From: Ensifer adhaerens
GTDB taxonomy: Bacteria > Pseudomonadota > Alphaproteobacteria > Rhizobiales > Rhizobiaceae
Length of the DNA stretch: 64,000 bases
Direction: 5' to 3'
NCBI RefSeq assembly: GCF_001270265.1
Contig: NZ_LGAP01000003.1
Location: 186,001-250,000, forward strand
The position numbers and the translations under genes are program-made. The notes beneath the pieces are model-generated. The model worked only from the letters and a program-made list of their open reading frames with translations, searched no databases and was not told the origin of the DNA. Of the stretch, positions 1-64,000 are shown piece by piece (position 1 is the first letter of the stretch; each line of letters opens with the position of its first letter).

Positions 1-752
1 CGCAATCTCTCCTGGTTAGCCGAAGAGTTAGCCAGACACGGCTACATCGTAGCGGCACCGGACCATCCCGGTACGACGACTTTCGACATGGATCCTGTGC
101 GGGCAGCGATGATGTGGGAGCGCCCACGCGATCTAAGCCGCGTCATCGATGCGCTGGAACGCGATTCAACGCTGGCGGGCAAGGTCGATAGAAACAGGAT
201 TGCCGCCATTGGACATTCGTTGGGAGGATGGACGGTTGCGGCGTTGGCCGGTGCGCGTTTCGACACAAAACGGTTTGAAGCGGACTGCAAAGCCAACACC
301 AGCCCCGAGCATGTGATCTCAAGAACGAGCTAGGCCTTGGCCGCAAGGAGCTCGAAAGGGACATGGAGGACACACGGCTAAAGGCGTTCGTGTCTCTCGA
401 CCTCGGCATTGCAAGAGGCTTTTCGCCCGAAAGCTTGGCCACCGTTCAAATGCCGGCCCTTGTTATCGGCGCGGGGATTGATATTGGAGGATTACCGCCG
501 AAGCTCGAATCCCGATATCTCGCGGAGCATTTGCCAAAGTCGTCCTCGACCCATGTCGAGATTCCTGACGCAATGCACTTTGCTTTCGTGGGGCTCTGCA
601 AGCCGGACGCTGTTGCGTTCATAGAAAAGGTGGAACCCGGCAACGGCGTCATCTGTAAGGACGGCGGAACGCGCAGCCGCGAAGAGGTGCACCGAGAAAT
701 CAGCTTTCTCGTGATCGGTTTTCTCGTCAGATCCATTCCGGTCAAGCCGTAG
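1..752 (+). pseudogene. Alpha/beta hydrolase (PAF-acetylhydrolase-like), 5' truncated by window edge and frameshifted
   Basis: The frame is open from base 1 and carries a typical nucleophile elbow, GHSLGG, near base 220. It runs into a TAG at about 331-333. The matching continuation lies in another frame: from about 312 it reads CDLKNELGLGRKELERD and continues without interruption to the stop at 750-752. That half holds the expected late region (PALVIGAGID, then a DAMHFAFVG histidine motif). A single frameshift between roughly 295 and 315 therefore splits one hydrolase of the dienelactone hydrolase or PAF-acetylhydrolase type. It is either a pseudogene or a sequencing error. The true start lies outside the window and the substrate is unknown. 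Confidence 0.7.
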
Positions 753-821
753 CGCAGCGCGCGCGTCCGGAAGTTCACCCGAGCGGCGATAGTCGCTCGG
801 GGTCATGCCGGCCAGCGCGCT
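735..821 (-). pseudogene. AraC-family regulator, C-terminal fragment
   Basis: Read on the minus strand, bases 821 to about 770 encode ALAGMTPSDYRRSG, the characteristic last helix of AraC/XylS DNA-binding domains (G-x-TPS-x-YR). Upstream of this the frame gives low-complexity sequence with no helix-turn-helix, so only the tail survives. It is convergent with the broken hydrolase, and the two probably formed a regulator-target pair before a rearrangement joined them to leuB. No function is expected. Confidence 0.4.
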
Positions 822-866
822 GCCGCACCCGCGCCCCTTGAGGGCCTACGGCCGTTTGGGCTGCCG

Positions 867-1979
867 CTACGCCGACAGGCTCTTGAACTCGGCGAGGATG
901 GCTTCGCCCATCTCGCCCGTGCCGACCTGGCGGGCGCCTTCGGCCATGATGTCGCCGGTGCGGATGCCCTTGTCGAGCACGGTGGCGATCGCCTTCTCCA
1001 GGTTGTCGGCTTCCTTGACGAGGTTGAAGGAGTAGCGCAGGCACATGGCAAACGAGGCGATCATGGCGATCGGGTTGGCGATGCCCTTGCCGGCAATGTC
1101 CGGCGCCGAGCCGTGCACCGGCTCATAGAGCGCCTTGCGCTTGCCGGTCACGGCATCCGGGGCGCCGAGCGACGCCGAGGGCAGCATGCCGAGCGAACCG
1201 GTCAGCATCGCCGCCACATCCGAGAGCATGTCGCCGAACAGGTTGTCGGTGACGATGACGTCGAACTGCTTGGGCTGGCGCACCAGCTGCATGCCGCCGG
1301 CATCCGCCAGCATGTGTTCGAGCTGGACGTCGGAATATTTCGCCTTGTGGGTTTCGGTGACCACCTGGTTCCACAACACGCCCGACTTCATGACGTTGCG
1401 CTTTTCCATCGAGCAGACGCGGTTGTTGCGGGTGCGGGCCAGTTCGAAGGCAACACCGGCGATGCGCTCGATCTCGTAGGTGTCGTAGACCTGGGTGTCG
1501 ATGCCGCGCTTCTGGCCGTTGCCGAGATCGATGATTTCCTTCGGCTCGCCGAAATAGACGCCGCCGGTCAGCTCGCGCACGATCAGGATGTCGAGGCCTT
1601 CGACCAGTTCCGGCTTCAGCGACGAGGCGGCGGAAAGCGCCGGGTAGCAGATCGCCGGGCGCAGGTTGGCGAACAGCTGCAGGTCCTTGCGCAGCCGCAG
1701 CAGGCCGGCTTCCGGACGAACCTCATAGGGCACCGCATCCCACTTCGGACCACCGACGGCACCAAACAGCACGGAGTCGGCGCCGAGCGCCTTTGCCATG
1801 TCCCCTTCCGAAATCGCCTGGCCGTGGGCGTCATAGGCCGAGCCGCCGACAAGGCCTTCATCCGTCACGAAGCCGCTACCAAGCTCGGCATTCATGTAGG
1901 CGATGATTTTGCGGACTTCCGCCATGGCTTCCGGGCCGATGCCGTCGCCGGGAAGGATGAAAAGCTTACGATCGGCCAT
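867..1979 (-). CDS. leuB: 3-isopropylmalate dehydrogenase
   Basis: LeuB oxidatively decarboxylates 3-isopropylmalate to 2-oxoisocaproate with NAD in cytoplasmic leucine synthesis. The ATG at 1979 gives [17 protein letters not shown] and a 370-residue protein, the usual family length, preceded by a GGAGTGCC ribosome site. Upstream in-frame codons are discarded because the family begins at this motif. Visible family features are GDGIGPE (nucleotide/substrate loop), a central [11 protein letters not shown] segment, the YDTYEIERI region, KRNVMKSG, and the metal/substrate segment [10 protein letters not shown]. The C-terminus holds [14 protein letters not shown], the NAD-binding loop of the decarboxylating dehydrogenases. 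It follows an ACT-like small gene and an amidase rather than other leu genes. Leucine biosynthesis genes are scattered in many alphaproteobacteria. Confidence 0.95.
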
Positions 1980-2062
1980 TTCGGCACTCCTGTTAAATTG
2001 TTCTGTGGTTGTCGTTTTGGCGGTGGTTCGCCGCGTTGGTGTTTGTGCGGAGCTTCGTCTGA

Positions 2063-2323
2063 CTAGGATACAGCGGCGCACCCACCATGTTCGAGATCCT
2101 GCGCGGGCTGCGTTCCCGCAATCTGGGCGATGCGCTCCCGAAGCGTGTTGGAAACGGCGTGCGAGGCCGACGACACGTCGATGTCGAGCCTCGCTTGCCC
2201 GCCATCGACCTCGACGGCAAGCTTCGAGACGCTGACACCCAGGCGGCGCATCACGTCGAGCAAGCGTGAGAGGATGTTCTCGAGATCGTCGCTTTCGACG
2301 GTGTAGCGCATCGTGTGGCTCAT
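2063..2323 (-). CDS. Small ACT-like (IlvM-like) protein coupled to the amidase
   Basis: This is an 86-residue protein whose ATG overlaps the amidase stop (ATGA, 4 bases), so translation is probably coupled. The pattern [20 protein letters not shown], then a [11 protein letters not shown] strand and a Gly-Gln turn into ARLDIDVSS, resembles the beta-alpha-beta-beta ACT fold of IlvM-type acetolactate synthase small subunits. That assignment comes from secondary-structure pattern and length, not a clear family motif. The C-terminal 15 residues look disordered. No catalytic subunit lies nearby. A regulatory or amino-acid-binding role is an inference; the start is secure, the function is not. Confidence 0.6.
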
Positions 2324-3711
2324 GCCGTGACCTTGGGCCAGGGCCGCTGCTGCGGGCGCAGGGTTTCGAAGGACCGCGCGAGGCGCAGGACGCCGATATC
2401 GTCAAACTGTTGGCCAATGATCTGGAGCCCGATCGGCAGGCCGCCGGCGGTATAACCGCAATTGAGCGAGATCGCCGGCTGACCGCCCATGTTCACGGCA
2501 ACCGTGAAGGCGATGTGTTCGAACGGTTTTTGCGGGTCGTTGATCGGCGAGGCCCATTCGGCGGGGTAGGACGCTGTCGGTGCCGTCGGCGAGAGGATGA
2601 AATCAAAGCCGGTCAGCGCTGCGTGGATGGCACCCCGCATGGCGTCGATCTGGGCGAAGCCGGTATAGACGTCACGGCCGGAAAAGTCCTTGGCCGTCTC
2701 GATCCAGTTGAAGATGTAGGGCAATATCTGCGCCTGCTGTTCCGGCGCCAGGCGCGATACGTCCTCCCAGCCACGCGCCCGCCAGAAGCGATCGAGACCA
2801 TCGATCATCTCGCGGGTCAGGAAAGGCGCGACAGGCTCGATGATCGCACCGGCATCGGCGAAGAGCTTCGCCGCTTGGCTGACTGCCTGCGCTGTTTCCT
2901 CGCTCACCGCCTGGCCGAAGCCGGCATCGAGCCACAGGCCGATCTTCAAGCCTTTTACATCGCGGTCGAGGTCGAGCCAGGGAATATCGGCATAGGGCAA
3001 GGACATCGTGTCGCGCGCATCCGGCTTCGACAGCACCGACATGTAAAGCGCCGTGTCGGCCACGGTGCGGGTCATCGGGCCGGCCACGCGGCCGATGAAG
3101 GGCGGATTGATCGGGATTCGGCCCGCCGACGGTTTCAGACCAACGATGCCGCACCAGCCGGCCGGCAGGCGAACAGAACCGCCGATATCGGTGCCGATAT
3201 GCAGCGGGCCGTAACCGGCGGCCGCAGCCGCCCCCGCACCGGCGCTCGAGCCGCCGGGATTGGTCGACAGGTCCCATGGATTGCGGGCCAGTTTGTGGAA
3301 GCTGGAAAGGCCGGACGAGAGCATGCCGTAGTCCGGCATGGTGGTCTTGGCCAGAATGATGCCGCCCGCCTCGCGGGTGCGCGCCGCCGGCGGCGCGTCT
3401 TCGGAGGCCGGCACCAGCGGCACGGCGGCGCAGCCAAGCGGCACGGCCGTTCCCTTCGTCGCGATGTTCTCCTTGATCGTCACCGGCACGCCATCGATCG
3501 CGCCCAGAGGTTCGTTTTTGGCCCAACGCGCTTCTGATGCTTTTGCGCCTTCACGCGCCTCATCCGGATCGTAGGCCCATAGCGCATTGAGCTTCGGCTC
3601 CGAGGCATCGATGCGCGCGATCACGGCATCAACGACATCAACAGGAGAGAGCTTTCGCAGGCGATAAGCCTCGACAAGATCGACGGCGGAGAAATCAGCG
3701 AGATCGGACAT
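2320..3711 (-). CDS. Amidase (amidase signature family)
   Basis: It hydrolyses an amide bond, releasing ammonia or an amine; the substrate is unknown. The protein is 463 residues if started at the ATG at 3711 ([17 protein letters not shown]), which has an AGGA site 10 bases upstream; the TTG at 3738 is less likely. The Ser-cisSer-Lys chemistry is visible: [11 protein letters not shown] carries the catalytic lysine, the glycine/serine stretch [10 protein letters not shown] carries the cis-serine, and [13 protein letters not shown] carries the nucleophilic serine. The family's usual 450-500 residue length matches. It lies downstream of a dipeptide-type ABC importer in the same direction, which suggests uptake and hydrolysis of an amide or peptide-like compound, though a repeat separates the two. 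Confidence 0.88.
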
Positions 3712-3734
3712 GGGTGAAAATTCCTGCAACAAGA

Positions 3735-3777
3735 GCAACTCCAGGAAAGTGTAAAACGGTCTTCCGTCCGGAGTTGC
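3735..3777. repeat. RIME-like intergenic repeat (short copy)
   Basis: The perfect 8-base arms GCAACTCC (3735-3742) and GGAGTTGC (3770-3777) enclose CAGGAAAGTGT...CGGTCTTCCGTC. The same CCAGGAAA-GTG...TTTTCCGT core recurs at 58932 and 61324. It lies between the ABC ATPase gene and the amidase and could form a hairpin that attenuates read-through. Confidence 0.55.
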
Positions 3778-3822
3778 GTCATTTCAAAAAGTTAGATCAC
3801 GTCACTGTTTCAAGGAACTGAT

Positions 3823-4797
3823 CTAGGCGAAGTGACAGCGGGCAGACCAAGCCGGGGTCACCGGCTTGGCCTCGGGCGTTTGGGTCAGACAGAGATCCTG
3901 CCTGCGCGGGCAGACGGCGGCATAGGCGCAGCCGGCTGCCGTCGTTGCGGTGTGAACCGGCGTCGGCGGCGGCGCATCGGAGCGGACCCGCTTGCGGCGT
4001 CCGGAAAACGGCTTCGGCACGGCGGCCACCAGCGCCTGCGTATAGGGATGACGAGGGTTGTCGAACACGTCACTTGTCGGTCCCTCTTCGACGATCCGGC
4101 CGAGATGCATGACCGCGACCCGGTCGGTGATGGCGCGAACCACGCCCAGATCGTGGCTGATGAACAGATAGGAAAGGCCGAGCCCCTCCTGCAGATCCAT
4201 CATCAGGTTCAGGACCTGCGCCTGGATAGAGACGTCGAGCGCCGAAACCGGTTCGTCGGCAACGATCAACGCCGGTCGGGTGATGAGTGCGCGCGCAATT
4301 GCGATGCGCTGGCGCTGGCCGCCGGAGAACTCATGCGGATATTTGTCGGCCGACGCCAGTGGCAAGCCGACCGCCTCCAACACCTCTGCAACGCGCCGGT
4401 TGCGCTCAGTGGTGCTGGTTCCGCGCTCCAGCGAAAAGATCGGCTCGGAGACGATCGTCCGGACCGTATGGCGCGGATCGAGCGAGCCGTAGGGGTCCTG
4501 GAAGATCGCCTGAAATCCCCTGCGCGCCTCGCGCAACCCTGAGCGGTCCAGCGCATAAATATCCTTGCCGGCAATGGAAACCTGCCCTGACTGCGGGCGT
4601 TCCAGCCCCATGACGGCGCGCGCAAGCGTCGACTTGCCGGAACCGCTTTCCCCGACGATGCCGAGGCTCTTGCCCGCGGCAAGCTCGATGCTGACGCCGT
4701 GCAGGACGCGCAAGCTGGTCTGTTTCGAAAAGATCGATGGGCGCGGCAACTGGTATTCGCGCACCAGGTCGGTGGTCCTCAGAATAACGTCGCTCAT
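3823..4797 (-). CDS. Dipeptide/oligopeptide-type ABC transporter ATP-binding protein (DppF/OppF-like)
   Basis: Second of two ATPases of the importer. The ATG at 4797 ([16 protein letters not shown]) overlaps the stop of the preceding ATPase gene by four bases. Motifs run in order: Walker [11 protein letters not shown]-loop FQDPYGSLDPR, signature SGGQRQRIAIARAL, Walker B ALIVADEPVSALD, and switch HDLGVV. The C-terminal tail has the cysteine-containing oligopeptide/dipeptide ATPase extension, visible as GCAYAAVCPRR, expected of DppF/OppF. At 324 residues its length is typical. It would hydrolyse ATP on the inner membrane face together with its partner at 4794-5810. Substrate specificity cannot be read from the ATPase. 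Confidence 0.92.
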   Translation of the reverse strand: MSDVILRTTDLVREYQLPRPSIFSKQTSLRVLHGVSIELAAGKSLGIVGESGSGKSTLARAVMGLERPQSGQVSIAGKDIYALDRSGLREARRGFQAIFQDPYGSLDPRHTVRTIVSEPIFSLERGTSTTERNRRVAEVLEAVGLPLASADKYPHEFSGGQRQRIAIARALITRPALIVADEPVSALDVSIQAQVLNLMMDLQEGLGLSYLFISHDLGVVRAITDRVAVMHLGRIVEEGPTSDVFDNPRHPYTQALVAAVPKPFSGRRKRVRSDAPPPTPVHTATTAAGCAYAAVCPRRQDLCLTQTPEAKPVTPAWSARCHFA

Positions 4798-5810
4798 GGT
4801 GCCACCATCCTTTCGCGTGGATGAAAGCAAGCGGCGCGATGCTCAACATTCCTGTCGGTGTCGATCAAGTCCAGGGTCGGTATCGCCCGCTGGCAATCCG
4901 GCTGAACAAAGGCGCAGCGCTCGGCGAAGGAACAATGGGGTGGACGGCCAAAGGGGTCCGGAACGATGCCGGGGATGGCGTTCAACCTCGGCCTTCCCTC
5001 GCCGGATTGACGCGGTGCCAGTGCAGCTCCATGCGGAGACGCGGCGAACAGGCCCCTCGCATAAGGATGCGCCATCCGCGCGAACACATCGTCGGTGCGC
5101 CCCGTTTCGATGATGCGTCCGGCATACATGACCGCGATGCGGTCGGTCATTTCGGAGACGACGCCGAGATCGTGGGTGATCAGCATGAGCGCCGTGCCGG
5201 TGTCTTCGATCAGGTCGTCGAGCAGATCGAGGATCTGTGCCTGCACCGTCACGTCGAGCGCGGTCGTCGGCTCGTCGGCGATCAACAGGTCCGGTTCGCA
5301 GGCGATCGCCATGGCGATCATCACGCGCTGCCTCTGGCCGCCGGAGAGCTGGTGCGGGTAAAGGTCCAGATTGAAGCGCGGCGCCGGCAGACCGACCCGG
5401 TCCAGAAGCGCACGCGCCTTCTTCTCGGCATCGGCCCTGGTTTCACCGAGATGAAGCCGCCGCCCTTCGGCGATTTGGGCGCCGATCGACTTTACCGGGT
5501 TGAGCGCGGTCATCGGTTCCTGAAAGATCATCGCGATGCGCCGGCCGCGATAGCTGCAGTACTCGGCTTCCGGCAGGCCTGTGAGGTTCCGGCCGTCGAA
5601 CAGCAACTCGCCGCGAACCCGCATGCGTTGCGGCAGCAGGCCCATCACGGCAAGCGCCGTCATGGATTTGCCGCTGCCGGATTCCCCGACGATACCGAGG
5701 CGCTCACCGCGGTTGAGCTCGAGATCGACATCGCAGACGATATCGACCTGGCTCGTGCCCGCTGACAGCTCGACCGACATTGCGGCCATTTGAAGCAAGG
5801 GTTTCGTCAT
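4794..5810 (-). CDS. Dipeptide/oligopeptide-type ABC transporter ATP-binding protein (DppD/OppD-like)
   Basis: First ATPase of the importer, 338 residues from the ATG at 5810 ([18 protein letters not shown]), which overlaps the permease stop by four bases. The much longer open frame upstream is a shadow of the permease. Motifs are Walker [12 protein letters not shown]-loop [10 protein letters not shown], signature [15 protein letters not shown], Walker [13 protein letters not shown] and switch HDLGVVSEM. The C-terminal part has the oligopeptide ATPase extension ([17 protein letters not shown]). The chain of overlapping genes shows a single transcript with the two permeases and the second ATPase. 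Confidence 0.92.
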
Positions 5811-6666
5811 CTTTGCCGCCTCACGCGCGGATCGAGAATGTCGCGCAGGCCATCGCCCAAGAGGTTGAGGCCGAGCACGGCGAACGTGATTGCAAGTCCC
5901 GGGAAGATGGCAAGCCACGGGGCCTGATAGATGAAGGTCTGGGCATCGTTCAGCATCTTGCCCCAGCTCGGCATCGGCGGCTGTGTGCCGAGGCCGACAT
6001 AGGAAAGACCGGCTTCGGCTACGATCGCTAAGGCGAACTGGATCGTCACCTGGACCAGGAGCACGTGGTTGATGTTGGGTAGGATGTGCAGAAGCGTGAT
6101 CGCCACGTCGCCGCGACCGGCGCAGCGCGCCGCCTGCACATATTCGCGCTTCCACAGCCCCATCGAAGCGCCGCGGGTCACGCGGGCAAAGACGGGAATA
6201 TTGAAGATGCCGATGGCGATCATGGCATTGGTCGCGCCGGGGCCGAAGATGGCGGTGATGATGACCGCGGTCAGCAGTGCTGGAAAGGCGAAGGCAAGGT
6301 CGCTCATGCGCATGACCAGGCCGTCGACCCAACCGCCGCGCGCTGCAGCCCAGGCGCCGAGCGGTACGCCGATGCCGGCGCCGACCAGCACCGCGACGAT
6401 CGAAACGGTGATCGAATTGCGCGCGCCGACCATGATCATCGAAAGGATGTCGCGACCGAAATTGTCGGTACCGAACCAATGGGCAAGGCTCGGCCCCTGA
6501 AGCTTGTCGCGGAAGTTCATCGCTGTCGGCGAGAACGGCGTCCAGACATAGGAAACCAGGGCCATCGCCACGAGGATGGCGGTGACCGTGACGCCGAACA
6601 TCAGGCTTCGGCTGCCAAGCAGCTTGGACAACAGACCGGGCTCTGAAGCGATCGCTGGGTTGCTCA

Positions 6667-6667
<1 letters not shown>
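5807..6667 (-). CDS. Dipeptide-type ABC transporter permease (DppC/OppC-like)
   Basis: Inner-membrane permease of 286 residues with an N-terminal membrane helix after a short cytoplasmic stretch (SLMFGVTVTAILVAMALVSY), then a periplasmic segment with HWFGTDNFGRDILSMIMVGAR, the conserved DppC entrance motif. The EAA loop that contacts the ATPase is REYVQAARCAGRGDVAITLLHILP; the canonical pattern is EAARALGASDLRIIFRHILP, so this copy keeps the shape. A GTQPPMPSWGKML segment typical of DppC follows. Its start touches the stop of the other permease (TGATG, one-base overlap), implying coupled translation. Confidence 0.92.
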
Positions 6668-7617
<950 letters not shown>

Positions 7618-7679
7618 ATCAACCTCCCGGAATGAGCGAGCGTTGACCGCCACCGGGTGCGGCGGTCAGCGGCTGATCT

Positions 7680-7709
7680 GCATCCGCCCCTCGGATGAGG
7701 GGCGGATGC
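7680..7709 (-). other. Intercistronic hairpin between binding-protein and permease genes
   Basis: GCATCCGCCCCTC (7680-7692) and GAGGGGCGGATGC (7697-7709) form a perfect 13-base stem with a 4-base loop. No T-run follows on the minus strand. It lies 7 bases after the binding-protein stop, a usual place for hairpins that protect the 3' end of the abundant binding-protein mRNA and reduce read-through into the permeases. Confidence 0.65.
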
Positions 7710-7715
7710 CAATCG

Positions 7716-9191
7716 TCAGTTTTCCCAATAGGTCTGGGTCTGGTCGTCGGCCGGCACCGGCATGTTCTTCCAGAGGCCCTTCACCTTCTTGTTCCAGACG
7801 CCGATCTTCGGCAGCGCATAGAGGAAGACGTTCGGCTCGTCGGCCGCCAGCTTGCGCTGGAGCTGGCCGGCGAGATCCAGCTGCTCGGCTTCCGTCGAAG
7901 CGAGCGTGAAGGACTTGTAGAGCGCCTTGTATTCCGGGTTCTGGTAGTTGAAGTAATATTTGTCGCGAGCATAGATATCGAGATCGCGAGCCTCGGCATG
8001 CGCGATGATCGTCGCGTCGAAATCCGAGTTCTTGAATACCTGGTCGAGCCATTGCGCGAATTCGATCGGAACGAGGTTCACCTTGACGCCGACTTCGCTG
8101 AGCATTGCGGCGACAATCTCGCCGCCGCGGCGCGCATAGGCCGGCGGCGGCAGCATGATGGTCATCTCCAGGCCTTCGGCGCCCGCCTCCTGCAGCAATT
8201 GCTGCGCCTTGCCCGGGTCATAGGGATAGGTTTCGTTCAGATCGACATAGCCGGGCTCCACCGGTGAATAGTGCGAACCGATCGTCGTGCCGAAACCCGA
8301 ATAGGTGCCTTCGACCAGCGCCTTCCGGTCGATTGCATGGGCAAGCGCCTGGCGGACCCTGACGTCGTTAAACGGCTTGCGCGCATTGTTGAGGGAGAGC
8401 ACGACCTTGCCGGAGGTGCTGCCGACCTCGACCTGAAGGTTGGGATCGCTCTGGAACTGGCTGACGAGTTCGGCGGCCTGGAACATCGGGAACGCATCGA
8501 CATTGCCGGCGAGTACGGCCGCTGCGGCCGCCGACGGGTCGCTGATGAACTTGAAGGTGACTTCGGTGAGCTTGGCCGGTTCGCCCCAGTAGTCGGCGTT
8601 CTTTTCCAAAACGACCTTGTCGCCCTTCGCCCACTCCTTGAACGTGAAGGGGCCGGTACCAACAGGCTTGGTCTTGTTGTCGGCCGCCGATGACGGCGCA
8701 ATCATGACCGCGTCACCCCAGGCCATGTTGAACAGGAAGTTGGACGCCGGGCGCTTGAGCGTCACGACCGCCGTGGCCGGATCCGGGCATTCGGTCTTTT
8801 CGATCGGCTCGAAGAGGCCCTTCTGGGCATTGGTCGAGTCGGCCGATACGGCGCGTTCATAGGAGAATTTCACGATCGAGCAGTCGAAGGGCGTCCCGTC
8901 GTGGAACTTGACGCCCTGACGAAGCTTGAAGCTGTAAGTCTTCTGGTCATCGGAGACGGTCCAGCTCTCGGCCAAGAGTGGCTTCACGGTGCCATCCTCC
9001 ACCACGCGCACCAGACCTTCGAATAGGTTACCATAGGTGATGTAGCGGATCGGCGCGGCGGCACCCGCGGTTGGGTCGAGGCCCGGCGGCTCCAGCACCT
9101 GGCCGACGGTAATCGTATCCTTGGCCATCGCCGTCGTCAGCGATGCGGCAATGAAGCACGAGGCAAGCGCCCATTTCGTCAAGTTAAGCAT
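7716..9191 (-). CDS. ABC transporter periplasmic substrate-binding protein (SBP_bac_5, DppA/OppA-like)
   Basis: Captures the importer's substrate in the periplasm. The 491-residue protein begins with a signal peptide (MLNLTKWALASCFIAASLTTAMAK, likely cleavage after AMA), followed by DTITVGQVLEPPGLDPT, the standard beginning of family 5 binding proteins. Later landmarks are GNLFEGLVRV, KLRQGVKFHDGTPF (the family signature) and TGPFTFKEW. A strong GGGGGAA site precedes the ATG. It is the first gene of the importer operon; the upstream repeat at 9229-9333 separates it from the SDR gene. Substrate could be a peptide, opine, nickel complex or sugar; nothing here decides it. Confidence 0.9.
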   Translation of the reverse strand: MLNLTKWALASCFIAASLTTAMAKDTITVGQVLEPPGLDPTAGAAAPIRYITYGNLFEGLVRVVEDGTVKPLLAESWTVSDDQKTYSFKLRQGVKFHDGTPFDCSIVKFSYERAVSADSTNAQKGLFEPIEKTECPDPATAVVTLKRPASNFLFNMAWGDAVMIAPSSAADNKTKPVGTGPFTFKEWAKGDKVVLEKNADYWGEPAKLTEVTFKFISDPSAAAAAVLAGNVDAFPMFQAAELVSQFQSDPNLQVEVGSTSGKVVLSLNNARKPFNDVRVRQALAHAIDRKALVEGTYSGFGTTIGSHYSPVEPGYVDLNETYPYDPGKAQQLLQEAGAEGLEMTIMLPPPAYARRGGEIVAAMLSEVGVKVNLVPIEFAQWLDQVFKNSDFDATIIAHAEARDLDIYARDKYYFNYQNPEYKALYKSFTLASTEAEQLDLAGQLQRKLAADEPNVFLYALPKIGVWNKKVKGLWKNMPVPADDQTQTYWEN

Positions 9192-9228
9192 GGTTCCCCC
9201 GCTTTGCGGTTTCGTTGTTTATGGTCCC

Positions 9229-9333
9229 ACTGCATGTTTCCGTTAATCGTATCCGATTGAAGGACAGAAACATGCAGTCAATCAAAGTGCTACAGCGACC
9301 TTAGCGCGTCTCAAAAGACGCGCGGCGCTGTAG
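9229..9333. repeat. Composite palindromic repeat (rhizobial intergenic element)
   Basis: Two nested structures lie side by side. ACTGCATGTTTC (9229-9240) pairs perfectly with GAAACATGCAGT (9267-9278). Then CTACAGCG (9290-9297) pairs with CGCTGTAG (9326-9333) around an inner GCGCGTCT / AGACGCGC stem (9304-9311 and 9316-9323). The architecture and the GCGCGTCT-CAAA-AGACGCGC core resemble dispersed Rhizobiaceae palindromic elements. It lies directly after the SDR stop and upstream of the binding-protein gene, so it may also end transcription of the SDR operon. Confidence 0.6.
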
Positions 9334-9336
9334 TCA

Positions 9337-10083
9337 TCAGATCGAACGTCCGCCGTCGACGTCCAGTGCAACGCCGGTGATCATCGACGCCTGCGGCGAT
9401 GCGACGAAGGCTGCAGCCTCGGCGAGATCCTCGGGCTTCAGCAAGCGTCCCAAGGGAATGGAATCGCGGAACTTCTTGCGAATTTCCTCGCTGTCCTCGC
9501 CCATGAAGGTCGCCAAAAGCGGCGTTTCGCCGGCAACGGGATTGAGTGCGACAACGCGAATGTTGAAGGGCGCGAGTTCGATCGCCAGCGCCTTGGTCGC
9601 GGAGACCACCCAGCCCTTGGTCGCATTGTACCAGGCTAGGTTCGGCCGCGGCCGGTTGGCGCCGGTGGAGGCGATATTGACGATCACGCCGGACTTGTTC
9701 TCCTTCATGTGTGGCAGCAGCGCGCGCGTCATGAGATAGACGCCGCGCACATTGACGCCGAGGATCCGGTCGAACTCGTCCGGCTCGACAAGTTCGGCAT
9801 TCTGCGGCTTGTGGCCGATGCCGGCATTGTTGACCAGAATATCGATGCGCGCGAATTTCTCGAGCCCTGCCGCAACGGCGGCATCGACATCCGACTGCTT
9901 GGCGATATCAGCGACGACAGCAAACGCATTGCTGCCGAGTTCCTTGGCCACCCGCTCCGCCCCGGCGGCATCGCGGTCGACAACGACCACCTTTGCACCG
10001 CCTTCGATGAAACGCTTCGCAATACCCTCGCCGAAGCCGGAGCCCGCGCCGGTGATGAGAGCGACCTTACCTTCTAGTGACAT
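9337..10083 (-). CDS. SDR family NAD(P)-dependent oxidoreductase
   Basis: A classical short-chain dehydrogenase of 248 residues that would oxidise an alcohol or reduce a ketone with NAD(P). Motifs: nucleotide-binding TGAGSGFGEG near residue 11, acidic VVVVDRD at the end of the second strand (favouring NAD), NNAG, the catalytic serine region IVNIASTG, and the Tyr-x3-Lys pair in AWYNATKGW. Conserved C-terminal SPQASMITGVALDVDGG is present. A GGGAGGAACAA site precedes the ATG. It follows an aldehyde dehydrogenase by 20 bases under a GntR regulator, which suggests successive oxidation of an alcohol or amino alcohol, but the substrate is unknown. Confidence 0.9.
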   Translation of the reverse strand: MSLEGKVALITGAGSGFGEGIAKRFIEGGAKVVVVDRDAAGAERVAKELGSNAFAVVADIAKQSDVDAAVAAGLEKFARIDILVNNAGIGHKPQNAELVEPDEFDRILGVNVRGVYLMTRALLPHMKENKSGVIVNIASTGANRPRPNLAWYNATKGWVVSATKALAIELAPFNIRVVALNPVAGETPLLATFMGEDSEEIRKKFRDSIPLGRLLKPEDLAEAAAFVASPQASMITGVALDVDGGRSI

Positions 10084-10103
10084 TTGTTCCTCCCGACGCT
10101 GAA

Positions 10104-11555
10104 CTAGCCGTGGTAAACCGAGATGGTTTTCATGCTGGCAAAGCCGTAGAGGGCTTCGAAACCCTTCTCGCGGCCATGCCCCGATTTCTTGACGCCACCA
10201 AAGGGCAGCTCAACGCCGCCGCCCGCGCCGTAGTTGTTGACGAAGACCTGACCGGCGTGGACGGCGCGCGCCATGCGCAATTGCCTGCCGCCGTCGTTGG
10301 TCCAGACGCCGCAGACGAGACCGTATGAGGTGCCGTTCGCGAGACGAACGGCTTCCTCTTCGCCGTCGAACGGCATGATCACCTGAACCGGGCCGAAGAT
10401 TTCCTCCTGTACCGTGCGATGGTCATGCGGCACGTCGCGCAGCAACGTCGGTGCGACATAGGCGCCTTCAGCGGGTGCATCGGCGACGATCTCGCCCTGC
10501 GCCGCAATCCTCAGGCCATCCTTCGCAGCATCGGCAAGGAAGCCCTCGACGATCGCCTTTTGCCTGTGCGAGACGACCGGGCCGAGCGACAGATCGGCGT
10601 CGGCCGGACCGACCTTGAGCGCGCGATATCTTTCGCTCATCCGCGCCACGACCTCTTCGTAGATGGCGCGCTCGATGAGGATGCGCGACGAGGCCGAACA
10701 GGTCTGGCCGGCGTTCTGGATCCCGGCATTCACCAGGAAGGGAACAGCCCGGTCGAGGTCCGCATCGGCAAAGACGATCTGCGCCGACTTGCCGCCGAGC
10801 TCAAGCGTCACCGGCACCGCATTCTTCGCCGCCGCCGCCTGCACCTGTTCTCCTGTGCGGACCGAGCCGGTAAACGAGATGTGATTGACATCAGGGTGTT
10901 CGGAAAGTGCGGCACCCGCTTCCGAGCCAAATCCGGTGACGACGTTCAGCGCTCCGGGCGGTAGGCCCTCTTCTTCGGCGATGCGCGCAAACTCCAGGAT
11001 GGTCAGGCAAGCCTCCTCGGCCGGCTTGACCACGGCCGCATTGCCCATCGCAAGTGCGGCGCCAAGGCTGCGACCAAGGATCTGCATCGGATAGTTCCAC
11101 GGGATGATATGCCCGGTGACCCCATGCGGCTCGTAAACGGTCAGAACGGTGAAGCCGTTCTGGTAGGGGATGGTGTCGCCATGCACCTTGTCGGCGGCGC
11201 CACCATAGAATTCGAGATAGCGGGCAAGCGCGACGACATCCGCTCGCGCCTGCGTCAGGGGTTTGCCGACGTCCTGCGCTTCGAGTTCCGTCAAGAGGTT
11301 GATGTTGCGCAGCACTGCCCCCGAGATTCGGCTCAGCACCCGCCCGCGCTCGGTTGCGGTCATCTGCCCCCAATCGCCGGAGAGAGCCGCGCGTGCCGAG
11401 CGCACGGCCAGATCGATGTCGTCCCGGGTTCCCCGGGCGATGCGCGCGAACTCCTGGCCGTTGGAGGGATCCCTGACGGCGATGTGTTCGCCGCCGACTG
11501 CGTCCTGCCATTTGTTCGCGATGAAATTGCCGTAGGTCTTCACATCATGCCTCAT
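10104..11555 (-). CDS. Aldehyde dehydrogenase family protein
   Basis: NAD(P)-dependent oxidation of an aldehyde to an acid. The 483-residue protein has the ALDH features in order: EPHGVTGHIIPWNYP, FTGSVRTGEQV (cofactor loop), LELGGKSAQIVF with the catalytic glutamate, GQTCSASSR with the catalytic cysteine, and EEIFGPVQVIMPF near the C-terminus. Its ATG lies 11 bases inside the GntR gene end, so regulator and enzyme are co-transcribed and probably coupled. With the downstream SDR it forms a small catabolic operon. Specific substrate (for example betaine aldehyde or gamma-aminobutyraldehyde) cannot be read from the motifs. Confidence 0.92.
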   Translation of the reverse strand: MRHDVKTYGNFIANKWQDAVGGEHIAVRDPSNGQEFARIARGTRDDIDLAVRSARAALSGDWGQMTATERGRVLSRISGAVLRNINLLTELEAQDVGKPLTQARADVVALARYLEFYGGAADKVHGDTIPYQNGFTVLTVYEPHGVTGHIIPWNYPMQILGRSLGAALAMGNAAVVKPAEEACLTILEFARIAEEEGLPPGALNVVTGFGSEAGAALSEHPDVNHISFTGSVRTGEQVQAAAAKNAVPVTLELGGKSAQIVFADADLDRAVPFLVNAGIQNAGQTCSASSRILIERAIYEEVVARMSERYRALKVGPADADLSLGPVVSHRQKAIVEGFLADAAKDGLRIAAQGEIVADAPAEGAYVAPTLLRDVPHDHRTVQEEIFGPVQVIMPFDGEEEAVRLANGTSYGLVCGVWTNDGGRQLRMARAVHAGQVFVNNYGAGGGVELPFGGVKKSGHGREKGFEALYGFASMKTISVYHG

Positions 11556-12228
11556 TGTCGGTCTCGCCCTGCGGGAGGAGCGTTTTCAATCTCATTGCCG
11601 TCGCATGGATATGCGCACGCGCCAGCTTCTCAGCCTGATCAGGATCCCTTGCCGCAATCGCCTCGACAATCAGCCGGTGCTCGGCAACAGCAGTGCTGGC
11701 GCGTTCGCTGGAAAGCGAAAAGGCCGGAGCAAAGACCTGCGAGGTCATCCGCAGAAGTGGTCCGAGCGACGCCAACGACGCATTGCGCGAGGCGCTGACG
11801 ATAGCCTCATGAAAGACGACGTTCGACTGGGTGTATGCGCCGGGATCCCAGCGCTCGACGACCTTTTCCTGCCGCTCGATCTGTTTCGCGAGCTCCTTGA
11901 TTTCTGATGCGGTTGCGCGCTCGGCGGCGTTGCGTGCTGCCACTCCGTCCATCGCCTCGCGCACGGCATAGGCGTCCAGAAGCTTCGGCAGGTCGGCGGT
12001 GGCCACCCTGACGCCACTGCCGGGCTTGTTGACCACGAGCCCGTCACGCTCCAGCACCCGCAAGGCTTCACGAAGCGGCGTGCGACTGATGCCGAACTCG
12101 GCGGCGATCCGCTCCTGGCGCAACGTCGCCCCAGGTGCATAGACGCCGGCATAGATGCGCTCGCGAAGCGCCTGGGCAACTTCGTCGAGAAGGCGCGATT
12201 GACTTCGCCATTCGAAGGTTTGGCTCAT
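11545..12228 (-). CDS. GntR family transcriptional regulator (FadR/FCD subfamily)
   Basis: DNA-binding repressor or activator of the dehydrogenase genes it overlaps. The ATG at 12228 (MSQTFEWRSQSRLLDEVAQ) follows a GGGAGGGATCT site and gives 227 residues; the upstream in-frame ATG lacks a site. Residues about 15-75 hold the winged helix: GATLRQERIAAEFGISRTPLREALRVLERDGLV. The remainder is a helical FCD ligand domain with the expected acidic and histidine residues (NVVFHEAIVSASRN, EHRLIVEAIAARDP). A perfect palindrome 27 bases upstream is a likely operator for self-control. Confidence 0.92.
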   Translation of the reverse strand: MSQTFEWRSQSRLLDEVAQALRERIYAGVYAPGATLRQERIAAEFGISRTPLREALRVLERDGLVVNKPGSGVRVATADLPKLLDAYAVREAMDGVAARNAAERATASEIKELAKQIERQEKVVERWDPGAYTQSNVVFHEAIVSASRNASLASLGPLLRMTSQVFAPAFSLSSERASTAVAEHRLIVEAIAARDPDQAEKLARAHIHATAMRLKTLLPQGETDNEA

Positions 12229-12254
12229 AGATCCCTCCCAAGATCGAGGCAAAT

Positions 12255-12269
12255 TGTATCCAGGATACA
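12255..12269. promoter_or_regulatory. Palindromic operator, candidate GntR-family binding site
   Basis: TGTATCC-A-GGATACA is a perfect 7-base inverted repeat about one central base, 27 bases upstream of the regulator start. FCD-type GntR proteins commonly bind short palindromes of the TNGTATNC class. It would overlap the promoter of the GntR-ALDH-SDR operon, consistent with autoregulation. Confidence 0.6.
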
Positions 12270-12372
12270 GGCGATGTCAATTGCATTGATACGCCGGCGC
12301 CCGGTACCGGAACATGGCAGTCACATCTCCGATCCATGGCAGCAGGGTCGGGACCTCCCTCGTCCAGCAGAA

Positions 12373-12672
12373 TCACGATGCCAGCGAACAGCATATCCGG
12401 TCGTCGGCAAGGGGCTGGGCGACATGGGCGGAGGTGTTGACCCATGGCCAGCTCGACATCGCTGTCGTCCACGATCCCCGCGTGCATCCCGGATGGGAGC
12501 CGAGCGGCCTGTCGTTGGTTCCGGCATCGACGATGATGAGGTTGAAATCGAGAGCGAGGACCTGGTCGATCCGGTTGCCGATATCCCGGGCCTTCTGGCC
12601 CGAGACGCCGGCGTTGAAGCCAGTGAAGCCGCGTGTCACGCCCACCCTGATGGTGGAAACGAAAGAAACCAT
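12373..12672 (-). pseudogene. SGNH/GDSL-type hydrolase remnant
   Basis: The frame reads FNAGVSGQKARDIGNRIDQV followed by LALDFNLIIVDAGTNDR. This matches the middle of SGNH hydrolases: a GVSG oxyanion-glycine block and the GTND asparagine block. No GDS(L) serine block precedes it and no C-terminal DxxH follows; after GTNDR the frame turns into unrelated sequence, while another frame looks more protein-like near 12430-12500. The gene appears truncated at both ends and frameshifted. It may once have accompanied exsH, but that is speculative. Confidence 0.4.
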
Positions 12673-12779
12673 TCAAACGACCCGCGAGGCGATCGCGTCC
12701 CGTCTCCTCGATGCCGGCAAGCTTGTCATTTTGCTGCCGATCCTTGCTGGCCAGCCGGCGAATCGGAGCGGGCCAAGGC

Positions 12780-12935
12780 GCAATGGATCAACCAGAAAAG
12801 CCGTGCTTTCGCGGCCTGCAGACCTCGCTGCCACATTTTCGACTGGCACAGGCCGCACGGCAGCCTAAAGTCTCAAACGCCAATCGGCTGACTCGGCCCG
12901 GCCGAGGGCAACCTCTTGATGCTCCATCACCTACC
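12780..12935 (+). mobile_element. Remnant of an IS481-family transposase gene (3' end)
   Basis: The plus strand encodes FDWHRPHGSLKSQTPIG, then a stop where an arginine codon is expected, then in the same frame LGPAEGNLLMLHH. Together these match the C-terminus of IS481-type transposases (YNWHRPHG-x-L-x-S-x-TPISRL-x-LxxDNLLRLH). Just upstream a second frame gives LPHF, also expected there, so at least one frameshift and one nonsense change are present. The catalytic core and inverted ends were not found. The relic ends at the 3' end of exsH. Confidence 0.5.
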
Positions 12936-12942
12936 CGAGAAA

Positions 12943-14376
12943 TCAGGATAGCCAGTCGTCCATAGACTGCGCTTCGCCACTCGCCGACTGCGTTTCATCC
13001 AGAGAGTAAGCATGAATGTAGTCGATCCGCATTTCCGCTCCGTCGCCGAAGTCTGTGTTCGGCTGCCCCGCTGCTCCTCCCACGGCGAGATTGACCACCA
13101 TGTACATGGGTTCGTGCATGTCGGAGGGCGTATCGGCGCGCGCCACGGCGACGTCGTCGAAATACCAGACGATCTCATCCTCTTCCCATAGGACGCCGTA
13201 GGTATGGAACCCTTCGGTACTGGCTACCTTGACTGCGGTCGTCTCGCTTGTCTGTTCGCCGGTCTCGTTGCTGTGCACCGTTACGTTGACAGTGTTCGGC
13301 TGCTGCCCCCGCATCTCGACAACATCGAGTTCGGGAGGCCAGGTGCCATCTGCCGGCAACAGCCAGAACGCCGGCCAAGTGCCCGTTTCGGCTGGCATGT
13401 CCGCTCTGATTTCGAAATAGCCGTAGGTCTGCGCAAAGGTCGAGTACGTCGTCAGCATGCCGGACGTGTATTCGTACCCGTCGATCTCTGGTTTCAGTGC
13501 ATCCGGCGTCGGCTCTGCCTTGATCGTCAGGACGCCATCTTCGACCGAAAACGGATTGATTGCGGCTGTCCCCGCATGGGCGGGATTGATGTACCACTGC
13601 AGTTCGCCATTGCTGGCCAAGGTTCCGCCTTTTTCAGGCGCCCACCAGAACTTGGCATCCCATACGCCCTGATCGCCATCATGAAGGGAGAGACTGTCAA
13701 ACTCGTCGGCAAAACTCAGCGCAAGGTTGGAGCGATCGAGACTGAGCTGAAATTGCTCCGGCGCGAGATCAGCCACGGTCGTGTCTGCGAATAACAAGCT
13801 CTCGCCATCGCCGAGGTTCAGCCTTAAATCTGCGCCTTCCTGCGTCGCAAGGCTGATGACCTGTTGGAAGCTTGTTAGATCGTAACCATTCAGCCGGACC
13901 GTATCGGAACTGTCGAAGTCGACGATCAGATCACTGCCGCCACCTCGACCGACGACGAAGATGTCCGCGCCGCCGCCGCCGACCAGAATGTCGTTGCCGC
14001 CGCGACCGTCGATCGTCTGGCTACCTGAAGCCCCCGAGATAATATTGTCGGCGTTGTTGCCGAAAGCATGCCGGCCGCTGCCGGTGACCGTCAAGTTCTC
14101 AAAATTCTCGGGTAGGGTATAGCTCATCCACGTGTTGATGGTGTCGACACCAGCTCCAGCCGTCTCCATAGCGCGGTTGATGCTCGAATAGAGATAGTAA
14201 ATGTCATCACCTTTACCGCCCGCCATGGTGACATTGACGGAGCCATCGCCCCAGATCGAGTCGTTTGCCTGAGTGCCGTAAAGCACTGGCCCCGAACCCG
14301 TCGCAGAGAACCACGCAGTGGATGGTCCACTGTAAAAAAGCGGGGTGCCCACGGCGTTGACAATCGATTTTGGCAT
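12943..14376 (-). CDS. exsH: Secreted endo-1,3-1,4-beta-glycanase with RTX repeats (succinoglycan depolymerase, ExsH-like)
   Basis: A glycoside hydrolase that would cut nascent succinoglycan or a related beta-glucan outside the cell. The N-terminal half of this 477-residue protein holds RTX-type calcium-binding nonapeptides (MAGGKGDDI, IDGRGGNDI, LVGGGGADI). The C-terminal half is a GH16 domain with the catalytic motif ELDVVEMRG (nucleophile and acid/base glutamates, beta-bulge type), preceded by YGYFEIRADMP and GTWPAFWLLP. No cleavable signal peptide is seen; RTX glycanases of this type use a type I secretion system through C-terminal or repeat signals. This layout is that of ExsH. It stands away from exo genes, beside decayed mobile DNA, so another GH16 role is possible. 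Confidence 0.85.
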   Translation of the reverse strand: MPKSIVNAVGTPLFYSGPSTAWFSATGSGPVLYGTQANDSIWGDGSVNVTMAGGKGDDIYYLYSSINRAMETAGAGVDTINTWMSYTLPENFENLTVTGSGRHAFGNNADNIISGASGSQTIDGRGGNDILVGGGGADIFVVGRGGGSDLIVDFDSSDTVRLNGYDLTSFQQVISLATQEGADLRLNLGDGESLLFADTTVADLAPEQFQLSLDRSNLALSFADEFDSLSLHDGDQGVWDAKFWWAPEKGGTLASNGELQWYINPAHAGTAAINPFSVEDGVLTIKAEPTPDALKPEIDGYEYTSGMLTTYSTFAQTYGYFEIRADMPAETGTWPAFWLLPADGTWPPELDVVEMRGQQPNTVNVTVHSNETGEQTSETTAVKVASTEGFHTYGVLWEEDEIVWYFDDVAVARADTPSDMHEPMYMVVNLAVGGAAGQPNTDFGDGAEMRIDYIHAYSLDETQSASGEAQSMDDWLS

Positions 14377-14561
14377 GGTCAGCTCCTTCGGTTTCCTCCC
14401 GAAGGCAAGCTAACATCGCCTGGCAGACGGTGACACCGCCTGCATTTATGGGTTTTTGGTTTGACTTGCTGCTGAAGAAAGCAGGCGATCTGGCGACGAT
14501 CTCAACGGTTTTCCGGCGGCAAATGACACGACCCGGGCCACGTTGTTGCCTGCCAACTCTG

Positions 14562-15452
14562 TCATTCGGCTCCGACGTTCGTCCATTTTTCCAACCAATC
14601 CAGGAAAATTCCCGCCATTCCAAATTCGACAGGCTTTGAAATGTCGTAAGCGCCGACGACGGGTGCCACCGATGCCGTCAAGGCTACAAGCTGACCCGAT
14701 CTCAGTTCGTGTTCGATAAACAGCGGACTCGCCTGCCCCACTCCCAAGCCCGAAATACAGGCGTCAATCGACGCCTCGTCGGTGTCGAACGCGATGCTGC
14801 CGCCCCGCGGCTCGAACGTGAGGCCCGCGGAATTGCACCAGCACCGCCAAGACCATGCGTCTGCTGTGTCCAGCAGGATGGGCAATTCGAGGATGTCACT
14901 GGCCTCGAACTGGCCCCTGCTTCCGGCTATCAATTTCGGCGAGCAAACCGCCATCGTCCTGTCCAACAAGAACGCCGACGCGACTTCCGCAGCATCAGCG
15001 CTTCGTCGATATGTTATCGTTAGGTCGGGTCTCTCAAGCGAGCCCAGCGCCAGCGATTGGATGACAAGATCGGCGGTCGGGTTCTCCTGCCGGAACGACC
15101 CGATGCGCGGGATCAACCATCGACGGGCGAGAGTTATCGGAGCCTGGATAACGAGCCGCGACCGTTGCGTGTTCAAACCACGCGCGCCCGTCTCGAGCAT
15201 CGCGAGAGCCGCATTCACGTACGTTAGGAAACGCTGTCCGGCATCCGTCAGCGTGATGGCGTTGTGGGACCGGTGAAACAAGGTCACCCCAAGCGCATCT
15301 TCCAGTTGCTTCACTTGCCGGCTCACGGCCCCGGGAGTGAGGTGCATTTCCGCAGCCGCCAATGTCAGGCTGCCGCGCCTGCTTGCGGCTGAGAACGCAA
15401 TGAGGGTGTTCAACGGAGGGTTTTTCAGGCTTTCGGCTTGAGTTTTTTTCAT
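14562..15452 (-). CDS. LysR family transcriptional regulator (GcvA-like)
   Basis: A 296-residue LysR-type regulator. The N-terminal winged helix reads NTLIAFSAASRRGSLTLAAA and then EMHLTPGAVSRQVKQLEDAL, close to GcvA-type members; the rest is a co-inducer domain ending in a short tail. The ATG at 15452 is followed by a lysine-rich MKKTQAESLKNPPLN start. It is divergent from the siderophore-type ABC operon, the classic arrangement for a regulator of that operon, and it also lies upstream of exsH in the same direction. No effector can be inferred. Confidence 0.88.
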   Translation of the reverse strand: MKKTQAESLKNPPLNTLIAFSAASRRGSLTLAAAEMHLTPGAVSRQVKQLEDALGVTLFHRSHNAITLTDAGQRFLTYVNAALAMLETGARGLNTQRSRLVIQAPITLARRWLIPRIGSFRQENPTADLVIQSLALGSLERPDLTITYRRSADAAEVASAFLLDRTMAVCSPKLIAGSRGQFEASDILELPILLDTADAWSWRCWCNSAGLTFEPRGGSIAFDTDEASIDACISGLGVGQASPLFIEHELRSGQLVALTASVAPVVGAYDISKPVEFGMAGIFLDWLEKWTNVGAE

Positions 15453-15473
15453 GCTCGCTTGAGAAACTTTCGA

Positions 15474-15517
15474 TTGCTTTAAAGTGGACTATTAATATCA
15501 ACAATCGCATAAAGCAA
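15474..15517. promoter_or_regulatory. Inverted repeat in the LysR/binding-protein divergent promoter
   Basis: TTGCTTTA (15474-15481) and TAAAGCAA (15510-15517) form a perfect 8-base inverted repeat, 28 bases apart, around an AT-rich centre (CTATTAATATC). It lies between the two divergent starts and is a candidate site for the LysR protein or an iron regulator. No Fur, RirA or Irr consensus was recognised. Confidence 0.35.
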
Positions 15518-15623
15518 AGCGCTGTAAAGGCTGAGATCCCCGATGTGGGAACCGAGCCGGTCCCGCAACGGCTTGCTGAGATGATCATTATTCATGCCTG
15601 GCACATGCCGGGACCACACATCG

Positions 15624-16628
15624 ATGGAGACCCTGATGCTACACGCCAGCTTGGGCCGCGCCGCGGCCGCAGGACATGCCATAGCTGCTTTCCTTGCCTG
15701 GAATGCATGCGTGCTGCCCGCCAACGCCCAATCGCCTTCAACGCTCAACGTCATTGACGACCGTGGCGTGATCGTTGCAGTGCCGGCCGACGCGAAGCGG
15801 GTGGCGTCGGTATCATATTTCGCTGCGGATGTAGCACTCGCCCTTGGTATCAAGCCAGTCGCCGCCACCTACATGGTCGAGGGCCGTAATCCTGACTTCC
15901 TGGGTGGTTACCTGGAGGGCGTTAAGCAGATTGGTCAGCGCGCCGCTCCAAATCTCGAGCTGCTCGCCGAGGCCAAGCCCGACATAACCGTCGCCATCCG
16001 GCGCTACACGGAAGGCAATGCCGTCCAGTATCAGAAAGTAGCACCGTATCTGGCCTACAACCTCGAACTATATGCCGACAGCGACCGCACGATCGGCCAA
16101 TTGGCAACGATCCTTGGCAAGCCGGAACGCGGTCAGGAACTGAACAAACAGTTCAAGGCAGACCTTGAAGCCTACGCAGCGAAAGCTCCAAAGGATGTGC
16201 ATCCGCGTTTCGTCGTGATGTGGGGTGGAGAGACGCCGTGGGTCTTTCGTTCGGAGAACATGACGGCCGCCATTCTCGTAGCACTCGGAGGTGACAACAT
16301 CGGCGGCCAGAATCCGACACCATCAGTACCCGACAACTGGGGCCTGGAAATGAGCCTCGAAACGATGCTGGAGAAGGATCCCGAGGTTATCTTCGTCTAC
16401 GACTATGGTCCGGACCGTCCTCAGGAGAACAATCCGATCTGGCAACAGCTGAGCGCCGTAAAGAACGGTCGCGTCCACTATGTCGGCGATCATTGGGTTG
16501 AAGCGCATGGGCCGATCGCCCGCGAACTCGTGCTGAAGGAAGCCGCACATCTGCTTCATCCCGAGACGTTCCAGGCCGTGGACGTCAAGGCCGAGGCCCG
16601 CAAGTTGATACCGGAATCGGTCAAGTAG
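15624..16628 (+). CDS. Ferric-siderophore/heme-type ABC transporter substrate-binding protein (FecB/FepB-like)
   Basis: Periplasmic binding protein of the cluster 8 (iron complex) importer type. From the ATG at 15624 (METLMLHASLGRAAAAG) it is 334 residues; the ATG at 15594 is possible but has no clear ribosome site. The signal peptide includes HAIAAFLAWNACVLPANAQ. The mature part follows the TroA/FecB fold with VIDDRGVIVAVPADAKRVAS at the start, ALGIKPVAATYMV, and PDITVAIRRYTEGNAV. It is first in a plus-strand operon with a MATE exporter, two FecCD permeases and an ATPase. The ligand is presumably an iron chelate; the sequence does not say which. Confidence 0.85.
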   Translation: METLMLHASLGRAAAAGHAIAAFLAWNACVLPANAQSPSTLNVIDDRGVIVAVPADAKRVASVSYFAADVALALGIKPVAATYMVEGRNPDFLGGYLEGVKQIGQRAAPNLELLAEAKPDITVAIRRYTEGNAVQYQKVAPYLAYNLELYADSDRTIGQLATILGKPERGQELNKQFKADLEAYAAKAPKDVHPRFVVMWGGETPWVFRSENMTAAILVALGGDNIGGQNPTPSVPDNWGLEMSLETMLEKDPEVIFVYDYGPDRPQENNPIWQQLSAVKNGRVHYVGDHWVEAHGPIARELVLKEAAHLLHPETFQAVDVKAEARKLIPESVK

Positions 16629-16638
16629 CACCAAGTTT

Positions 16639-16657
16639 CCGGCCCTTCGGGGGCCGG
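16639..16657 (+). other. Hairpin between binding-protein and MATE genes
   Basis: CCGGCCC (16639-16645) and GGGCCGG (16651-16657) form a 7-base GC stem with a 5-base loop (TTCGG), 10 bases after the binding-protein stop. No T-run follows. It probably stabilises the binding-protein message and lowers expression of the downstream genes. Confidence 0.5.
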
Positions 16658-16676
16658 CCCAATCCGGACCTTCGCA

Positions 16677-18026
16677 GTGTCAGACAGCACCCCTACCCTT
16701 CACGAAGCGCGGCGCATCGCCGAGTTGGCGCTACCGCTTTCATTCATCCAACTCGCTCAGGTCGCCATTTCAACGACCGACATGGTGATGCTCGGCTGGT
16801 CCGGTGGCGCTGCGATTGCGGTCGGCGCACTCGGCTATACCTTGTTCAACCTGCTGCGGACGATGGGGTTCGGGATGCTCATCGGAGCATCCAACCTGGT
16901 GGCGCAGGACAGGGGCGAGGATGTGGGCAGGGAGCATCTTGCGGCCGCCCTGATCATGGCGTCGATCGCGGCCGTTGCTGCAGCGGTCATGCTCGCCTTG
17001 GCAGGGTCCACGCTGGAATGGTTCGGGCAAGATCCGGACATTTCGGCGCAAGTCCGCGATTACCTGATTTTCATTGCACCCGGCTACATCCCTCTATTCT
17101 GGTTCTATGCCTACCGAGGTGTGGTGGTGGGACGGCGCAAAGCCAACGTCCTGCTCGCGATCACATTGGGAACCGTCGTCATCAACGCGGTCTTCGACTA
17201 CGGCTTCCTGTTCGGTGCTTTCGGTCTGCCTATGCTTGGCATACCCGGCGTTGCTGCCTCCAGCTCGATTTCCTTCCTCCTGCAATTTGTCGCGGTCGCA
17301 GTCGCGACGCATCGAACGACCCGGTTTGCGCCGGTGAAGTCCCGCGCCGAGGTTCTTGGGTCTTTCCGCCGGCTGCTCGCGATTGGCTTGCCGACCGCAG
17401 GCTCCTACGGATCGGAGGCGGGCTTTACACTTTCAATCGCGCTGATGATGGGCGCATTTGGCGCTTCAGCACTTGCAGCGCACGCGGTGGTCAATCAGAT
17501 CATGTATGTCGTCTTCATGCTGTCGATTGGGATGTCGCATGCGACATCCGTGGGCGTCAGCGAGGCGCTCGGCAGCAAGGACAGGAATGGAGCCCTGCGC
17601 GTTGGGCGTAGCGGCTTCTGCCTCGGCCTGGCTGTCGTCGGCCTCTTCTCGGTGCTGTTCGGCCTGTTTCCCGGGCCGATCCTGCGACTGTTTTCACTCG
17701 ATCCGGCGTCAGCCGCCCAAGCTCATGGGATAGCCCTTATCCTCATAGTGATGGCCGCGTTCATTCAAGTGTTCGACTTCGTCCAGAATATCGGCGTTGG
17801 CGCAGTGCGCAGTGTCGGCCGGGCGGGCCACGGGTTCTGGATAACGATTGCCTGCTATTGGGCGTTCGGCCTGCCGCTGGCCTGGGTGCTTGGCACGCAG
17901 ACGGAGCTCGGCGCATATGGCGTCTGGCTCGGGATGGGCGCAGGTCTGGTCGCCGCCGGGGTCGGCATGGTGTTTCTCTTTGAGCAGACGGCCGCCAAGC
18001 TCGAATTTTCCCGGTCCATGTCATGA
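16677..18026 (+). CDS. MATE family efflux transporter
   Basis: A 449-residue inner-membrane antiporter with about 12 hydrophobic segments and the MatE repeats: LALPLSFIQLAQVAISTTDM, MLGWSGGAAIAVGALGYTLF, and in the second half LPTAGSYGSEAGFTLSIALM. The start is a GTG at 16677; a strong ribosome site is lacking. Its last bases overlap the FecCD start (ATGA), so it is co-transcribed and coupled with the permease. MATE proteins export organic cations or siderophores using Na+ or H+. Its position inside an iron-chelate import operon suggests export of the apo-siderophore, a breakdown product or a xenosiderophore; this is inference. Confidence 0.88.
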   Translation: MSDSTPTLHEARRIAELALPLSFIQLAQVAISTTDMVMLGWSGGAAIAVGALGYTLFNLLRTMGFGMLIGASNLVAQDRGEDVGREHLAAALIMASIAAVAAAVMLALAGSTLEWFGQDPDISAQVRDYLIFIAPGYIPLFWFYAYRGVVVGRRKANVLLAITLGTVVINAVFDYGFLFGAFGLPMLGIPGVAASSSISFLLQFVAVAVATHRTTRFAPVKSRAEVLGSFRRLLAIGLPTAGSYGSEAGFTLSIALMMGAFGASALAAHAVVNQIMYVVFMLSIGMSHATSVGVSEALGSKDRNGALRVGRSGFCLGLAVVGLFSVLFGLFPGPILRLFSLDPASAAQAHGIALILIVMAAFIQVFDFVQNIGVGAVRSVGRAGHGFWITIACYWAFGLPLAWVLGTQTELGAYGVWLGMGAGLVAAGVGMVFLFEQTAAKLEFSRSMS

Positions 18027-19033
18027 GACGGCACTCGCGTTCCGCGTCCTCACTTCTATTCATTCTGGCAGGCGCACTCGTCATGTTCGTTCTCGGGCTG
18101 CTCTACGGAGCCAAGCCCATGACCCTTGCCAAGGCCGTCGGCGCGCTCCTGTCTCCAAATCAGGGGACCGACGGATTTATCGTCTGGACGCTTCGGATGC
18201 CACGCAGCCTGGCCGCGTTCCTCGCGGGGGCGGCACTGGCGACCGCCGGCTTCCTGCTTCAATCGGTGACGCGAAATCCGCTTGCAGCGCCTGACCTGAC
18301 GGGTGTCTCGGCTGGAGCCGTCACGGCGATCGTCACGACCTTCATATTCTTTCCCGACGTATCGTCCGCCTACTATCCGCCGATCGGCATGGCAGGCGGC
18401 GTGGGCGCGGCAGCGCTGACGCTTTTTGCATCGAACGGCCGACGGGGCTCGCCACTCCATTTTGCGCTTTCTGGCGTTACGGTCGCGCTTTTCCTGAGCG
18501 CAATCACAACCTGTGTGCTGCTGCGCGGCGGTCCGCAATCCCCATCGGTGCTGTTCTGGCTTTCCGGTGGGTTCCAGGGTCGCTCCTGGCCACAGGTCGT
18601 TTACATGCTACCCTGGATCGTCATCGGCCTCCTCGGCGCGCTTGTCAGCCACCGGGTGATTGGACTGTTCGGTCTTGGCGACGAGGCGGCGGCAGGCATG
18701 GGCGTCAACACCGCCGTCTGGAAGCCGATCGTGCTGATCTGCGCCATCATTCTGGTTGCCGGCGTGACGCCTGTCGCCGGCCCGATCGCATTCATCGGCC
18801 TCGCTGCTCCCCACCTCGTTCGTCTTCTGCGACCGGCAGACACGCTCTGGGCGATCCTGCTCAACATCGCACTCGGTGGAGCCCTGTTGGTGACGGCGGA
18901 CGCATTGGCACGCTCCGTCGCGGCTCCGCGCGAAATCCCTGTCGGCATCTTCACGGCGTTGATCGGTGGCCCGGTGTTCATCTATCTGATCCAGCGACGG
19001 CGTCTGGGAATGACGACGGGACCACGCCCATGA
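18023..19033 (+). CDS. FecCD family iron-complex ABC transporter permease
   Basis: Inner-membrane permease of 336 residues with the FecCD/BtuC pattern: a first helix (LFILAGALVMFVLGLLYGAK), IVWTLRMPRSLAAFLAGAAL, then FLLQSVTRNPLAAPDLTGVS, the family hallmark. Near the C-terminus PVAGPIAFIGLAAPHLVRLL is the coupling region to the ATPase. About nine to ten membrane segments are seen. It overlaps the MATE gene upstream and the second FecCD permease downstream by four bases each. The two permeases would form a heterodimeric channel. Confidence 0.92.
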   Translation: MRRHSRSASSLLFILAGALVMFVLGLLYGAKPMTLAKAVGALLSPNQGTDGFIVWTLRMPRSLAAFLAGAALATAGFLLQSVTRNPLAAPDLTGVSAGAVTAIVTTFIFFPDVSSAYYPPIGMAGGVGAAALTLFASNGRRGSPLHFALSGVTVALFLSAITTCVLLRGGPQSPSVLFWLSGGFQGRSWPQVVYMLPWIVIGLLGALVSHRVIGLFGLGDEAAAGMGVNTAVWKPIVLICAIILVAGVTPVAGPIAFIGLAAPHLVRLLRPADTLWAILLNIALGGALLVTADALARSVAAPREIPVGIFTALIGGPVFIYLIQRRRLGMTTGPRP

Positions 19034-20067
19034 CCTCAAGCACCAACAGTGCAACACGCGCGACGCCAACGCGCGGCATCCTCGCCCTCACACTTCTGGC
19101 TGTGGGCCTGATATTGATCGCGGTTCTCCTCGGCGTCGTTGATATCCCCACGACCGAGGTGATTGCGGCACTGGCCGGCAACGGCTCTGAACAGTCGGAC
19201 CTGATCATTCTGACGATCCGCCTTCCCCGCATTCTGACAGGAATACTGGCCGGCATTCATTTCGCGGTCGCCGGGACGCTGCTGCAGTCCATCACCCGCA
19301 ATCCGCTCGCCGACCCAACCATCATCGGCATATCGCAGGGCGCTACCCTTGCGGTGACGGTGTTCCTGTTCTTTGCCGTCTATCGCTTCAACTCAGATGC
19401 CAACGCGCTTTACACACTGCCCGTTTCCTGGCTGCCACTGGTAGGCTGTGTCGGAGGGCTGATGAGCGGCCTTGTCATCTACAGTCTTGCAATCGCCAAA
19501 CGCATGGCCGCGCTGCAACTGACGCTGTGCGGAATCGCCATCGGCGCCTTCCTGCATGCCATTGCCATGGGCATCGTCGTCGGCTGGGGCAGCTCGCGTT
19601 TCGAGATCGTCATGCAGTGGCTTTCAGGCAGTCTCTATGCGCGCGGATGGGAACACGTGCTCTTCCTGCTGCCGTTTACTGTGGCCGGCCTTGCCGTCCT
19701 GCCGACGCTCTATCGGCCGGTGCTGATGTTGCGTTTCGATGAGGATGTTGCACGATCCTTCGGTCTTTCGTACCGGCTGTACTTCAGCCTGACGCTTGGC
19801 GTCGCCTCGATCCTGGCCGCCAGCGCCGTGGGTGCCGTTGGGCCGCTGATCTTCGTCGGCCTCGTCGTGCCGCACCTGGCGCGCTTCGTCGCCGGCAGAC
19901 ATTTCGCACTGGTCATCCCATTTGCCGCGCTGATCGGAGCGGCGCTTGTGACCGGAGCGGATCTGGCGGGCCGACTGGTCGGCGGCCCCGAAGAAATCCC
20001 GATCGGAGTGGTCACAGCCTTTGCTGGTGCGCCGTTCCTGCTTTTCCTGCTCCGCCGATATCGATGA
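19030..20067 (+). CDS. FecCD family iron-complex ABC transporter permease
   Basis: Second permease, 345 residues, starting at an ATG overlapping the previous stop (ATGA). Hallmarks are ILTIRLPRILTGILAGIHFA, TLLQSITRNPLADPTIIGIS and GAVGPLIFVGLVVPHLARFV. A longer hydrophilic N-terminus (TSSTNSATRATPTRG) precedes the first helix. It is more similar in layout to FecD/FhuB halves than to the first permease, but both halves share the same fold. The ATPase gene follows after a seven-base gap. Confidence 0.92.
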   Translation: MTSSTNSATRATPTRGILALTLLAVGLILIAVLLGVVDIPTTEVIAALAGNGSEQSDLIILTIRLPRILTGILAGIHFAVAGTLLQSITRNPLADPTIIGISQGATLAVTVFLFFAVYRFNSDANALYTLPVSWLPLVGCVGGLMSGLVIYSLAIAKRMAALQLTLCGIAIGAFLHAIAMGIVVGWGSSRFEIVMQWLSGSLYARGWEHVLFLLPFTVAGLAVLPTLYRPVLMLRFDEDVARSFGLSYRLYFSLTLGVASILAASAVGAVGPLIFVGLVVPHLARFVAGRHFALVIPFAALIGAALVTGADLAGRLVGGPEEIPIGVVTAFAGAPFLLFLLRRYR

Positions 20068-20074
20068 GGCCGCT

Positions 20075-20860
20075 ATGCCGTTGAGAGCCGACGAGATTAC
20101 TATCAAATACGGAGCGATGACCGCACTGGACGGATTGTCGATCGAGGTGCGCCCGGGCGAGATTACGTCGCTGATCGGTCCGAACGGCTCCGGCAAGAGT
20201 ACGGCGCTGCATGCTTTGGCCGGCCTTGCACGCTGTACACGCGGCACAGTCAGCCTTGATACCAAGCCGATCGAAACCTGGAGGCGGCGCGACCTTGCCA
20301 AGCGGCTCTCCTTCCTGCCGCAGAACCCGACATCTCCCGAGAACATGTCCGTCGAGCAACTCGTTCGCCAGGGCCGGTTCGCGCATCTCGGTCTGTTCCA
20401 GAGCTTTTCGCGGAAGGATCTCGCAGTCGTCGACTGGGCGCTTGAGCAGACGGGCCTCGTCGCGCTCTCAGACCGTGATCTCGCCAATCTTTCGGGAGGA
20501 GAACGTCAACGGGCCTGGATCGCAGCTGCATTGGCGCAGGAGGCGGAAATCCTCCTGCTGGACGAACCGACCTCATTCCTCGATATCGGTCATCAGGTCG
20601 AAGTCCTGGAACTGCTTGATCGGCTGAGCACCGAGCGGGGCATCGCGGTCGTGCTTGCCATCCACGACCTAAATCATGCGATGGCCGTGGCCGACAACGT
20701 CATACTGCTCTCCAAGGGCAAGCTCATTTTTGAAGGTCGGAGCCAGGCACTGGCCAACACCAGCTACCTTCAGACAACCTTCGAGGTTCACGGAAACTTT
20801 GAAGCCACTGCCTCCGGCGAGCCATATTTCCGAGTGCCGCTCGCCAGCACGCCGACGTGA
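20075..20860 (+). CDS. Iron-complex ABC transporter ATP-binding protein (FecE/FepC-like)
   Basis: ATPase of the siderophore-type importer, 261 residues from the ATG at 20075 (MPLRADEITIKYGAMTALDG); a GAGG lies just upstream at the end of the permease gene. The in-frame ATG at 20021 is inside the permease and is rejected. Motifs: Walker A GPNGSGKST, Q-loop FLPQNPTSPE, signature NLSGGERQRAWIAAALAQEA, Walker B ILLLDEPTSFLD, switch HDLNHAM. It is the last gene of the operon; the next gene is convergent. Confidence 0.92.
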   Translation: MPLRADEITIKYGAMTALDGLSIEVRPGEITSLIGPNGSGKSTALHALAGLARCTRGTVSLDTKPIETWRRRDLAKRLSFLPQNPTSPENMSVEQLVRQGRFAHLGLFQSFSRKDLAVVDWALEQTGLVALSDRDLANLSGGERQRAWIAAALAQEAEILLLDEPTSFLDIGHQVEVLELLDRLSTERGIAVVLAIHDLNHAMAVADNVILLSKGKLIFEGRSQALANTSYLQTTFEVHGNFEATASGEPYFRVPLASTPT

Positions 20861-20970
20861 CCCTCTGCCGGCGAAGGCCGAAAACTCGGCCTTGCCTTTA
20901 CGGATCACCGACGTTTGCGCCTATGGCTCGCTCATCGGTCTCCAGCCCGATCTGCATACATTGACCCTGC

Positions 20971-23421
20971 CTAAGATCTGACCCTGAGGGCTTTCGGATC
21001 ATAGGCCGGTGAGAGGTGTGCGGTCACAGAAAACCTGATGCCAGCGAGCTCGACTTCGAACCGACCGGCCTCCACGAACGCCTTGTTGATGCCAGTGGAA
21101 TGTTCGATGAGGCCAAGGGCGACTGAGCGGCCGAGCGTGTGACCGTAGGCGGCCGAGCGGACTTCACCGACCGGCTTGCCATCGCGAAGGACCAGCTCAC
21201 CGCCCCATAGCATGGGCGATGGATCATCCACCGTGAACTGCACGACGCGCCGCGTGGCCCCCCCCTTCTCCTTGGCTGCGATCAATGCGTCGCGGCCGAT
21301 GAAGCCACCCGGCTTGTCGAAGGAGAGCGCGAAGGCAAGGCCCGCCTCGTAAGGGTTGATGTCCGGTGTCAGCTCGCGGCTCCAGGCGCGATAGCCCTTT
21401 TCCAGCCGAAGTGCCTCCAGCGCATAGTAACCGCAATCGGTCAGCCCGAAATCGCGCCCGAGCTCGTGCAACGCCTCGGAGACACCGACTGCGAACTCCG
21501 TCGGCACGATCAGCTCCCAGCCCAGCTCACCGACATAGGTCATGCGGTTGGCATAGGCCGTGGCATAGCCGATATCGATCTCCCTGACTGTCGCGAAGGG
21601 AAAAGCGGCATTGGAGAGATCGACCGACGTCAGTCGCGACAGGATGTCTCGCGCGCTTGGGCCCATGAGGGCGAGGACCGCGTAGGCGGAGGTGACGTCG
21701 GTGAGCGCCACATGCGCGTCTGCCGGCAGGTTCTTGCGGATCCAGTCGGCGTCGTGCACCGGCTGCGCCGAGCCGGTGATGAGAAGGAAGCGATCCGCAG
21801 CAAGCCTCAGCACGGTCAGGTCGCTTTCATAACCGCCGCGCGCATTGAGCAGCCCGGTATAGACGGAGCGGCCGATCGCAACGTCGATATCGGCGGCGCA
21901 AACACGATTGAGCGCCACGGCGGCATCGCGCCCCTGGACCAGGAGCTTGGCAAAGGAGGTCTGGTCGAAGATGCCGGCCGCCTCGCGAACTGCCTTCATC
22001 TCGCGCTTGACCGCCTCGTGCCAGTTCTGCCGGCCAAAGGCATACTCCGTTACCGGCTTTTCGCCCTCGGCTGCAAACCAGTTGGCCCGCTCCCAGCCCA
22101 TTTTCGAGCCGAAGCAGGCACCCCTTGCTGCAAGCCGGTCATAGAGCGGCGAGCGGCGGAAGGGCCGCGCCGTATCTAGCTCGCGGTTGGGCCAGGGCAT
22201 GGCGTAGTGCAGCCCGAGTGTCTCCTTGACGCGGTCATGCAGCCAGCGCGGATTGTTGTTGAAGGTTGCGAAGCGACGGATATCGACCGGCCAGAGATCC
22301 ATGGTCGGCGCGCCGTTGACGATCCATTCCGCGAGGGCCCGCCCGGCGCCACCGGCGCTCGCGATACCCATCGAATTGAAGCCGGCGCCGACGTAGAAAT
22401 TTTTCAGCTCCGGCGCCTCGCCGAGAATGAAGTTGTTGTCGGGCGTGAAGCTTTCAGGACCGTTGTAAAACTTCTTCACTTCGGCCGTTGCCAGCTGTGG
22501 CACCCGCTGCAGGGCGCTTTGCATCAGGATTTCGAACTGGTCCCAGTCATCCGGCAGCAAGGCGAATTCGAAATCGTCCGGAATGCCCGCCATGCCCCAC
22601 GGTTTCGCCTCCGGTTCGAAACCACCCATGACGAGGCCACCGACCTCTTCCTTGAAGTAGATGTAGCCGTCGGGATCGCGCATGACCGGCAGATCCGGGT
22701 GCACGCCGTCGATCCTGCCGGTCACGATGTACATGTGCTCGGCCGAATGCAGTGGCACCGACACGCCGCACATCAGTCCGACCTTGCGCGCCCATTGGCC
22801 GGCGCAATTGACAACGATCTCTGCTGCAATCGTCCCCTGGTCCGTTTCGACGCCGGTCACCGCGCCATCGGTAACCTCGATGCCGGTGACGCGCACGCGC
22901 TCGATAATGCGTGCACCGCGATTGCGTGCGCCCTTCGCCAGCGACTGCGTTAGATCGGTCGGGTTCGCCTTGCCGTCACCGGGCAGCCAGACGGCACCCG
23001 CCAGGTCGTCGATCGCCATCACCGGCCAGAGATCCTGAGCTTCCCTAGGTGAAATCACTTCGATGGCGACGCCCTGTGCGCGGGCAGACGCGGCGGTCCG
23101 CTTCAGCACGGTCATGCGGTCGGCAGATCGCGCCACGGAAACGGAGCCGCAATTCTTCCAGCCGGTGGCGAGCCCGGTTTCGGCTTCCAGCTCGCTATAG
23201 AGCTGCGTCGAATATTTGATGAGGCTCGTCATGTTCGCGTGGCTGCGGAGCTGGCCGACAAGGCCGGCTGCGTGCCAGGTGGTGCCGCCGCTTAGTTGCC
23301 CCTGCTCCAAGAGCACGACGTCCGTCCAGCCGAGCTTGGTCAGGTGGTAGGCAACCGAACAGCCGATAATGCCACCGCCGATGATGACGACCTGTGCCTG
23401 CGTTGGAAAATTCTGAGCCAT
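20971..23421 (-). CDS. FAD-dependent oxidoreductase fused to GcvT-type aminomethyltransferase (dimethylglycine/sarcosine dehydrogenase-like)
   Basis: A two-part enzyme of 816 residues from the ATG at 23421 (MAQNFPTQAQVVIIGGGIIG), with a GGGAGG site. Residues 10-40 hold the FAD Rossmann motif GGGIIGCSVAYHL; SGGTTWHAAGLVGQ contains the Trp-His pair whose histidine binds FAD covalently in dimethylglycine dehydrogenase. The DAO domain runs to about residue 370, an FAO_M linker to about 430, then GCV_T and GCV_T_C domains that accept the methylene group on tetrahydrofolate (ELGWELIVPTEFA, LTPDINPYEAGL). Likely reaction: oxidative N-demethylation of a glycine derivative such as dimethylglycine. DeoR and GlxA-type AraC regulators lie upstream. 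Confidence 0.88.
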   Translation of the reverse strand: MAQNFPTQAQVVIIGGGIIGCSVAYHLTKLGWTDVVLLEQGQLSGGTTWHAAGLVGQLRSHANMTSLIKYSTQLYSELEAETGLATGWKNCGSVSVARSADRMTVLKRTAASARAQGVAIEVISPREAQDLWPVMAIDDLAGAVWLPGDGKANPTDLTQSLAKGARNRGARIIERVRVTGIEVTDGAVTGVETDQGTIAAEIVVNCAGQWARKVGLMCGVSVPLHSAEHMYIVTGRIDGVHPDLPVMRDPDGYIYFKEEVGGLVMGGFEPEAKPWGMAGIPDDFEFALLPDDWDQFEILMQSALQRVPQLATAEVKKFYNGPESFTPDNNFILGEAPELKNFYVGAGFNSMGIASAGGAGRALAEWIVNGAPTMDLWPVDIRRFATFNNNPRWLHDRVKETLGLHYAMPWPNRELDTARPFRRSPLYDRLAARGACFGSKMGWERANWFAAEGEKPVTEYAFGRQNWHEAVKREMKAVREAAGIFDQTSFAKLLVQGRDAAVALNRVCAADIDVAIGRSVYTGLLNARGGYESDLTVLRLAADRFLLITGSAQPVHDADWIRKNLPADAHVALTDVTSAYAVLALMGPSARDILSRLTSVDLSNAAFPFATVREIDIGYATAYANRMTYVGELGWELIVPTEFAVGVSEALHELGRDFGLTDCGYYALEALRLEKGYRAWSRELTPDINPYEAGLAFALSFDKPGGFIGRDALIAAKEKGGATRRVVQFTVDDPSPMLWGGELVLRDGKPVGEVRSAAYGHTLGRSVALGLIEHSTGINKAFVEAGRFEVELAGIRFSVTAHLSPAYDPKALRVRS

Positions 23422-23504
23422 GAAATAGCCTCCCGAAGCCATGGAAGGCCACACCATAACAACAGAAACGCAAATAACAAGACAAAAAGTTACAAAATAT
23501 TACA

Positions 23505-24287
23505 TCAAGCGGCGACGATCAGGCCAGGGCCCCGCCGTTCCAGCGCTTCGCAGATCGCCTGCGGCGGTCGCGCGTCGACGATCACCCCGGTTGCCGCTTC
23601 GAAACGCGGGATACGCAGCGGCGTCAACCGGCCGAACTTCGAGCTATCGAGAATGAAATAGGCCTTGGCCGCCATCGCGATCATGCGGGAGCGTTGCTCG
23701 GCACCATTGCGGGTAAAGTCCGTCACCTCGCCATCTGGCGACAAACCACCGCCGCCGAGGAAGGCCACATCAACCCGGAAATGGCTGATCGCCTCGAGCG
23801 CATCAATGCCGACGGCCGCCTCTTCCGCCGGATCGATCTCGCCACCGAGCATGTGCACCCGCACCAGCGGCTGGCGGCACATCTGCAGTGCGATGGAGAG
23901 GGAAGTCGTGCAAATCGTTAGGTTCTTCCGCTCTGCCAGCGCATGAGCCACCGCGAGCGTGGTCGTGCCGGAATCGAGAAACACGACCATGCCGTCGCGC
24001 ACAAGACCAGCTGCGGCCCTGCCGATCGACGCCTTCGCCGCCGCATTCTCCCCACGCCTCTCCGTGAAGGCGGCCTCGGTCGCCTCAAAAAGTGTCGCGC
24101 CCCCGTGGACGAGATCAAGCTGGCCGCGCTCCGCCAGATGCTTCAAGTCGCGGCGGATCGTCTGCCGCGACACATCGAAGAAATCCGCAAGCTCGGTGAT
24201 GCTGACCGTACCGTCGGCAGCCAGACGGCGAAGGATCTCGCCATGACGGCGGGGGGCAAGGGCTCGAGCGTTTTGACTATCTGACAT
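23505..24287 (-). CDS. DeoR/GlpR family transcriptional regulator
   Basis: A 260-residue regulator if started at the ATG at 24287 (MSDSQNARALAPRRHGEIL). ATG at 24305 and GTG at 24344 are in frame; none has a good ribosome site, so the start is uncertain. The N-terminal helix-turn-helix VSITELADFFDVSRQTIRRD is typical of DeoR, and the sugar-phosphate-sensor-like domain shows the VVFLDSGTTTLAVAHAL loop. It precedes the flavoenzyme gene in the same direction with a short gap (83 bases to that ATG), so it may control it; it is divergent from the AraC regulator. Confidence 0.88.
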   Translation of the reverse strand: MSDSQNARALAPRRHGEILRRLAADGTVSITELADFFDVSRQTIRRDLKHLAERGQLDLVHGGATLFEATEAAFTERRGENAAAKASIGRAAAGLVRDGMVVFLDSGTTTLAVAHALAERKNLTICTTSLSIALQMCRQPLVRVHMLGGEIDPAEEAAVGIDALEAISHFRVDVAFLGGGGLSPDGEVTDFTRNGAEQRSRMIAMAAKAYFILDSSKFGRLTPLRIPRFEAATGVIVDARPPQAICEALERRGPGLIVAA

Positions 24288-24434
24288 GCGGATATCTGCG
24301 ATCATTTTTGGCGTTTTGACAAGACGCACCGCAAAACGCGTCACCGCAATCCAATTGTACCGTCATTCTTCTCACCTGAGACGGGTCAAACCGTCCAGTC
24401 GCGCATAAGCGCGCAGAAGCGATGTCTATTTATG

Positions 24435-24465
24435 TTGCATAATGTAACTATTCTTTGCATTATGT
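24435..24465. promoter_or_regulatory. Direct repeat upstream of the AraC-family gene
   Basis: TTGCATAATGT (24435-24445) and TTGCATTATGT (24455-24465) match at 10 of 11 bases and start exactly 20 bases apart, two helical turns, on the same strand. AraC/XylS regulators bind such direct repeats. They lie 36-66 bases upstream of the GTG at 24501, in a promoter position for the AraC gene. Confidence 0.5.
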
Positions 24466-24500
24466 CCTGAGGCACTCATTAGTGGAAAGGGAGGCAGGCC

Positions 24501-25532
24501 GTGCAACAGGCATGCACACAAAGCCGCCGATTCACCTTCTACCTGCTTGACGGCTTCACGCAGCACGCATTCACGTCCGCGCTCGAGGCGCTTCGCCTCG
24601 CCAACGATGTCCTGGGCAGACCGTACTATATCTGGCGTATCGTGACGCGGGACGGCCAGGCGGCGCGGTCAAGCTGCGGAATGCGCATGGCGGCCGACGC
24701 AGCGCTCACCTCCGAGCGGGACGGACTGCATCGACCGGGGCGCCCTGACATGATCGTGGTCTGCGGCGGCCGCGCCATCCCTCCCGCCGACGGAAAGGCG
24801 GAAGGCTGGCTACGGATGTCCCGGCGGGGCCGGGTTCCCGTCGCCGGGCTTGCGGGCGGCCTCTACAGTCTGGCGCGCGCCGGCGTGCTCGACGGGCGTC
24901 GCTGTGCCGTGCATTGGGAACACTTCCCAGATTTCTCCGAACGGTTCTTCGCAGCGAAAGCTCGCCAGACTGCATTCGAGATCGATGGCGAACTTTTTAC
25001 CTGCGCTGGCGGCAACGCACCATTCGACATGTTCCTGCGCATAGTCGAAGACGATCTCGGCCGGGACGTTGCAAATCGCATTTGCGAGGTGGCTCTGTCG
25101 GAACGGGTCCGCAAGGCCGGAGAGCGCCAGCGGCTACCCCTTCAGACCCGCGTCGGCATCGACAACCGTTTGCTGATCGGCATCATCGAGCAGATGGAGG
25201 CGAACCTCGCCGAACCGTTGAAACTTGCCGAAATGTCTACCCCGACAGGATTGTCGCGTCGTCAGATCGAGCGCCTGTTCCGCCGCGAGATGGGGCAGTC
25301 CCCCAAACGCTACTATCTCCAGATGCGGCTGGAACGGGCGCACCTGCTGCTCGTCAATTCGTCGCTTCCCGTCTTCGAGATCGCCGTGGCATGCGGGTTT
25401 TCCTCGGCTTCCCATTTCTCCCGGACCTACAGGGACATCTACGGCTGTACGCCGCAGCGCACGCGCCTGGCGGCATATGAGCACCGCCAGCCTATGCGTG
25501 ATCGCGTGTCGCCAGTCAGGAGGGTGGCCTAG
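24501..25532 (+). CDS. GlxA family (DJ-1/PfpI plus HTH) AraC-type transcriptional regulator
   Basis: A 343-residue regulator. Residues 10-190 form a DJ-1/PfpI-like domain (FYLLDGFTQHAFTSALEALR, MIVVCGGRAIPPADGKAEGW). The nucleophile position, usually a cysteine in related enzymes, reads GLAGGLYSLARAG, so it is a sensor rather than an enzyme. The C-terminal AraC domain has two helix-turn-helix units (LAEMSTPTGLSRRQIERLFR and VFEIAVACGFSSASHFSRTY). Start is GTG with GGGAGGCAGG upstream. Regulators of this class include GbdR, CdhR and ArgR, which control glycine betaine, carnitine and arginine use; the neighbouring dimethylglycine-type enzyme makes a methylated-glycine inducer plausible. Confidence 0.9.
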   Translation: MQQACTQSRRFTFYLLDGFTQHAFTSALEALRLANDVLGRPYYIWRIVTRDGQAARSSCGMRMAADAALTSERDGLHRPGRPDMIVVCGGRAIPPADGKAEGWLRMSRRGRVPVAGLAGGLYSLARAGVLDGRRCAVHWEHFPDFSERFFAAKARQTAFEIDGELFTCAGGNAPFDMFLRIVEDDLGRDVANRICEVALSERVRKAGERQRLPLQTRVGIDNRLLIGIIEQMEANLAEPLKLAEMSTPTGLSRRQIERLFRREMGQSPKRYYLQMRLERAHLLLVNSSLPVFEIAVACGFSSASHFSRTYRDIYGCTPQRTRLAAYEHRQPMRDRVSPVRRVA

Positions 25533-25553
25533 GCGACCATCTCTAGCCCGAGA

Positions 25554-25621
25554 CGGCATCGGCACAGGGCGGCATTTCGCGCTGACTTCCGGCGACCGAA
25601 AGCCGCCCTGTGCCGATGCCG
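25554..25621. terminator. Long perfect hairpin between convergent genes
   Basis: CGGCATCGGCACAGGGCGGC (25554-25573) pairs perfectly with GCCGCCCTGTGCCGATGCCG (25602-25621): a 20-base stem with a 28-base loop. It lies between the convergent AraC gene and the permease gene and should block transcription from both sides. Only short A/T runs flank it. Confidence 0.6.
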
Positions 25622-25627
25622 AAAAGC

Positions 25628-27634
25628 CTACCGCCACGCCTGCGTGCGCACGAGCAGTCCACGGGCAACCGCCGCGTGGATGAGCTTGGCCACGACATTG
25701 GTGTAGAAGATCATCATGCCCATTGCGGCAGCCGGTGCGATGTCGCCCGCGTCATCCATGTTGAGCACGGCAACCGAGGCAAGCTTGGTGTCCGTGGCAT
25801 AGAGAAAGACCACGGCGGAAACCGTCGTCATGGCGTTGACGAAGAGATAGATCCCGATGTTGAGGATCGCCGGCAGGCAGACCGGCAAAGTGACCCGGAA
25901 GAAAAGCCGGTGGAAGGGTTGCTTGAGCGACGCTCCAACGGATTCGAATTCCGGATCCATCTGCTTCAGCGCGGTCAGGGCCGTCAGATGCGCGACGGTG
26001 TAGAAGTGCGTCACCGTGCAGACGACGAGGATCGTCATCGTGCCATAGATGGAGTTGAGCGGATTGGCCGGGTTGTTGAAGAAGAAGATATAGGCAAGCC
26101 CGAGCACCATGCCCGGCACGGCCATCGGCATCATGGCGAGGAAATGGAAGATGCCCCGGCCGAAGCGGAACCCATCCGCCTTCTCGACCATATAGGCGCC
26201 AGCAAAGACGATCACCGAGCCGAAGAATGCCGTCAGCAAGGCGAGCTTGATCGAGTTGGCATAGGCCGCCCACCCCCCGCCATCCATCAGATCGAAGGCA
26301 AAATTCTTCGTCGTCAACGTCAGGTCGTATGGCCAGAACTTCACCAGCGCCGCGATCTGGCACATGGCGATCATGCCGAGAATGAACAGGCTGACGAGGC
26401 ATGAGAAGGCAAAGCAGAAGCCGTCCATGCGGACATTGCGTTTGGGCGCATAGGGCACCGCGCGCGCCGAGAGCAGCGCCACCTGGCGCTTCTGCATCCG
26501 GCGATCGACGGCAAAGGCAAGCACCGCCGGCACCAGAAGAATGACGGAGACGACCGCTCCCATCTCGAAATTCTGCTGGCCAATCACCTGCTTATAGATA
26601 TCGACGGCCAGCATGCCGTATTGGCCGCCGATCACCTTGGGCAATCCGAAATCGGTGATGACCAAAGTGAAGACGACAAAGGCGGCCGACACGAGGCCGT
26701 AACGCGCGCCCGGCACCGTCACGGTGGTGAAGATGCGCCATTTGCTGGCCCTGAGCGACGCCGCAGCCTCATAGTGGCGCGCATCGGCGACGGACAAGGC
26801 GGTCAGGATGATGAGGAAGGCATGTGGCAGCGTGAAAAACACCGAGCCGATGACGATGCCGATCGGGCCGTAGATGGAGTAGCCCATCAGCCAGTCCCTG
26901 AAGACACCCTGATTGCCGAAGAGGTAGACGAGCGCAATGCCGGGCAAAAGCGACGGCACGAGGATCGGTATCGTGAGAATGCCCCGGAACAGCCCCTTGA
27001 GCGGCATGCAGCTGCGCGTCAGTGCATAGGCGAGCGCAAAAGCGATCGAGACCGTCACCACCGTGCTGATCGACGCCATCAGGACTGAATTGTAGATCGA
27101 GCGGGCAAGCGCCGGCGTCGAGAAATAGGTCTTGAAGTTTTCGACGCCGAAGGTGCTTGCCGGGCGCAGCACGACCCGCCGAAATGTGGCGGAATCGTAT
27201 TCGCGCCATGCCGTGCCCTTCTCCAGGGTGGAGCCGACGAGAAACGCGGCATCGTCCGTGACGCCACGAATGCGATAATGGACGGGGCTGCGGAAATTGA
27301 ATTGCGGGAAGAATTTCGTAACGGCAAGGCGTCCGTCCGAGTTGGTGGCAAGGTCCTTCTGCGCGACAACACCGAGTTCTTTGTTGAGCGCATCGGCGGT
27401 GACGGCCGTTGCCCAGTTCGCGCCGGTCTCGTCGCTCACCTGAAACTCGAAGGCACTCAGATCGAAGCGATAAGTCGAAAGCGACTTCGACAGCATGACG
27501 AAGAGCGGCGCGCCCAAAGCGACGATCAGGTAGAGCCCGATGACGGCCATGAAGCCGAGTTTGGCGAGATCGTCGCGCGAGGCCTGCTGGCGCAGCTTTT
27601 TCCGCGATGGTGCATAGTCGATCGTTATGCTCAT
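25628..27634 (-). CDS. 2-aminoethylphosphonate-type ABC transporter permease (double-permease protein)
   Basis: A single protein carrying two BPD_transp_1 permease domains (about residues 175-380 and 445-660), as in the iron (FbpB/SfuB) and 2-aminoethylphosphonate importers. The EAA loops are YEAAASLRASKWRIFTTVTV in the first half and FESVGASLKQPFHRLFFRVT in the second. ATG at 27634 gives 668 residues; a GTG at 27640 forming a GTGA overlap with the ATPase stop is also possible. After the first helix there is an unusually long periplasmic stretch of about 120 residues (STYRFDLSAFEFQVSDETGA onward). Phosphonate specificity is inferred from operon content and the phn genes 7 kb away. Confidence 0.85.
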   Translation of the reverse strand: MSITIDYAPSRKKLRQQASRDDLAKLGFMAVIGLYLIVALGAPLFVMLSKSLSTYRFDLSAFEFQVSDETGANWATAVTADALNKELGVVAQKDLATNSDGRLAVTKFFPQFNFRSPVHYRIRGVTDDAAFLVGSTLEKGTAWREYDSATFRRVVLRPASTFGVENFKTYFSTPALARSIYNSVLMASISTVVTVSIAFALAYALTRSCMPLKGLFRGILTIPILVPSLLPGIALVYLFGNQGVFRDWLMGYSIYGPIGIVIGSVFFTLPHAFLIILTALSVADARHYEAAASLRASKWRIFTTVTVPGARYGLVSAAFVVFTLVITDFGLPKVIGGQYGMLAVDIYKQVIGQQNFEMGAVVSVILLVPAVLAFAVDRRMQKRQVALLSARAVPYAPKRNVRMDGFCFAFSCLVSLFILGMIAMCQIAALVKFWPYDLTLTTKNFAFDLMDGGGWAAYANSIKLALLTAFFGSVIVFAGAYMVEKADGFRFGRGIFHFLAMMPMAVPGMVLGLAYIFFFNNPANPLNSIYGTMTILVVCTVTHFYTVAHLTALTALKQMDPEFESVGASLKQPFHRLFFRVTLPVCLPAILNIGIYLFVNAMTTVSAVVFLYATDTKLASVAVLNMDDAGDIAPAAAMGMMIFYTNVVAKLIHAAVARGLLVRTQAWR

Positions 27635-27636
27635 GG

Positions 27637-28812
27637 TCACGCGCCCCTCGGATAGAGCAACAGGCGCTCCCGCGGTATCTCGACCTGGATGACGCCGCCT
27701 GTTTCGATGTGCAGCCGGCGCACGGCATTGACTGAAAAGTCGGCGACGAGCGTCCGGTCACCGAGCCGCGGTGCGGTCAGTCGCGTACGCCAGAACATGC
27801 CGAGGAACTCCATCTCATGCACTTCGGCATCGATCAGGTTCTGCGGTGTTGCCGGCCGGTCGAGCGAATGGACCGCATGCGCGTCGGCACCGTGCGGAAT
27901 GATATCGACCGGACGGACAACGGCTGTGGTCGCATCCCCGGTAGCAAAGCCATCCGTTGGACAACAGAAGGCGGAATGGCCGATCTCGACCTGAGCATCA
28001 GGCAGAACTTTTGCCGGAAACTGGTTTGTCTCGCCGATGAAGTCGGCAACGAACAGGGTCTTCGGGTGGCGGTAGATTTCGGTGGGCGATCCGACCTGTT
28101 CAATGACGCCGTGATTCATCACCACGATCCGGTCCGCCATGGCGAGCGCCTCCTCCTGATCGTGCGTCACCATGATGGTCGTGACACCGAGTTTCCTTTG
28201 CAGCGACTTGATCTCATGGCGCAGATGCACACGCACCTTGGCATCAAGTGCGGAAAGCGGCTCATCGAGCAGAAGCAGGCCGGGGGAGATCGCAATAGCG
28301 CGGGCGAGAGCGATACGCTGCTGCTGTCCGCCGGAAAGCTGGGCGGGGTATTTCTTTGCCTGAGCCGGAAGCCCGACCGTCTCCAGAAGCTCGGCGATGC
28401 GCGCGGCGACCTCTGCCTTCGAGCGGCCGGTATTTTCCAGGCCGAAGGCAATGTTCTGCTCGATGCTGAGATTGGGAAAGAGCGCGTAGGACTGGAAGAC
28501 GATGCCGTAGTCGCGCTTCGATGCGGGCAGAACCGAAATATCGCGGCCGCCTTGCCGGATGACGCCCCGTGTCTGCAGATCGAGGCCGGCGATCGCCCGC
28601 AAAAGGGTCGTCTTGCCGCAGCCGGAGGGCCCAAGAAAACAGACGAACTCACCCTTGCCGATGTCGAGCGATATGTCGCGCAGCGCCGTGAAATCGCCAT
28701 AGCTCTTCCAGAGATCGCGGATTTCGAGATAGGGGGATGACGGGGTGATCGCCTGGTCAGCGGCGCGGGGAATGCTCGTGGGTGTCGGTTCGATCGACAT
28801 GGCATGTCTCAT
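27637..28812 (-). CDS. 2-aminoethylphosphonate-type ABC transporter ATP-binding protein
   Basis: ATPase of 391 residues for the adjacent double permease. ATG at 28812 (MRHAMSIEPTPTS) follows GGAG by eight bases; ATG at 28800 is the alternative. Motifs: Walker A GPSGCGKTT, Q-loop FQSYALFPNL, signature LSGGQQQRIALARA, Walker B LLLLDEPLSALD, switch THDQEEALAMADR. A C-terminal TOBE-like domain (AVVRPVDIIPHGA to the end) is as in FbpC/PotA-type ATPases. The start region has a 30-residue extension before EIRDLWKSYGDF. Order binding protein, ATPase, permease is that of the 2-aminoethylphosphonate importer set. Confidence 0.88.
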   Translation of the reverse strand: MRHAMSIEPTPTSIPRAADQAITPSSPYLEIRDLWKSYGDFTALRDISLDIGKGEFVCFLGPSGCGKTTLLRAIAGLDLQTRGVIRQGGRDISVLPASKRDYGIVFQSYALFPNLSIEQNIAFGLENTGRSKAEVAARIAELLETVGLPAQAKKYPAQLSGGQQQRIALARAIAISPGLLLLDEPLSALDAKVRVHLRHEIKSLQRKLGVTTIMVTHDQEEALAMADRIVVMNHGVIEQVGSPTEIYRHPKTLFVADFIGETNQFPAKVLPDAQVEIGHSAFCCPTDGFATGDATTAVVRPVDIIPHGADAHAVHSLDRPATPQNLIDAEVHEMEFLGMFWRTRLTAPRLGDRTLVADFSVNAVRRLHIETGGVIQVEIPRERLLLYPRGA

Positions 28813-28854
28813 CTGCAAGCTCCGCTGGCTGTCAGGGATTTCTGGAGAATGCGA

Positions 28855-28882
28855 CGGGCGGAGCGCACGTGCACCCCGCCCG
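28855..28882 (-). other. Intercistronic hairpin after the binding-protein gene
   Basis: CGGGCGG (28855-28861) and CCGCCCG (28876-28882) form a 7-base GC stem around GAGCGCACGTGCAC's core, 15 bases after the binding-protein stop. It is a likely mRNA-stability or partial-termination element; there is no T-run. Confidence 0.4.
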
Positions 28883-28896
28883 AGATCGATCAGAGC

Positions 28897-29919
28897 TCAG
28901 CTCTTCGGTTCCGACTTCGCGTCGTAACGCTTCTGCCATTCCTTCAGGATGATCGCGCGATTGTTCGCGGCCCATTCGAAGTCGTTGTCGATCATCTTTG
29001 CGGCGATGTCGGAAGGCAGATGCTCAACGGTCTTGGCGATGCCCGGATAGGCGACCACGGCATAGCCGACATTGTACATTTCGTTGGCTTCCTTGGTGAC
29101 CGACCAGTCGACCAGGGTCTTGGCCGCATCGAGGTTCGCCGTGCCGGCAATGATCGCCGTCGCCTCGGCCTCCCAGCCCGACCCTTCGGCGGGGAAGATG
29201 ATGTCAATCGGCGCGCCGGCGCTCTTGGCCTTGGCGCCTGGAAATTCGAACGAAACTCCAATGACGGCCTCACCGGCGCCGGCCATCTTGCAGGGCTTCG
29301 AGCCGGAATGCGTATAGGCGGAGATATTCTCGTGAAGCTTGTCCATGAAGGACCAGGCCTTCTCTTCGCCCCACATCTGCATCCAGCCGGAGACGTCGAG
29401 GAAGCCGGTGCCCGACGAGCTCGGGTTCGGCATGACGATGTGGCCTTTGTATTCGGGCTTCGTCAGGTCTTCCCAGGTTTGAGGCGGCGTCAGCCCGAGC
29501 TTTGCGCCCTCTACCGTGTTGTAGCAGAGTGCTGCCACATAGGCGTCCATGCCGACCCAGCTCGGCGGCGTGTCACCGTCAACGAATTTCTTGTCGAGCG
29601 CCTCGACGCCCTTCGGCTGGTACGCTTCCAGCATGCCCTCTGCTTTCAGGAGAAGCAGGGATGTGGCAGCAAGCCCCCAGACAACGTCCGCCTGCGGGTT
29701 GTCCTTCTCGGCAAGCAGTTTCGCCGTCATGACGCCGGTTGAATCCCGGACCCAATTGATCTTGATATCGGGATGCGCCTTCTCGAAGGTCGCCTTGTAA
29801 CGATCAAGATCGACAGCCTCGACGGCGGTGTAAACGGTGAGCTCGGTCTGTGCGGATGCGATGACGGGAAGAGCCACGGACATGGCACCGGCAAGCATAA
29901 AAAACATGCGTCTGTTCAT
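28897..29919 (-). CDS. 2-aminoethylphosphonate-type ABC transporter substrate-binding protein
   Basis: Periplasmic binding protein of 340 residues related to iron(III)/phosphonate binders (SBP_bac_6/FbpA type). The signal peptide is MNRRMFFMLAGAMSVALPVIASAQ, with a GAGGAGA ribosome site. The mature start TELTVYTAVEAVDLDRYKAT, the segment IKINWVRDSTGVMTAKLLAE, and the substrate loop PNPSSSGTGF fit the 2-aminoethylphosphonate binders; FbpA-type iron ligands (paired tyrosines near the end) are not evident. It leads the transporter operon. Specificity is inferred from the neighbouring phnWAY genes and not proven. Confidence 0.85.
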   Translation of the reverse strand: MNRRMFFMLAGAMSVALPVIASAQTELTVYTAVEAVDLDRYKATFEKAHPDIKINWVRDSTGVMTAKLLAEKDNPQADVVWGLAATSLLLLKAEGMLEAYQPKGVEALDKKFVDGDTPPSWVGMDAYVAALCYNTVEGAKLGLTPPQTWEDLTKPEYKGHIVMPNPSSSGTGFLDVSGWMQMWGEEKAWSFMDKLHENISAYTHSGSKPCKMAGAGEAVIGVSFEFPGAKAKSAGAPIDIIFPAEGSGWEAEATAIIAGTANLDAAKTLVDWSVTKEANEMYNVGYAVVAYPGIAKTVEHLPSDIAAKMIDNDFEWAANNRAIILKEWQKRYDAKSEPKS

Positions 29920-30031
29920 GCTGAAAATCTCCTCTGGAGGCCTGGAAAAAATCCGGGAAGCATGGCGGGCAATCTGTCGCTGCCCTTGTCTCGCACGCTT
30001 CAGGAGGCATTCTGCGTGGACGTATTCAATT

Positions 30032-30061
30032 AGTAAAATTTATTATTCTTATCATTGTCAA
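30032..30061 (-). promoter_or_regulatory. Candidate promoter of the phosphonate-importer operon
   Basis: On the minus strand TTGACA (30061-30056) is followed after 18 bases by TTTACT (30037-30032) in an AT-rich island, about 110 bases upstream of the binding-protein ATG. The -35 match is exact and the -10 is weak. The surrounding 196 bases hold no gene. Confidence 0.3.
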
Positions 30062-30115
30062 AGTAAAAACTATGGGTCAGACGCAGCCTCACTGGACGCA
30101 AGCCGTCCACACAGC

Positions 30116-31552
30116 CTAGCGTTCTGAGACGTCCGGATGGAGGCTGTACTCGAAATAATCCATGGGGAGCAGCGTCTCACAGCCGTCAAGCCAGCGTTCC
30201 CTGCGTGCAACACGGCAAATGCCCAGTTCAAGCAACTGTCCCTCGCTCAAGTCGTCGTTCTGTCCCCGGATTGCCAGGCGACCTCCCCATATTTTCCAAT
30301 GGGTGGCCAAAATGCCCAGCCTTCCGAGAAGCCGTAGGAGACCGCTGGTTGTGATGTGTTCGCCTAAGGGCTTGGCGAGCTCTGCCTCGACCCGCCGTCC
30401 GTCCGTCATCAGAAACACCGCCAGTGCACAGCACAGCAGGCCAAGGGACGATGGCAGCCCCTGATGTCCGATCAGTTGCATCGCCAGCCCTGTCGCGGGC
30501 GAACCCACGATGCCGCCGATACCCCATACGAACGCGAAGGCGGCGTTACCGGCGATCAGGGCCTGGCCGGTGAAACGCTCGCCGAGCTGGATCAACGACA
30601 TGGTGTAGATCCCGAACGAGACCCCGCCCCAGACGAAGACGAGCGGCCAGATGAGCCACGAGTCGAAGATCGACGGCAGCAGCAGGCAGCCGACCAGCGA
30701 CACCAGGGCGCACAATGACATGGTCCGCGTCGAGCCAAATTGTTCGGCCACGCGCCCGAGCACAATCTGCAGCACGGCATTGCCCGCAATGAAAAAGGTG
30801 ATGAGCGAAGTGATGCGCGCCTCGACGCTGCCGAGTGCTGCGCCATAGATCGCGAACAGGGAAAGCAGGATCTGCTCGAAGGCGGCGGCAGTGAAAACCG
30901 CGAACAACAGGAGCGGCGCCAGTGCGAAAAAGCCGGCGACCGATGTTGCCTCGCCTTCCTGCGGCATATCAGGCAGGCGCGGCACGACCGCAAGCACGAT
31001 CAGGCCGCAAAGAAGGAAGGCCACGATGCCGATCATGAAGGGCGGCCAACCCTGCGTGCCGACCAGCCCGAGCGACAGCGGGCCGATAGCAAAGCCACCC
31101 GAAACGATCGATGAATAGAGGCCCATGATGCGGCCCCGGCGCGGCGCTGGTGTAATCGACATCAGCCAGGTTTCGCTGATCACGTAAAGCGGATTGGCGA
31201 AGAAGCCGAGCAGCAAGCGCAGCGGCATCCAGGCCCAGACGTCCTGCGCCCAGGCAATCGCGACCAGCGCGAGCGCGGCCAGGATCGAACACAGAATGGC
31301 AAGCCGCGCCCCGCCCACGCGCCGCGCCAGCGCCGGAATGAAGGGCGCGGATACAATGAAACCCAGCGGCGTCATCGCCGCCGACAAGCCGATCAGGCCG
31401 GGCGTTGTCCCCTGCCGCTCCAGGATGAAGCTGAGCAGCGGATAGGTCAGACCCTGTGCCACGGCGAACACCGTGACGGTCGCGATGATACCCGCCATCG
31501 CGGCCCATGGGATCCGATCCTCTCGCGGTAACATCGTGCTTTCGGCAGTCAT
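30116..31552 (-). CDS. MFS transporter with an unusual DUF1127-like C-terminal tail
   Basis: A 478-residue inner-membrane transporter of the YcaD/quinolone-resistance-like MFS type: 12 hydrophobic segments, an arginine-rich loop between helices 2 and 3 (PALARRVGGARLAIL) and the helix 4-5 region TPAPRRGRIMGLYSSIVSGG. Past the last helix (SLGLLCCALAVFLM, near residue 397) there are about 75 extra residues. They begin with RRVEAELAKPLGEH, nearly the end of the DUF1127 protein encoded upstream (RRQVEAEIAKPFWQA), and go on with IRGQNDDLSEGQLLELGICR, which again looks like DUF1127. The tail seems to be acquired. Substrate unknown. Confidence 0.82.
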   Translation of the reverse strand: MTAESTMLPREDRIPWAAMAGIIATVTVFAVAQGLTYPLLSFILERQGTTPGLIGLSAAMTPLGFIVSAPFIPALARRVGGARLAILCSILAALALVAIAWAQDVWAWMPLRLLLGFFANPLYVISETWLMSITPAPRRGRIMGLYSSIVSGGFAIGPLSLGLVGTQGWPPFMIGIVAFLLCGLIVLAVVPRLPDMPQEGEATSVAGFFALAPLLLFAVFTAAAFEQILLSLFAIYGAALGSVEARITSLITFFIAGNAVLQIVLGRVAEQFGSTRTMSLCALVSLVGCLLLPSIFDSWLIWPLVFVWGGVSFGIYTMSLIQLGERFTGQALIAGNAAFAFVWGIGGIVGSPATGLAMQLIGHQGLPSSLGLLCCALAVFLMTDGRRVEAELAKPLGEHITTSGLLRLLGRLGILATHWKIWGGRLAIRGQNDDLSEGQLLELGICRVARRERWLDGCETLLPMDYFEYSLHPDVSER

Positions 31553-31564
31553 GGAGATTTCGCC

Positions 31565-31822
31565 TTATGCTTGCCAGAAGGGCTTGGCGATCTCTGCCTC
31601 GACCTGCCGTCTGGTCAGACCGATATCGTCGATCAGATAGGGATCTTCCTTCAACTTTCGCTCAAGGTCGCAGCGAACGCGTTTCCGCTCGTCCCAGGTC
31701 GCGATAATGCTTCGCAGGGTCGCCAGGCTGTAGTGCCGACGCGACACTTCCGCCGGCCCCACGGGCGTTCTCGGCCGCGATGCCTGATGCGGCGCCGACG
31801 CAAGAGTGGGAGTATCGTCCAT
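31565..31822 (-). CDS. DUF1127 domain-containing small protein
   Basis: An 85-residue protein starting at the ATG at 31822 (MDDTPTLASAP) after a GGAGG site; the in-frame TTG further upstream is not needed. Residues 40-82 hold the arginine-rich DUF1127 region, ending YLIDDIGLTRRQVEAEIAKP. Small DUF1127 proteins are abundant in Rhizobiaceae, where some affect RNA turnover, phosphate or stress responses; the role of this one is unknown. The gene ends 12 bases before the MFS start, so the two form an operon. The CadC-like regulator at 31950 is divergent from it. Confidence 0.8.
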   Translation of the reverse strand: MDDTPTLASAPHQASRPRTPVGPAEVSRRHYSLATLRSIIATWDERKRVRCDLERKLKEDPYLIDDIGLTRRQVEAEIAKPFWQA

Positions 31823-31949
31823 GGCAACCTCCAAGGGTTTGAGCGGCCTGAGCGCCTCGACCTGAAAGAGGATGAAGTCTGGAGGATACGAACGGCGGCG
31901 TACTTAAGCCGTCCCAAAAAGTTCTCAAAAACTTCCAAAGGGTCTATAG

Positions 31950-33467
31950 ATGCGCCGTATGCAGGGATCGCGCTTTGCCTTTGGTCCGTTCGTGCTTGAT
32001 CCGGATGCGGGAACACTCCTTCGGAACGATGATCCTGTTGCCGTTGGCCACCGCGGGCTGAGGCTGCTTGCGGCACTCGTCGGACGGCCCGGCGAAATCC
32101 TTGGAAAGGCCGAGTTGATGGACGCGGCATGGCCGGGCACGGCCGTGGAGGAAGGCAACCTCACCGTCCAGATCGCACAGTTGCGCAAGCTGCTTGGCCC
32201 GGCCGCCGACGGCGGTGAATGGATCTCCACGGTTCCGCGCGTCGGCTACCGCTTCACCAGGGCCATCGAAGAGCTCGGGGGCGCGAAGCGAAAACCTCTG
32301 CCGCTGCCCAGCAAACCATCGATAGCCGTGCTGCCCTTCGTGAATGTCAGCAACGATCCCGAGCAGGAATCCTTCGCGGATGGGTTGACCGAAGACCTGA
32401 TCACCGACCTCTCCAGGATCTCCGGCCTGTTCGTCATCGCCCGCAACTCGGCCTTTGCCTACAAGGGAAAGCCAATGGACGTGCGCGGGATCGCTGAGGA
32501 CCTTGGTGTGCGCTACCTGCTGGAGGGCAGCGCGCGCCGCGCCGCGGGGCGTGTGCGCATCAACGCCCAACTGGTCGACGCGGTGAGTGGCGATCATCTA
32601 TGGGCGGAACGCTTCGATCGCAGCCTGGAAGATATCTTTGCCGTGCAGGACGAAGTCACCGGCAAGATCGTGGAGGCGCTGCTCGGCCGGCTGCGCGCGC
32701 CGCCGCCGCGCCATCGGCCCAAAAATCTCGAGGCCTACGATCTCTGCGTGCGGGCGCGCAAGCTGATGGATGACTCACCGCAGGCGGCGCGGGAAGCGCA
32801 TCTGATGCTCACGCGCGCAGTTTCGCTCGATCCTGATTATGCCGAGGCCTATCGCTGGCTTGCCATGAACCACTGGATGGGATGGGTACATTCCGGCGGA
32901 CCGACGGAACCTGGTCGCAGCGCTGCCTTGGAGCTGGCGCGCAAGGCTGTCGCGATCGATCCCAACGATCCCGGCAGTCGCTGGATCCTGGCGTATCTGC
33001 TTGCCTATGAGCGCAGCTTTGTCGAGGCGGATCAGGAATTTGCCACAGCGATCGAGCTCGACCCGAACGAGGCTGACACCTGGGCGGCGCTATCCGACAT
33101 CGCGGTCCTGGCCGGGCGGGTCGAGGAAGGCCTCGAGCACATTTGCAAGGCGTTCCGGCTGAACCCGTTTCCAGCAAGTTGGTACTATCTGACGCTCGGC
33201 CAGGCGCAATATGCGGCCGGCCAATACGAAGCCGCTGTCGAGACACTGCGCAGGGACGAGACTTATCGCACAAGCTCAAGGCGCTTCCTGGCGGCAAGCC
33301 TTGCCCAACTGGGCCGGCTCGACGAGGCGCATGCAGAGGTCGAACTGTTTCTCGTCGGCAACCCGAATTTCACAATCCACCACTGGGCCACGACGGAGCC
33401 ATTCCGCGACGCTGCGACCCTTGCGCATTTCGTTGATGGCTATCGCAAGGCCGGTCTTCCGGAATGA
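31950..33467 (+). CDS. Winged-helix (CadC/OmpR-type) regulator with TolB-like and TPR domains
   Basis: A 505-residue soluble protein with three parts. Residues 8-105 are an OmpR/PhoB-type DNA-binding winged helix (FAFGPFVLDPDAGTLLRN, EGNLTVQIAQLRKLLG, STVPRVGYRFTR). Residues 118-245 match the TolB N-terminal-like module seen in adenylate-cyclase-linked regulators (SIAVLPFVNVSNDPEQESFA, then DGLTEDLITDLSRI). The remainder is tetratricopeptide repeats (for example AVSLDPDYAEAYRWLAMNHW and ATAIELDPNEADTWAALSDI). No membrane helix and no receiver domain are seen. It is divergent from the DUF1127-MFS pair and may control it. The signal it senses is unknown. Confidence 0.85.
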   Translation: MRRMQGSRFAFGPFVLDPDAGTLLRNDDPVAVGHRGLRLLAALVGRPGEILGKAELMDAAWPGTAVEEGNLTVQIAQLRKLLGPAADGGEWISTVPRVGYRFTRAIEELGGAKRKPLPLPSKPSIAVLPFVNVSNDPEQESFADGLTEDLITDLSRISGLFVIARNSAFAYKGKPMDVRGIAEDLGVRYLLEGSARRAAGRVRINAQLVDAVSGDHLWAERFDRSLEDIFAVQDEVTGKIVEALLGRLRAPPPRHRPKNLEAYDLCVRARKLMDDSPQAAREAHLMLTRAVSLDPDYAEAYRWLAMNHWMGWVHSGGPTEPGRSAALELARKAVAIDPNDPGSRWILAYLLAYERSFVEADQEFATAIELDPNEADTWAALSDIAVLAGRVEEGLEHICKAFRLNPFPASWYYLTLGQAQYAAGQYEAAVETLRRDETYRTSSRRFLAASLAQLGRLDEAHAEVELFLVGNPNFTIHHWATTEPFRDAATLAHFVDGYRKAGLPE

Positions 33468-33500
33468 CCTATAGCGGCGGCCTCGCACCGATCGTGAGAC

Positions 33501-33893
33501 CTACTCCTCAAAGCGGCTCGTGGCGTCACGGTCGCGGTCGTATCGTCTCGTGATCGGAAACGGCGGCAACCAGGACTCGCGACGGACGATCCAGCTTTCG
33601 TAGGTTGGCACCAATTGGTCAGTGGCATCGAGGGAGCCCACACTCACTTCGATTTCGTCTGCTGTGCGCGCGAAAACGGACGAGCCGCAGCGGGGACAGA
33701 AAAACCGCCCCGCATAGTCGCGTGTTTCGCCATCGATCGTCACCGCATCCTGAGGGAATATCGCGGAAGCGTGAAAAAGCGCCCCGTGATGCTTGCGGCA
33801 GTCGAGACAGTGGCAAAGGCCGACCCGGTATGGCCGTCCCGACGCAACAATTCGGACGTTGCCGCACAGGCAACCGCCAGTGAATCGGTCCAT
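33501..33893 (-). CDS. GFA family (glutathione-dependent formaldehyde-activating-like) zinc protein
   Basis: A 130-residue CENP-V/GFA-fold protein. The zinc ligands are all visible: CLCGNV near the N-terminus, CHCLDCRKHHG in the middle and CPRCGSSVF after it. The family is named for Gfa, which speeds the reaction of formaldehyde with glutathione, but most members have no proven activity. It is convergent with the TPR regulator and stands alone; the neighbouring aldehyde enzymes do not prove a link. Confidence 0.85.
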   Translation of the reverse strand: MDRFTGGCLCGNVRIVASGRPYRVGLCHCLDCRKHHGALFHASAIFPQDAVTIDGETRDYAGRFFCPRCGSSVFARTADEIEVSVGSLDATDQLVPTYESWIVRRESWLPPFPITRRYDRDRDATSRFEE

Positions 33894-34165
33894 GCCGTGT
33901 CTCCTTTAAAACCAAGCGGAGGGAATGCTTACAACCAACAACATTCTCATCGCAATTGCCGCTGCGGACAGGAGCGCGCCGTTCTCCCGTAACGGGCGAT
34001 GGTGATCATCCCTTCCGGGCGAGCAGAGCCTATCAGATGATACACCCGCAACATCAAAGTGTTTGCATGCCTCGCGCAGCACACAAGGCTGCCACGTGGG
34101 CACTCATGGATATGCTAGCATCCGCGAGCCACAGATGCTGACAAAGCGTCTCGCAGCTTGCGTCA
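33894..34165. other. Gene-free stretch before the phn operon terminator
   Basis: About 270 bases between the GFA gene start and the phnY terminator hold no reading frame with family features or codon bias on either strand. Base composition is mixed and slightly less GC-rich than the genes. It should contain the GFA promoter (the region rich in A/T around 33930-33960), but no clear promoter hexamers or repeats were recognised. Confidence 0.4.
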
Positions 34166-34196
34166 AGAAAAAGGGAGCTGCCGACCGACAGCTCCC
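34166..34196 (-). terminator. Rho-independent terminator of the phnW-phnA-phnY operon
   Basis: On the minus strand GGGAGCTG (34196-34189), loop TCGGTCGG, CAGCTCCC (34180-34173) is followed at once by TTTTTC. This is a standard intrinsic terminator 47 bases after the phnY stop. Confidence 0.85.
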
Positions 34197-34242
34197 AGGA
34201 AGGGTGATTTGGCAGGGGATGCCCAGATCACCAGGGCCCGGA

Positions 34243-35697
34243 TCACCAGGGCAGGGAAAACGTCTTGACGTTCGTGAAACTCTTCATCGCCTCGATCACG
34301 CCCTCCTTGTAGCCATTGCCCGAATCCTTGATGCCGCCAAAGGGGGACATTTCGATGCGATAACCGGGCACTTCCCAGATGTTCACCGTACCGACCCTGA
34401 GGCCGGCGATGTATTTCTGCATGCGGCGGAAGTCGTTGGTGCAGACCCCGGACGACAGACCGAAGGCGGTCGAGTTGGAGAGCGCAATCAGGGCATCGTC
34501 ATCGTCGGGCGCCCGCACGATCGGGATGATCGGCGCGAAGGTTTCCTCCATCACCAGTTCGCTCGAATGCGGCACGCGATCGACCACGATCGGCGGCAGC
34601 AAGGCGCCGCGGCGGCCCGGATCGTAGAGGATATCCGCCCCCTGCTCGGCTGCCTGATGCACCCGACGCTCAAACGTCTCGGCGGCACGGGCATGGACGA
34701 CCGTGCCCAGTTCCGTCGCACGATCCATCGGATCGCCGAAGCGGAGCTTCTTGGCCCGTTCCAGAACGAGCGGCACGAAACGATCGGCCACGCTCTCCTG
34801 GCACAGAATGCGCTTGACCGCCGTGCAGCGCTGGCCCGAGTTCTTCGTTGCGCCTGCGACCGCGAGGTCGGCCGCCTTTGCCAGGTCGTCGTCCGACAGG
34901 TCGTTGAGGATGATCAGCGGATCGTTGCCGCCGAGTTCGAGGATCTGGCGCTTGTAGTGCGCGTTCGCGGCGATCAGCTTGCCCACCGGCACGCTGCCGG
35001 TAAAGGTGATAAGGTCGAAGTTCGGGTTGGTCATCATTTCCATCCCGATATCCGCCGGCCAGCCGGTCACCACCGACAGCATTTCCGGCGGCAATCCCGC
35101 CTCATAGAGAATGTCGGCGAAGATGAGCGCCGTCATCGGCGTCAACTCCGTCGGCTTCAGCACCACGCAGTTGTTGGTCGCAATCGCCGGCGCCACCTTG
35201 TGCGCCACCATATTGAGCGGGTGGTTGAAGGGCGTGATCGCAGAGATGGCGGTCAGCGGCTCGCGCATCGTGAAGATCTTGCGTGCCTTGCCGTGCGGGG
35301 TGAGGTCGCAGGAGAAGATCTCGCCGTCATCGCGAATGCACATCTGGCCCGACAGCGTCAGCACATCGAAGGCGCGGCCGACTTCGTAGAGTGAGTCCTG
35401 CTTCGATATGCCGAGCTCCAGCGTGATGATATCGGAGATCTCCTCCTTGCGGGCGACCAGCATGTCGGCCGCCTTCAGCAGGATGCGTTGGCGCTCGTAT
35501 CGCGTCAGCTTCGGCTGATAGGCCGCCGCAATCTCGAAGGCCTTGCGGGCGTGCTCGGCGTTGCCGGCCGGAACGGTACCGATGACGGCATCGTTCCAGG
35601 GATAGTGCACCTCGATCACCCCCTCGGCATCGACCTTCTTGCCGACAATGCGCATGGGCTCGTGGCGTAGAGCGAATGTCGTTTCCACCTTGGTCAT
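34243..35697 (-). CDS. phnY: Phosphonoacetaldehyde dehydrogenase
   Basis: Oxidises phosphonoacetaldehyde to phosphonoacetate with NAD, the middle step of the PhnW-PhnY-PhnA route. The ATG at 35697 ([19 protein letters not shown]) with a GGAG site gives 484 residues; longer upstream frame is a shadow of phnA. ALDH motifs are [40 protein letters not shown] (catalytic glutamate) and GQRCTAVKR (catalytic cysteine). The name rests on its position between the hydrolase and the operon end in the same order as the characterised rhizobial phnWAY cluster; sequence alone would only say ALDH of the PhnY/lactaldehyde type. Confidence 0.9.
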
Positions 35698-35707
35698 CGT
35701 CCGCTCC

Positions 35708-36976
35708 TTAATTTGCCGGCTGTGCCGCTGCGACCAGCGCATAGTAGAAGGCGTCGAAGTTGCGCAGGGAGGCAGCGGAGGTAAGCTCGGGCAGCTTGCG
35801 GTTCGAAATGAAAGGCACCTCCTGCTCGGTGAGGCCACCATGCGAGCGCAGCGGCTCGTTCAGCGCGGCAAGATCGTGGCGATGCTCGCTGGTGCCGAGT
35901 GTCTTGTTCTCCGAGGAGATGATGACGATATCGCCGATGCGGTCATCCGGCAGTTCGAAACGAATGCAGGCCTCGGGTCGCGAAAGAACGACGTCGATGC
36001 CGTCGATCGCTGCCAGCCGCTCGATGATCTCTTCCTTGTCGGCACGCTCGGGTAGGTAAGCAGTTGCGAACGAACCGAGCGCACCGTGATGCACGACGTA
36101 GGGGTCCGTAATCGGCAGGATGACGCGCGCGGCATCCTTGCCGAGCCATTCGTCGAGCACGTCCTGCACGTAGATGACATCGGGCGAACCGTCCGCCTTG
36201 TGCTTCGGCTTCATGCCGTGATCGGCCGTCACGATGATCGCAGCGCCAAGCGCGTCGAGTTCGGTCAGGTACTTGTCGAACATCTCGTAGAAGGCGTTCG
36301 CCTGGGGAACGCCCGGGGCATATTTGTGCTGCACGTAATCGGTCGTCGTCAGGTACATGACGTCAGGAGCGAACTCCTTCAGCAGTTTCACGCCGGCGGC
36401 AAAGACGAATTCCGAAAGCTCCGCCGAATAGACCTCCGGCACCGGGCGGCCAAGCCAGGCCGAAGCGTTCTCGATACCGTGTTCCGCCTTGGTCGACTTA
36501 TCGGCCTTTTCGGATGAGAAGCAGACCGCCCTGCCCTCGTCGAACTTCAGGCCGTGACCAAGCAGCGCACGCAGCTTGTCCTTGGCGGTGACGACCACGA
36601 CCTTTGCGCCGGCATCGTAGAAGGCCTTGAAGATGGTCGGCGCGCGCAGGAAGCGCGGGTCGTTCATCATCACTTCGTTGCCAGTCTGCGGTTCGTAAAG
36701 GTAGTTGCCGCAGATACCGTGAATGGCGGGCGGACGGCCGGGCGCGGTGGGAAGGTTGTTGGGGGTTGTGAAGCTCGGGGTGACGCTGAGCGCCGTACGC
36801 CCCGTGCCCGTCTGGCGAATGCGCGCAAGCGTCGGCATCAGCCCGGCCTTGATGGCCTCGTCGAGATAGGCAGGCTCGCAGCCGTCGAGGCAGATGGCGA
36901 TGGCCGGGACGTTCGGCCAGGGATATGTGCGCCGGTTGGCGGTGACGGCGACGTTGATCTTGGACATCTGGTTCAT
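35708..36976 (-). CDS. phnA: Phosphonoacetate hydrolase
   Basis: Cleaves the C-P bond of phosphonoacetate to give acetate and phosphate. It is a two-metal enzyme of the alkaline phosphatase superfamily, 422 residues from the ATG at 36976 ([20 protein letters not shown]). Metal and catalytic residues can be picked out: AICLDGCEP (metal aspartate), [12 protein letters not shown] (nucleophilic threonine), [12 protein letters not shown] (Asp and His), [13 protein letters not shown] (Asp-His pair) and VVHHGALGS. The phnW stop lies 22 bases upstream, and phnY follows after ten bases, so the three are one operon. Confidence 0.93.
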
Positions 36977-36998
36977 CGGGAAAATCCTATCGTTCGGT

Positions 36999-38201
36999 TC
37001 AAGCGGCGAGACGGCTGCGTTCGGCAAGGGCGATCTCCGGAGGGGCGGCACTGGCGACCCCCATTTCGGTCAAAGAACTGCGCGCGGCTTCGACCACCCG
37101 GCGCATCACATGTTCATCCATGCGGCCGATGCAGCCGACGCGGAACGAGTCGACGACCGTCAGCTTGCCGGGGTAGATGATGAAACCCTTCTCCTTCATC
37201 AACTCGTAGAAGCGGTCGAAGGCGAAAGCCGGATCGGCGGGACTGAAGAAGGTGACGATGATTGGCGACAGCCAGCGGTCGGCAAGCAGCGTCTCGAAGC
37301 CTGCCTCGCGCATGCCGGCGACCATGACGTCGCGGTTGCGAGCATACCGCCCCCCGCGAGCAGCGACGCCGCCTTCCTCACGATGCAGGCGAAGCGCCTC
37401 CAGGAACGCGGCGACAACATGGGTCGGCGGCGTGAACCGCCACTGGCCGGTCTTGTTCATGTAGTCCCACTGTGCGTGCACATCGAGGCTGAGCGAATGG
37501 CTGCGGCCCTTGGCGGCCTCCAGTTCGCTTCTGCGGGCGATGACGAAGCCGAAGCCAGGCACGCCTTCGATGCATTTGTTGGCCGAGGAAACGATCGCCT
37601 CGTAACGGAAGTCGGCAATCCCGGCCGGAACGGCGCCGAAGGCACTCATCGAGTCGACCAGCAGCTTGCGACCGCTGTTATAGACGACCTCCGAGATTTC
37701 CTTGAGCGGATTGAGGATGCCGGAACTGGTCTCGCAGTGAACGACGACGACATGGGTAATGGCCGGATCCGCATTGAGCGCGGCGGCGACCTCGGGGCCG
37801 CGCGGCGGCATGTAATCGCCCTTGTCGATCGACACGTGGTCGCGTCCGAGATAGGCGAGCGTCTGGGCGATACGCTTGCCATAGGCGCCGTTGATCAGCA
37901 CCAGCACCTTGCCGTCGCGGGGAACGAAGCTGCCGAGCATCGCCTCGACCGAGAACGAACCGCTGCCCTGTATCGGGACGCAATCGAACTCGCCCTTCGC
38001 ATCGCCGGCAATGTCGAGAAGCTGGCGACGCAGTTCCGCCGTCATCGCGCGGAAATCACCATCCCACGACCCCCAGTCCCGGAGCATCGCCTCCTTGACT
38101 TCGTAGGCCGTCGTCAGCGGACCGGGCGTCAGCAGATAGGGCTCGCCGAGTCTCGGCGTTTCCAGCTGTGCGATGGTTCTGTCAGAAGCGGTATTTGGCA
38201 T
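36999..38201 (-). CDS. phnW: 2-aminoethylphosphonate-pyruvate transaminase
   Basis: Transfers the amino group of 2-aminoethylphosphonate to pyruvate, giving phosphonoacetaldehyde and alanine. It is a class V aminotransferase with pyridoxal phosphate, 400 residues, starting at the ATG at 38201 with a GAGG site. The N-terminus LLTPGPLTTAYEVKEAML and the DWGSWDGDF segment are typical of PhnW. The lysine that binds the cofactor is in SSANKCIEGVPGFGF; QGSGSFSVEAMLGS binds the cofactor phosphate. First gene of the operon; a promoter-proximal palindrome sits at 38279-38290. Confidence 0.95.
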   Translation of the reverse strand: MPNTASDRTIAQLETPRLGEPYLLTPGPLTTAYEVKEAMLRDWGSWDGDFRAMTAELRRQLLDIAGDAKGEFDCVPIQGSGSFSVEAMLGSFVPRDGKVLVLINGAYGKRIAQTLAYLGRDHVSIDKGDYMPPRGPEVAAALNADPAITHVVVVHCETSSGILNPLKEISEVVYNSGRKLLVDSMSAFGAVPAGIADFRYEAIVSSANKCIEGVPGFGFVIARRSELEAAKGRSHSLSLDVHAQWDYMNKTGQWRFTPPTHVVAAFLEALRLHREEGGVAARGGRYARNRDVMVAGMREAGFETLLADRWLSPIIVTFFSPADPAFAFDRFYELMKEKGFIIYPGKLTVVDSFRVGCIGRMDEHVMRRVVEAARSSLTEMGVASAAPPEIALAERSRLAA

Positions 38202-38260
38202 TGTCCGTCCTCACGTTGGCGTCTCCGGGACTGAGAATGCGGCGGGCAGACATATATGTA

Positions 38261-38290
38261 AAATCGTTCTTTTGTATAAATCTATAGATT
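38261..38290. promoter_or_regulatory. Candidate LysR-type site upstream of phnW
   Basis: AAATCGTTC (38261-38269) is followed by the perfect 12-base palindrome AATCTATAGATT (38279-38290), 60-90 bases upstream of the phnW ATG. The same nonamer, followed by an imperfect ATCGATAGAAT, sits before the LysR gene at 40021. It is a likely operator for the phosphonate LysR regulator. Confidence 0.5.
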
Positions 38291-38302
38291 CCACTTATGC
38301 AA

Positions 38303-39961
38303 CTAGGCCGCCGGAACGAGACGGCTTTCGAGCAGATCTCCGGTCTCGCGAAGACGGGGATAGGCCATCGTCGTGACCAGCGAATTGAGTTCCTTCAGCG
38401 CACGGACGATCTCCAGGTGCATGTCGCTCGAGTGAATACTGGCGACAACTCCCTGCCTGAGCCGCTCGAGATGGCTTTGACTGCTTTCCTGCACCAGCCG
38501 GCGCACGTGTTCCTTCTGGCGGACCATCTCGCGGGCAATCACCGGTTCGGGCGAAACGAGCAGGTTGGCGGCAAGTTTCACGTTCGAAAACACCGCGGCG
38601 TGCAACGCCATCAGTTCGTGCCAGCCTGCAGTCGAAAAGGCGCCGGCGCCTTCCAGCCGCTCCTCCGCCATGCGCAACAGGCTCTTCGACACGACGTCAC
38701 CGGCATATTCCAGATGAATGGCCGCCTCGGTGAGTTCGATGCCGCGCCGGGATTGCTCCTCCGTCAGCACGCCTCGATTGACTGCAGCGATAAAAAGCTT
38801 GATCTCGCTATGGGCGCGATGGATGTCCTCATCGACGCGGCGCAGCGCATTGACCGTCTCGGGCGTCGGCGACGCGATCACCCCCATGACCGGTTCGAGC
38901 ATGCGCATGATCATGTTGCCCATATGCAAGACTTCGCGTGCGGCCGCCGCCAATGCCTGCGCCGGCTTGTCGATCAGAGACCGGTCGAGCGCACTCGCAT
39001 GCGCTGCAAGACCGGCTTCTTTTCCCCCGGCGTTTTCGGGCGTGAGAAGGCGAACGAAGCGCGCCATCAGACCACACGATACGAGGCCCAGGAGCACCAG
39101 CGCGGCATTGAAGAGCACATGCAGATTGACGAGCTTGGCAGCGACCGTCTCGCCAGGCAGCCACGCAAAAGAGACCTGCATGGAAAACAGCGCGAAGACG
39201 GCGGCACTGAACAGCGCGCGGAAGAAGAGATTGCCAAGCGGCAGCCGCCTGCCCTCTATCTTCAGGCCGCGGGTCAGCCACAGGGCGATCAGTCCGCCGC
39301 CAAGATTGACACCAAGGATGAGGGGAATGCCGACGTCGAGCGGCAGCAGACCTTTTGCAGCAAGGGTCAGGATCAAAAGGATAGCCGCGACGCTGGAATG
39401 CAGCCCCCAGGTGAAGACGGCAGCGACGATCATCACCGTTAGAGGGTCCTTGCCGAGCATGTCTATTGCTGCGGGCAGCAGCGGGCTTTGACCAAGCGGC
39501 AATGTCGCATGGCCGATCATCTGGAGCGACAGAAGCAGCAGTCCGATCCCGAGCACCGCACGTCCCGCTTCGACCGGCTTGCGAGATCGCGCCTTGAGAT
39601 GCAGGAGACCGCCTCCGGCAATCAATAGTGGCGCCAGCCAGTGCAGGTCGAAACTCAGGATCTTGACGACCAGCGCCGAACCCAGGTCCGCGCCGAGAAG
39701 GACCGCCAGACCGACATCAAGGCTCAACGCTCCGCTTACGGCAAAGCCCGCGGCGAGTATGGCGACCGCCGTCGAACTCTGCAGGGCAATCGCGATCAGA
39801 CAGCCATAGGCCGCTGCGCGCGGTCTGCCGCCCGCACCGCCGACGGCACGCGTAACCACATCGCCGCAGGCAGCTTCGACACCCTTCTTGACGAGGCTGA
39901 CGGCGTAAAGCAGCAGGACTGTTGCAGCGGCGAGTTCGAGGGCGACGGCCGAAAGGTTCAT
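38303..39961 (-). CDS. Na/Pi cotransporter family protein with PhoU-like C-terminal domain (NptA/YjbB type)
   Basis: An inner-membrane sodium-phosphate transporter of 552 residues. Residues 1-310 hold two inverted Na_Pi_cotrans repeats: LIAIALQSSTAVAILAAGFA carries the QSSTA motif, and the second repeat has WGLHSSVAAILLIL with a histidine where glutamine is common. Residues 340-545 are helical and PhoU-like (LHMGNMIMRMLEPVMG, AAIHLEYAGDVVSKSLLRM). The E. coli relative YjbB exports excess phosphate. Upstream of phnW on the same strand (101-base gap) and divergent from the LysR gene, it fits control of phosphate released by PhnA, though import cannot be excluded. Confidence 0.85.
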   Translation of the reverse strand: MNLSAVALELAAATVLLLYAVSLVKKGVEAACGDVVTRAVGGAGGRPRAAAYGCLIAIALQSSTAVAILAAGFAVSGALSLDVGLAVLLGADLGSALVVKILSFDLHWLAPLLIAGGGLLHLKARSRKPVEAGRAVLGIGLLLLSLQMIGHATLPLGQSPLLPAAIDMLGKDPLTVMIVAAVFTWGLHSSVAAILLILTLAAKGLLPLDVGIPLILGVNLGGGLIALWLTRGLKIEGRRLPLGNLFFRALFSAAVFALFSMQVSFAWLPGETVAAKLVNLHVLFNAALVLLGLVSCGLMARFVRLLTPENAGGKEAGLAAHASALDRSLIDKPAQALAAAAREVLHMGNMIMRMLEPVMGVIASPTPETVNALRRVDEDIHRAHSEIKLFIAAVNRGVLTEEQSRRGIELTEAAIHLEYAGDVVSKSLLRMAEERLEGAGAFSTAGWHELMALHAAVFSNVKLAANLLVSPEPVIAREMVRQKEHVRRLVQESSQSHLERLRQGVVASIHSSDMHLEIVRALKELNSLVTTMAYPRLRETGDLLESRLVPAA

Positions 39962-40020
39962 AGGCGCGCTCCGGAAAGGTTTGGGCTCCCGAAACTATCT
40001 TTTGCCCCTTTACATAAATC

Positions 40021-40055
40021 AAATCGTTCGTTCTGATGGTTCCATCGATAGAATT
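40021..40055. promoter_or_regulatory. Candidate LysR-type site in the cotransporter/LysR divergent promoter
   Basis: AAATCGTTC (40021-40029) matches the element upstream of phnW and is followed by CATCGATAGAAT (40043-40054). It lies 20-54 bases before the LysR start, a usual autoregulatory position, and also upstream of the cotransporter gene on the other strand. Confidence 0.45.
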
Positions 40056-40074
40056 TATCTGTGGGGATGTTACC

Positions 40075-40995
40075 GTGCGCTATGTCCAGCTCCGTGCCTT
40101 TCACAATGTGGCCATCCACGGCGGGTTCTCGCGGGCCGCCGAAGCCCTGTTTCTGACGCAGCCCGCTGTCTCCGACCAGGTACGCAAACTGGAGGAGGAA
40201 TATGACGTCCTGCTCTTCAATCGGAACAAGAAGCAGGTCACGCTCACCCAGTCCGGCCAACAGCTTCTGGAAGTCACCCGGCGCATGTTCGATGTCGAGC
40301 AGCAGGCACTCGATCTTCTCTCGGAATCGCGCGCATTAAGGGCCGGAAAGCTTAGGATCGTCGCGGACGCTGCGCACCATCTGCTGCACATTCTGGCCGC
40401 GTTCCGACGGACCTACCCGACGGTGCAGGTGTCGATCGACGCAGGCAACACGGAGACGGTCATCACCAGCCTGCACGCCTATGAGGCGGATATCGGAGTT
40501 CTCGGTGAAATCCCGCAGGTGGGCGACTTCGACGTTCTGAAGCTCAATTCCACACCGATCGTCGCTTTCACAAGCCGCGACTATCCCCTGGCGACGTGTC
40601 AGAGCGTCACCTTCGCCGAGCTTGCAAAACATCCGCTCGTCATGCGCGAGCGAGGCTCCAAAACCCGCCAGAAGCTCGAGGCGATGGCCGAACAGTGTGG
40701 CGTCACGCTGACGCCGCTCATCGAGGCCGAGGGCCGCGAGGCCGTTCGCGAGATCGTCGCTGCCGGCGGCGGCGTCGGTTTCGTCTCCTCCGCGGAGTTC
40801 GGCCAGGACACCCGCCTCGTGCCGATCAAGATCGATGCCCCGGAAATGCTGATGGACGAGGCGCTCATCTGCCTGCGCGAACGCAGCAATGGGAAACTCG
40901 TCCATGCATTCTACGACATAGCGCGCAAACTCACGCAAAGCGCGGCCGGTGATGTCAAGCCTACGGGAGAAGCAGCCCCTCCGGACGTATGGTAA
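40075..40995 (+). CDS. LysR family regulator of 2-aminoethylphosphonate catabolism
   Basis: A LysR-type activator of 306 residues from the GTG at 40075 (read as MRYVQLRAFHNVAIHGGFSR), which has GGGGAT upstream; the ATG at 40036 would add 13 residues before the winged helix and is less likely. The helix-turn-helix is FSRAAEALFLTQPAVSDQVR. The start RYVQLRAFHNVA and following sequence agree with the LysR members always found beside phnW genes. It is divergent from the cotransporter-phnWAY strand. Expected inducer is 2-aminoethylphosphonate or a pathway intermediate; this is inferred. Confidence 0.85.
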   Translation: MRYVQLRAFHNVAIHGGFSRAAEALFLTQPAVSDQVRKLEEEYDVLLFNRNKKQVTLTQSGQQLLEVTRRMFDVEQQALDLLSESRALRAGKLRIVADAAHHLLHILAAFRRTYPTVQVSIDAGNTETVITSLHAYEADIGVLGEIPQVGDFDVLKLNSTPIVAFTSRDYPLATCQSVTFAELAKHPLVMRERGSKTRQKLEAMAEQCGVTLTPLIEAEGREAVREIVAAGGGVGFVSSAEFGQDTRLVPIKIDAPEMLMDEALICLRERSNGKLVHAFYDIARKLTQSAAGDVKPTGEAAPPDVW

Positions 40996-41149
40996 ACTCT
41001 GAAGTCTGAAACTACGGGCTCTGGGACGCAAATCCCCAAAGCCCGCAAACCACTGCCGTTCGAAGCGTCCTTCGCACCCACGGCCTTAACACCGAATGCG
41101 AAATTGTGGCCTCCTGCGCGAGGGTTCAGATGCGTTCCCAACATTAAAC

Positions 41150-41189
41150 GTATCACCAATATTCTTGCATGCAGAATTAAATGTGATAC
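41150..41189. promoter_or_regulatory. Inverted repeat in front of the brnT/brnA locus
   Basis: GTATCAC (41150-41156) and GTGATAC (41183-41189) are perfect inverted 7-mers 26 bases apart; the second sits 10 bases before the brnT ATG and is followed by ATAAAATAT. BrnA antitoxins repress their own promoters, so it may be the operator. Confidence 0.4.
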
Positions 41190-41198
41190 ATAAAATAT

Positions 41199-41391
41199 AT
41201 GAAGATCACCTACAACAACCACAAGCGCCAGTCCAACATAGCCAAGCACGGCTATGACTTTGCCGATCTGGACGGCGAGTTCTTTCCAGCGCGACGGCGT
41301 TATCGCCGTTGTGTTCGCCCACCTTGGAACGGAAGGCATTTCCATCATCTCCATGCGTGACGCTAGCCGAAAGGAAAGGAACCTACTATGA
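41199..41391 (+). pseudogene. brnT: BrnT-type toxin gene, internally deleted and frameshifted
   Basis: The ATG at 41199 starts MKITYNNHKRQSNIAKHGYD FADLD, the typical BrnT N-terminus with its histidine-rich RNase core. After GEFFPARRR the frame turns to unrelated sequence and stops at 41358-41360. The normal C-terminus is present in another frame (VIAVVFAHLGTEGISIISMR, then DASRKERNLL) and ends at 41389-41391, overlapping the brnA start as an intact brnT would. About 25-30 residues between the halves are missing, including the central strands. The toxin should be inactive. Confidence 0.8.
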
Positions 41392-41714
41392 CCAACCAAC
41401 CCCGCAAGGTTCGCCGCCTCTCCGATAAAGAAGAGGTTGAAATCCAACGCAAGATAGCCAGTGACCCGGACGCGCCAGAGGCAACTGATGCGCAGTTATC
41501 TCAAGCAAGACCGTTTGCGGAAGCTTTCCCCGACCTAGCTGAGACCATCAAGAGGTCTAGAGGGCGCCCGGCCGTCGATAAACCTCGCCAACAGATATCC
41601 ATTCGGTTGGACCCCGACATAATCGAGCACTACAAGCGCAACTGCGGTAAGGGCTGGCAAAGTCGACTGAACGACGACCTTAGGAAGGTCGCGGGATTGA
41701 AGAAAGCTAGCTAA
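41388..41714 (+). CDS. brnA: BrnA-type antitoxin (ribbon-helix-helix)
   Basis: Antitoxin and DNA-binding autorepressor of the BrnTA type II toxin-antitoxin family, 108 residues and intact. The C-terminal part PRQQISIRLDPDIIEHYKRN is the ribbon-helix-helix strand and helix; the following CGKGWQSRLNDDLRKVAGLK is the second helix. The N-terminal MTNQPRKVRRLSDKEEVEIQ is the toxin-binding side. Its ATG overlaps the end of the broken toxin gene (ATGA). With the toxin dead it could now act only as an orphan repressor or protect against related toxins. Confidence 0.85.
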   Translation: MTNQPRKVRRLSDKEEVEIQRKIASDPDAPEATDAQLSQARPFAEAFPDLAETIKRSRGRPAVDKPRQQISIRLDPDIIEHYKRNCGKGWQSRLNDDLRKVAGLKKAS

Positions 41715-41715
41715 C

Positions 41716-41744
41716 CCCGCCCTCGGATTATCCGGGGACGGGGT
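41716..41744 (+). terminator. Hairpin after brnA
   Basis: CCCCGCCCTCGGA / TCCGGGGACGGGG forms an imperfect GC-rich stem directly after the brnA stop, with a bulge on each side. No T-run follows, so termination is probable rather than certain. Confidence 0.5.
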
Positions 41745-41907
41745 GTGAATGTCGTGATATCTATTCGGCCTGCGAGCGCGCCGCCGCGAATGGTAGTTCA
41801 CCGATTGTTGTCCCAAGTGTCGGACACTCGATGCCGTACTCTGAGTTTCCACCGGCTCGCCTTGGGCACATAGCCCTTCCGGCGGACAATTTCGCGAAGG
41901 AGCGCCA

Positions 41908-42162
41908 CTACCCGTCAACGGCGTGGTGCCAGCCCGCGTAAACGGAACCATAGAAGATAATGGCGGCAAAGGCCCAACCGATAAAGCCAAGCCATCTGTT
42001 CAAAGATGACGAGAACAGCGTATTGAGCACTACGAGGCCCACGTGCACGCTGGGCATAGCCGAGATTCCGCTACCGAGCCGCGCCTGGTCCGCTTCGTAA
42101 AGTTCAAGCAGGCAATTCGCGTATTCGCGGACGCGGTAGCTGTGGTCGAGCTCGTCCATCAC
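41908..42162 (-). pseudogene. PAP2 superfamily phosphatase fragment
   Basis: Eighty-four codons encode SGISAMPSVHVGLVVLNTLF and, after a hydrophobic helix, GSVYAGWHHAVDG. These are the second (SVH) and third (G-W-H-x3-D) motifs of membrane PAP2 phosphatases of the inositol-ceramide-synthase-like group. The first motif (K-x6-RP) is absent, and the frame stops right after the third, where a last membrane helix should follow. It is a piece of a gene caught between the broken toxin locus and truncated cysG. Confidence 0.6.
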
Positions 42163-42199
42163 GCTGGCAGATAGTGCTCATGCCCAATAGAGGAGAAAT

Positions 42200-43282
42200 T
42201 CAACGAGCCGATGTTTTCGACCGGACGGGTGAAACCGAGGTTGATCTGGCCGTTCTCCACTCACTGGCGGCTATTACGCCGGGAACGACATCGACCGGAA
42301 TGCCGTCCTCCTGCAACCGGGCGATCTCTTCACCGGCACATCCGGAAATCATCGCATCGCCGGATTTCAGCCGGACGACCCGTTTTCCGGCGCGCGCCAA
42401 CGACACCATCATGTCATTGATATCCTCCTGCCGGCAGCTCGTGCGGTCGCCGATGAGAAGGCGCTTGGCCTCGCGCCGGGCAAGCTCCAGGACCTCATCA
42501 GAGACCAAGTCGTCGAATATAATGACGTCAGCTGCCTGCATGGCCCGCACCGCCTTCAGCGTCAGATGCTCCGCCTCGCCGGGGCCGGCGCCGACGAGCG
42601 TGACGCGGCCGGTGTCAGTTCGGTTCGCCGCAAGGCGATCCATTTCCGTCACCAGCCGCGTCTCTACACCCTCCTCCGGTGTCTCTCGAAAGGCATGATC
42701 GACAAAGCGCTCCCAAAAAACGCGCCGCCCAAGACCGGGCTTCAGGCGTGCATTGACCTTGTCGCGGATCGCCTGCGCCAGCGACGCCCAATCCTTCAGA
42801 GCCGGTGGCAGCAGCGTCTCGATGCGGCGACGGATCGCCTGGGCCAGGATGGGAGCGGCGCCATCGGTCGATATGGACACGACGACAGGCGAGCGATTGA
42901 CGATGGAGCCGAACTGAAACTGGCAATAGGCCGGTTTGTCGATGACGTTGACCGGCACGCCGGCCTTTTTGGCCGCCTCGAAGAAGGCTTGGGCATCGCT
43001 CTCAGCCTCGCAGTCGGCGATCGCAAGCGCCGCGCCGATGATCGCTTCCTTTGTCCAGGCTTCGCGGTGATGGACGAACCTGCCGCCCGGGTGAGAGGAA
43101 CCGCCCTCGAGCAGGCGGGTGCACACCTCTCCGAGTTCCTCAAGCGGCGCATAGAGATGAACCTCCGCGCCGCAGGCCGCCAACAGTTCCGCCTTCCAGG
43201 CAGCGGCGTCGGAGCCACCGGCCACGACGACGCGGCGGCCGTCGAGCGCCCAGAACACGGGCAGCTTCGCCAGTGGCATCAT
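42200..43282 (-). CDS. cysG: Siroheme synthase, truncated in the uroporphyrinogen methyltransferase domain
   Basis: CysG makes siroheme for NirB. Starting at the ATG at 43282 (MMPLAKLPVFWALDGRRVVV) it has 360 residues; a start at 43339 overlapping narB by 29 bases is possible. The N-terminal dehydrogenase/chelatase module is complete (VVVAGGSDAAAWKAELLAAC, FQFGSIVNRSPVVVSIST). The SUMT domain begins normally (VTLVGAGPGEAEHLTLKAVR, DVIIFDDLVSDEVL) but ends after VDVVPGVIAAS with unrelated EWRTARSTS; about 150-200 residues are missing. The conserved GDP-hxFGRxGEE motif also reads GDAMISGCAGEE. The methyltransferase half is therefore probably dead. Confidence 0.88.
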   Translation of the reverse strand: MMPLAKLPVFWALDGRRVVVAGGSDAAAWKAELLAACGAEVHLYAPLEELGEVCTRLLEGGSSHPGGRFVHHREAWTKEAIIGAALAIADCEAESDAQAFFEAAKKAGVPVNVIDKPAYCQFQFGSIVNRSPVVVSISTDGAAPILAQAIRRRIETLLPPALKDWASLAQAIRDKVNARLKPGLGRRVFWERFVDHAFRETPEEGVETRLVTEMDRLAANRTDTGRVTLVGAGPGEAEHLTLKAVRAMQAADVIIFDDLVSDEVLELARREAKRLLIGDRTSCRQEDINDMMVSLARAGKRVVRLKSGDAMISGCAGEEIARLQEDGIPVDVVPGVIAASEWRTARSTSVSPVRSKTSAR

Positions 43283-43310
43283 GCGCGGCGGCTCCGCGCG
43301 TAGGCGCCTT

Positions 43311-45968
43311 TCATTCCGCGGCAGCAGCAAGGCATCCATCGACGATCCCCCTGATCTCGGCGCGGCAGGAGCCGCAATTGGTTCCGGCATTGAGTGCCTG
43401 GCCGACCGCCTCGACCGTGCGGCAGCCGTTGCGCACGGCAGCAACGATCTGGTTGATCCCGACATTGAAGCAGGAGCAGACGGTTGCGCCCGGATCGGGC
43501 TTATCCGCTCCCGGCCGCCCAGCCACGAGCGCGAAGCGCAGGCGTAGATCCGAGTGCGAGACATCGAGCTGCTCGACCGCCCAGTTGCGGGCGACCGCGA
43601 CGGGCTCTGGTGCGAGATAAAGTGCCAGCAGAAGCCGATCACCGTCGAAGAAGGCAAGCCGGCGAAGGCCCGACGGCCCGTCCGCGTAACCGATCGGATC
43701 GATATCCCCAGGGAGGTCGAAGATGCGCCGGCACCAGGCGACCCAATCCTCAGGCATGGTGTCCGCCGCCAGTTCGAGCCGCCACCCTCCCCGCGCCTTG
43801 GCGAGCGCCCAATAGGTGCAATCGAGGCCTTGAGGCTTTGCGGCACTCACCGCAAAGCCATAGGTGGAGGCTTCGAAACGGCGGGCGGAAACAGCAACGT
43901 TCTTGGAAGCCGGCTGTCCCGAAACGGGATCGGTGATCGGCGGCACCAAGGCATCGATGCGCGCCTTGGCCGCGAACTGGTCGTTCCAGTGCATCGGTAC
44001 GAAGAGATTGCCGCGTGCCTGGCGTTCGGTAATCAGTGCCCGAACGATCGCCGCGCCATAGGGGCTTTCCAACACCACGAGATCGGCGGGCGATAGATCA
44101 AGCTCCATCGCATCGCGCGGATGGATCTCGACGAAGGGCTCGCCGATATGGGCCGACAGCCGCGCGCTCTTTCCGGTCCGGGTCATGGTGTGCCAGTGGT
44201 CGCGGACACGCCCGGTGTTGAGGGTGAAAGGGAAGGCATCGTTGACGCGATCGACAACGCGACTTGTGGTCGTGATGAAGCGCGCGCGCCCGTCCGGATG
44301 GTAGAAGCTGCCATCGGCGAAGAAGCGCGTCGTCGCGCTCGCCGCACCTCGCGGCTGCGGCCATTGGAACGGTATCAGCGCATCATAGCCGGCATTATCG
44401 ATCGAGGCATGGGCACCGATATCGAAATCGCGGCGACCGTCGTTTTCGAAGCCGGAAAGACCGGCATGTTCGGCAAAGATTTCGGACGCGGATGCATAGG
44501 CAAATGCGCCGGCAAAACCCATCCGGCGGCCGACTTCGGCAAGCTGCCACCAATCCGCGCGTGCGCCCTCAGGTGCCGACAGAAAACCACGCTGGCGCGA
44601 AATGCGGCGCTCGGAGTTGGTGACCGTGCCATCCTTTTCGCCCCAGCCGAAAGAAGGCAGCAGCACATGCGCATGACGCGTCGTATCGGTCTGCTTCAGG
44701 ACATCGGAGACGACGACGAAGGGACAGATCTTGAGCGCTGCCTCGACGGCATCGGCATCCGGCATCGACACCACCGGATTGGTCGCCATGATCCAGATCG
44801 CCTTGATGCGCCCGTCGGCAACGGCGCGAAACATGTCGACGGCCTTGAGGCCCGGCTTGGCGGCGAGCGACGGCGCGCCCCAGAAACGCCGGACCTGATC
44901 GCGGTGCCCGGCCTTTTCGATATCCATATGGGCGGCTAGCATATTGGCAAGGCCACCAACCTCGCGACCGCCCATGGCGTTGGGCTGGCCCGTCAGCGAG
45001 AACGGCCCCATGCCGGGACGACCGATGCGGCCGGTTACCAGATGGCAGTTGATGATGGCATTGACCTTGTCGGTACCGGCCACCGACTGGTTGACCCCCT
45101 GGCTATAGCAGGTGACGACCTTTTCCGTCGTTTCGAACAGCCGGAAGAAGGCAGCTATCTCCGCCGCCTCGAGCCCCGTCGCCTGCGCCAAAGCGGTCTC
45201 ATCCAGCGCACTTGCTGCGGCGAAGGCCTCGGCGAAGCCGCTGGTATGGGCGGAAATGTAGCCCTGATCGACGGCCGGGCTCGCAGCCAGGTGCGCGAAC
45301 AGGCCATTGAACAGCGCAACATCACCATCCGGTCGGATCGCCAGATGCAGATCGGCGATGTCGGCAGTCATTGTCCGGCGTGGATCGATGACAACGACCC
45401 GCATCTGCGGCCGTGCCACCTTGGCCGCAGCCAGGCGCTGGTAGAGAACCGGATGGCACCAGGCGAGGTTGGAGCCGGTCAGGATGACGAGATCCGCCAA
45501 CTCCAGATCCTCGTAGCAGCCGGGCACGGTATCGGCACCGAAGGCACGGCGGTGGCCGGCCACGGACGAGGACATGCACAGGCGCGAGTTCGTGTCGATG
45601 TTGGCCGAGCCGATGAAGCCCTTCATCAGCTTGTTGGCGACGTAGTAATCCTCGGTCAGCAACTGGCCGGAGACATAGAAGGCAACAGAATCCGACCCAT
45701 GTTCGGCGATCGTGCTTGAGAAACGCTCGGCAACATGATCGAGCGCCTCATCCCAATCCGCCCGTTCGCCGGCAATCTCGGGATAGAGCAGCCGTCCGTC
45801 GAGATCGAGTGTCTCTGCAAGCGCCGACCCCTTGGAGCAAAGCCGGCCGAAGTTGGCCGGATGATCCGGATCGCCTTTCACGCCGACGCCGCCGTCATCG
45901 CCAACCGTCGCGATCACGCCGCAACCGACACCGCAATAGGGACAGGTGGTTTTGACTTCGGTTGCCAT
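43311..45968 (-). CDS. narB: Assimilatory nitrate reductase catalytic subunit (molybdopterin)
   Basis: Reduces nitrate to nitrite in the cytoplasm using bis-MGD molybdenum. ATG at 45968 (MATEVKTTCPYCGVGCGVIA) gives 885 residues; earlier frame is a shadow of nirD. The N-terminal [4Fe-4S] ligands are CPYCGVGC and CSKG; the molybdenum cysteine lies in SRLCMSSSVAGH; TGSNLAWCHPVLYQR and the C-terminal MopB domain with PMHWNDQF follow. The last 60 residues form a BFD-like [2Fe-2S] domain (CSCFNVGINQIV, CGSCRAEI) as in NasA enzymes. It is two bases after nirD and overlaps the cysG region, in one operon from nrtA. Confidence 0.95.
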   Translation of the reverse strand: MATEVKTTCPYCGVGCGVIATVGDDGGVGVKGDPDHPANFGRLCSKGSALAETLDLDGRLLYPEIAGERADWDEALDHVAERFSSTIAEHGSDSVAFYVSGQLLTEDYYVANKLMKGFIGSANIDTNSRLCMSSSVAGHRRAFGADTVPGCYEDLELADLVILTGSNLAWCHPVLYQRLAAAKVARPQMRVVVIDPRRTMTADIADLHLAIRPDGDVALFNGLFAHLAASPAVDQGYISAHTSGFAEAFAAASALDETALAQATGLEAAEIAAFFRLFETTEKVVTCYSQGVNQSVAGTDKVNAIINCHLVTGRIGRPGMGPFSLTGQPNAMGGREVGGLANMLAAHMDIEKAGHRDQVRRFWGAPSLAAKPGLKAVDMFRAVADGRIKAIWIMATNPVVSMPDADAVEAALKICPFVVVSDVLKQTDTTRHAHVLLPSFGWGEKDGTVTNSERRISRQRGFLSAPEGARADWWQLAEVGRRMGFAGAFAYASASEIFAEHAGLSGFENDGRRDFDIGAHASIDNAGYDALIPFQWPQPRGAASATTRFFADGSFYHPDGRARFITTTSRVVDRVNDAFPFTLNTGRVRDHWHTMTRTGKSARLSAHIGEPFVEIHPRDAMELDLSPADLVVLESPYGAAIVRALITERQARGNLFVPMHWNDQFAAKARIDALVPPITDPVSGQPASKNVAVSARRFEASTYGFAVSAAKPQGLDCTYWALAKARGGWRLELAADTMPEDWVAWCRRIFDLPGDIDPIGYADGPSGLRRLAFFDGDRLLLALYLAPEPVAVARNWAVEQLDVSHSDLRLRFALVAGRPGADKPDPGATVCSCFNVGINQIVAAVRNGCRTVEAVGQALNAGTNCGSCRAEIRGIVDGCLAAAAE

Positions 45969-45970
45969 GA

Positions 45971-46309
45971 CTATTCCGCCGCGATCATCAGACTTTCGAG
46001 CGCGATAAAGAGCGCGCCGCCGTCGTTGCGCACCGGGATCGTGCGCACCGCCCCCTCGTCTGCGCCCAGCGCCTTGCCGGTTTCGAGTGAAATCACCCAG
46101 TTGTGCAGCGGGCAGGTCACGGCCGTGCCGTGCACGATGCCCTGTGACAGCGGCCCACCCTTGTGCGGGCAATGATCCTCGATGGCGAACACCTCGTTTT
46201 CGGCCGTGCGGAAGACGGCGATCTTGCCTTGAGGCGTTCGCACGCAGCGTGCGCCCCGGAGCGGAATGTCCGAAATGTCACCGATTGTGATCCAGTTCAT
46301 GTCCATCAT
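45971..46309 (-). CDS. nirD: Nitrite reductase small subunit (Rieske-type NirD)
   Basis: Small subunit of the NADH-dependent assimilatory nitrite reductase, 112 residues from the ATG at 46309 (MMDMNWITIGDISDIPLRGA) with GGAGTGAG upstream at the end of nirB. It keeps both Rieske ligand boxes: DHCPHKGGPLSQG and TCPLHNWVI, so it should carry a [2Fe-2S] cluster, unlike enterobacterial NirD. It lies between nirB (one-base gap) and narB (two-base gap). Confidence 0.93.
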   Translation of the reverse strand: MMDMNWITIGDISDIPLRGARCVRTPQGKIAVFRTAENEVFAIEDHCPHKGGPLSQGIVHGTAVTCPLHNWVISLETGKALGADEGAVRTIPVRNDGGALFIALESLMIAAE

Positions 46310-46310
46310 C

Positions 46311-48773
46311 TCACTCCGCTGCCTGGGAAAAACCGACCGTCGCCATCGGTCGGAACTCGTGCTTGTCCTTGCCGGAGACACGCTCCGACCAGGGATCGAC
46401 CTGGGCGAATTTCTGGCTGAAGACGAAGCGGTCGAAGAACGCCTTGCGCCGTTCGGCATCGTCCATGATCTGGCGGCGGATTTCCTCGAGGCCGACGCGC
46501 TTGGCCCATTTGTAGATCCGCTCGAGATAACGGGCCTGCTCGCGGTACATCTGCGTCAGCGCGACGATATGTTCGAGCGCCTCGTCCTCGGTCCTGACCA
46601 AACCGAGAATTTCGGTGCCCTTGATGTCGAGCCCGGCGGCACCGGCGAAGTGGATCTCGAAACCGCTGTCGACGCAGATCACGCCGATATCCTTGCAGGT
46701 GGCCTCGGCGCAGTTTCTGGGACAGCCGGAGACCGCCATCTTCAGCTTGGCGGGCGTCCAGGATCCCCACATGAATTTTTCGATGCGGATGCCGAGACCG
46801 GTCGAATCCTGGGTGCCGAACCGGCACCAGTCGGAACCGACGCAGGTCTTCACCGTGCGCAGACCCTTGGCATAGGCCTGGCCCGACACGAAGCCGGCCT
46901 TGCCGAGATCGGCCCAGACAGCGGGCAGGTCTTCCTTCTCGATGCCGAGCAGATCGATGCGCTGGCCGCCCGTAACCTTGACCATCGGGATTTCGAACTT
47001 GTCGACCACGTCGGCGATCGCGCGCAATTCCCCAGAGTTGGTGACGCCACCCCACATGCGCGGGACGACGGAATAGGTACCGTCCTTCTGGATATTGGCG
47101 TGCACACGCTCGTTGATGAAGCGCGACTGGTAGTCGTCGGCATATTCATCCGGCCAATCGCAAACGAGATAGTAGTTGAGCGCCGGGCGGCACTTGGCGC
47201 AGCCGCAGGATGTCTTCCACTCCAGTTCCTGCATGACGGCAGGAATAGTCTTCAGGCCCTTGGTCTTGATCAGGCGACGAACATCGTCATGGCCGAGTTC
47301 GGTGCAGGTGCACATCGGCTGGACGGCGGCGGGATTGTAGGCATCGCCGAGCGTCAGCGACATCACCTGCTCGACGAGCCCGGTGCAGGAGCCGCACGAG
47401 GCAGACGCCTTCGTGTGTGCCCTGACGTCATCAAGCGAAGAGAGCCCCTTGCCCTTGATCGTCGCGACGATCTTGCCCTTGCATACGCCGTTGCAACCGC
47501 AGATTTCCGCATCATCCGGCAAGGCTGCAACGGCCGCCGTAGGGTCCAGCGGGGACCCTCCCTGATAGGCCTGGCCGAAAATGAGCGTTTCGCGCATTTC
47601 CGAGATATCGGTGGCTTTCTTCTTCAGATCGTTGAACCACGCGCCGTCGGCGGTTTCGCCGTAAAGCACGGTGCCGATGATGCGGTTGTCCTTCAGGACA
47701 AGGCGTTTGTAGACACCGCCGGCTGCATCGCGCAGCACGATCTCCTCGCGGTCATCGCCTTCGGCAAAATCACCGAGCGAGAAGAGGTTGATGCCGGTCA
47801 CCTTGAGCTTCGTCGGCGTGTCGGAATGGACGAAGGCGGGCGTATGATCGCCGGCCAGGTGCGAAGCGGCGATGCGGGCCATTTCGTAGAGCGGTGCGAC
47901 GAGGCCGTAGACCATGCCGCCGACCTCGGCGCATTCGCCAAGCGCCAGGATATCTCCATCGGAGGTCTGCATGCCGGCATCGACGACGATGCCACGATTG
48001 ACCGCAAGACCGGCTTCCTTGGCTATGCCCGCATTCGGCCGGATGCCGACTGCCATAACCACCAGCGTTGCCGGAATGATTGTGCCGTTATCGAGTTCGA
48101 TGCCCTCGACCTTGCCATTACCGATGATGGCTTTCGTGTTGGCCTTGCAGATGACCTTGATGCCACGCTCCTCGACGGCTTTCTGCAGCAGATAACCGGC
48201 CGCCGGATCGAGCTGGCGCTCCATCAGCGTCGGCATCACGTGCAGCACGGTCACATCCATGCCGCGCGAAGCAAGGCCGGCGGCCGCTTCAAGCCCGAGC
48301 AGGCCGCCGCCGATGACGACAGCCTTTTCGCGCGACTGGGCGGCAAGCAGCATGGCGTTGACATCGTCGAGGTCGCGGTAGGTGATGACGCCGGGCAGAT
48401 CCTTACCGGGAACGGGGATAATGAAGGGTACGGAGCCGGTAGCGATGACGAGCTTGTCATAGCTTTCGGTGACGCCATGATCTGAGGTGACGGTCTTCTT
48501 GGCGCGGTCGATCGAAACGACCTTGTGGCCCTTGTAGAGCGTGATGCCGTGCTTGATGTACCAACCGTCACCGTGGATGATGATCTGCTCGTAGTCCTTT
48601 TCGCCTGATAGCACCGGCGAGAGCATGATGCGGTCGTAGTTGACGCGCGGTTCGGCGTTGAAGATCGTGACCTGATATTGTCCGGGAGCCTGTTCGAACA
48701 GATGCTCCAACATGCGGCCCGGCGCCATACCGTTGCCGACGATGACGAGTTTTTCGGGGGTTTGATGAGCCAT
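46311..48773 (-). CDS. nirB: Assimilatory nitrite reductase (NAD(P)H) large subunit
   Basis: Six-electron reduction of nitrite to ammonium with FAD, iron-sulphur clusters and siroheme. The ATG at 48773 (MAHQTPEKLVIVGNGMAPGR) gives 820 residues. Order: FAD/NAD-binding pyridine nucleotide oxidoreductase (VIGGGLLGLEAAAGL near residue 150), BFD-like [2Fe-2S] domain (CGCNGVCKG and CGSCTGLVEQV), a second CxC segment, then two siroheme-reductase domains with the shared [4Fe-4S]-siroheme cysteines TCVGSDWCRFG and SGCPRNCAEATCKD. Five bases separate it from nrtC. It depends on siroheme, which the truncated cysG downstream may no longer complete. Confidence 0.96.
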   Translation of the reverse strand: MAHQTPEKLVIVGNGMAPGRMLEHLFEQAPGQYQVTIFNAEPRVNYDRIMLSPVLSGEKDYEQIIIHGDGWYIKHGITLYKGHKVVSIDRAKKTVTSDHGVTESYDKLVIATGSVPFIIPVPGKDLPGVITYRDLDDVNAMLLAAQSREKAVVIGGGLLGLEAAAGLASRGMDVTVLHVMPTLMERQLDPAAGYLLQKAVEERGIKVICKANTKAIIGNGKVEGIELDNGTIIPATLVVMAVGIRPNAGIAKEAGLAVNRGIVVDAGMQTSDGDILALGECAEVGGMVYGLVAPLYEMARIAASHLAGDHTPAFVHSDTPTKLKVTGINLFSLGDFAEGDDREEIVLRDAAGGVYKRLVLKDNRIIGTVLYGETADGAWFNDLKKKATDISEMRETLIFGQAYQGGSPLDPTAAVAALPDDAEICGCNGVCKGKIVATIKGKGLSSLDDVRAHTKASASCGSCTGLVEQVMSLTLGDAYNPAAVQPMCTCTELGHDDVRRLIKTKGLKTIPAVMQELEWKTSCGCAKCRPALNYYLVCDWPDEYADDYQSRFINERVHANIQKDGTYSVVPRMWGGVTNSGELRAIADVVDKFEIPMVKVTGGQRIDLLGIEKEDLPAVWADLGKAGFVSGQAYAKGLRTVKTCVGSDWCRFGTQDSTGLGIRIEKFMWGSWTPAKLKMAVSGCPRNCAEATCKDIGVICVDSGFEIHFAGAAGLDIKGTEILGLVRTEDEALEHIVALTQMYREQARYLERIYKWAKRVGLEEIRRQIMDDAERRKAFFDRFVFSQKFAQVDPWSERVSGKDKHEFRPMATVGFSQAAE

Positions 48774-48778
48774 GGGGA

Positions 48779-49579
<801 letters not shown>

Positions 49580-49593
49580 GGTCTTTGCCTTTC

Positions 49594-50487
49594 TCACGCG
49601 GTTGCCGTGCCGCGCGTGACGACGCGGCCGATGAGGGCGATGAGACGATCGAGGAGGAAGCCGACGATGCCGACGTAGATCAGCGCAACGATGATGTCGC
49701 TGATCAACGAGGAGTTCCATGCATCCCAGATGAAGAAGCCGATGCCGACGCCACCGATCAGCATCTCGGCGGCAACGATGGCGAGCCACGAAAGGCCGAT
49801 GCCGATGCGAAGGCCGGTGAAGATGTAAGGAGCCGCCGCCGGCAACATGATCTTGCCGAAATATTCGAAGGCGTTGAGCCGCAGCACCTTGGCGACGTTC
49901 TGATAATCCTGCGGAATATTGCGGATGCCGACGGCCGTGTTGATGATGATCGGCCAGATCGCGGTGATGAAGATCACGAAGATCGCCGAGGGGGTGCCAT
50001 CCTGGAAGGCGGCAAGCGACAGCGGCAACCAGGCGAGTGGCGGTACCGTGCGCAGCACCTGGAAGATCGGATCGAGCCCGCGCATGGCAAGCGCGCTCTG
50101 GCCAACGAGCGCGCCGAGCGCGATACCGACGACGGCCGCCAGCGCATAACCAATCGCAACACGCTGCAGGCTGGCCGAGATATGCCAGAACAGCCCCTGA
50201 TCGACGCCTTGTCCGACATAGAACGGGTGCGCAATGAGCTCCCAGCTTTCTTCGAGAACGCGTGTCGGCGCCGGCAAGCTCGAGTCGGGCGCCGAACAGA
50301 TCACCTGCCAGGCAACCAGGATGAAGCTCAGGGTGACCAAGAGCGGCACGAGGTTGGTCAAAGCCGTCATGAGTGCCGCCGGCAGCCGGCGGCTGGCGCC
50401 GGGCCTGGCGGTACGACTAAAGGCGATGACACGGGCCGCGTGCGGTGGGGCAGCATCCTGCGGAAGCTTGAGATTGGTGACGGACAT
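49594..50487 (-). CDS. nrtB: Nitrate ABC transporter permease
   Basis: Inner-membrane permease of 297 residues in the NrtB/SsuC group. It has a cytoplasmic N-terminus of about 40 residues, then LVPLLVTLSFILVAWQVI as first helix and about six membrane segments. The EAA loop is NVAKVLRLNAFEYFGKIMLP. TAIWPIIINTAVGIRNIPQD and GLRIGIGLSWLAIVAAEML are characteristic of nitrate permeases. TTAGGAG precedes the ATG. nrtC follows after 14 bases and nrtA precedes by 59 bases. Confidence 0.94.
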   Translation of the reverse strand: MSVTNLKLPQDAAPPHAARVIAFSRTARPGASRRLPAALMTALTNLVPLLVTLSFILVAWQVICSAPDSSLPAPTRVLEESWELIAHPFYVGQGVDQGLFWHISASLQRVAIGYALAAVVGIALGALVGQSALAMRGLDPIFQVLRTVPPLAWLPLSLAAFQDGTPSAIFVIFITAIWPIIINTAVGIRNIPQDYQNVAKVLRLNAFEYFGKIMLPAAAPYIFTGLRIGIGLSWLAIVAAEMLIGGVGIGFFIWDAWNSSLISDIIVALIYVGIVGFLLDRLIALIGRVVTRGTATA

Positions 50488-50546
50488 ACCGTTCTCCTAA
50501 AGGTTCAAGTCGAGCGGCGGCGGGATTCGGCCGCCGCCACGAAGGC

Positions 50547-51839
50547 TCAGGCGACGCGCGAGATGCTCAGGCTCTTGAGGTAAGCCTGCGGATCTGCCGG
50601 GTCGAACACCTTGCCGTCGAAGAATTTTTCGATGCCGCGCGAGGTCGAGGAGGGGATGTCGGAGACGCCGAGCTCCTTGGCCGCCTCACGCCAGATATCC
50701 TCGCGATTGACCTTGGCAACGAGCGCCTTGACGTCGGTGTCGGGAGCAAACTTGCCCCAGCGGATGTTCTCCGTCAGGAACCAGCTGTCATGGCTCTGGA
50801 AGGGATAGGAGGCGTGGTCGCGCCAGAACTTCATGAAATGCGGGCTGGCCTCGACGACCTTGCCGTTGCCATAGTCGTATTCGCCCTTCAGCCGGTCGAC
50901 GATGTCCTTCGGCGGTACGTTGAACCAGCTGCGCTTGCCGACGATCTTCGCCAACTCTTCCTTGTTGGCCATGTCGTCGCACCATTGCGCCGCTTCCTGG
51001 ATGGCCATGGTGAGCGCCTTGGCGGCGCGCGGGTTTTTCTCCACCCAGTCGGCGCGCATTGCGAAGGATTTTTCCGGATGTTCGTTCCAGATTTCGGCGG
51101 TGTTGACGGCGGTGTAGCCGATCTTCTGGTTGACGAGCTGCTCGTTCCAGGGCTCGCCGACGCAGAAACAGTCCATGGTGCCGACCTTCATATTGGCGAC
51201 CATCTGCGGCGGCGGAACAACAATCGTCTCGACGTCCGAGTCCGGATCAATGCCGCCCGCAGCAAGCCAGTAACGCAGCCAGAGGTCGTGTGTGCCACCG
51301 GGGAAGGTCATCGCCACCTTGGCAGCCGCGCCTTCCGCCTTCTTCTTCGCAAAGGCCTCCTTCAACGCGGAAGCATCGAGCCCGACTTTCAGATCGGCAT
51401 AGGCGCCACCGACCGAGATCGCCTGCGCATCGAGATTGAGGCGGGCGAGGATCGCCATCGGCAGCGGCTGGTTGTTCTGCGTCACCTTGCCGGTCGAGAT
51501 CAGGTAGGGCATCGGCGTGAGAATATGGGCGCCATCGATGCCGGCACCGGCCGAACCGAGCACAAGGTTGTCGCGCGTCGTGCCCCAGGAAGCCTGCTTG
51601 ACCACATCGACTTCGGTCATGCCGTACTTGTCGAACAGGCCCTTCTCCTTGGCGACGATCAGCGGTGCGGAATCGGTGAGCGCGATAAAGCCGAGCACGG
51701 CCTTGGTCGTTTCCGGACCCGCAGCCTGAGCGAAGGCGCCGGAGGGGAATGCCGTCTTGACCGCACCGAACAGGGCGGCCGTGGCCGTGGTCTTCAGCAG
51801 GCTGCGGCGGGTCAGGCCGCCGGTCGAAAACTTGGTCAT
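50547..51839 (-). CDS. nrtA: Nitrate ABC transporter substrate-binding protein (Tat-exported)
   Basis: Binds nitrate in the periplasm; 430 residues from the ATG at 51839 (MTKFSTGGLTRRSLLKTTAT) with AGAGGA upstream. The twin-arginine TRRSLLKTTATAALFGA shows export by Tat. The NrtA/CmpA fold follows (ALTDSAPLIVAKEKGLFDKY, IDGAHILTPMPYLISTGKV, PGGTHDLWLRYWLAAGGIDP). The loop TMDCFCVGEPWNEQLVNQKI is strongly conserved among nitrate binders. It shares this fold with NasS encoded upstream. The 352-base leader before it contains hairpins and a T-run and is the probable site of NasT control. Confidence 0.95.
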   Translation of the reverse strand: MTKFSTGGLTRRSLLKTTATAALFGAVKTAFPSGAFAQAAGPETTKAVLGFIALTDSAPLIVAKEKGLFDKYGMTEVDVVKQASWGTTRDNLVLGSAGAGIDGAHILTPMPYLISTGKVTQNNQPLPMAILARLNLDAQAISVGGAYADLKVGLDASALKEAFAKKKAEGAAAKVAMTFPGGTHDLWLRYWLAAGGIDPDSDVETIVVPPPQMVANMKVGTMDCFCVGEPWNEQLVNQKIGYTAVNTAEIWNEHPEKSFAMRADWVEKNPRAAKALTMAIQEAAQWCDDMANKEELAKIVGKRSWFNVPPKDIVDRLKGEYDYGNGKVVEASPHFMKFWRDHASYPFQSHDSWFLTENIRWGKFAPDTDVKALVAKVNREDIWREAAKELGVSDIPSSTSRGIEKFFDGKVFDPADPQAYLKSLSISRVA

Positions 51840-51878
51840 GCGCAGGTTCCTCTGCTGCTGCCGGGCAAAGCCGGACAT

Positions 51879-51904
51879 AAAAAAACGCCGCTTGGTGCTT
51901 GCGT
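51879..51904 (-). terminator. Leader terminator upstream of nrtA
   Basis: On the minus strand an imperfect hairpin ACGC-AA-GC-ACCAA-GC-G-GCGT (51904-51886) is followed by seven T residues (51885-51879), 40 bases before the nrtA ATG. This is the expected attenuator of a NasT-type antitermination leader. Confidence 0.55.
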
Positions 51905-52020
51905 CCGGGATCAGGAGGAATCCGCGGGAAACAAAAACCTTGCGACGTCAGTGTCTCTGGCAAACGCGATCTGGCGTTTGAACTCACTTCAATCGCCGTT
52001 GACCGAAGCAATTTCTTAGA
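51905..52020 (-). promoter_or_regulatory. nrtA leader RNA with alternative hairpins (candidate NasT target)
   Basis: Two mutually exclusive stems overlap. GGCG-A-TTGAA-GTGAG-TTCAA-A-CGCC spans 51997-51973 and CAAACGC-CAGATC-GCGTTTG spans 51980-51961, a perfect 7-base stem with a six-base loop. ANTAR proteins bind paired hexaloop hairpins next to a terminator, which is the layout here. The loop lacks the usual A at position 1 and G at position 4, so the exact target remains open. The rest of the 352 bases between nasS and nrtA (52021-52191) is AT-rich and holds no gene. Confidence 0.45.
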
Positions 52021-52191
52021 AGCAAGGGCCGTGCCAGTTTCAGAGGAATAGCTTTAATATATTGAAATCAAAGGATAAAAATACATCTTGATAAAGTCGC
52101 CTAGAAAAATGGCTATTATAGAATCTGCTGAATTATTGTGCGCCGCACACAAGTGGCCTGGCGACTCTGCCCAAACAAGCGGCCGACGCCT

Positions 52192-53487
52192 TCAGTTGTC
52201 GGCGTCAAAAGCGGCTACGCCGCCCTTCGCACGCACGGGAAACGCCTCGACATAGGCCTCGATGGCGGCAGGGTCGAAAACATGCCCGTCCACGAAACGA
52301 TCGTCGGCAGATGCGCCCTCGATCCTGACATCAGCACCCACTGGCGCCACGCCATTCCCGAGCGCGAGCCGATAGAGGTCCGGGCGATAGGCCGAAGCCA
52401 CCGCCGTCATCCCGTCCGGGTTGAGGCCAACCTGCCCCCAGCGCGCCATCTGGCTGTAGATCCACAGTGCATGGCTCGGTCGGGGATAGTTGGCGAAACG
52501 GCGATGGAAGACAAAATAATCGTCGATGACCCGGCGCTGTCCGTGAGCGTCGATGGTGAACTCGCCGGAAAGCACGCGGCGGATGATCTCGACCGGGGCG
52601 CCGACATAACGCTGGTCGGCGAGTGCGTCGGACAGGGCACCGCGGTTCTGCGGATCGTCGCACCACTGCGCGGCGGCATCCAACGCCACGATCAATCGTG
52701 AAACGGTTTCCGGATTGGCCTCGGCCCATTCAGGGCGCATGCCGACGACCTTTTCGGGCGCCGACGGCCAGATATCCTGCTTGGCGGCCACGATACGCCC
52801 GACGCCGCGCTCGGATGCAACCATGTTCCAGGGCGCACCGACGCAGAAACCATCGATCGCGCCGGCGGCCAGCGCGTCGGAGGTCATCGGGGGCGGCACC
52901 ACCACAAGCTTGACGTCGCGGTCGGGATCGATGCCGCCAGCCGCCAGCCAATAGCGGAATTCGTAATTATGCGAGGAGAAGGGGTAGGTCACGCCCAAGG
53001 TCGGCGGCCCTTCGCCGTGTGCCGTCATGCGTCGAAGCACGGCAGCAAGCGCTCGGGCGTTGGCAAGCGCGTCCTCAGCGCCCCCGAGCGCCTCTTCCTC
53101 GGCCATGCGGGCATAGAGCCGGTTGGACAGCGTGATGGCGTTGCCGCCGCGCCCGAGCGAGAAGGGTGTAATTGCAGGCGAAGGGTTGGAGCCGAGACCG
53201 AGCATCGCCGCAACGGGCATGGGCGCGAGCATATGGGCAATATCGAACTGCCGGAAAGCCAACCGATCGCGAACATTGGCCCAGGATACATCCTTGACCA
53301 GATCGAGTGTCAGGCCTTCTTTGCGAGCAAAGCCGAACTCGCAAGCGGCAATCAGCACCGATGCGTCCACCAGTGGGATAAAGCCGGCGCGCAGCGTGCG
53401 GGCATCCTCGCTGCGCAGCTGTTGCGGCGCCGGCAAGCCGTCGCCGGTCGAAGCCTGGCCGCTGCCGATATCGCCGAAATTGGCCAT
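52192..53487 (-). CDS. nasS: NasS, nitrate/nitrite sensor and NasT inhibitor
   Basis: Cytoplasmic relative of NrtA that binds NasT and releases it when nitrate or nitrite is present. The 431-residue protein starts at the ATG at 53487 (MANFGDIGSGQASTGDGLPA) and has no signal peptide, which separates it from transport binding proteins. Shared fold marks: AGFIPLVDASVLIAACEFGF, FDIAHMLAPMPVAAMLG, YWLAAGGIDPDRDVKLVVVP, GAIDGFCVGAPWNMVASERG. It follows nasT by 52 bases in the same direction and precedes the nrt operon, as in other NasTS systems. Confidence 0.93.
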   Translation of the reverse strand: MANFGDIGSGQASTGDGLPAPQQLRSEDARTLRAGFIPLVDASVLIAACEFGFARKEGLTLDLVKDVSWANVRDRLAFRQFDIAHMLAPMPVAAMLGLGSNPSPAITPFSLGRGGNAITLSNRLYARMAEEEALGGAEDALANARALAAVLRRMTAHGEGPPTLGVTYPFSSHNYEFRYWLAAGGIDPDRDVKLVVVPPPMTSDALAAGAIDGFCVGAPWNMVASERGVGRIVAAKQDIWPSAPEKVVGMRPEWAEANPETVSRLIVALDAAAQWCDDPQNRGALSDALADQRYVGAPVEIIRRVLSGEFTIDAHGQRRVIDDYFVFHRRFANYPRPSHALWIYSQMARWGQVGLNPDGMTAVASAYRPDLYRLALGNGVAPVGADVRIEGASADDRFVDGHVFDPAAIEAYVEAFPVRAKGGVAAFDADN

Positions 53488-53539
53488 GATGTTCACTCCG
53501 CTCACTCCTTGCGACAAGGCCGATGCACCGCGCGCGCCA

Positions 53540-54127
53540 TCACATCAACAGGCCCGCAGCCGTCACCACGCTTTGCGCGATTTCAGACATCTTCTTCTTT
53601 TCGTTCATCGCCGTCTGGCGCAGCAGGGCAAAGGCTTCCTCTTCCGAGAGACCGCGGATCTTCATCAAGATACCCTTGGCGCGCTCGACAACCTTGCGCT
53701 CCTCGAGCGCGGACCTTGCGTCGGCCAGTTCCCTTTGCAGCCGGCTGAATGCGTTGAACCGACTGACGGCCATGTCGAGGATCGGCTTGACGCGCTCCTT
53801 CTTCAGGCCGTCGACGATATAGGCCGACACGCCCGCTTCCACCGCCGCCTCGATCGAAGCCGTGTCCGAGCGATCCACGAACATCGCGATCGGTCGCCCC
53901 ACCGTGCGCGTCAGCTGGAAGAGATGCTCCATCATGTCGCGATTGGGGTTTTCGATATCGATGACGATAACATCGGGCCTGAGGCTGTCGATGATGCGCG
54001 CGACGCCCTGCACCTCATGAATGACCGTGACCTTGCGATGCCCGGCCTCATGCAATCCTTCCTCGATGATCGAGGCACGGATGGCGTTCTCGTCGATAAC
54101 GAGAATGGTGAGGTCGCGGTTTGTCAT
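53540..54127 (-). CDS. nasT: NasT, ANTAR-domain transcription antiterminator
   Basis: RNA-binding regulator that lets transcription pass the nrt/nir leader terminator when nitrate is sensed. From the ATG at 54127 (MTNRDLTILVIDENAIRASI) it has 195 residues. Residues 5-120 are a receiver-like domain (PDVIVIDIENPNRDMM); it is unlikely to be controlled by phosphorylation in this family. Residues 130-190 form the ANTAR domain: LEERKVVERAKGILMKIRGL and then EEEAFALLRQTAMNEKKKMS. The upstream 54151-54170 dyad lies in its promoter or leader. Confidence 0.94.
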   Translation of the reverse strand: MTNRDLTILVIDENAIRASIIEEGLHEAGHRKVTVIHEVQGVARIIDSLRPDVIVIDIENPNRDMMEHLFQLTRTVGRPIAMFVDRSDTASIEAAVEAGVSAYIVDGLKKERVKPILDMAVSRFNAFSRLQRELADARSALEERKVVERAKGILMKIRGLSEEEAFALLRQTAMNEKKKMSEIAQSVVTAAGLLM

Positions 54128-54150
54128 GGCACGATCATGATGCAGCGCAG

Positions 54151-54170
54151 CAATTTGCGCAACCAAATTG
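54151..54170. promoter_or_regulatory. Dyad element upstream of nasT
   Basis: CAATTTG-CGCAAC-CAAATTG is a perfect 7-base inverted repeat with a 6-base centre, 24 bases from the nasT ATG. A second palindrome, ACAAATTTGT, lies at 54183-54192. Geometry (7-base stem, six-base loop, 20 bases in total) equals that of the hairpin in the nrtA leader at 51961-51980. Confidence 0.4.
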
Positions 54171-54381
54171 CCTATTTTCTTGACAAATTTGTTGCGGCCT
54201 AATTTTTAGGCTGATTGCGCATCATGTTAGCACAGCCGGGTCATCGAGATGCTACACAAACCGAAGCGGCGCATTGAGGCCAGGCTGCCGACCGGGAGAC
54301 GGCCGTGCGGAAACCCGTTCGGATTGCTTGTCACTCGCCCAGGTTCATGCGTGAAGCGGCCCCGTGGCCGGAGCCGTGAAC

Positions 54382-55083
54382 CTAGTTTTTCTCGACCTGT
54401 TCCGCCAGCCGGCGCAGCCCGGCCAAGTCACAGAGAAGCAGCTTCTGACGCCCGCCCTGGACGAGACCCCGCCCCTCCCAGGCGCTGAGGATGCGCGAGA
54501 CAGTGTGGAGGGTGGTGCCGGTCATTTCGGCGATGTCCTGGCGGGAAATGGGAAAATCGATACGCACGCCGAGCTCTTCGCGTTTACCCGCCTGTTCGGC
54601 AAGGCGCAGAACCGCGTGCGCGACCCGGCGCTCGACTTCCTCGGTCGACATCTCGCGGATGCGGGTATGGGCCTCGTCAAGCCGCTGACCGATTGTGTGC
54701 ATCGCGTTCACGGCCAGATGCGGATTGCTCTCGACGAACACGTTCCAGAGCTCGGTCGGCCAGGCGAGAACAAGGCTTTCCGTCGCTGTCATCGCCGTGC
54801 CGGGATAGTCGCTGCGCTGCAGCGCACGGGCAAAGCCGAACAGATCGCCCGGATTGACGACACGGACGATGATCTGCTGGCCGTCGCGGGTGACTTGGGT
54901 GACCTTAAGTCGTCCATGCAGAAGCAGGTAGAACGAATCCGCCGCAGCCCCCTGCTCGAAGACGGCCTCATTCTGCGGGACGCGCCTGACGGTCGCATGC
55001 GCCAGGAGCTTGTCCAGCTCCTGATCGCTCATCTTTTGAAACAGCGGGAGCGATTTGACGAGTGTTCGGTCCAGTGCAGCCAC
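54382..55083 (-). CDS. nnrR: Crp/Fnr family regulator (NnrR-like)
   Basis: Regulator of denitrification genes, 233 residues from the GTG at 55083 (VAALDRTLVKSLPLFQKMSD) with AGGA six bases upstream; longer frame upstream is non-coding. Residues 15-125 form a cyclic-nucleotide-type fold (GAAADSFYLLLHGRLKVTQV, NPGDLFGFARALQRSDYPG); no N-terminal Fnr cysteines are present, as in NnrR/Nnr, which answer to NO. The helix-turn-helix is ISRQDIAEMTGTTLHTVSRI. Order nirK-nirV-nnrR on one strand is that of rhizobia. NnrR sub-type is inferred from context. Confidence 0.85.
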   Translation of the reverse strand: MAALDRTLVKSLPLFQKMSDQELDKLLAHATVRRVPQNEAVFEQGAAADSFYLLLHGRLKVTQVTRDGQQIIVRVVNPGDLFGFARALQRSDYPGTAMTATESLVLAWPTELWNVFVESNPHLAVNAMHTIGQRLDEAHTRIREMSTEEVERRVAHAVLRLAEQAGKREELGVRIDFPISRQDIAEMTGTTLHTVSRILSAWEGRGLVQGGRQKLLLCDLAGLRRLAEQVEKN

Positions 55084-55202
55084 GTCGTTTCCTGTCTCCT
55101 GCGGATCGGCGATGCGCGCTGCTATATCACGTGCGATCGGGCGGAAGAAGCGGACAGCACCCCGTCGTAGCCCCAAAGCGGCGATAATGAGGGCCTGCGC
55201 TG

Positions 55203-56120
55203 TTACACCGCACCGGGAAAACGGCGCTCGAAGGCATACAGCATGTTCGCATACCAGCGATCGTCGCGAACCAGGCGGAAACCGAGATTGTCCGGCGGCA
55301 CGCCGACGGCGCAACCACCGCTCTTCGGATCGCGAATGAAGAAGCTCATCGAAGCGCGGTGCTTGCCGTCGACGACGTAGATGCCGCAGGCGGGCGCCTC
55401 CTTCAGCACCTCGCCGTCCTCGCCGATCGTCACGCGGCGGTGGCAGGTTTCCGTCCATTCCCAAACATTGCCGTCGAGATCGGCAACGCCGAATTCGTTC
55501 TCGCCGAATGTGCCGGATGGCTGGGGCATCGGGTTCTTCGACTTCTGTCGGGTGGATTCGCGCTCGTAGTCGGCAAGCCACCTCAGCGCCGGGTTGTCCT
55601 TGCTGCCGTCGATGCCGAGTGCGTCGTCGGGAAATTTCTTGCCCGCCGCAAAGGCCCATTGCCGATCGGTCGGCAGCCGCCAGACCTGACCCGTCCTTTC
55701 GGTCAGCCAGGCGGCATAGTTGCTGGCATCCGTGTAATTGACGCCCGTCATCGGCGTGTCATTGCCGAGGCTTGCCGCCGGCTCGCCCCTCTCGCAGGCG
55801 CCGTCTTCAACGCAGCGCTGATAATCCCTGCGGCTGACCTGATACTTCATGATCCTGAACGGGTTCGCGAGCGTCGCATCGACAAGCGGCGCATCGACGG
55901 CAAAGCCGTTCTTGATGAAGTGGCCTTCGGCCCGGTACTCCATTTGGCGTGGTTCGATAGTCACCGTCACCGGCGCTTCGATGCGGGTATCGACCGATGC
56001 GTCCATATCGTCCAACAGCCCGACCTTGGCCGAAAGCACGCCGCCAATGGCAACCAACAGCATTGCTGGAACGGCGACCGAAAAGACCGAAACCGAATTC
56101 TTGTGACGTTTATCGCGCAT
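55203..56120 (-). CDS. nirV: NirV, formylglycine-generating-enzyme-like protein
   Basis: Protein of unknown exact function always found beside nirK in rhizobia; 305 residues. An N-terminal membrane anchor (VFSVAVPAMLLVAIGGVLSA) holds a periplasmic FGE-sulfatase-type domain: FRIMKYQVSRRDYQRCVEDG, PMTGVNYTDASNYAAWLTER, RLPTDRQWAFAAGKKFPDDA, GVADLDGNVWEWTETC. The active-site cysteine pair of true formylglycine enzymes is not kept in the usual C-terminal position, so oxidase activity is doubtful. It follows nirK by 109 bases. Confidence 0.9.
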   Translation of the reverse strand: MRDKRHKNSVSVFSVAVPAMLLVAIGGVLSAKVGLLDDMDASVDTRIEAPVTVTIEPRQMEYRAEGHFIKNGFAVDAPLVDATLANPFRIMKYQVSRRDYQRCVEDGACERGEPAASLGNDTPMTGVNYTDASNYAAWLTERTGQVWRLPTDRQWAFAAGKKFPDDALGIDGSKDNPALRWLADYERESTRQKSKNPMPQPSGTFGENEFGVADLDGNVWEWTETCHRRVTIGEDGEVLKEAPACGIYVVDGKHRASMSFFIRDPKSGGCAVGVPPDNLGFRLVRDDRWYANMLYAFERRFPGAV

Positions 56121-56229
56121 GACCTTCCCCTTCTATTGGCAGGCGCCGATGGCTGCGGCGCATGCCCTTGTCGCTCCGGTTGCCGCCCGAGGATTTCCCC
56201 GGGCGGCGTAGCCGATTGTCATGCCTGGG

Positions 56230-57375
56230 TTACATCGACGCCGGCTTGACGACCGAGGTCATCAGATCGTCGTTCCACTCGCCGGTGACCTTGAAGTGTC
56301 CCGCCGCGCCCAACTCAAAAGCCTCGATCAGGTTGTGGTTGACGTAGGCGTAGACGCCCGGCTGCCGGAATGTGTAGAAAGCCGCACCGGCGGTGCCGCC
56401 CGGAATGAACCAGGTTTCCTGGTCGAGCTCCGGCGGGTTGCGGAACTTGCCGGTCGCCCAGACATAGTCACCGTGGCCACCGATCAGGTGTGGCCGCGTA
56501 TCGCGGTTGGCCTGCGAATGGATGACGAGCACATGCTCGCCCACGGCTGCCGTCAACGCCTTCTCACCGGTCAGCGCTCCGACCGCGCCATTGAAGACGA
56601 CGTGCGTCGGCGTCAGCGTACGCATGGCCTTGACGGTGTCTTCGTAGGCTTCGCCGGGCGTTTCGTATTTCTTGTAGTTGCCGGCCTCGTCGCGCGGGAT
56701 GTAGAAATCCTGCTCGCCCACGTAGTAGACCTTGTCATAGGTCAGCGGCTGTCCCTTCTCATCCTTAAGCCCGTCACGCGGCAGCACCATGATGGCGCCG
56801 TTCATGCCCGAGGTGACGTGCCAGGGCACCATGCCTTCCGGCGCGCAATGGTATACGAAGACGCCAGGCTTGGTCGCCTTGAAGCGCAAGGTCGTCTCTT
56901 CGCCGGGATTGACCTGCGTCAGGCCGCCACCGCCCAAGGCCCCCGTTGCTGCGTGAAAGTCGATATTGTGCAGCAGCGTGTTGGTGGCGGGGTTGATCAA
57001 TCTGAGTTCGACATAGTCGTTCTCGTGGACGACCATCAGCGGACCGGGAACCGAGCCGTTGAAGGTCATGGCGTGCACCTCGGTGCCATCGCCATCGATC
57101 ACCAGCTTCTTTTCTTCGATGGTCATGGTGAATTCGACCACGCGCGGACCGGTCTTGGCGACCTGATCGTGAGCATGAACGAAGGGCGGAGCGACGAGGT
57201 CGACCTTCACCCGTGGCAATGTCGCAATGTCGACCGGTGCCGCGCCCGCAGCCGCGGGAGCGGCGGCCGTTGCGGCCTGGGTCGAGGTCGCCGTCAGGAT
57301 CGGCGTCAGCGCGCCAGCGAAGGCGGCGCCGGCCAGAATCGTCCGGCGAGTCATCTGCAGCTGTTCTGTCATCAT
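56230..57375 (-). CDS. nirK: Copper-containing dissimilatory nitrite reductase
   Basis: Reduces nitrite to nitric oxide in the periplasm. The 381-residue precursor has a Tat signal ([20 protein letters not shown]). Two cupredoxin domains follow. Type 1 copper ligands are seen in [12 protein letters not shown] (His), [14 protein letters not shown] (Cys and His) and SGMNG (Met); type 2 ligands are the second His of NIDFH, the His before the Cys, and the His in [12 protein letters not shown]. The catalytic Asp (NIDFH) and His (GGHGDYVW) are both present. Start: two ATGs in tandem at 57375 and 57372 after GGAGAG. An NnrR-type box lies at 57542. Confidence 0.97.
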
Positions 57376-57541
57376 TGCTCTCCTTGTGCACGACCGCGCG
57401 ACCGGAATGGCCGTCCGAAAATCATGCCGATATTCAACGTGTTACGGTGTCCTCTGCCGTCCCTGGCGGGCTCACCTCAGGTTTTGACCACCGGTTTTCC
57501 AGCAGTCATGTCTCAAGTAGAACCGAGAGCGAATGACGTCT

Positions 57542-57555
57542 TTGTCTTGGAACAA
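57542..57555. promoter_or_regulatory. Fnr/NnrR-type box, candidate for nirK
   Basis: TTG-TCTTGGAA-CAA has the TTG-N8-CAA spacing of Crp/Fnr boxes, 167 bases upstream of nirK. With the second box at 57623 it lies in the 333-base divergent nirK/nnrS region, which holds no gene. Confidence 0.5.
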
Positions 57556-57622
57556 ATCGGCCCGGGAAGTAGATATTTTTCTGCAAATCTTCGCGCGAGG
57601 CGGCAATAGCCGGGCTCTATAA

Positions 57623-57636
57623 TTGCGTTTTCGCAA
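57623..57636. promoter_or_regulatory. NnrR-type box, candidate for nnrS
   Basis: TTGCG-TTTT-CGCAA is a perfect dyad with the TTGCG-N4-CGCAA form favoured by NnrR-like regulators. Its centre is 79 bases from the nnrS ATG, which would place a start site at -41.5 spacing about 38 bases before the ATG. Confidence 0.65.
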
Positions 57637-57708
57637 AGAGGGCTCGGCAGGCCACGGATAAATCGTTCCTATCCAGAAGTCCGCTGGACGAAAGAACAGG
57701 ATCGAACA

Positions 57709-58932
57709 ATGCTTAATCTACTTAGAAAACCACGGCCCCGCGGCGGAATCCCGCGTGGGCTCGCCACCACTGGCCCCGTTCTCTTCTCCTATGGCTTCAG
57801 GCCGTTTTTCCTCGGGGCCAGCCTCTGGGCGATCTTCGCCATGGCCGCGTGGATCGCAGCCCTTGTCAGGGGTATCGCCATCGCCGGCGATTATGGCCCT
57901 GCCCATTGGCACGCGCACGAGATGCTCTTCGGGTTCTCATCAGCCGTGCTCGCAGGCTTCCTTTTGACTGCGGTTCCGAACTGGACCGGAAGATTACCTG
58001 TCTCCGGAAGGCCGCTCGCTTGCCTGTTCGGCCTGTGGGTCGCCGGGCGACTGGCGCTGCTGACAACAGATGTCATCGGACTGAAGCTGGCGGTCATCAT
58101 CGAAGCCGCGTTCATGCCGGCATTGCTGGTGATCTGCGCGCGCGAAGTCATCGTCGGGCGGAAGTGGAAGGATCTGAAGGTCGTCGGCGGATTGGTCCTC
58201 CTTTCGGCCGCCAACGCGTGGTTCCACATCTCCGTCGTCCGCCAACTCGACGTCGATGCTGCGGCACGGCTGGCGATCGGCGCCTATGTCATGCTGATCA
58301 TGATTGTCGGCGGCAGAATTCTGCCGAGTTTCACCCGCAACTGGCTGAACAAATTCGGCCGAACCGACTTTCCGGTTCCTTATAATCGCTTCGATACAGC
58401 AACCATTCTCGTCGGCGTCGCAGCTCTTGCCTGCTGGACATTCGCACCGCAACATATCGTCACCGCCACTATAGCGTCCGCCGCCTCCTTGCTGCAGGCC
58501 GCCCGGCTTGTTCGCTGGCGTGGCTGGACCACCTGGCCGGACAAGATCGTGTTCGTCCTGCACGCGGCCTACGCCTTCGTTCCGCTCGGCTTCGCCGCCG
58601 TTGCGGCAGGTGCCGTCGGCGCCCTTGACGGGTATCCCGTCATGCATGTGATGACCGTTGGTGTCATGGCCTGCATGATGCTGGCCGTGATGACGCGCGC
58701 AAGCCGGGGACACACCGGGCGGCCGCTGGCTGCATCGAACCTCAGCTGCGCGTCTTATATCGCCATCATCGGCGCGGCGCTGGCGCGCCCCTTCGCCGAG
58801 GTCCTACCGGCGCACTATCATCACCTGATCGCGCTGTCGGGAACGCTCTGGATCGCAGCCTTTGCTCTGTTCTGCATCGAATACGGCCCGATGCTGGTTC
58901 GCGATCGGCGCTCGCCACGTGGGGCCGCGTAG
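57709..58932 (+). CDS. nnrS: NnrS family protein (heme-copper membrane protein of NO metabolism)
   Basis: A 407-residue inner-membrane protein with about 12 hydrophobic segments and the NnrS motifs: FSYGFRPFFLGASLWAIFAM, AHWHAHEMLFGFSSAVLAGF with conserved histidines, LTAVPNWTG, IVGGRILPSFTRNWL and VMHVMTVGVMACMMLAVMTR. NnrS proteins bind heme and copper and help cells cope with nitric oxide; the exact reaction is unknown. Divergent from nirK; followed by a repeat whose inverted arms can end transcription. Confidence 0.93.
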   Translation: MLNLLRKPRPRGGIPRGLATTGPVLFSYGFRPFFLGASLWAIFAMAAWIAALVRGIAIAGDYGPAHWHAHEMLFGFSSAVLAGFLLTAVPNWTGRLPVSGRPLACLFGLWVAGRLALLTTDVIGLKLAVIIEAAFMPALLVICAREVIVGRKWKDLKVVGGLVLLSAANAWFHISVVRQLDVDAAARLAIGAYVMLIMIVGGRILPSFTRNWLNKFGRTDFPVPYNRFDTATILVGVAALACWTFAPQHIVTATIASAASLLQAARLVRWRGWTTWPDKIVFVLHAAYAFVPLGFAAVAAGAVGALDGYPVMHVMTVGVMACMMLAVMTRASRGHTGRPLAASNLSCASYIAIIGAALARPFAEVLPAHYHHLIALSGTLWIAAFALFCIEYGPMLVRDRRSPRGAA

Positions 58933-59033
58933 AGCATTTCCAGGAAAAGTGCGAAGCGATTTTCCGTCAGGAAATACGTAAAAACAAAGCGATAGAGCGT
59001 TTCTGCTTCTCCGTCCAAGGCGGAAACGCTCTA
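58932..59033. repeat. RIME-like intergenic repeat after nnrS
   Basis: It starts GAGCATTTCCAGGAAAAGTG, continues to TTTTCCGTCAGGAAATACGT and AAAACAAAG, and ends in a perfect 11-base inverted pair TAGAGCGTTTC (58993-59003) / GAAACGCTCTA (59023-59033). The layout matches rhizobial RIME elements and the copies at 61324 and, shorter, 3735. It begins at the nnrS stop. Confidence 0.7.
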
Positions 59034-59067
59034 CCCCCCCGGGAAACTCGCCCTATAAAAATGACGA

Positions 59068-59097
59068 AGGAGGTTGCCGCATCTGCGGCAACCTCCT
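59068..59097. terminator. Bidirectional hairpin between nnrS and the MIP18-like gene
   Basis: AGGAGGTTGCCGCA (59068-59081) and TGCGGCAACCTCCT (59084-59097) form a perfect 14-base stem with a two-base centre. On the minus strand TTTTTA follows within ten bases, so it should end the operon containing 59114-61306. Confidence 0.75.
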
Positions 59098-59113
59098 GGA
59101 GCCCCTTTTCCGG

Positions 59114-59422
59114 TTACAGCCCGACAGCTGCCTCGAGCATCATCTCCGGCGTCCAAGGCGGCTCATAGGTCAGCCGCACTTCGGCATATTCGACGCCCGG
59201 CACGTACCAGACGCAGTTCTGCACGGCCTCCTTGAGAAAGGCGGTCGCCGGGCATCCCTTTATCGTCGTCGTCATCGTCACCCGGACAAGACCGCCGTCC
59301 TGGACGGCAATGTCGTAGATCAGACCGAGATCCACGATATTGGAGCCCATTTCCGGATCGACGATCATCCGCAGGGCGTCGCGGATCCTTTCGACCAGCT
59401 CTTCGCTTTCAGTCGGCTGCAT
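59114..59422 (-). CDS. MIP18/DUF59-type metal-sulfur cluster assembly protein
   Basis: A 102-residue protein of the SufT/PaaD/MIP18 family from the ATG at 59422 (MQPTESEELVERIRDALRMI), 14 bases inside the DUF2249 gene, with AAGGGG upstream. Family marks: VDPEMGSNIVDLGLIYDIAV, the core DPE-x-G-x-N-I-V-DLG, and TTTIKGCPATAFLKEAVQNC with the conserved cysteine of the GCP loop. Such proteins help mature Fe-S enzymes. Last in a three-gene overlapping operon; in this setting it may serve iron-sulphur repair or cluster delivery under NO stress, an inference. Confidence 0.85.
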   Translation of the reverse strand: MQPTESEELVERIRDALRMIVDPEMGSNIVDLGLIYDIAVQDGGLVRVTMTTTIKGCPATAFLKEAVQNCVWYVPGVEYAEVRLTYEPPWTPEMMLEAAVGL

Positions 59423-59945
59423 TTTCGTGCCCCTTGCGTCCACCGACGCGGATCAGGATGCGATAGGTCTCGCCGGCCGCATCGAAATTGCCGGCCCATT
59501 TGTGGCCGCGCTTGGCAAGCTCGGGATAGAGAAACAGCGGCTCGCGCGCGAGCAAGGCGAAAAGCACCTCGCCGGCCTGCATCTTTTCCACCACCGCGAG
59601 GATGCGCACCATCGGCTCTGGCGGGTCCAGATCCGTCAGGTCGAGCTGGCGCGCGGGATCAGGCCATGTGTCCAGATCTGTGTCGCCGGCCGAGACCCTG
59701 ACCTCGTCCACCTGTTCCTCCGGCGTGAACAGGACCTCCCAATCGCCGTTGCCGAGAGGCTGGTCCTGGTGCGCAAAGCCGCGGCCGGCCATGACGCTGA
59801 AAAGTGGCACCGGCCTGAACGTCGCGCTCAGCTTCAGAGGTTGCCCGGGTGCCAGACCATCGACGGCGCTCATGATGGCCTGGAACGGATCGCTGCCGCT
59901 CTTGAGAAGTGGCCTGACGTCTAGCTCGTAGGGATCTTTTGTCAT
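59409..59945 (-). CDS. Tandem DUF2249 protein
   Basis: A 178-residue soluble protein from the ATG at 59945 (MTKDPYELDVRPLLKSGSDP), overlapping the membrane-protein stop by four bases. Two DUF2249 units are seen: residues 5-75 (LDVRPLLKSG, AIMSAVDGLAPGQPLKLSAT, FRPVPLFSVMAGRGF) and residues 105-175 (QLDLTDLDPPEPMVRILAVV, EKMQAGEVLFALLAREPLFL, YPELAKRGHKWAGNFD). DUF2249 has a TusA-like fold and occurs beside hemerythrins and denitrification genes; its role is not established. No catalytic residues are evident. Confidence 0.85.
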   Translation of the reverse strand: MTKDPYELDVRPLLKSGSDPFQAIMSAVDGLAPGQPLKLSATFRPVPLFSVMAGRGFAHQDQPLGNGDWEVLFTPEEQVDEVRVSAGDTDLDTWPDPARQLDLTDLDPPEPMVRILAVVEKMQAGEVLFALLAREPLFLYPELAKRGHKWAGNFDAAGETYRILIRVGGRKGHENAAD

Positions 59946-61306
59946 GGTTGTCTCCGTGACTGGAACGGTGGGAAGAAAAGGTGTGGCCGGGCGAAGCCGC
60001 CAGACAGCCGAAGATTGCTGGGCACGTTGCTGAGCCGTCGTGTTGCGACGAATTCCCAAAGCAGCGCATTGACCGCAATCAACTGGCCAAGGCTGCTGAC
60101 GCGAAACAGAGATGCGTTGTCGAGGCAGAGCGCGGCGGAGGCAACGATCACTGTAAGATAGAACAGCCGGAACCAGAACGCAGCGCGCGTCTCGACAACC
60201 AGATCCTGGACCCGCGGCGTCGGCATGCGCCCGAGCAGCGGGCCGTAGCATTCGAGCCAGGTGATGAAAGGGACGATCTTGTAGAGCTGCGCCAGCCCCA
60301 TGCCCGTCAGCCAGCCGAATGTGACGAGATAGACGAGCGGACCCACGCCTCTTTCGATCTGGCCACTGACGGCCAAGGCCAGGAAGAATATGGTCGCAAC
60401 AGTCAGCGCCGCGAAAGCGCCGATGCCGGCACGGCTGTTCAGCTCGATGAGCTTGCGTTTGCGCCCGCGGTAGATCCGTACGATGTCCGCCATGTAAATT
60501 CCGATGGCGATCACACCGGCAAGCGCGGCGATCAAAAGCAAGACGACGCGCCCGGCAGAACCGGAAAGGATCATCGGCACGATGCAGGCGACAATCCCGA
60601 GGGCCGCCGCTCCGAGCGCCCAGACGATCCTGCTGCTTTGCCGCTCCCGGTCAGGAGACAGCATGAACATGGTCAAAAGCCGGTAGCTGACGCCCATGGT
60701 CGTAAAACTCAGCCAGCCGCCCAGCCCCAGCGCCGCGTGCAGCGAAAGCCCTTCCAGCGTCAGATCGATCGCAGCCTGCGTATCGGAGAGCCCGGCAAGG
60801 ACGAACGCATAGGTGCCGCCAAGGGCAATGGTCGCGACCAGCGAGCCGAGACCGACGGCGACGAAACGCGCTGGCAACGGCAACGGCCGTGCCTGCCACA
60901 GCGTTGTTGCAAAGACGATGACGAGCAGGCCGAAGCCGGCGATCGTCACAGTCGCGCCGAACGGGAGCAAAAGTGGTGAAAAGCTGCCGGCCCCAGCGAG
61001 GCTGACAAAGCCAAGGACCAGGCCGGTTATGCCGACAACCAGCAGCACCAGAGCCGGGAGAGCCAGGCCCGGGAGGGAAAGCGGCCGGCCAACGAGGACC
61101 GGCACGAACTGCAACAGGGCTCCCGCCATCAACAGGCTGAGCCAGCCAAGCGCAATGGTGTGAACGAGTGCAAGCGTCTCAGGGGCTTCGATGGATGAGA
61201 CCGGATATCCGAAACCGAGGACCATCATGACCTCGCCGATGGCAAGAAAGATCAGCGCGGCCGCGAAATAGGACATCGTCCAGCGGGAAAGCGTGGCTCC
61301 GAACAT
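59942..61306 (-). CDS. Polytopic membrane protein of denitrification clusters (NnrS/CcoN-like)
   Basis: A 454-residue inner-membrane protein with about 12 hydrophobic helices. Conserved-looking histidines lie in membrane segments, as in heme-copper and NnrS proteins: ALVHTIALGWLSLLMAGALL (H-x4-GW), GLSLHAALGLGGWLSFTTMG. The segment YKIVPFITWLECYGPLLGRM is also typical of these cluster-associated proteins. It lacks the full six-histidine set of cytochrome oxidase subunit I as far as can be seen, so it is not called an oxidase. First gene of the overlapping trio; it may handle heme, copper or NO. Function unknown. Confidence 0.75.
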   Translation of the reverse strand: MFGATLSRWTMSYFAAALIFLAIGEVMMVLGFGYPVSSIEAPETLALVHTIALGWLSLLMAGALLQFVPVLVGRPLSLPGLALPALVLLVVGITGLVLGFVSLAGAGSFSPLLLPFGATVTIAGFGLLVIVFATTLWQARPLPLPARFVAVGLGSLVATIALGGTYAFVLAGLSDTQAAIDLTLEGLSLHAALGLGGWLSFTTMGVSYRLLTMFMLSPDRERQSSRIVWALGAAALGIVACIVPMILSGSAGRVVLLLIAALAGVIAIGIYMADIVRIYRGRKRKLIELNSRAGIGAFAALTVATIFFLALAVSGQIERGVGPLVYLVTFGWLTGMGLAQLYKIVPFITWLECYGPLLGRMPTPRVQDLVVETRAAFWFRLFYLTVIVASAALCLDNASLFRVSSLGQLIAVNALLWEFVATRRLSNVPSNLRLSGGFARPHLFFPPFQSRRQP

Positions 61307-61323
61307 CGCGGTTCATCCTGACG

Positions 61324-61425
61324 AGAGCATTTCCAGGAAAGTGTGAAGCGGTTTTCCGTGAGGAAATGCATAAAAACAAAGAAATGGAGCGCGTCTGCTG
61401 CCCCGCTCAAACCACAAACGCTCTC
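61324..61425. repeat. RIME-like intergenic repeat
   Basis: GAGCATTTCCAGGAAAGTGT, GCGGTTTTCCGTGAGGAAAT, then AAAAACAAAGAAATGGAGCG and a closing AACGCTCTC copy the element at 58932 with about 80 percent identity by eye. It separates the DUF2249 gene at 61440 from the membrane-protein gene. Confidence 0.7.
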
Positions 61426-61439
61426 GCTGGGGGCACCCG

Positions 61440-61730
61440 TCAGTGGCCGCTGCTGCTGCCGCAGCAGCAATCGCAGCCGGAGGCCTGTTGCCGGCCGATC
61501 TCGACCCGCCAGACAGAGGGTCCCTGCTCAAGGTATTCCCAGGTGAATTCGCCGGGATAACGGGTTTCCAACTGGTAGTGCAGCGGGCGCGGGTCGTGGT
61601 CGTTGACGATGATGAAGGAGCCGCCTTCGGCCAATGCATTGAGCATGCCGAAGATCTTCGGATGGCGTTCCGCCGGCGGGATCGTTCGCACGTCGATCAA
61701 GGGCTTCGTTTCTGTTTCTGCAGTTGTCAT
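61440..61730 (-). CDS. DUF2249 protein with cysteine-rich tail
   Basis: A 96-residue protein from the ATG at 61730 (MTTAETETKPLIDVRTIPPA). One DUF2249 unit: LIDVRTIPPAERHPKIFGML, NALAEGGSFIIVNDHDPRPL, HYQLETRYPGEFTWEYLEQG, with the GPSVWRVEIGR end strand. The C-terminus SGCDCCCGSSSGH has four cysteines in five positions plus a final histidine, a plausible metal or Fe-S/copper site. It faces hemN across a promoter with two Fnr-type boxes and heads the minus-strand denitrification-accessory genes. Function unknown. Confidence 0.8.
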   Translation of the reverse strand: MTTAETETKPLIDVRTIPPAERHPKIFGMLNALAEGGSFIIVNDHDPRPLHYQLETRYPGEFTWEYLEQGPSVWRVEIGRQQASGCDCCCGSSSGH

Positions 61731-61830
61731 GTCTGTCCGTTCGGGGCGCCGTCGTTGCTTCAGATCCCGGGAACCGCCGACGCAAACGGCCCGGATTTGC
61801 AAAGCCTAGTGCCGGCTGCACCGCGACATT

Positions 61831-61844
61831 TTGTCGAAGCGCAA
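61831..61844. promoter_or_regulatory. Fnr/NnrR-type box in the hemN/DUF2249 divergent promoter
   Basis: TTG-TCGAAGCG-CAA fits TTG-N8-CAA. Its centre is 108 bases from the DUF2249 start and 119 from hemN, so it is better placed for the minus-strand gene. Confidence 0.5.
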
Positions 61845-61879
61845 ACAAATCCCGTTTTGCCTCCTTGTTGCTCGCCTGC

Positions 61880-61893
61880 TTGGCTTTTCGCAA
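61880..61893. promoter_or_regulatory. Fnr/NnrR-type box upstream of hemN
   Basis: TTG-GCTTTTCG-CAA shares TTTTCGCAAAG with the nnrS box at 57623. Its centre lies 70 bases upstream of the hemN ATG, suitable for activation from -41.5. Confidence 0.6.
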
Positions 61894-61956
61894 AGAACGA
61901 CGGTGTGCATCCGGCCTAGAAACGGATCGATTGTTTTTGCCGATAGGAAGAGCACC

Positions 61957-63309
61957 ATGCAGTCCACCGCCCTTATGAAATATGCCGAGATGCGCTTGCC
62001 GCGTTACACCAGCTACCCGACCGCGCCGCGTTTTTCCGCCGGTGTCGGACGCGAGACCTACGCCGACTGGCTCGGCGCGGTCCCAACGGACCGGGATGTC
62101 TCACTCTACCTGCACATCCCCTTTTGCCGCTCGATGTGCTGGTATTGCGGGTGTCACACCACGATCACCCGCCAGGACGAACCGATCCTCGATTACCTCA
62201 ATGTGCTGAGGCAGGAGATCGGCATGGTGGCCGATCATGCGGCCGGTCCGCTGCCGATCGGTGAGGTGCATTTCGGCGGGGGTACGCCGACGATCATCGA
62301 ACCGGAAGAGTTCCTGGCGTTGATGGCGCTCCTGCGTGAGCGCTATCGGTTTGGTCCGGAGACGGGCGTGGCCGTCGAAATCGATCCTCGGCGCCTGACC
62401 GCCGCCATGGCACAAGCGCTTGGCGCAGGTGGGGTGAGACGGGCCAGCCTCGGCGTTCAGAGCTTCGACCCGGTCGTCCAGAAGGCGATCAACCGCATCC
62501 AGAGCGAGCAGCAGACAGCCGATGCCGTGACGCATCTTCGCAACGCGGGTGTCACCGGCATCAACTTCGACCTGATCTATGGATTGCCGCACCAGACGGT
62601 TCGCTCCTGCGTCGAAACGGTCAAGGCCGCCACGGCAATGCGGCCGGAACGCTTTGCCGTCTTCGGCTACGCGCACGTGCCATCGTTCAAAAAACACCAG
62701 CGCATGATCGACGAGAACGTGCTGCCCGACGCTTCCGCACGCACCGACCAGGCGCTCGCCATCAGTGAAGCGCTTTGCGAAGCGGGTTACCACCAGATCG
62801 GGCTCGACCACTTCGCCCTGCCCGACGACGATCTCGTGCTTGCGCAATCCTCCGGCATGCTTCGGCGGAATTTTCAGGGCTATACGACGGACAATTGCGA
62901 AACGCTGATCGGTTTCGGCGCCTCGGCAATCGGCCGCTCACAAGACGGTTATGTGCAGAACGAGGTCCCCCCGGGGCTTTATGCAAGCCATATCGCGTCC
63001 GGCCGATTGGCAACGACGAAGGGCTACCGTTTGACCGACGAGGATCGCCTGCGTGCCGCGATCATCGAAAGGCTGATGTGCGACTTCACGGCCGACATCA
63101 AGGCAATCGCCACTGCACATGGACGGGACCCGGATTTCCTTCTCGGCGGCAATGAGCGTCTGGCGAGGATGGCCGACGACGGTGTGCTGGATATCGCCGA
63201 TGGCGTCATAACTGTAAGGCAGGATCATCGCTTCGTGATCCGCGCCGTTGCCGCGGCATTCGATGCCTATATCGATGACACGCAACGCACCCACAGCAAA
63301 GCGGCCTGA
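61957..63309 (+). CDS. hemN: Oxygen-independent coproporphyrinogen III oxidase
   Basis: Radical-SAM enzyme that oxidatively decarboxylates coproporphyrinogen III in anaerobic heme synthesis. ATG at 61957 (MQSTALMKYAEMRLPRYTSY) with AGGAAG gives 450 residues. The N-terminal RYTSYPTAPRF, the [4Fe-4S] motif PFCRSMCWYCGCH (C-x3-C-x2-C plus the fourth cysteine), GGGTPTIIEPEEF and SLGVQSFDPVVQKAINRIQ are those of true HemN rather than HemW. It supplies heme for nitric oxide reductase and cytochromes when oxygen is low, in keeping with its place next to nor genes. Confidence 0.95.
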   Translation: MQSTALMKYAEMRLPRYTSYPTAPRFSAGVGRETYADWLGAVPTDRDVSLYLHIPFCRSMCWYCGCHTTITRQDEPILDYLNVLRQEIGMVADHAAGPLPIGEVHFGGGTPTIIEPEEFLALMALLRERYRFGPETGVAVEIDPRRLTAAMAQALGAGGVRRASLGVQSFDPVVQKAINRIQSEQQTADAVTHLRNAGVTGINFDLIYGLPHQTVRSCVETVKAATAMRPERFAVFGYAHVPSFKKHQRMIDENVLPDASARTDQALAISEALCEAGYHQIGLDHFALPDDDLVLAQSSGMLRRNFQGYTTDNCETLIGFGASAIGRSQDGYVQNEVPPGLYASHIASGRLATTKGYRLTDEDRLRAAIIERLMCDFTADIKAIATAHGRDPDFLLGGNERLARMADDGVLDIADGVITVRQDHRFVIRAVAAAFDAYIDDTQRTHSKAA

Positions 63310-63326
63310 AGCGCTGCTAACCACCA

Positions 63327-63366
63327 AACACGAAAAGGCCCGGTCGCGACCGGGCCTTTTCGTGTT
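63327..63366. terminator. Bidirectional terminator between hemN and norD
   Basis: AACACGAAAAGGCCCGGTCG and CGACCGGGCCTTTTCGTGTT form a perfect 40-base palindrome. A-run on one side of the GC stem and T-run on the other make it an intrinsic terminator for both convergent genes. Confidence 0.9.
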
Positions 63367-63379
63367 CCATCTGATCGTT

Positions 63380-64000
63380 CTATCCCGCCAGGCTTCTGTA
63401 GATCGCCGGCAGTGCCGCCGGCAGCCGGGCAATGTTGCCGACGACGGCATAGCCGTTCTGGCCGAACATGGCCGGCACGTAGGACCGCGCCTCGCGGTCG
63501 ACAGTGACGGCAAAAGCGCTGATACCGCTCCGGCGCGCCTCCGTGACCGCCTTGCGGCTATCCTCCAGCGCGAAGCGCCCCTCATAATGGTCGACGTCGT
63601 TCGGCTTACCGTCGGTCAGGACCAGCAGCAGCTTCTTGCGGTTGGGCTGCTTCTGAAGCTCGGCCGTGGCATGGCGGATGGCTGCACCGATGCGGGTGTA
63701 ATATCCCGGCTTCAGGGCGGCGATGCGGCTTTCGACGAGCGCGCTCATCGGCTCGTCGAAAGCCTTGACGCTTTCCACCTTCACCCAGTCGCGCCGCCGT
63801 GAGGTGAAGGTAAGGATCGAATGATTGTCGCCGCAGGCCGAAAGGCCGTGGGCGAGAATGAGCAGCGCTTCCTTTTCGACATCGAGCACCCGTCGATTAT
63901 CGGACCAGGCATCGGTCGAAAGCGAGACGTCAACCAGGATTGTGACGGCGAGGTCGTGAACCTGCGGGCGGCTCATCAGATGAATGCGGTCACTCCCCTG
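63380..64000 (-). CDS. norD: NorD, VWA-domain protein of nitric oxide reductase activation (C-terminal part, cut by window edge)
   Basis: The frame is open to base 64000 and covers the last 206 residues. It is a von Willebrand factor A domain with the MIDAS metal site ILVDVSLSTDAWSDNRRVLD, then SILTFTSRRRDWVKVE, TRIGAAIRHATAELQKQPNR and LLLVLTDGKPNDVDHYEGRF. NorD partners the MoxR-type ATPase NorQ to activate nitric oxide reductase. The rest of the nor operon should lie upstream, beyond the window end. Assignment to NorD rather than CbbO relies on context. Confidence 0.88.
   Translation of the reverse strand, partial: QGSDRIHLMSRPQVHDLAVTILVDVSLSTDAWSDNRRVLDVEKEALLILAHGLSACGDNHSILTFTSRRRDWVKVESVKAFDEPMSALVESRIAALKPGYYTRIGAAIRHATAELQKQPNRKKLLLVLTDGKPNDVDHYEGRFALEDSRKAVTEARRSGISAFAVTVDREARSYVPAMFGQNGYAVVGNIARLPAALPAIYRSLAG

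Follow-up and report, generated by a model that had tools for sequence, protein, structure and literature searches.

Four genes on the minus strand of the Ensifer adhaerens window (the whole 64 kb stretch of DNA analysed here), at 59114-61730, encode a single-domain DUF2249 protein, a membrane protein (MEM) with the predicted fold of heme-copper oxidase subunit I, a tandem DUF2249 protein and a MIP18-type protein, and among the 80 best of 132 confirmed related loci, 77 keep the last three side by side and in the same orientation. Our tentative reading, at somewhat below even odds, is that the module is anchored in the membrane and maintains cofactors for nitrogen-oxide respiration. The means by which NO-sensitive metal centres stay functional in denitrifiers, next to a source of NO, matter for N2O release. 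A preliminary description of the window had picked out the same genes as one NO-responsive unit that might move sulphur or Fe-S units, or handle heme or copper, and so repair NO-damaged enzymes.

Gene layout and promoter boxes

Checking the sequence upheld the described gene set. The single-domain DUF2249 protein (61440..61730, minus strand) is a DrpA-type protein of 96 residues with an ATG start and a Cys-rich GCDCCCG tail (...GCDCCCGSSSGH). MEM (59942..61306, minus strand, 454 residues, 12 predicted helices) is encoded between it and the tandem DUF2249 protein (59409..59945, minus strand, 178 residues, two predicted TusA-fold domains), and the MIP18/DUF59-type protein (PF01883; 59114..59422, minus strand, 102 residues) follows. 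The overlaps between the MEM and tandem DUF2249 genes (4 bases, ATGA) and between the tandem DUF2249 and MIP18 genes (14 bases) were read directly in the sequence. What had been called a triple DUF2249 corresponds to three PF10006 domains in two proteins, the single protein having one (105 bits) and the tandem protein two (107 bits; Pfam gathering cut-off 29.5), and these are the only three matches in the genome. The window also holds nirK, nirV, a gene for a Crp/Fnr regulator and, as a neighbour of the module, nnrS (57709-58932, matched by PF05940); of the nor genes, the end of norD alone is inside the window and the remainder lie beyond its edge.

The promoter region shared by the single-DUF2249 gene and the divergent hemN contains two NnrR/FNR-type boxes that fit TTGN8CAA: TTGTCGAAGCGCAA (61831..61844; TTGCGCTTCGACAA on the minus strand), about 101-114 bases before the single-DUF2249 ATG, and TTGGCTTTTCGCAA (61880..61893; TTGCGAAAAGCCAA on the minus strand), about 150-163 bases before it. 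Across the whole 64 kb window such boxes occur at chance level (9 vs 11.9 expected), but ahead of the single-DUF2249 gene 97 were counted in 73 related loci, with 6.0 expected. The boxes noted earlier at the head of the cluster are conserved ahead of this gene in related loci, and their form suggests NnrR as the probable binder.

Predicted folds and conserved residues

MEM belongs to a family that has neither a Pfam nor an NCBIfam model and is found in four phyla. It was matched by no Pfam-A entry at E values up to 10, PF05940 (NnrS) and PF00115 included, and by no NCBIfam model at E values up to 0.001, and its profile retrieved nothing from PDB sequences at E values up to 10. The AlphaFold (AF2) model of MEM (pLDDT 92) predicts the 12-helix fold of heme-copper oxidase subunit I, as in CcoN (VIA Z 33.4 over 395 residues) and NorB (Z 32.0). 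Foldseek assigned the model to the heme-copper oxidase fold with a probability of 1.00 (E 2.5e-6), and the 50 structural matches listed for MEM are oxidases throughout, the TsuA-type fold being absent among them. The heme-copper-like nature proposed earlier is borne out at the level of the fold by structural matches (Z 33). Profile comparisons with NorB (hhalign probability 0.15%) and with NnrS were not significant, so that sequence homology to either was rejected and the oxidase link is one of fold only. MEM resembles NnrS in being a polytopic membrane protein in the context of an NO-responsive regulon, but it is matched neither by PF05940 nor by the NnrS profile.

Members of the heme-copper oxidase superfamily use six histidine ligands for two hemes and CuB/FeB. 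The window's MEM has histidines at positions 49, 190 and 442 only, short of these six, and of the three only His49 and His190 are conserved and predicted to be intramembrane. Every one of 127 distinct MEM sequences from bacteria and archaea has His190 and Met213, and His49 is missing only from one, which has a gap there. Because these two conserved histidines alone remain, MEM would be no ordinary oxidase, and neither does ordinary heme or copper handling, as previously suggested, find support; a role as an ordinary oxidase or NOR subunit was ruled out by the missing ligands. To judge from the model, MEM seems to be a naturally occurring oxidase fold shorn of most of its metal ligands. The loops assigned to the cytoplasm carry 16 Lys/Arg residues and the other loops none, and the cytoplasmic halves of the helices are more conserved than the opposite halves (1.20 vs 1.71 bits, p 3e-6), which points to where soluble partners would dock.

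The DUF2249 domains are predicted to adopt the TusA fold, in agreement with the preliminary description: the tandem protein passes the PF01206 (TusA) cut-off (30.6 vs 28.6 bits), and VIA aligned a DUF2249 domain with E. coli TusA at Z 10.6 (the best Foldseek E value was only 1.4e-3). The cysteine of the TusA CPEP motif is replaced by proline (PPEP) in the second tandem domain, and no cysteine is invariant in 16 hand-chosen tandem sequences, which weakens the earlier proposal of sulphur transfer in the manner of TusA; a simple TusA-like relay was rejected for the missing catalytic cysteine. In the single DUF2249 protein, the histidines of the ERHPKIF and NDHDP motifs are conserved (76 sequences), and its tail has two or more cysteines in 52 of 74 loci.

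The MIP18 protein matches PF01883 with 66 bits (cut-off 23.5) as well as solved MIP18-family proteins such as PDB 2cu6, and by family it is assigned as a MIP18/DUF59-type Fe-S (metal-sulfur) assembly factor. It shares with the MIP18/SufT/PaaD family the conserved cysteine (Cys57, invariant in 17 hand-chosen sequences) but differs from the SufT, PaaD and SUF-associated models in scoring below the NCBIfam equivalog cut-offs (TIGR02945, 90.3 vs 143.4 bits; TIGR03406, 78.4 vs 202.6; TIGR02159, 53.1 vs 108.15). The 2cu6 protein (TTHB138) is identical over 103 residues to a MIP18 gene product of Thermus thermophilus HB8, and that gene adjoins a truncated MEM remnant. In two loci (L050 and L070) the MIP18 protein is fused to an Nfu_N domain.

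Distribution of the module and the Thermus drp row

Of the three loci that depart from the trio of MEM, tandem DUF2249 and MIP18, L060 lies at a contig end, L081 has a fusion and L047 lacks a MIP18 match; the 77 take in L022 and L062, where one trio gene is split between frames, and the spacing in related loci is flattered towards tightness because the start codon closest to the preceding stop was chosen. The fusion in L081 is a single polypeptide, MEM-DUF2249-DUF2249, and with the adjacency it upholds the earlier claim of one coupled unit. Alignments A1, A2, A5 and A6 comprised 16, 17, 13 and 17 hand-chosen sequences, and A4 comprised 59 of the 80 loci and the window, near-duplicates, L062 and L081 being left out. 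Sinorhizobium meliloti 1021 carries the module on pSymA, so that it is a defined gene set in a genetically tractable strain, as it is in Thermus.

The trio genes are found together beyond this genus, in further genera and families and, in part, in further phyla, contrary to the confinement to one genus that would have told against the earlier proposal. In Deinococcota, Campylobacterota and haloarchaea, relatives of MEM have DUF2249 or MIP18 genes, or both, beside them. MEM is associated with NirK, NOR and NosZ genes, as had been expected for nirK and nor, in genome association tests that include the window's own genome and are uncorrected for kinship. NorB is encoded in 8 of 14 genomes with a close MEM at the cut-off used and in 10 of 14 when qNor is counted (the qNor query came from one of these genomes), and an exclusive NorB link was set aside at these counts. 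An exclusive sulphur link to NosZ/CuZ was likewise lowered, NosZ being present in only 7 of the 14. Of the 60 genomes with NirK in the phylum sample, 48 have no close MEM, and some genomes (G253, G281) have NirK and cNorB with no MEM match; MEM is therefore not needed for NirK or NorB as such.

Around more distant MEM genes the partners vary. No MIP18 relative was found in 16 distant Pseudomonadota loci (up to 1.5 kb on each side) or in nine longer stretches, and none is annotated in five haloarchaeal MEM stretches. A Cupriavidus MEM has a hemerythrin neighbour, with neither DUF2249 nor MIP18 annotated in its stretch, and two haloarchaeal stretches chosen for their DUF2249 genes (L139 and L140) gave no MEM match. 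Some distant MEM genes adjoin hemerythrin-DUF2249 proteins; 25 of 31 distant loci have a neighbour match, some of which may be to hemerythrin only (as is true of L138), one query having contained a hemerythrin domain. Hemerythrin is also a domain of the RIC repair family.

In Thermus AA3-7 a row of drpA, drpB, a small oxidase-like protein gene, a protoglobin gene, MEM and MIP18 lies directly behind the nar operon, and in both AA3-7 and TF28 the drp row continues into a MEM homologue and MIP18. DrpA and DrpB of T. thermophilus are DUF2249 proteins studied by mutation and described as a 'nitrate sensor'; in the drpAB double mutant NarG is still produced but nitrate reductase activity falls to one tenth, and DrpB is reported to be partly membrane-located and DrpA periplasmic (PMC6282519). 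As in the window, an N-oxide respiration cluster contains genes for both a single and a tandem DUF2249 protein. The Thermus row differs in its gene order and in adding the small oxidase-like protein and protoglobin, and DrpB carries an extra DUF1858, which Pfam did not match in the window's tandem protein; a separate DUF1858 gene is near the trio in 3 of the 80 loci. The accessible parts of the DrpAB account (PMC6282519) mention neither MEM nor MIP18. In Thermus NAR1, the strain of that study, a transposase gene stands between drpAB and the genes that come next in other strains, and DrpAB merits a second look on that ground.

The module had also been put forward as a candidate for an undescribed system, and undescribed holds only in part. 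In 2005 a DUF2249 (COG4309) gene was reported in three rhizobia as a probable member of the same transcript as nor, under NnrR control, and a relevance to NO reductase was proposed, although the parts of that account consulted note this gene alone, with no membrane partner and no MIP18 (PMC1274295). DUF2249 was later linked to nar as well, and a DUF2249-containing 'iron-sulfur carrier' ATPase is reported in the nar operon of Haloferax mediterranei (PMC11218638). Open-access PMC full text, as far as it was covered, yielded no account of the whole module and no paper on TTHB138 or the S. meliloti module locus tags, and no experiments with either MEM or this MIP18 protein were found in the open-access literature.

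Candidate functions

In the cofactor-maintenance reading, MEM, with its oxidase fold, would serve as a scaffold in the cytoplasmic membrane. On its cytoplasmic side the DUF2249 proteins would attach, holding client proteins or, through their conserved histidines, a metal. The MIP18 protein would pass Fe-S (metal-sulfur) clusters to enzymes active while NO is present, and NO-responsive Crp/Fnr regulators would turn the unit on. We infer the physical complex, the transfer of Fe-S clusters, the task (repair or insertion) and the client enzymes; repair of NO-damaged Fe-S enzymes, as first proposed, may be part of that task. Fe-S maintenance would fit better than a sulphur relay because the MIP18 cysteine is kept, Nfu_N-MIP18 and MEM-DUF2249 fusions occur and the cytoplasmic face of MEM is conserved. 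We counted in favour of a maintenance unit the trio adjacency, the fusions, the Thermus row, the activity loss of the drpAB mutant, the haloarchaeal 'iron-sulfur carrier' and the hemerythrin-DUF2249 neighbours. NirK, NorB and NosZ are not known to contain an ordinary Fe-S cluster, which counts against maintenance, as do the many NirK genomes without close MEM and the distant MEM genes with no MIP18 beside them. The periplasmic report for Thermus DrpA (PMC6282519) was counted on the same side. A bolder version, which we regard as rather unlikely, is that of a widespread N-oxide respiration complex in which a ligand-stripped oxidase scaffold would serve as a platform where cysteine-less TusA-fold proteins and a MIP18 carrier keep metal-sulphur cofactors intact against NO, DrpAB being one part of it.

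Alternatively, and with a probability that we put at only about one fifth, the unit may be regulatory, with DUF2249 sensing nitrate, NO or cofactor state, MEM acting as membrane receptor and denitrification gene transcription under their control, as proposed for DrpA/DrpB. Such a role would accord with the altered nar and dnr promoter transcription and lost nitrate dependence reported for drp mutants (PMC6282519) and with the single DUF2249 protein being 62% identical over 77 residues to the Thermus protein. Pfam and NCBIfam, however, matched no DNA-binding or signalling domain in the four proteins, an NnrR-like regulator gene is already present in 45 of 80 alphaproteobacterial loci while the unit has conserved boxes of its own, sensing needs no MIP18 carrier, and nitrate reductase activity is lost in the published double mutant though NarG is made.

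It is distinctly unlikely that MEM itself handles NO or metal in an NnrS-like manner, using His49 and His190 to bind heme, copper or NO and so to lower free NO or load metal. Its oxidase fold and the near-universal His49, His190 and Met213 agree with such a role, as do the nnrS neighbour in 42 of 80 loci and the protoglobin and globin-domain genes among module neighbours; but the histidines are too few for the usual centres, neither the NorB nor the NnrS profile matches significantly, and DUF2249 and MIP18 would be left unexplained.

We give a slim chance to transport of sulphur or an anion, in which MEM would form a channel lined by a polar ring (Gln66/Arg209/Lys343) and feed a TusA-like partner, for instance with sulphide for the copper-sulphur site of NosZ. 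The YeeE-YeeD (TsuA-TsuB) thiosulfate uptake system likewise couples or fuses a membrane protein to a TusA-fold domain, the best fold match of the second tandem domain is the YeeD part (VIA Z 11.5), MEM occurs fused to DUF2249, and the trio lies directly behind nosRZDFYLX in Aminobacter. YeeD works through a cysteine that has no invariant counterpart in the tandem protein, and MEM folds as an oxidase; moreover, only half of the close-MEM genomes have NosZ, and Arg209 is not kept in distant MEM sequences. Least probable, with a very slight chance, is that the genes are co-regulated passengers of denitrification islands with no joint function, since, although plasmids often carry the module (113 plasmid records have a MEM match) and denitrification does not require it, the order and adjacency of the trio hold whether nor, nos or nar genes lie nearby, and to some extent between phyla as well.

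Gene order, conservation and upstream boxes

The four genes lie on the minus strand of the window and encode a single-domain DUF2249 protein (61440-61730, from translation and Pfam), a 454-residue membrane protein, here called MEM (59942-61306), a tandem DUF2249 protein (59409-59945, Pfam) and a MIP18-type protein (59114-59422, Pfam). Read in the sequence, the MEM and tandem DUF2249 genes have an ATGA in common, and the latter overlaps the MIP18 gene by 14 bases. One flank of the four genes carries nnrS, nirK, an FGE-sulfatase-type gene, which by position would be nirV, and a Crp/Fnr regulator gene; the other carries hemN. Past the window edge are norD, norQ, norB, norC, norE, a hemerythrin gene, nnrU and ubiX/D/T/U/V, named from a reading of the sequences and one annotated relative. 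All three PF10006 (DUF2249) matches in the whole genome fall within this cluster, and PF01883 (MIP18) has two more matches elsewhere.

Several further features were observed around the cluster. Just past the window (L004:12495-17172), UbiX, UbiD and UbiT/UbiU/UbiV-like genes adjoin nor and nnrU, a set that we take to be an O2-independent ubiquinone route; similar ubi sets appear again near the module at loci L047 and L063. On either side of the trio of MEM, tandem DUF2249 and MIP18 genes stands a copy of a dispersed repeat about 94 bases long (58946-59032 and 61338-61424, 79% identical to each other), one of them separating MEM from the single-DUF2249 gene in the Ensifer adhaerens strain; the repeat has at least 42 matches in the genome (40 of 126 candidates scored) and in our view resembles rhizobial intergenic mosaic elements. 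Beside the denitrification genes, the translated ORFs of 42200-54166 resemble a nitrate assimilation cluster, apparently containing a nitrate reductase, a nitrite reductase, a nitrate ABC transporter and an ANTAR-type regulator.

A search of GTDB contigs for MEM relatives gave 132 confirmed loci, and the 80 best of them were analysed. Among these 80, tandem DUF2249 and MIP18 genes stand behind MEM on the same strand at 77, and a single-DUF2249 gene precedes it on the same strand at 74. The exceptions to trio adjacency are L060, where the contig ends, L081, where MEM and the tandem DUF2249 protein form one 637-residue frame, and L047, which gave no MIP18 match. A cNorB match is found nearby at 47 of the 80 loci and NirK at 46; six have nos genes without cNorB or NirK, and 22 have neither cNorB, NirK nor nos genes within the flanks. 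On Aminobacter and Mesorhizobium plasmids the trio is located with nos genes. MIP18 is not annotated at the nos-linked trio locus of M. loti NZP2037. For the 28 loci where cNorB and NirK are both absent, the neighbours were clustered together with those of nine further loci; the recurrent ones include the beta subunit of a respiratory nitrate reductase, a 4Fe-4S ferredoxin, a protein with a globin domain and members of the DUF1971 and DUF6522 families.

TTGN8CAA boxes are present in the window at 61831 and 61880, and the NnrR consensus has this form in passages of a published survey (PMC1274295). At least one box lies upstream of the single-DUF2249 gene at 54 of 73 loci, with 97 boxes in total vs 6.0 expected in shuffles. 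The 19 box-less loci, save L048 and L076, are loci without cNorB and NirK in their flanks.

Fold and conserved residues of the membrane protein

The AlphaFold model of MEM (pLDDT 92) consists of 12 long helices, and heme-copper oxidases fill all 50 of its listed structural matches (Foldseek, VIA-align), with Z scores of 33.4 over 395 residues for CcoN and 32.0 over 391 residues for NorB (VIA-align). Since sequence-profile comparisons with NorB, NnrS and PDB sequences were below significance, the relation to the oxidases is one of fold only. Lys and Arg residues in the loops number 16 inside and 0 outside, which assigns both ends of the protein to the cytoplasm, and the cytoplasmic side is the better conserved one.

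The window MEM has three histidines, at 49, 190 and 442. In an alignment of 127 distinct sequences fitted to the profile, His190 and Met213 are invariant, His49 and Gln66 are present in all but one (a gap), and position 343 is occupied by Lys in all bacteria except for Arg in three, and by His in all five haloarchaea. Going by helix position, the helix 2 ligand of the low-spin heme would be represented by His49 and the helix 6 ligand of CuB/FeB by His190; the remaining ligand helices, 7 and 10, have no His in the window MEM. Gly-Trp pairs recur at 54/55, 197/198 and 331/332, and 12 residues past the Gly of each pair stands Gln66, Arg209 or Lys343, respectively, a pattern that fits the pseudo-threefold build of oxidases. 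Arg209 is not conserved in distant relatives.

Occurrence in Pseudomonadota and other phyla

Among 397 sampled Pseudomonadota genomes, 46 contain a MEM relative (E up to 1e-5); 14 of these relatives are close, with E below 1e-70, and the other 32 distant. All 14 close-MEM genomes have the trio. NirK above the family cut-off occurs in 12 of the 14 vs 60 in the full set of 397 (Fisher p 4e-9), cNorB in 8 vs 62 (p 3e-4) and NosZ in 7 vs 63 (p 3e-3), all uncorrected for relatedness; excluding the window's own genome, the counts are 11/13, 7/13 and 6/13. Two more close-MEM genomes carry qNor, giving an NO reductase in 10 of 14, and one (G174) lacks NirK, cNorB, NosZ and qNor. Counting genomes with NirK, cNorB or NosZ, singly or in combination, gives 39 of the 46 MEM genomes vs 85 of the 351 others (p 1e-15, likewise uncorrected). 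Arguing against necessity, 48 of the 60 NirK genomes are without close MEM. The distant-MEM genomes include NirK once, cNorB 12 times and NosZ 19 times; no MIP18 match was seen at the distant Pseudomonadota MEM loci examined (16 with up to 1.5 kb on each side, 9 as longer stretches), where the neighbours are DUF2249 and/or hemerythrin proteins. In several genomes one distant class (L099-L114, about 30% identity) is encoded divergently from proteins that combine hemerythrin and DUF2249, both domains being confirmed by Pfam at L101 and L110.

A profile built solely from close, nearly all alphaproteobacterial MEM sequences was searched against 972 frames of 11 loci. It matched one protein in each of two stretches from Thermus (E 9e-17 and 3e-16), in Aliarcobacter (2e-31), in each of five haloarchaea (3e-24 to 6e-18) and in Cupriavidus (6e-10); two further haloarchaeal loci had no match. 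Directly behind the nar operon, Thermus AA3-7 has a row of drpA, drpB, a small oxidase-like protein, protoglobin, MEM and MIP18; TF28 has the same row with other genes between it and nar, and both strains show a 4-base overlap of MEM with MIP18. The small protein (L137:10477-10911) gave a sub-threshold match to part of PF00115 and a weak one to the iterated MEM profile, and may on this sequence likeness be an oxidase-like partner. Aliarcobacter has, one after the other, a gene resembling DUF2249 (23 bits, short of the Pfam cut-off), MEM and MIP18; Natronococcus has DUF2249 genes on both sides of MEM; and in Haloferax larsenii a multicopper oxidase gene is followed by MEM, with qNor near. On the plasmid of T. 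thermophilus NAR1 (L151, 9104-9949), the strain of the DrpAB study (PMC6282519), a transposase gene separates drpB from the small hypothetical, protoglobin, MEM and MIP18 genes. T. thermophilus HB8 pTT27 carries a decayed module (L150, 4983-5923), in which MEM survives in pieces next to an intact MIP18 gene; this gene encodes the protein of the solved structure PDB 2cu6 (TTHB138).

The DUF2249 and MIP18 proteins and a proposed function

The tandem DUF2249 protein is modeled as two TusA-like domains (pLDDT 86), whose mutual arrangement is not defined because pTM is 0.53. Structural comparison places the second domain nearest to YeeD in YeeE-YeeD (Z 11.5) and TusA (Z 10.6); the Foldseek E-values are weak, the best being 1.4e-3. 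The CPEP of TusA is replaced by PPEP, and the tandem protein has no invariant Cys. In the single DUF2249 protein, the His of ERHPKIF and that of DHDP are each present in 75 of 76 sequences, Thermus DrpA included, and by eye the ERHP His appears to occupy the TusA Cys position. Its tail has at least two Cys at 52 of 74 loci and none in Thermus. The MIP18 protein, which has solved relatives, retains the family Cys and bears an Nfu_N domain at two loci checked.

The preliminary description suggested that the module may move sulphur or Fe-S units, or handle heme or copper, to repair NO-damaged enzymes. Our best reading is a membrane-anchored unit that would load or repair NO-exposed metal-sulphur centres, whether Fe-S or other; the complex, the cargo and the clients are all putative. 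This reading is based on the MIP18 family Cys, the Nfu_N fusions, the DrpAB data, in which NarG shows little activity in a drpAB double mutant (PMC6282519, in part), and the DUF2249-bearing iron-sulfur carrier of the Haloferax nar operon (PMC11218638, in part). The main rival is the model of the Thermus authors, in which DUF2249 proteins act as sensors, and passages of both the Thermus and Haloferax papers regard them as likely sensors (PMC6282519, PMC11218638).

In the passages at hand, Rodionov et al. 2005 noted COG4309 with nor (PMC1274295), and the Bradyrhizobium NnrR transcriptome lists a DUF1858 gene among NnrR targets (PMC6710368); the term DUF2249 does not occur in the latter paper. 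MEM and the MIP18 gene are undiscussed in these passages of the Rodionov, Thermus, Haloferax and Bradyrhizobium papers. The DUF2249 link is thus known, and the present data widen it to a module of four genes that appears to be undescribed and includes an unnamed membrane family; MEM, where annotated in the records examined, is a 'hypothetical protein'.
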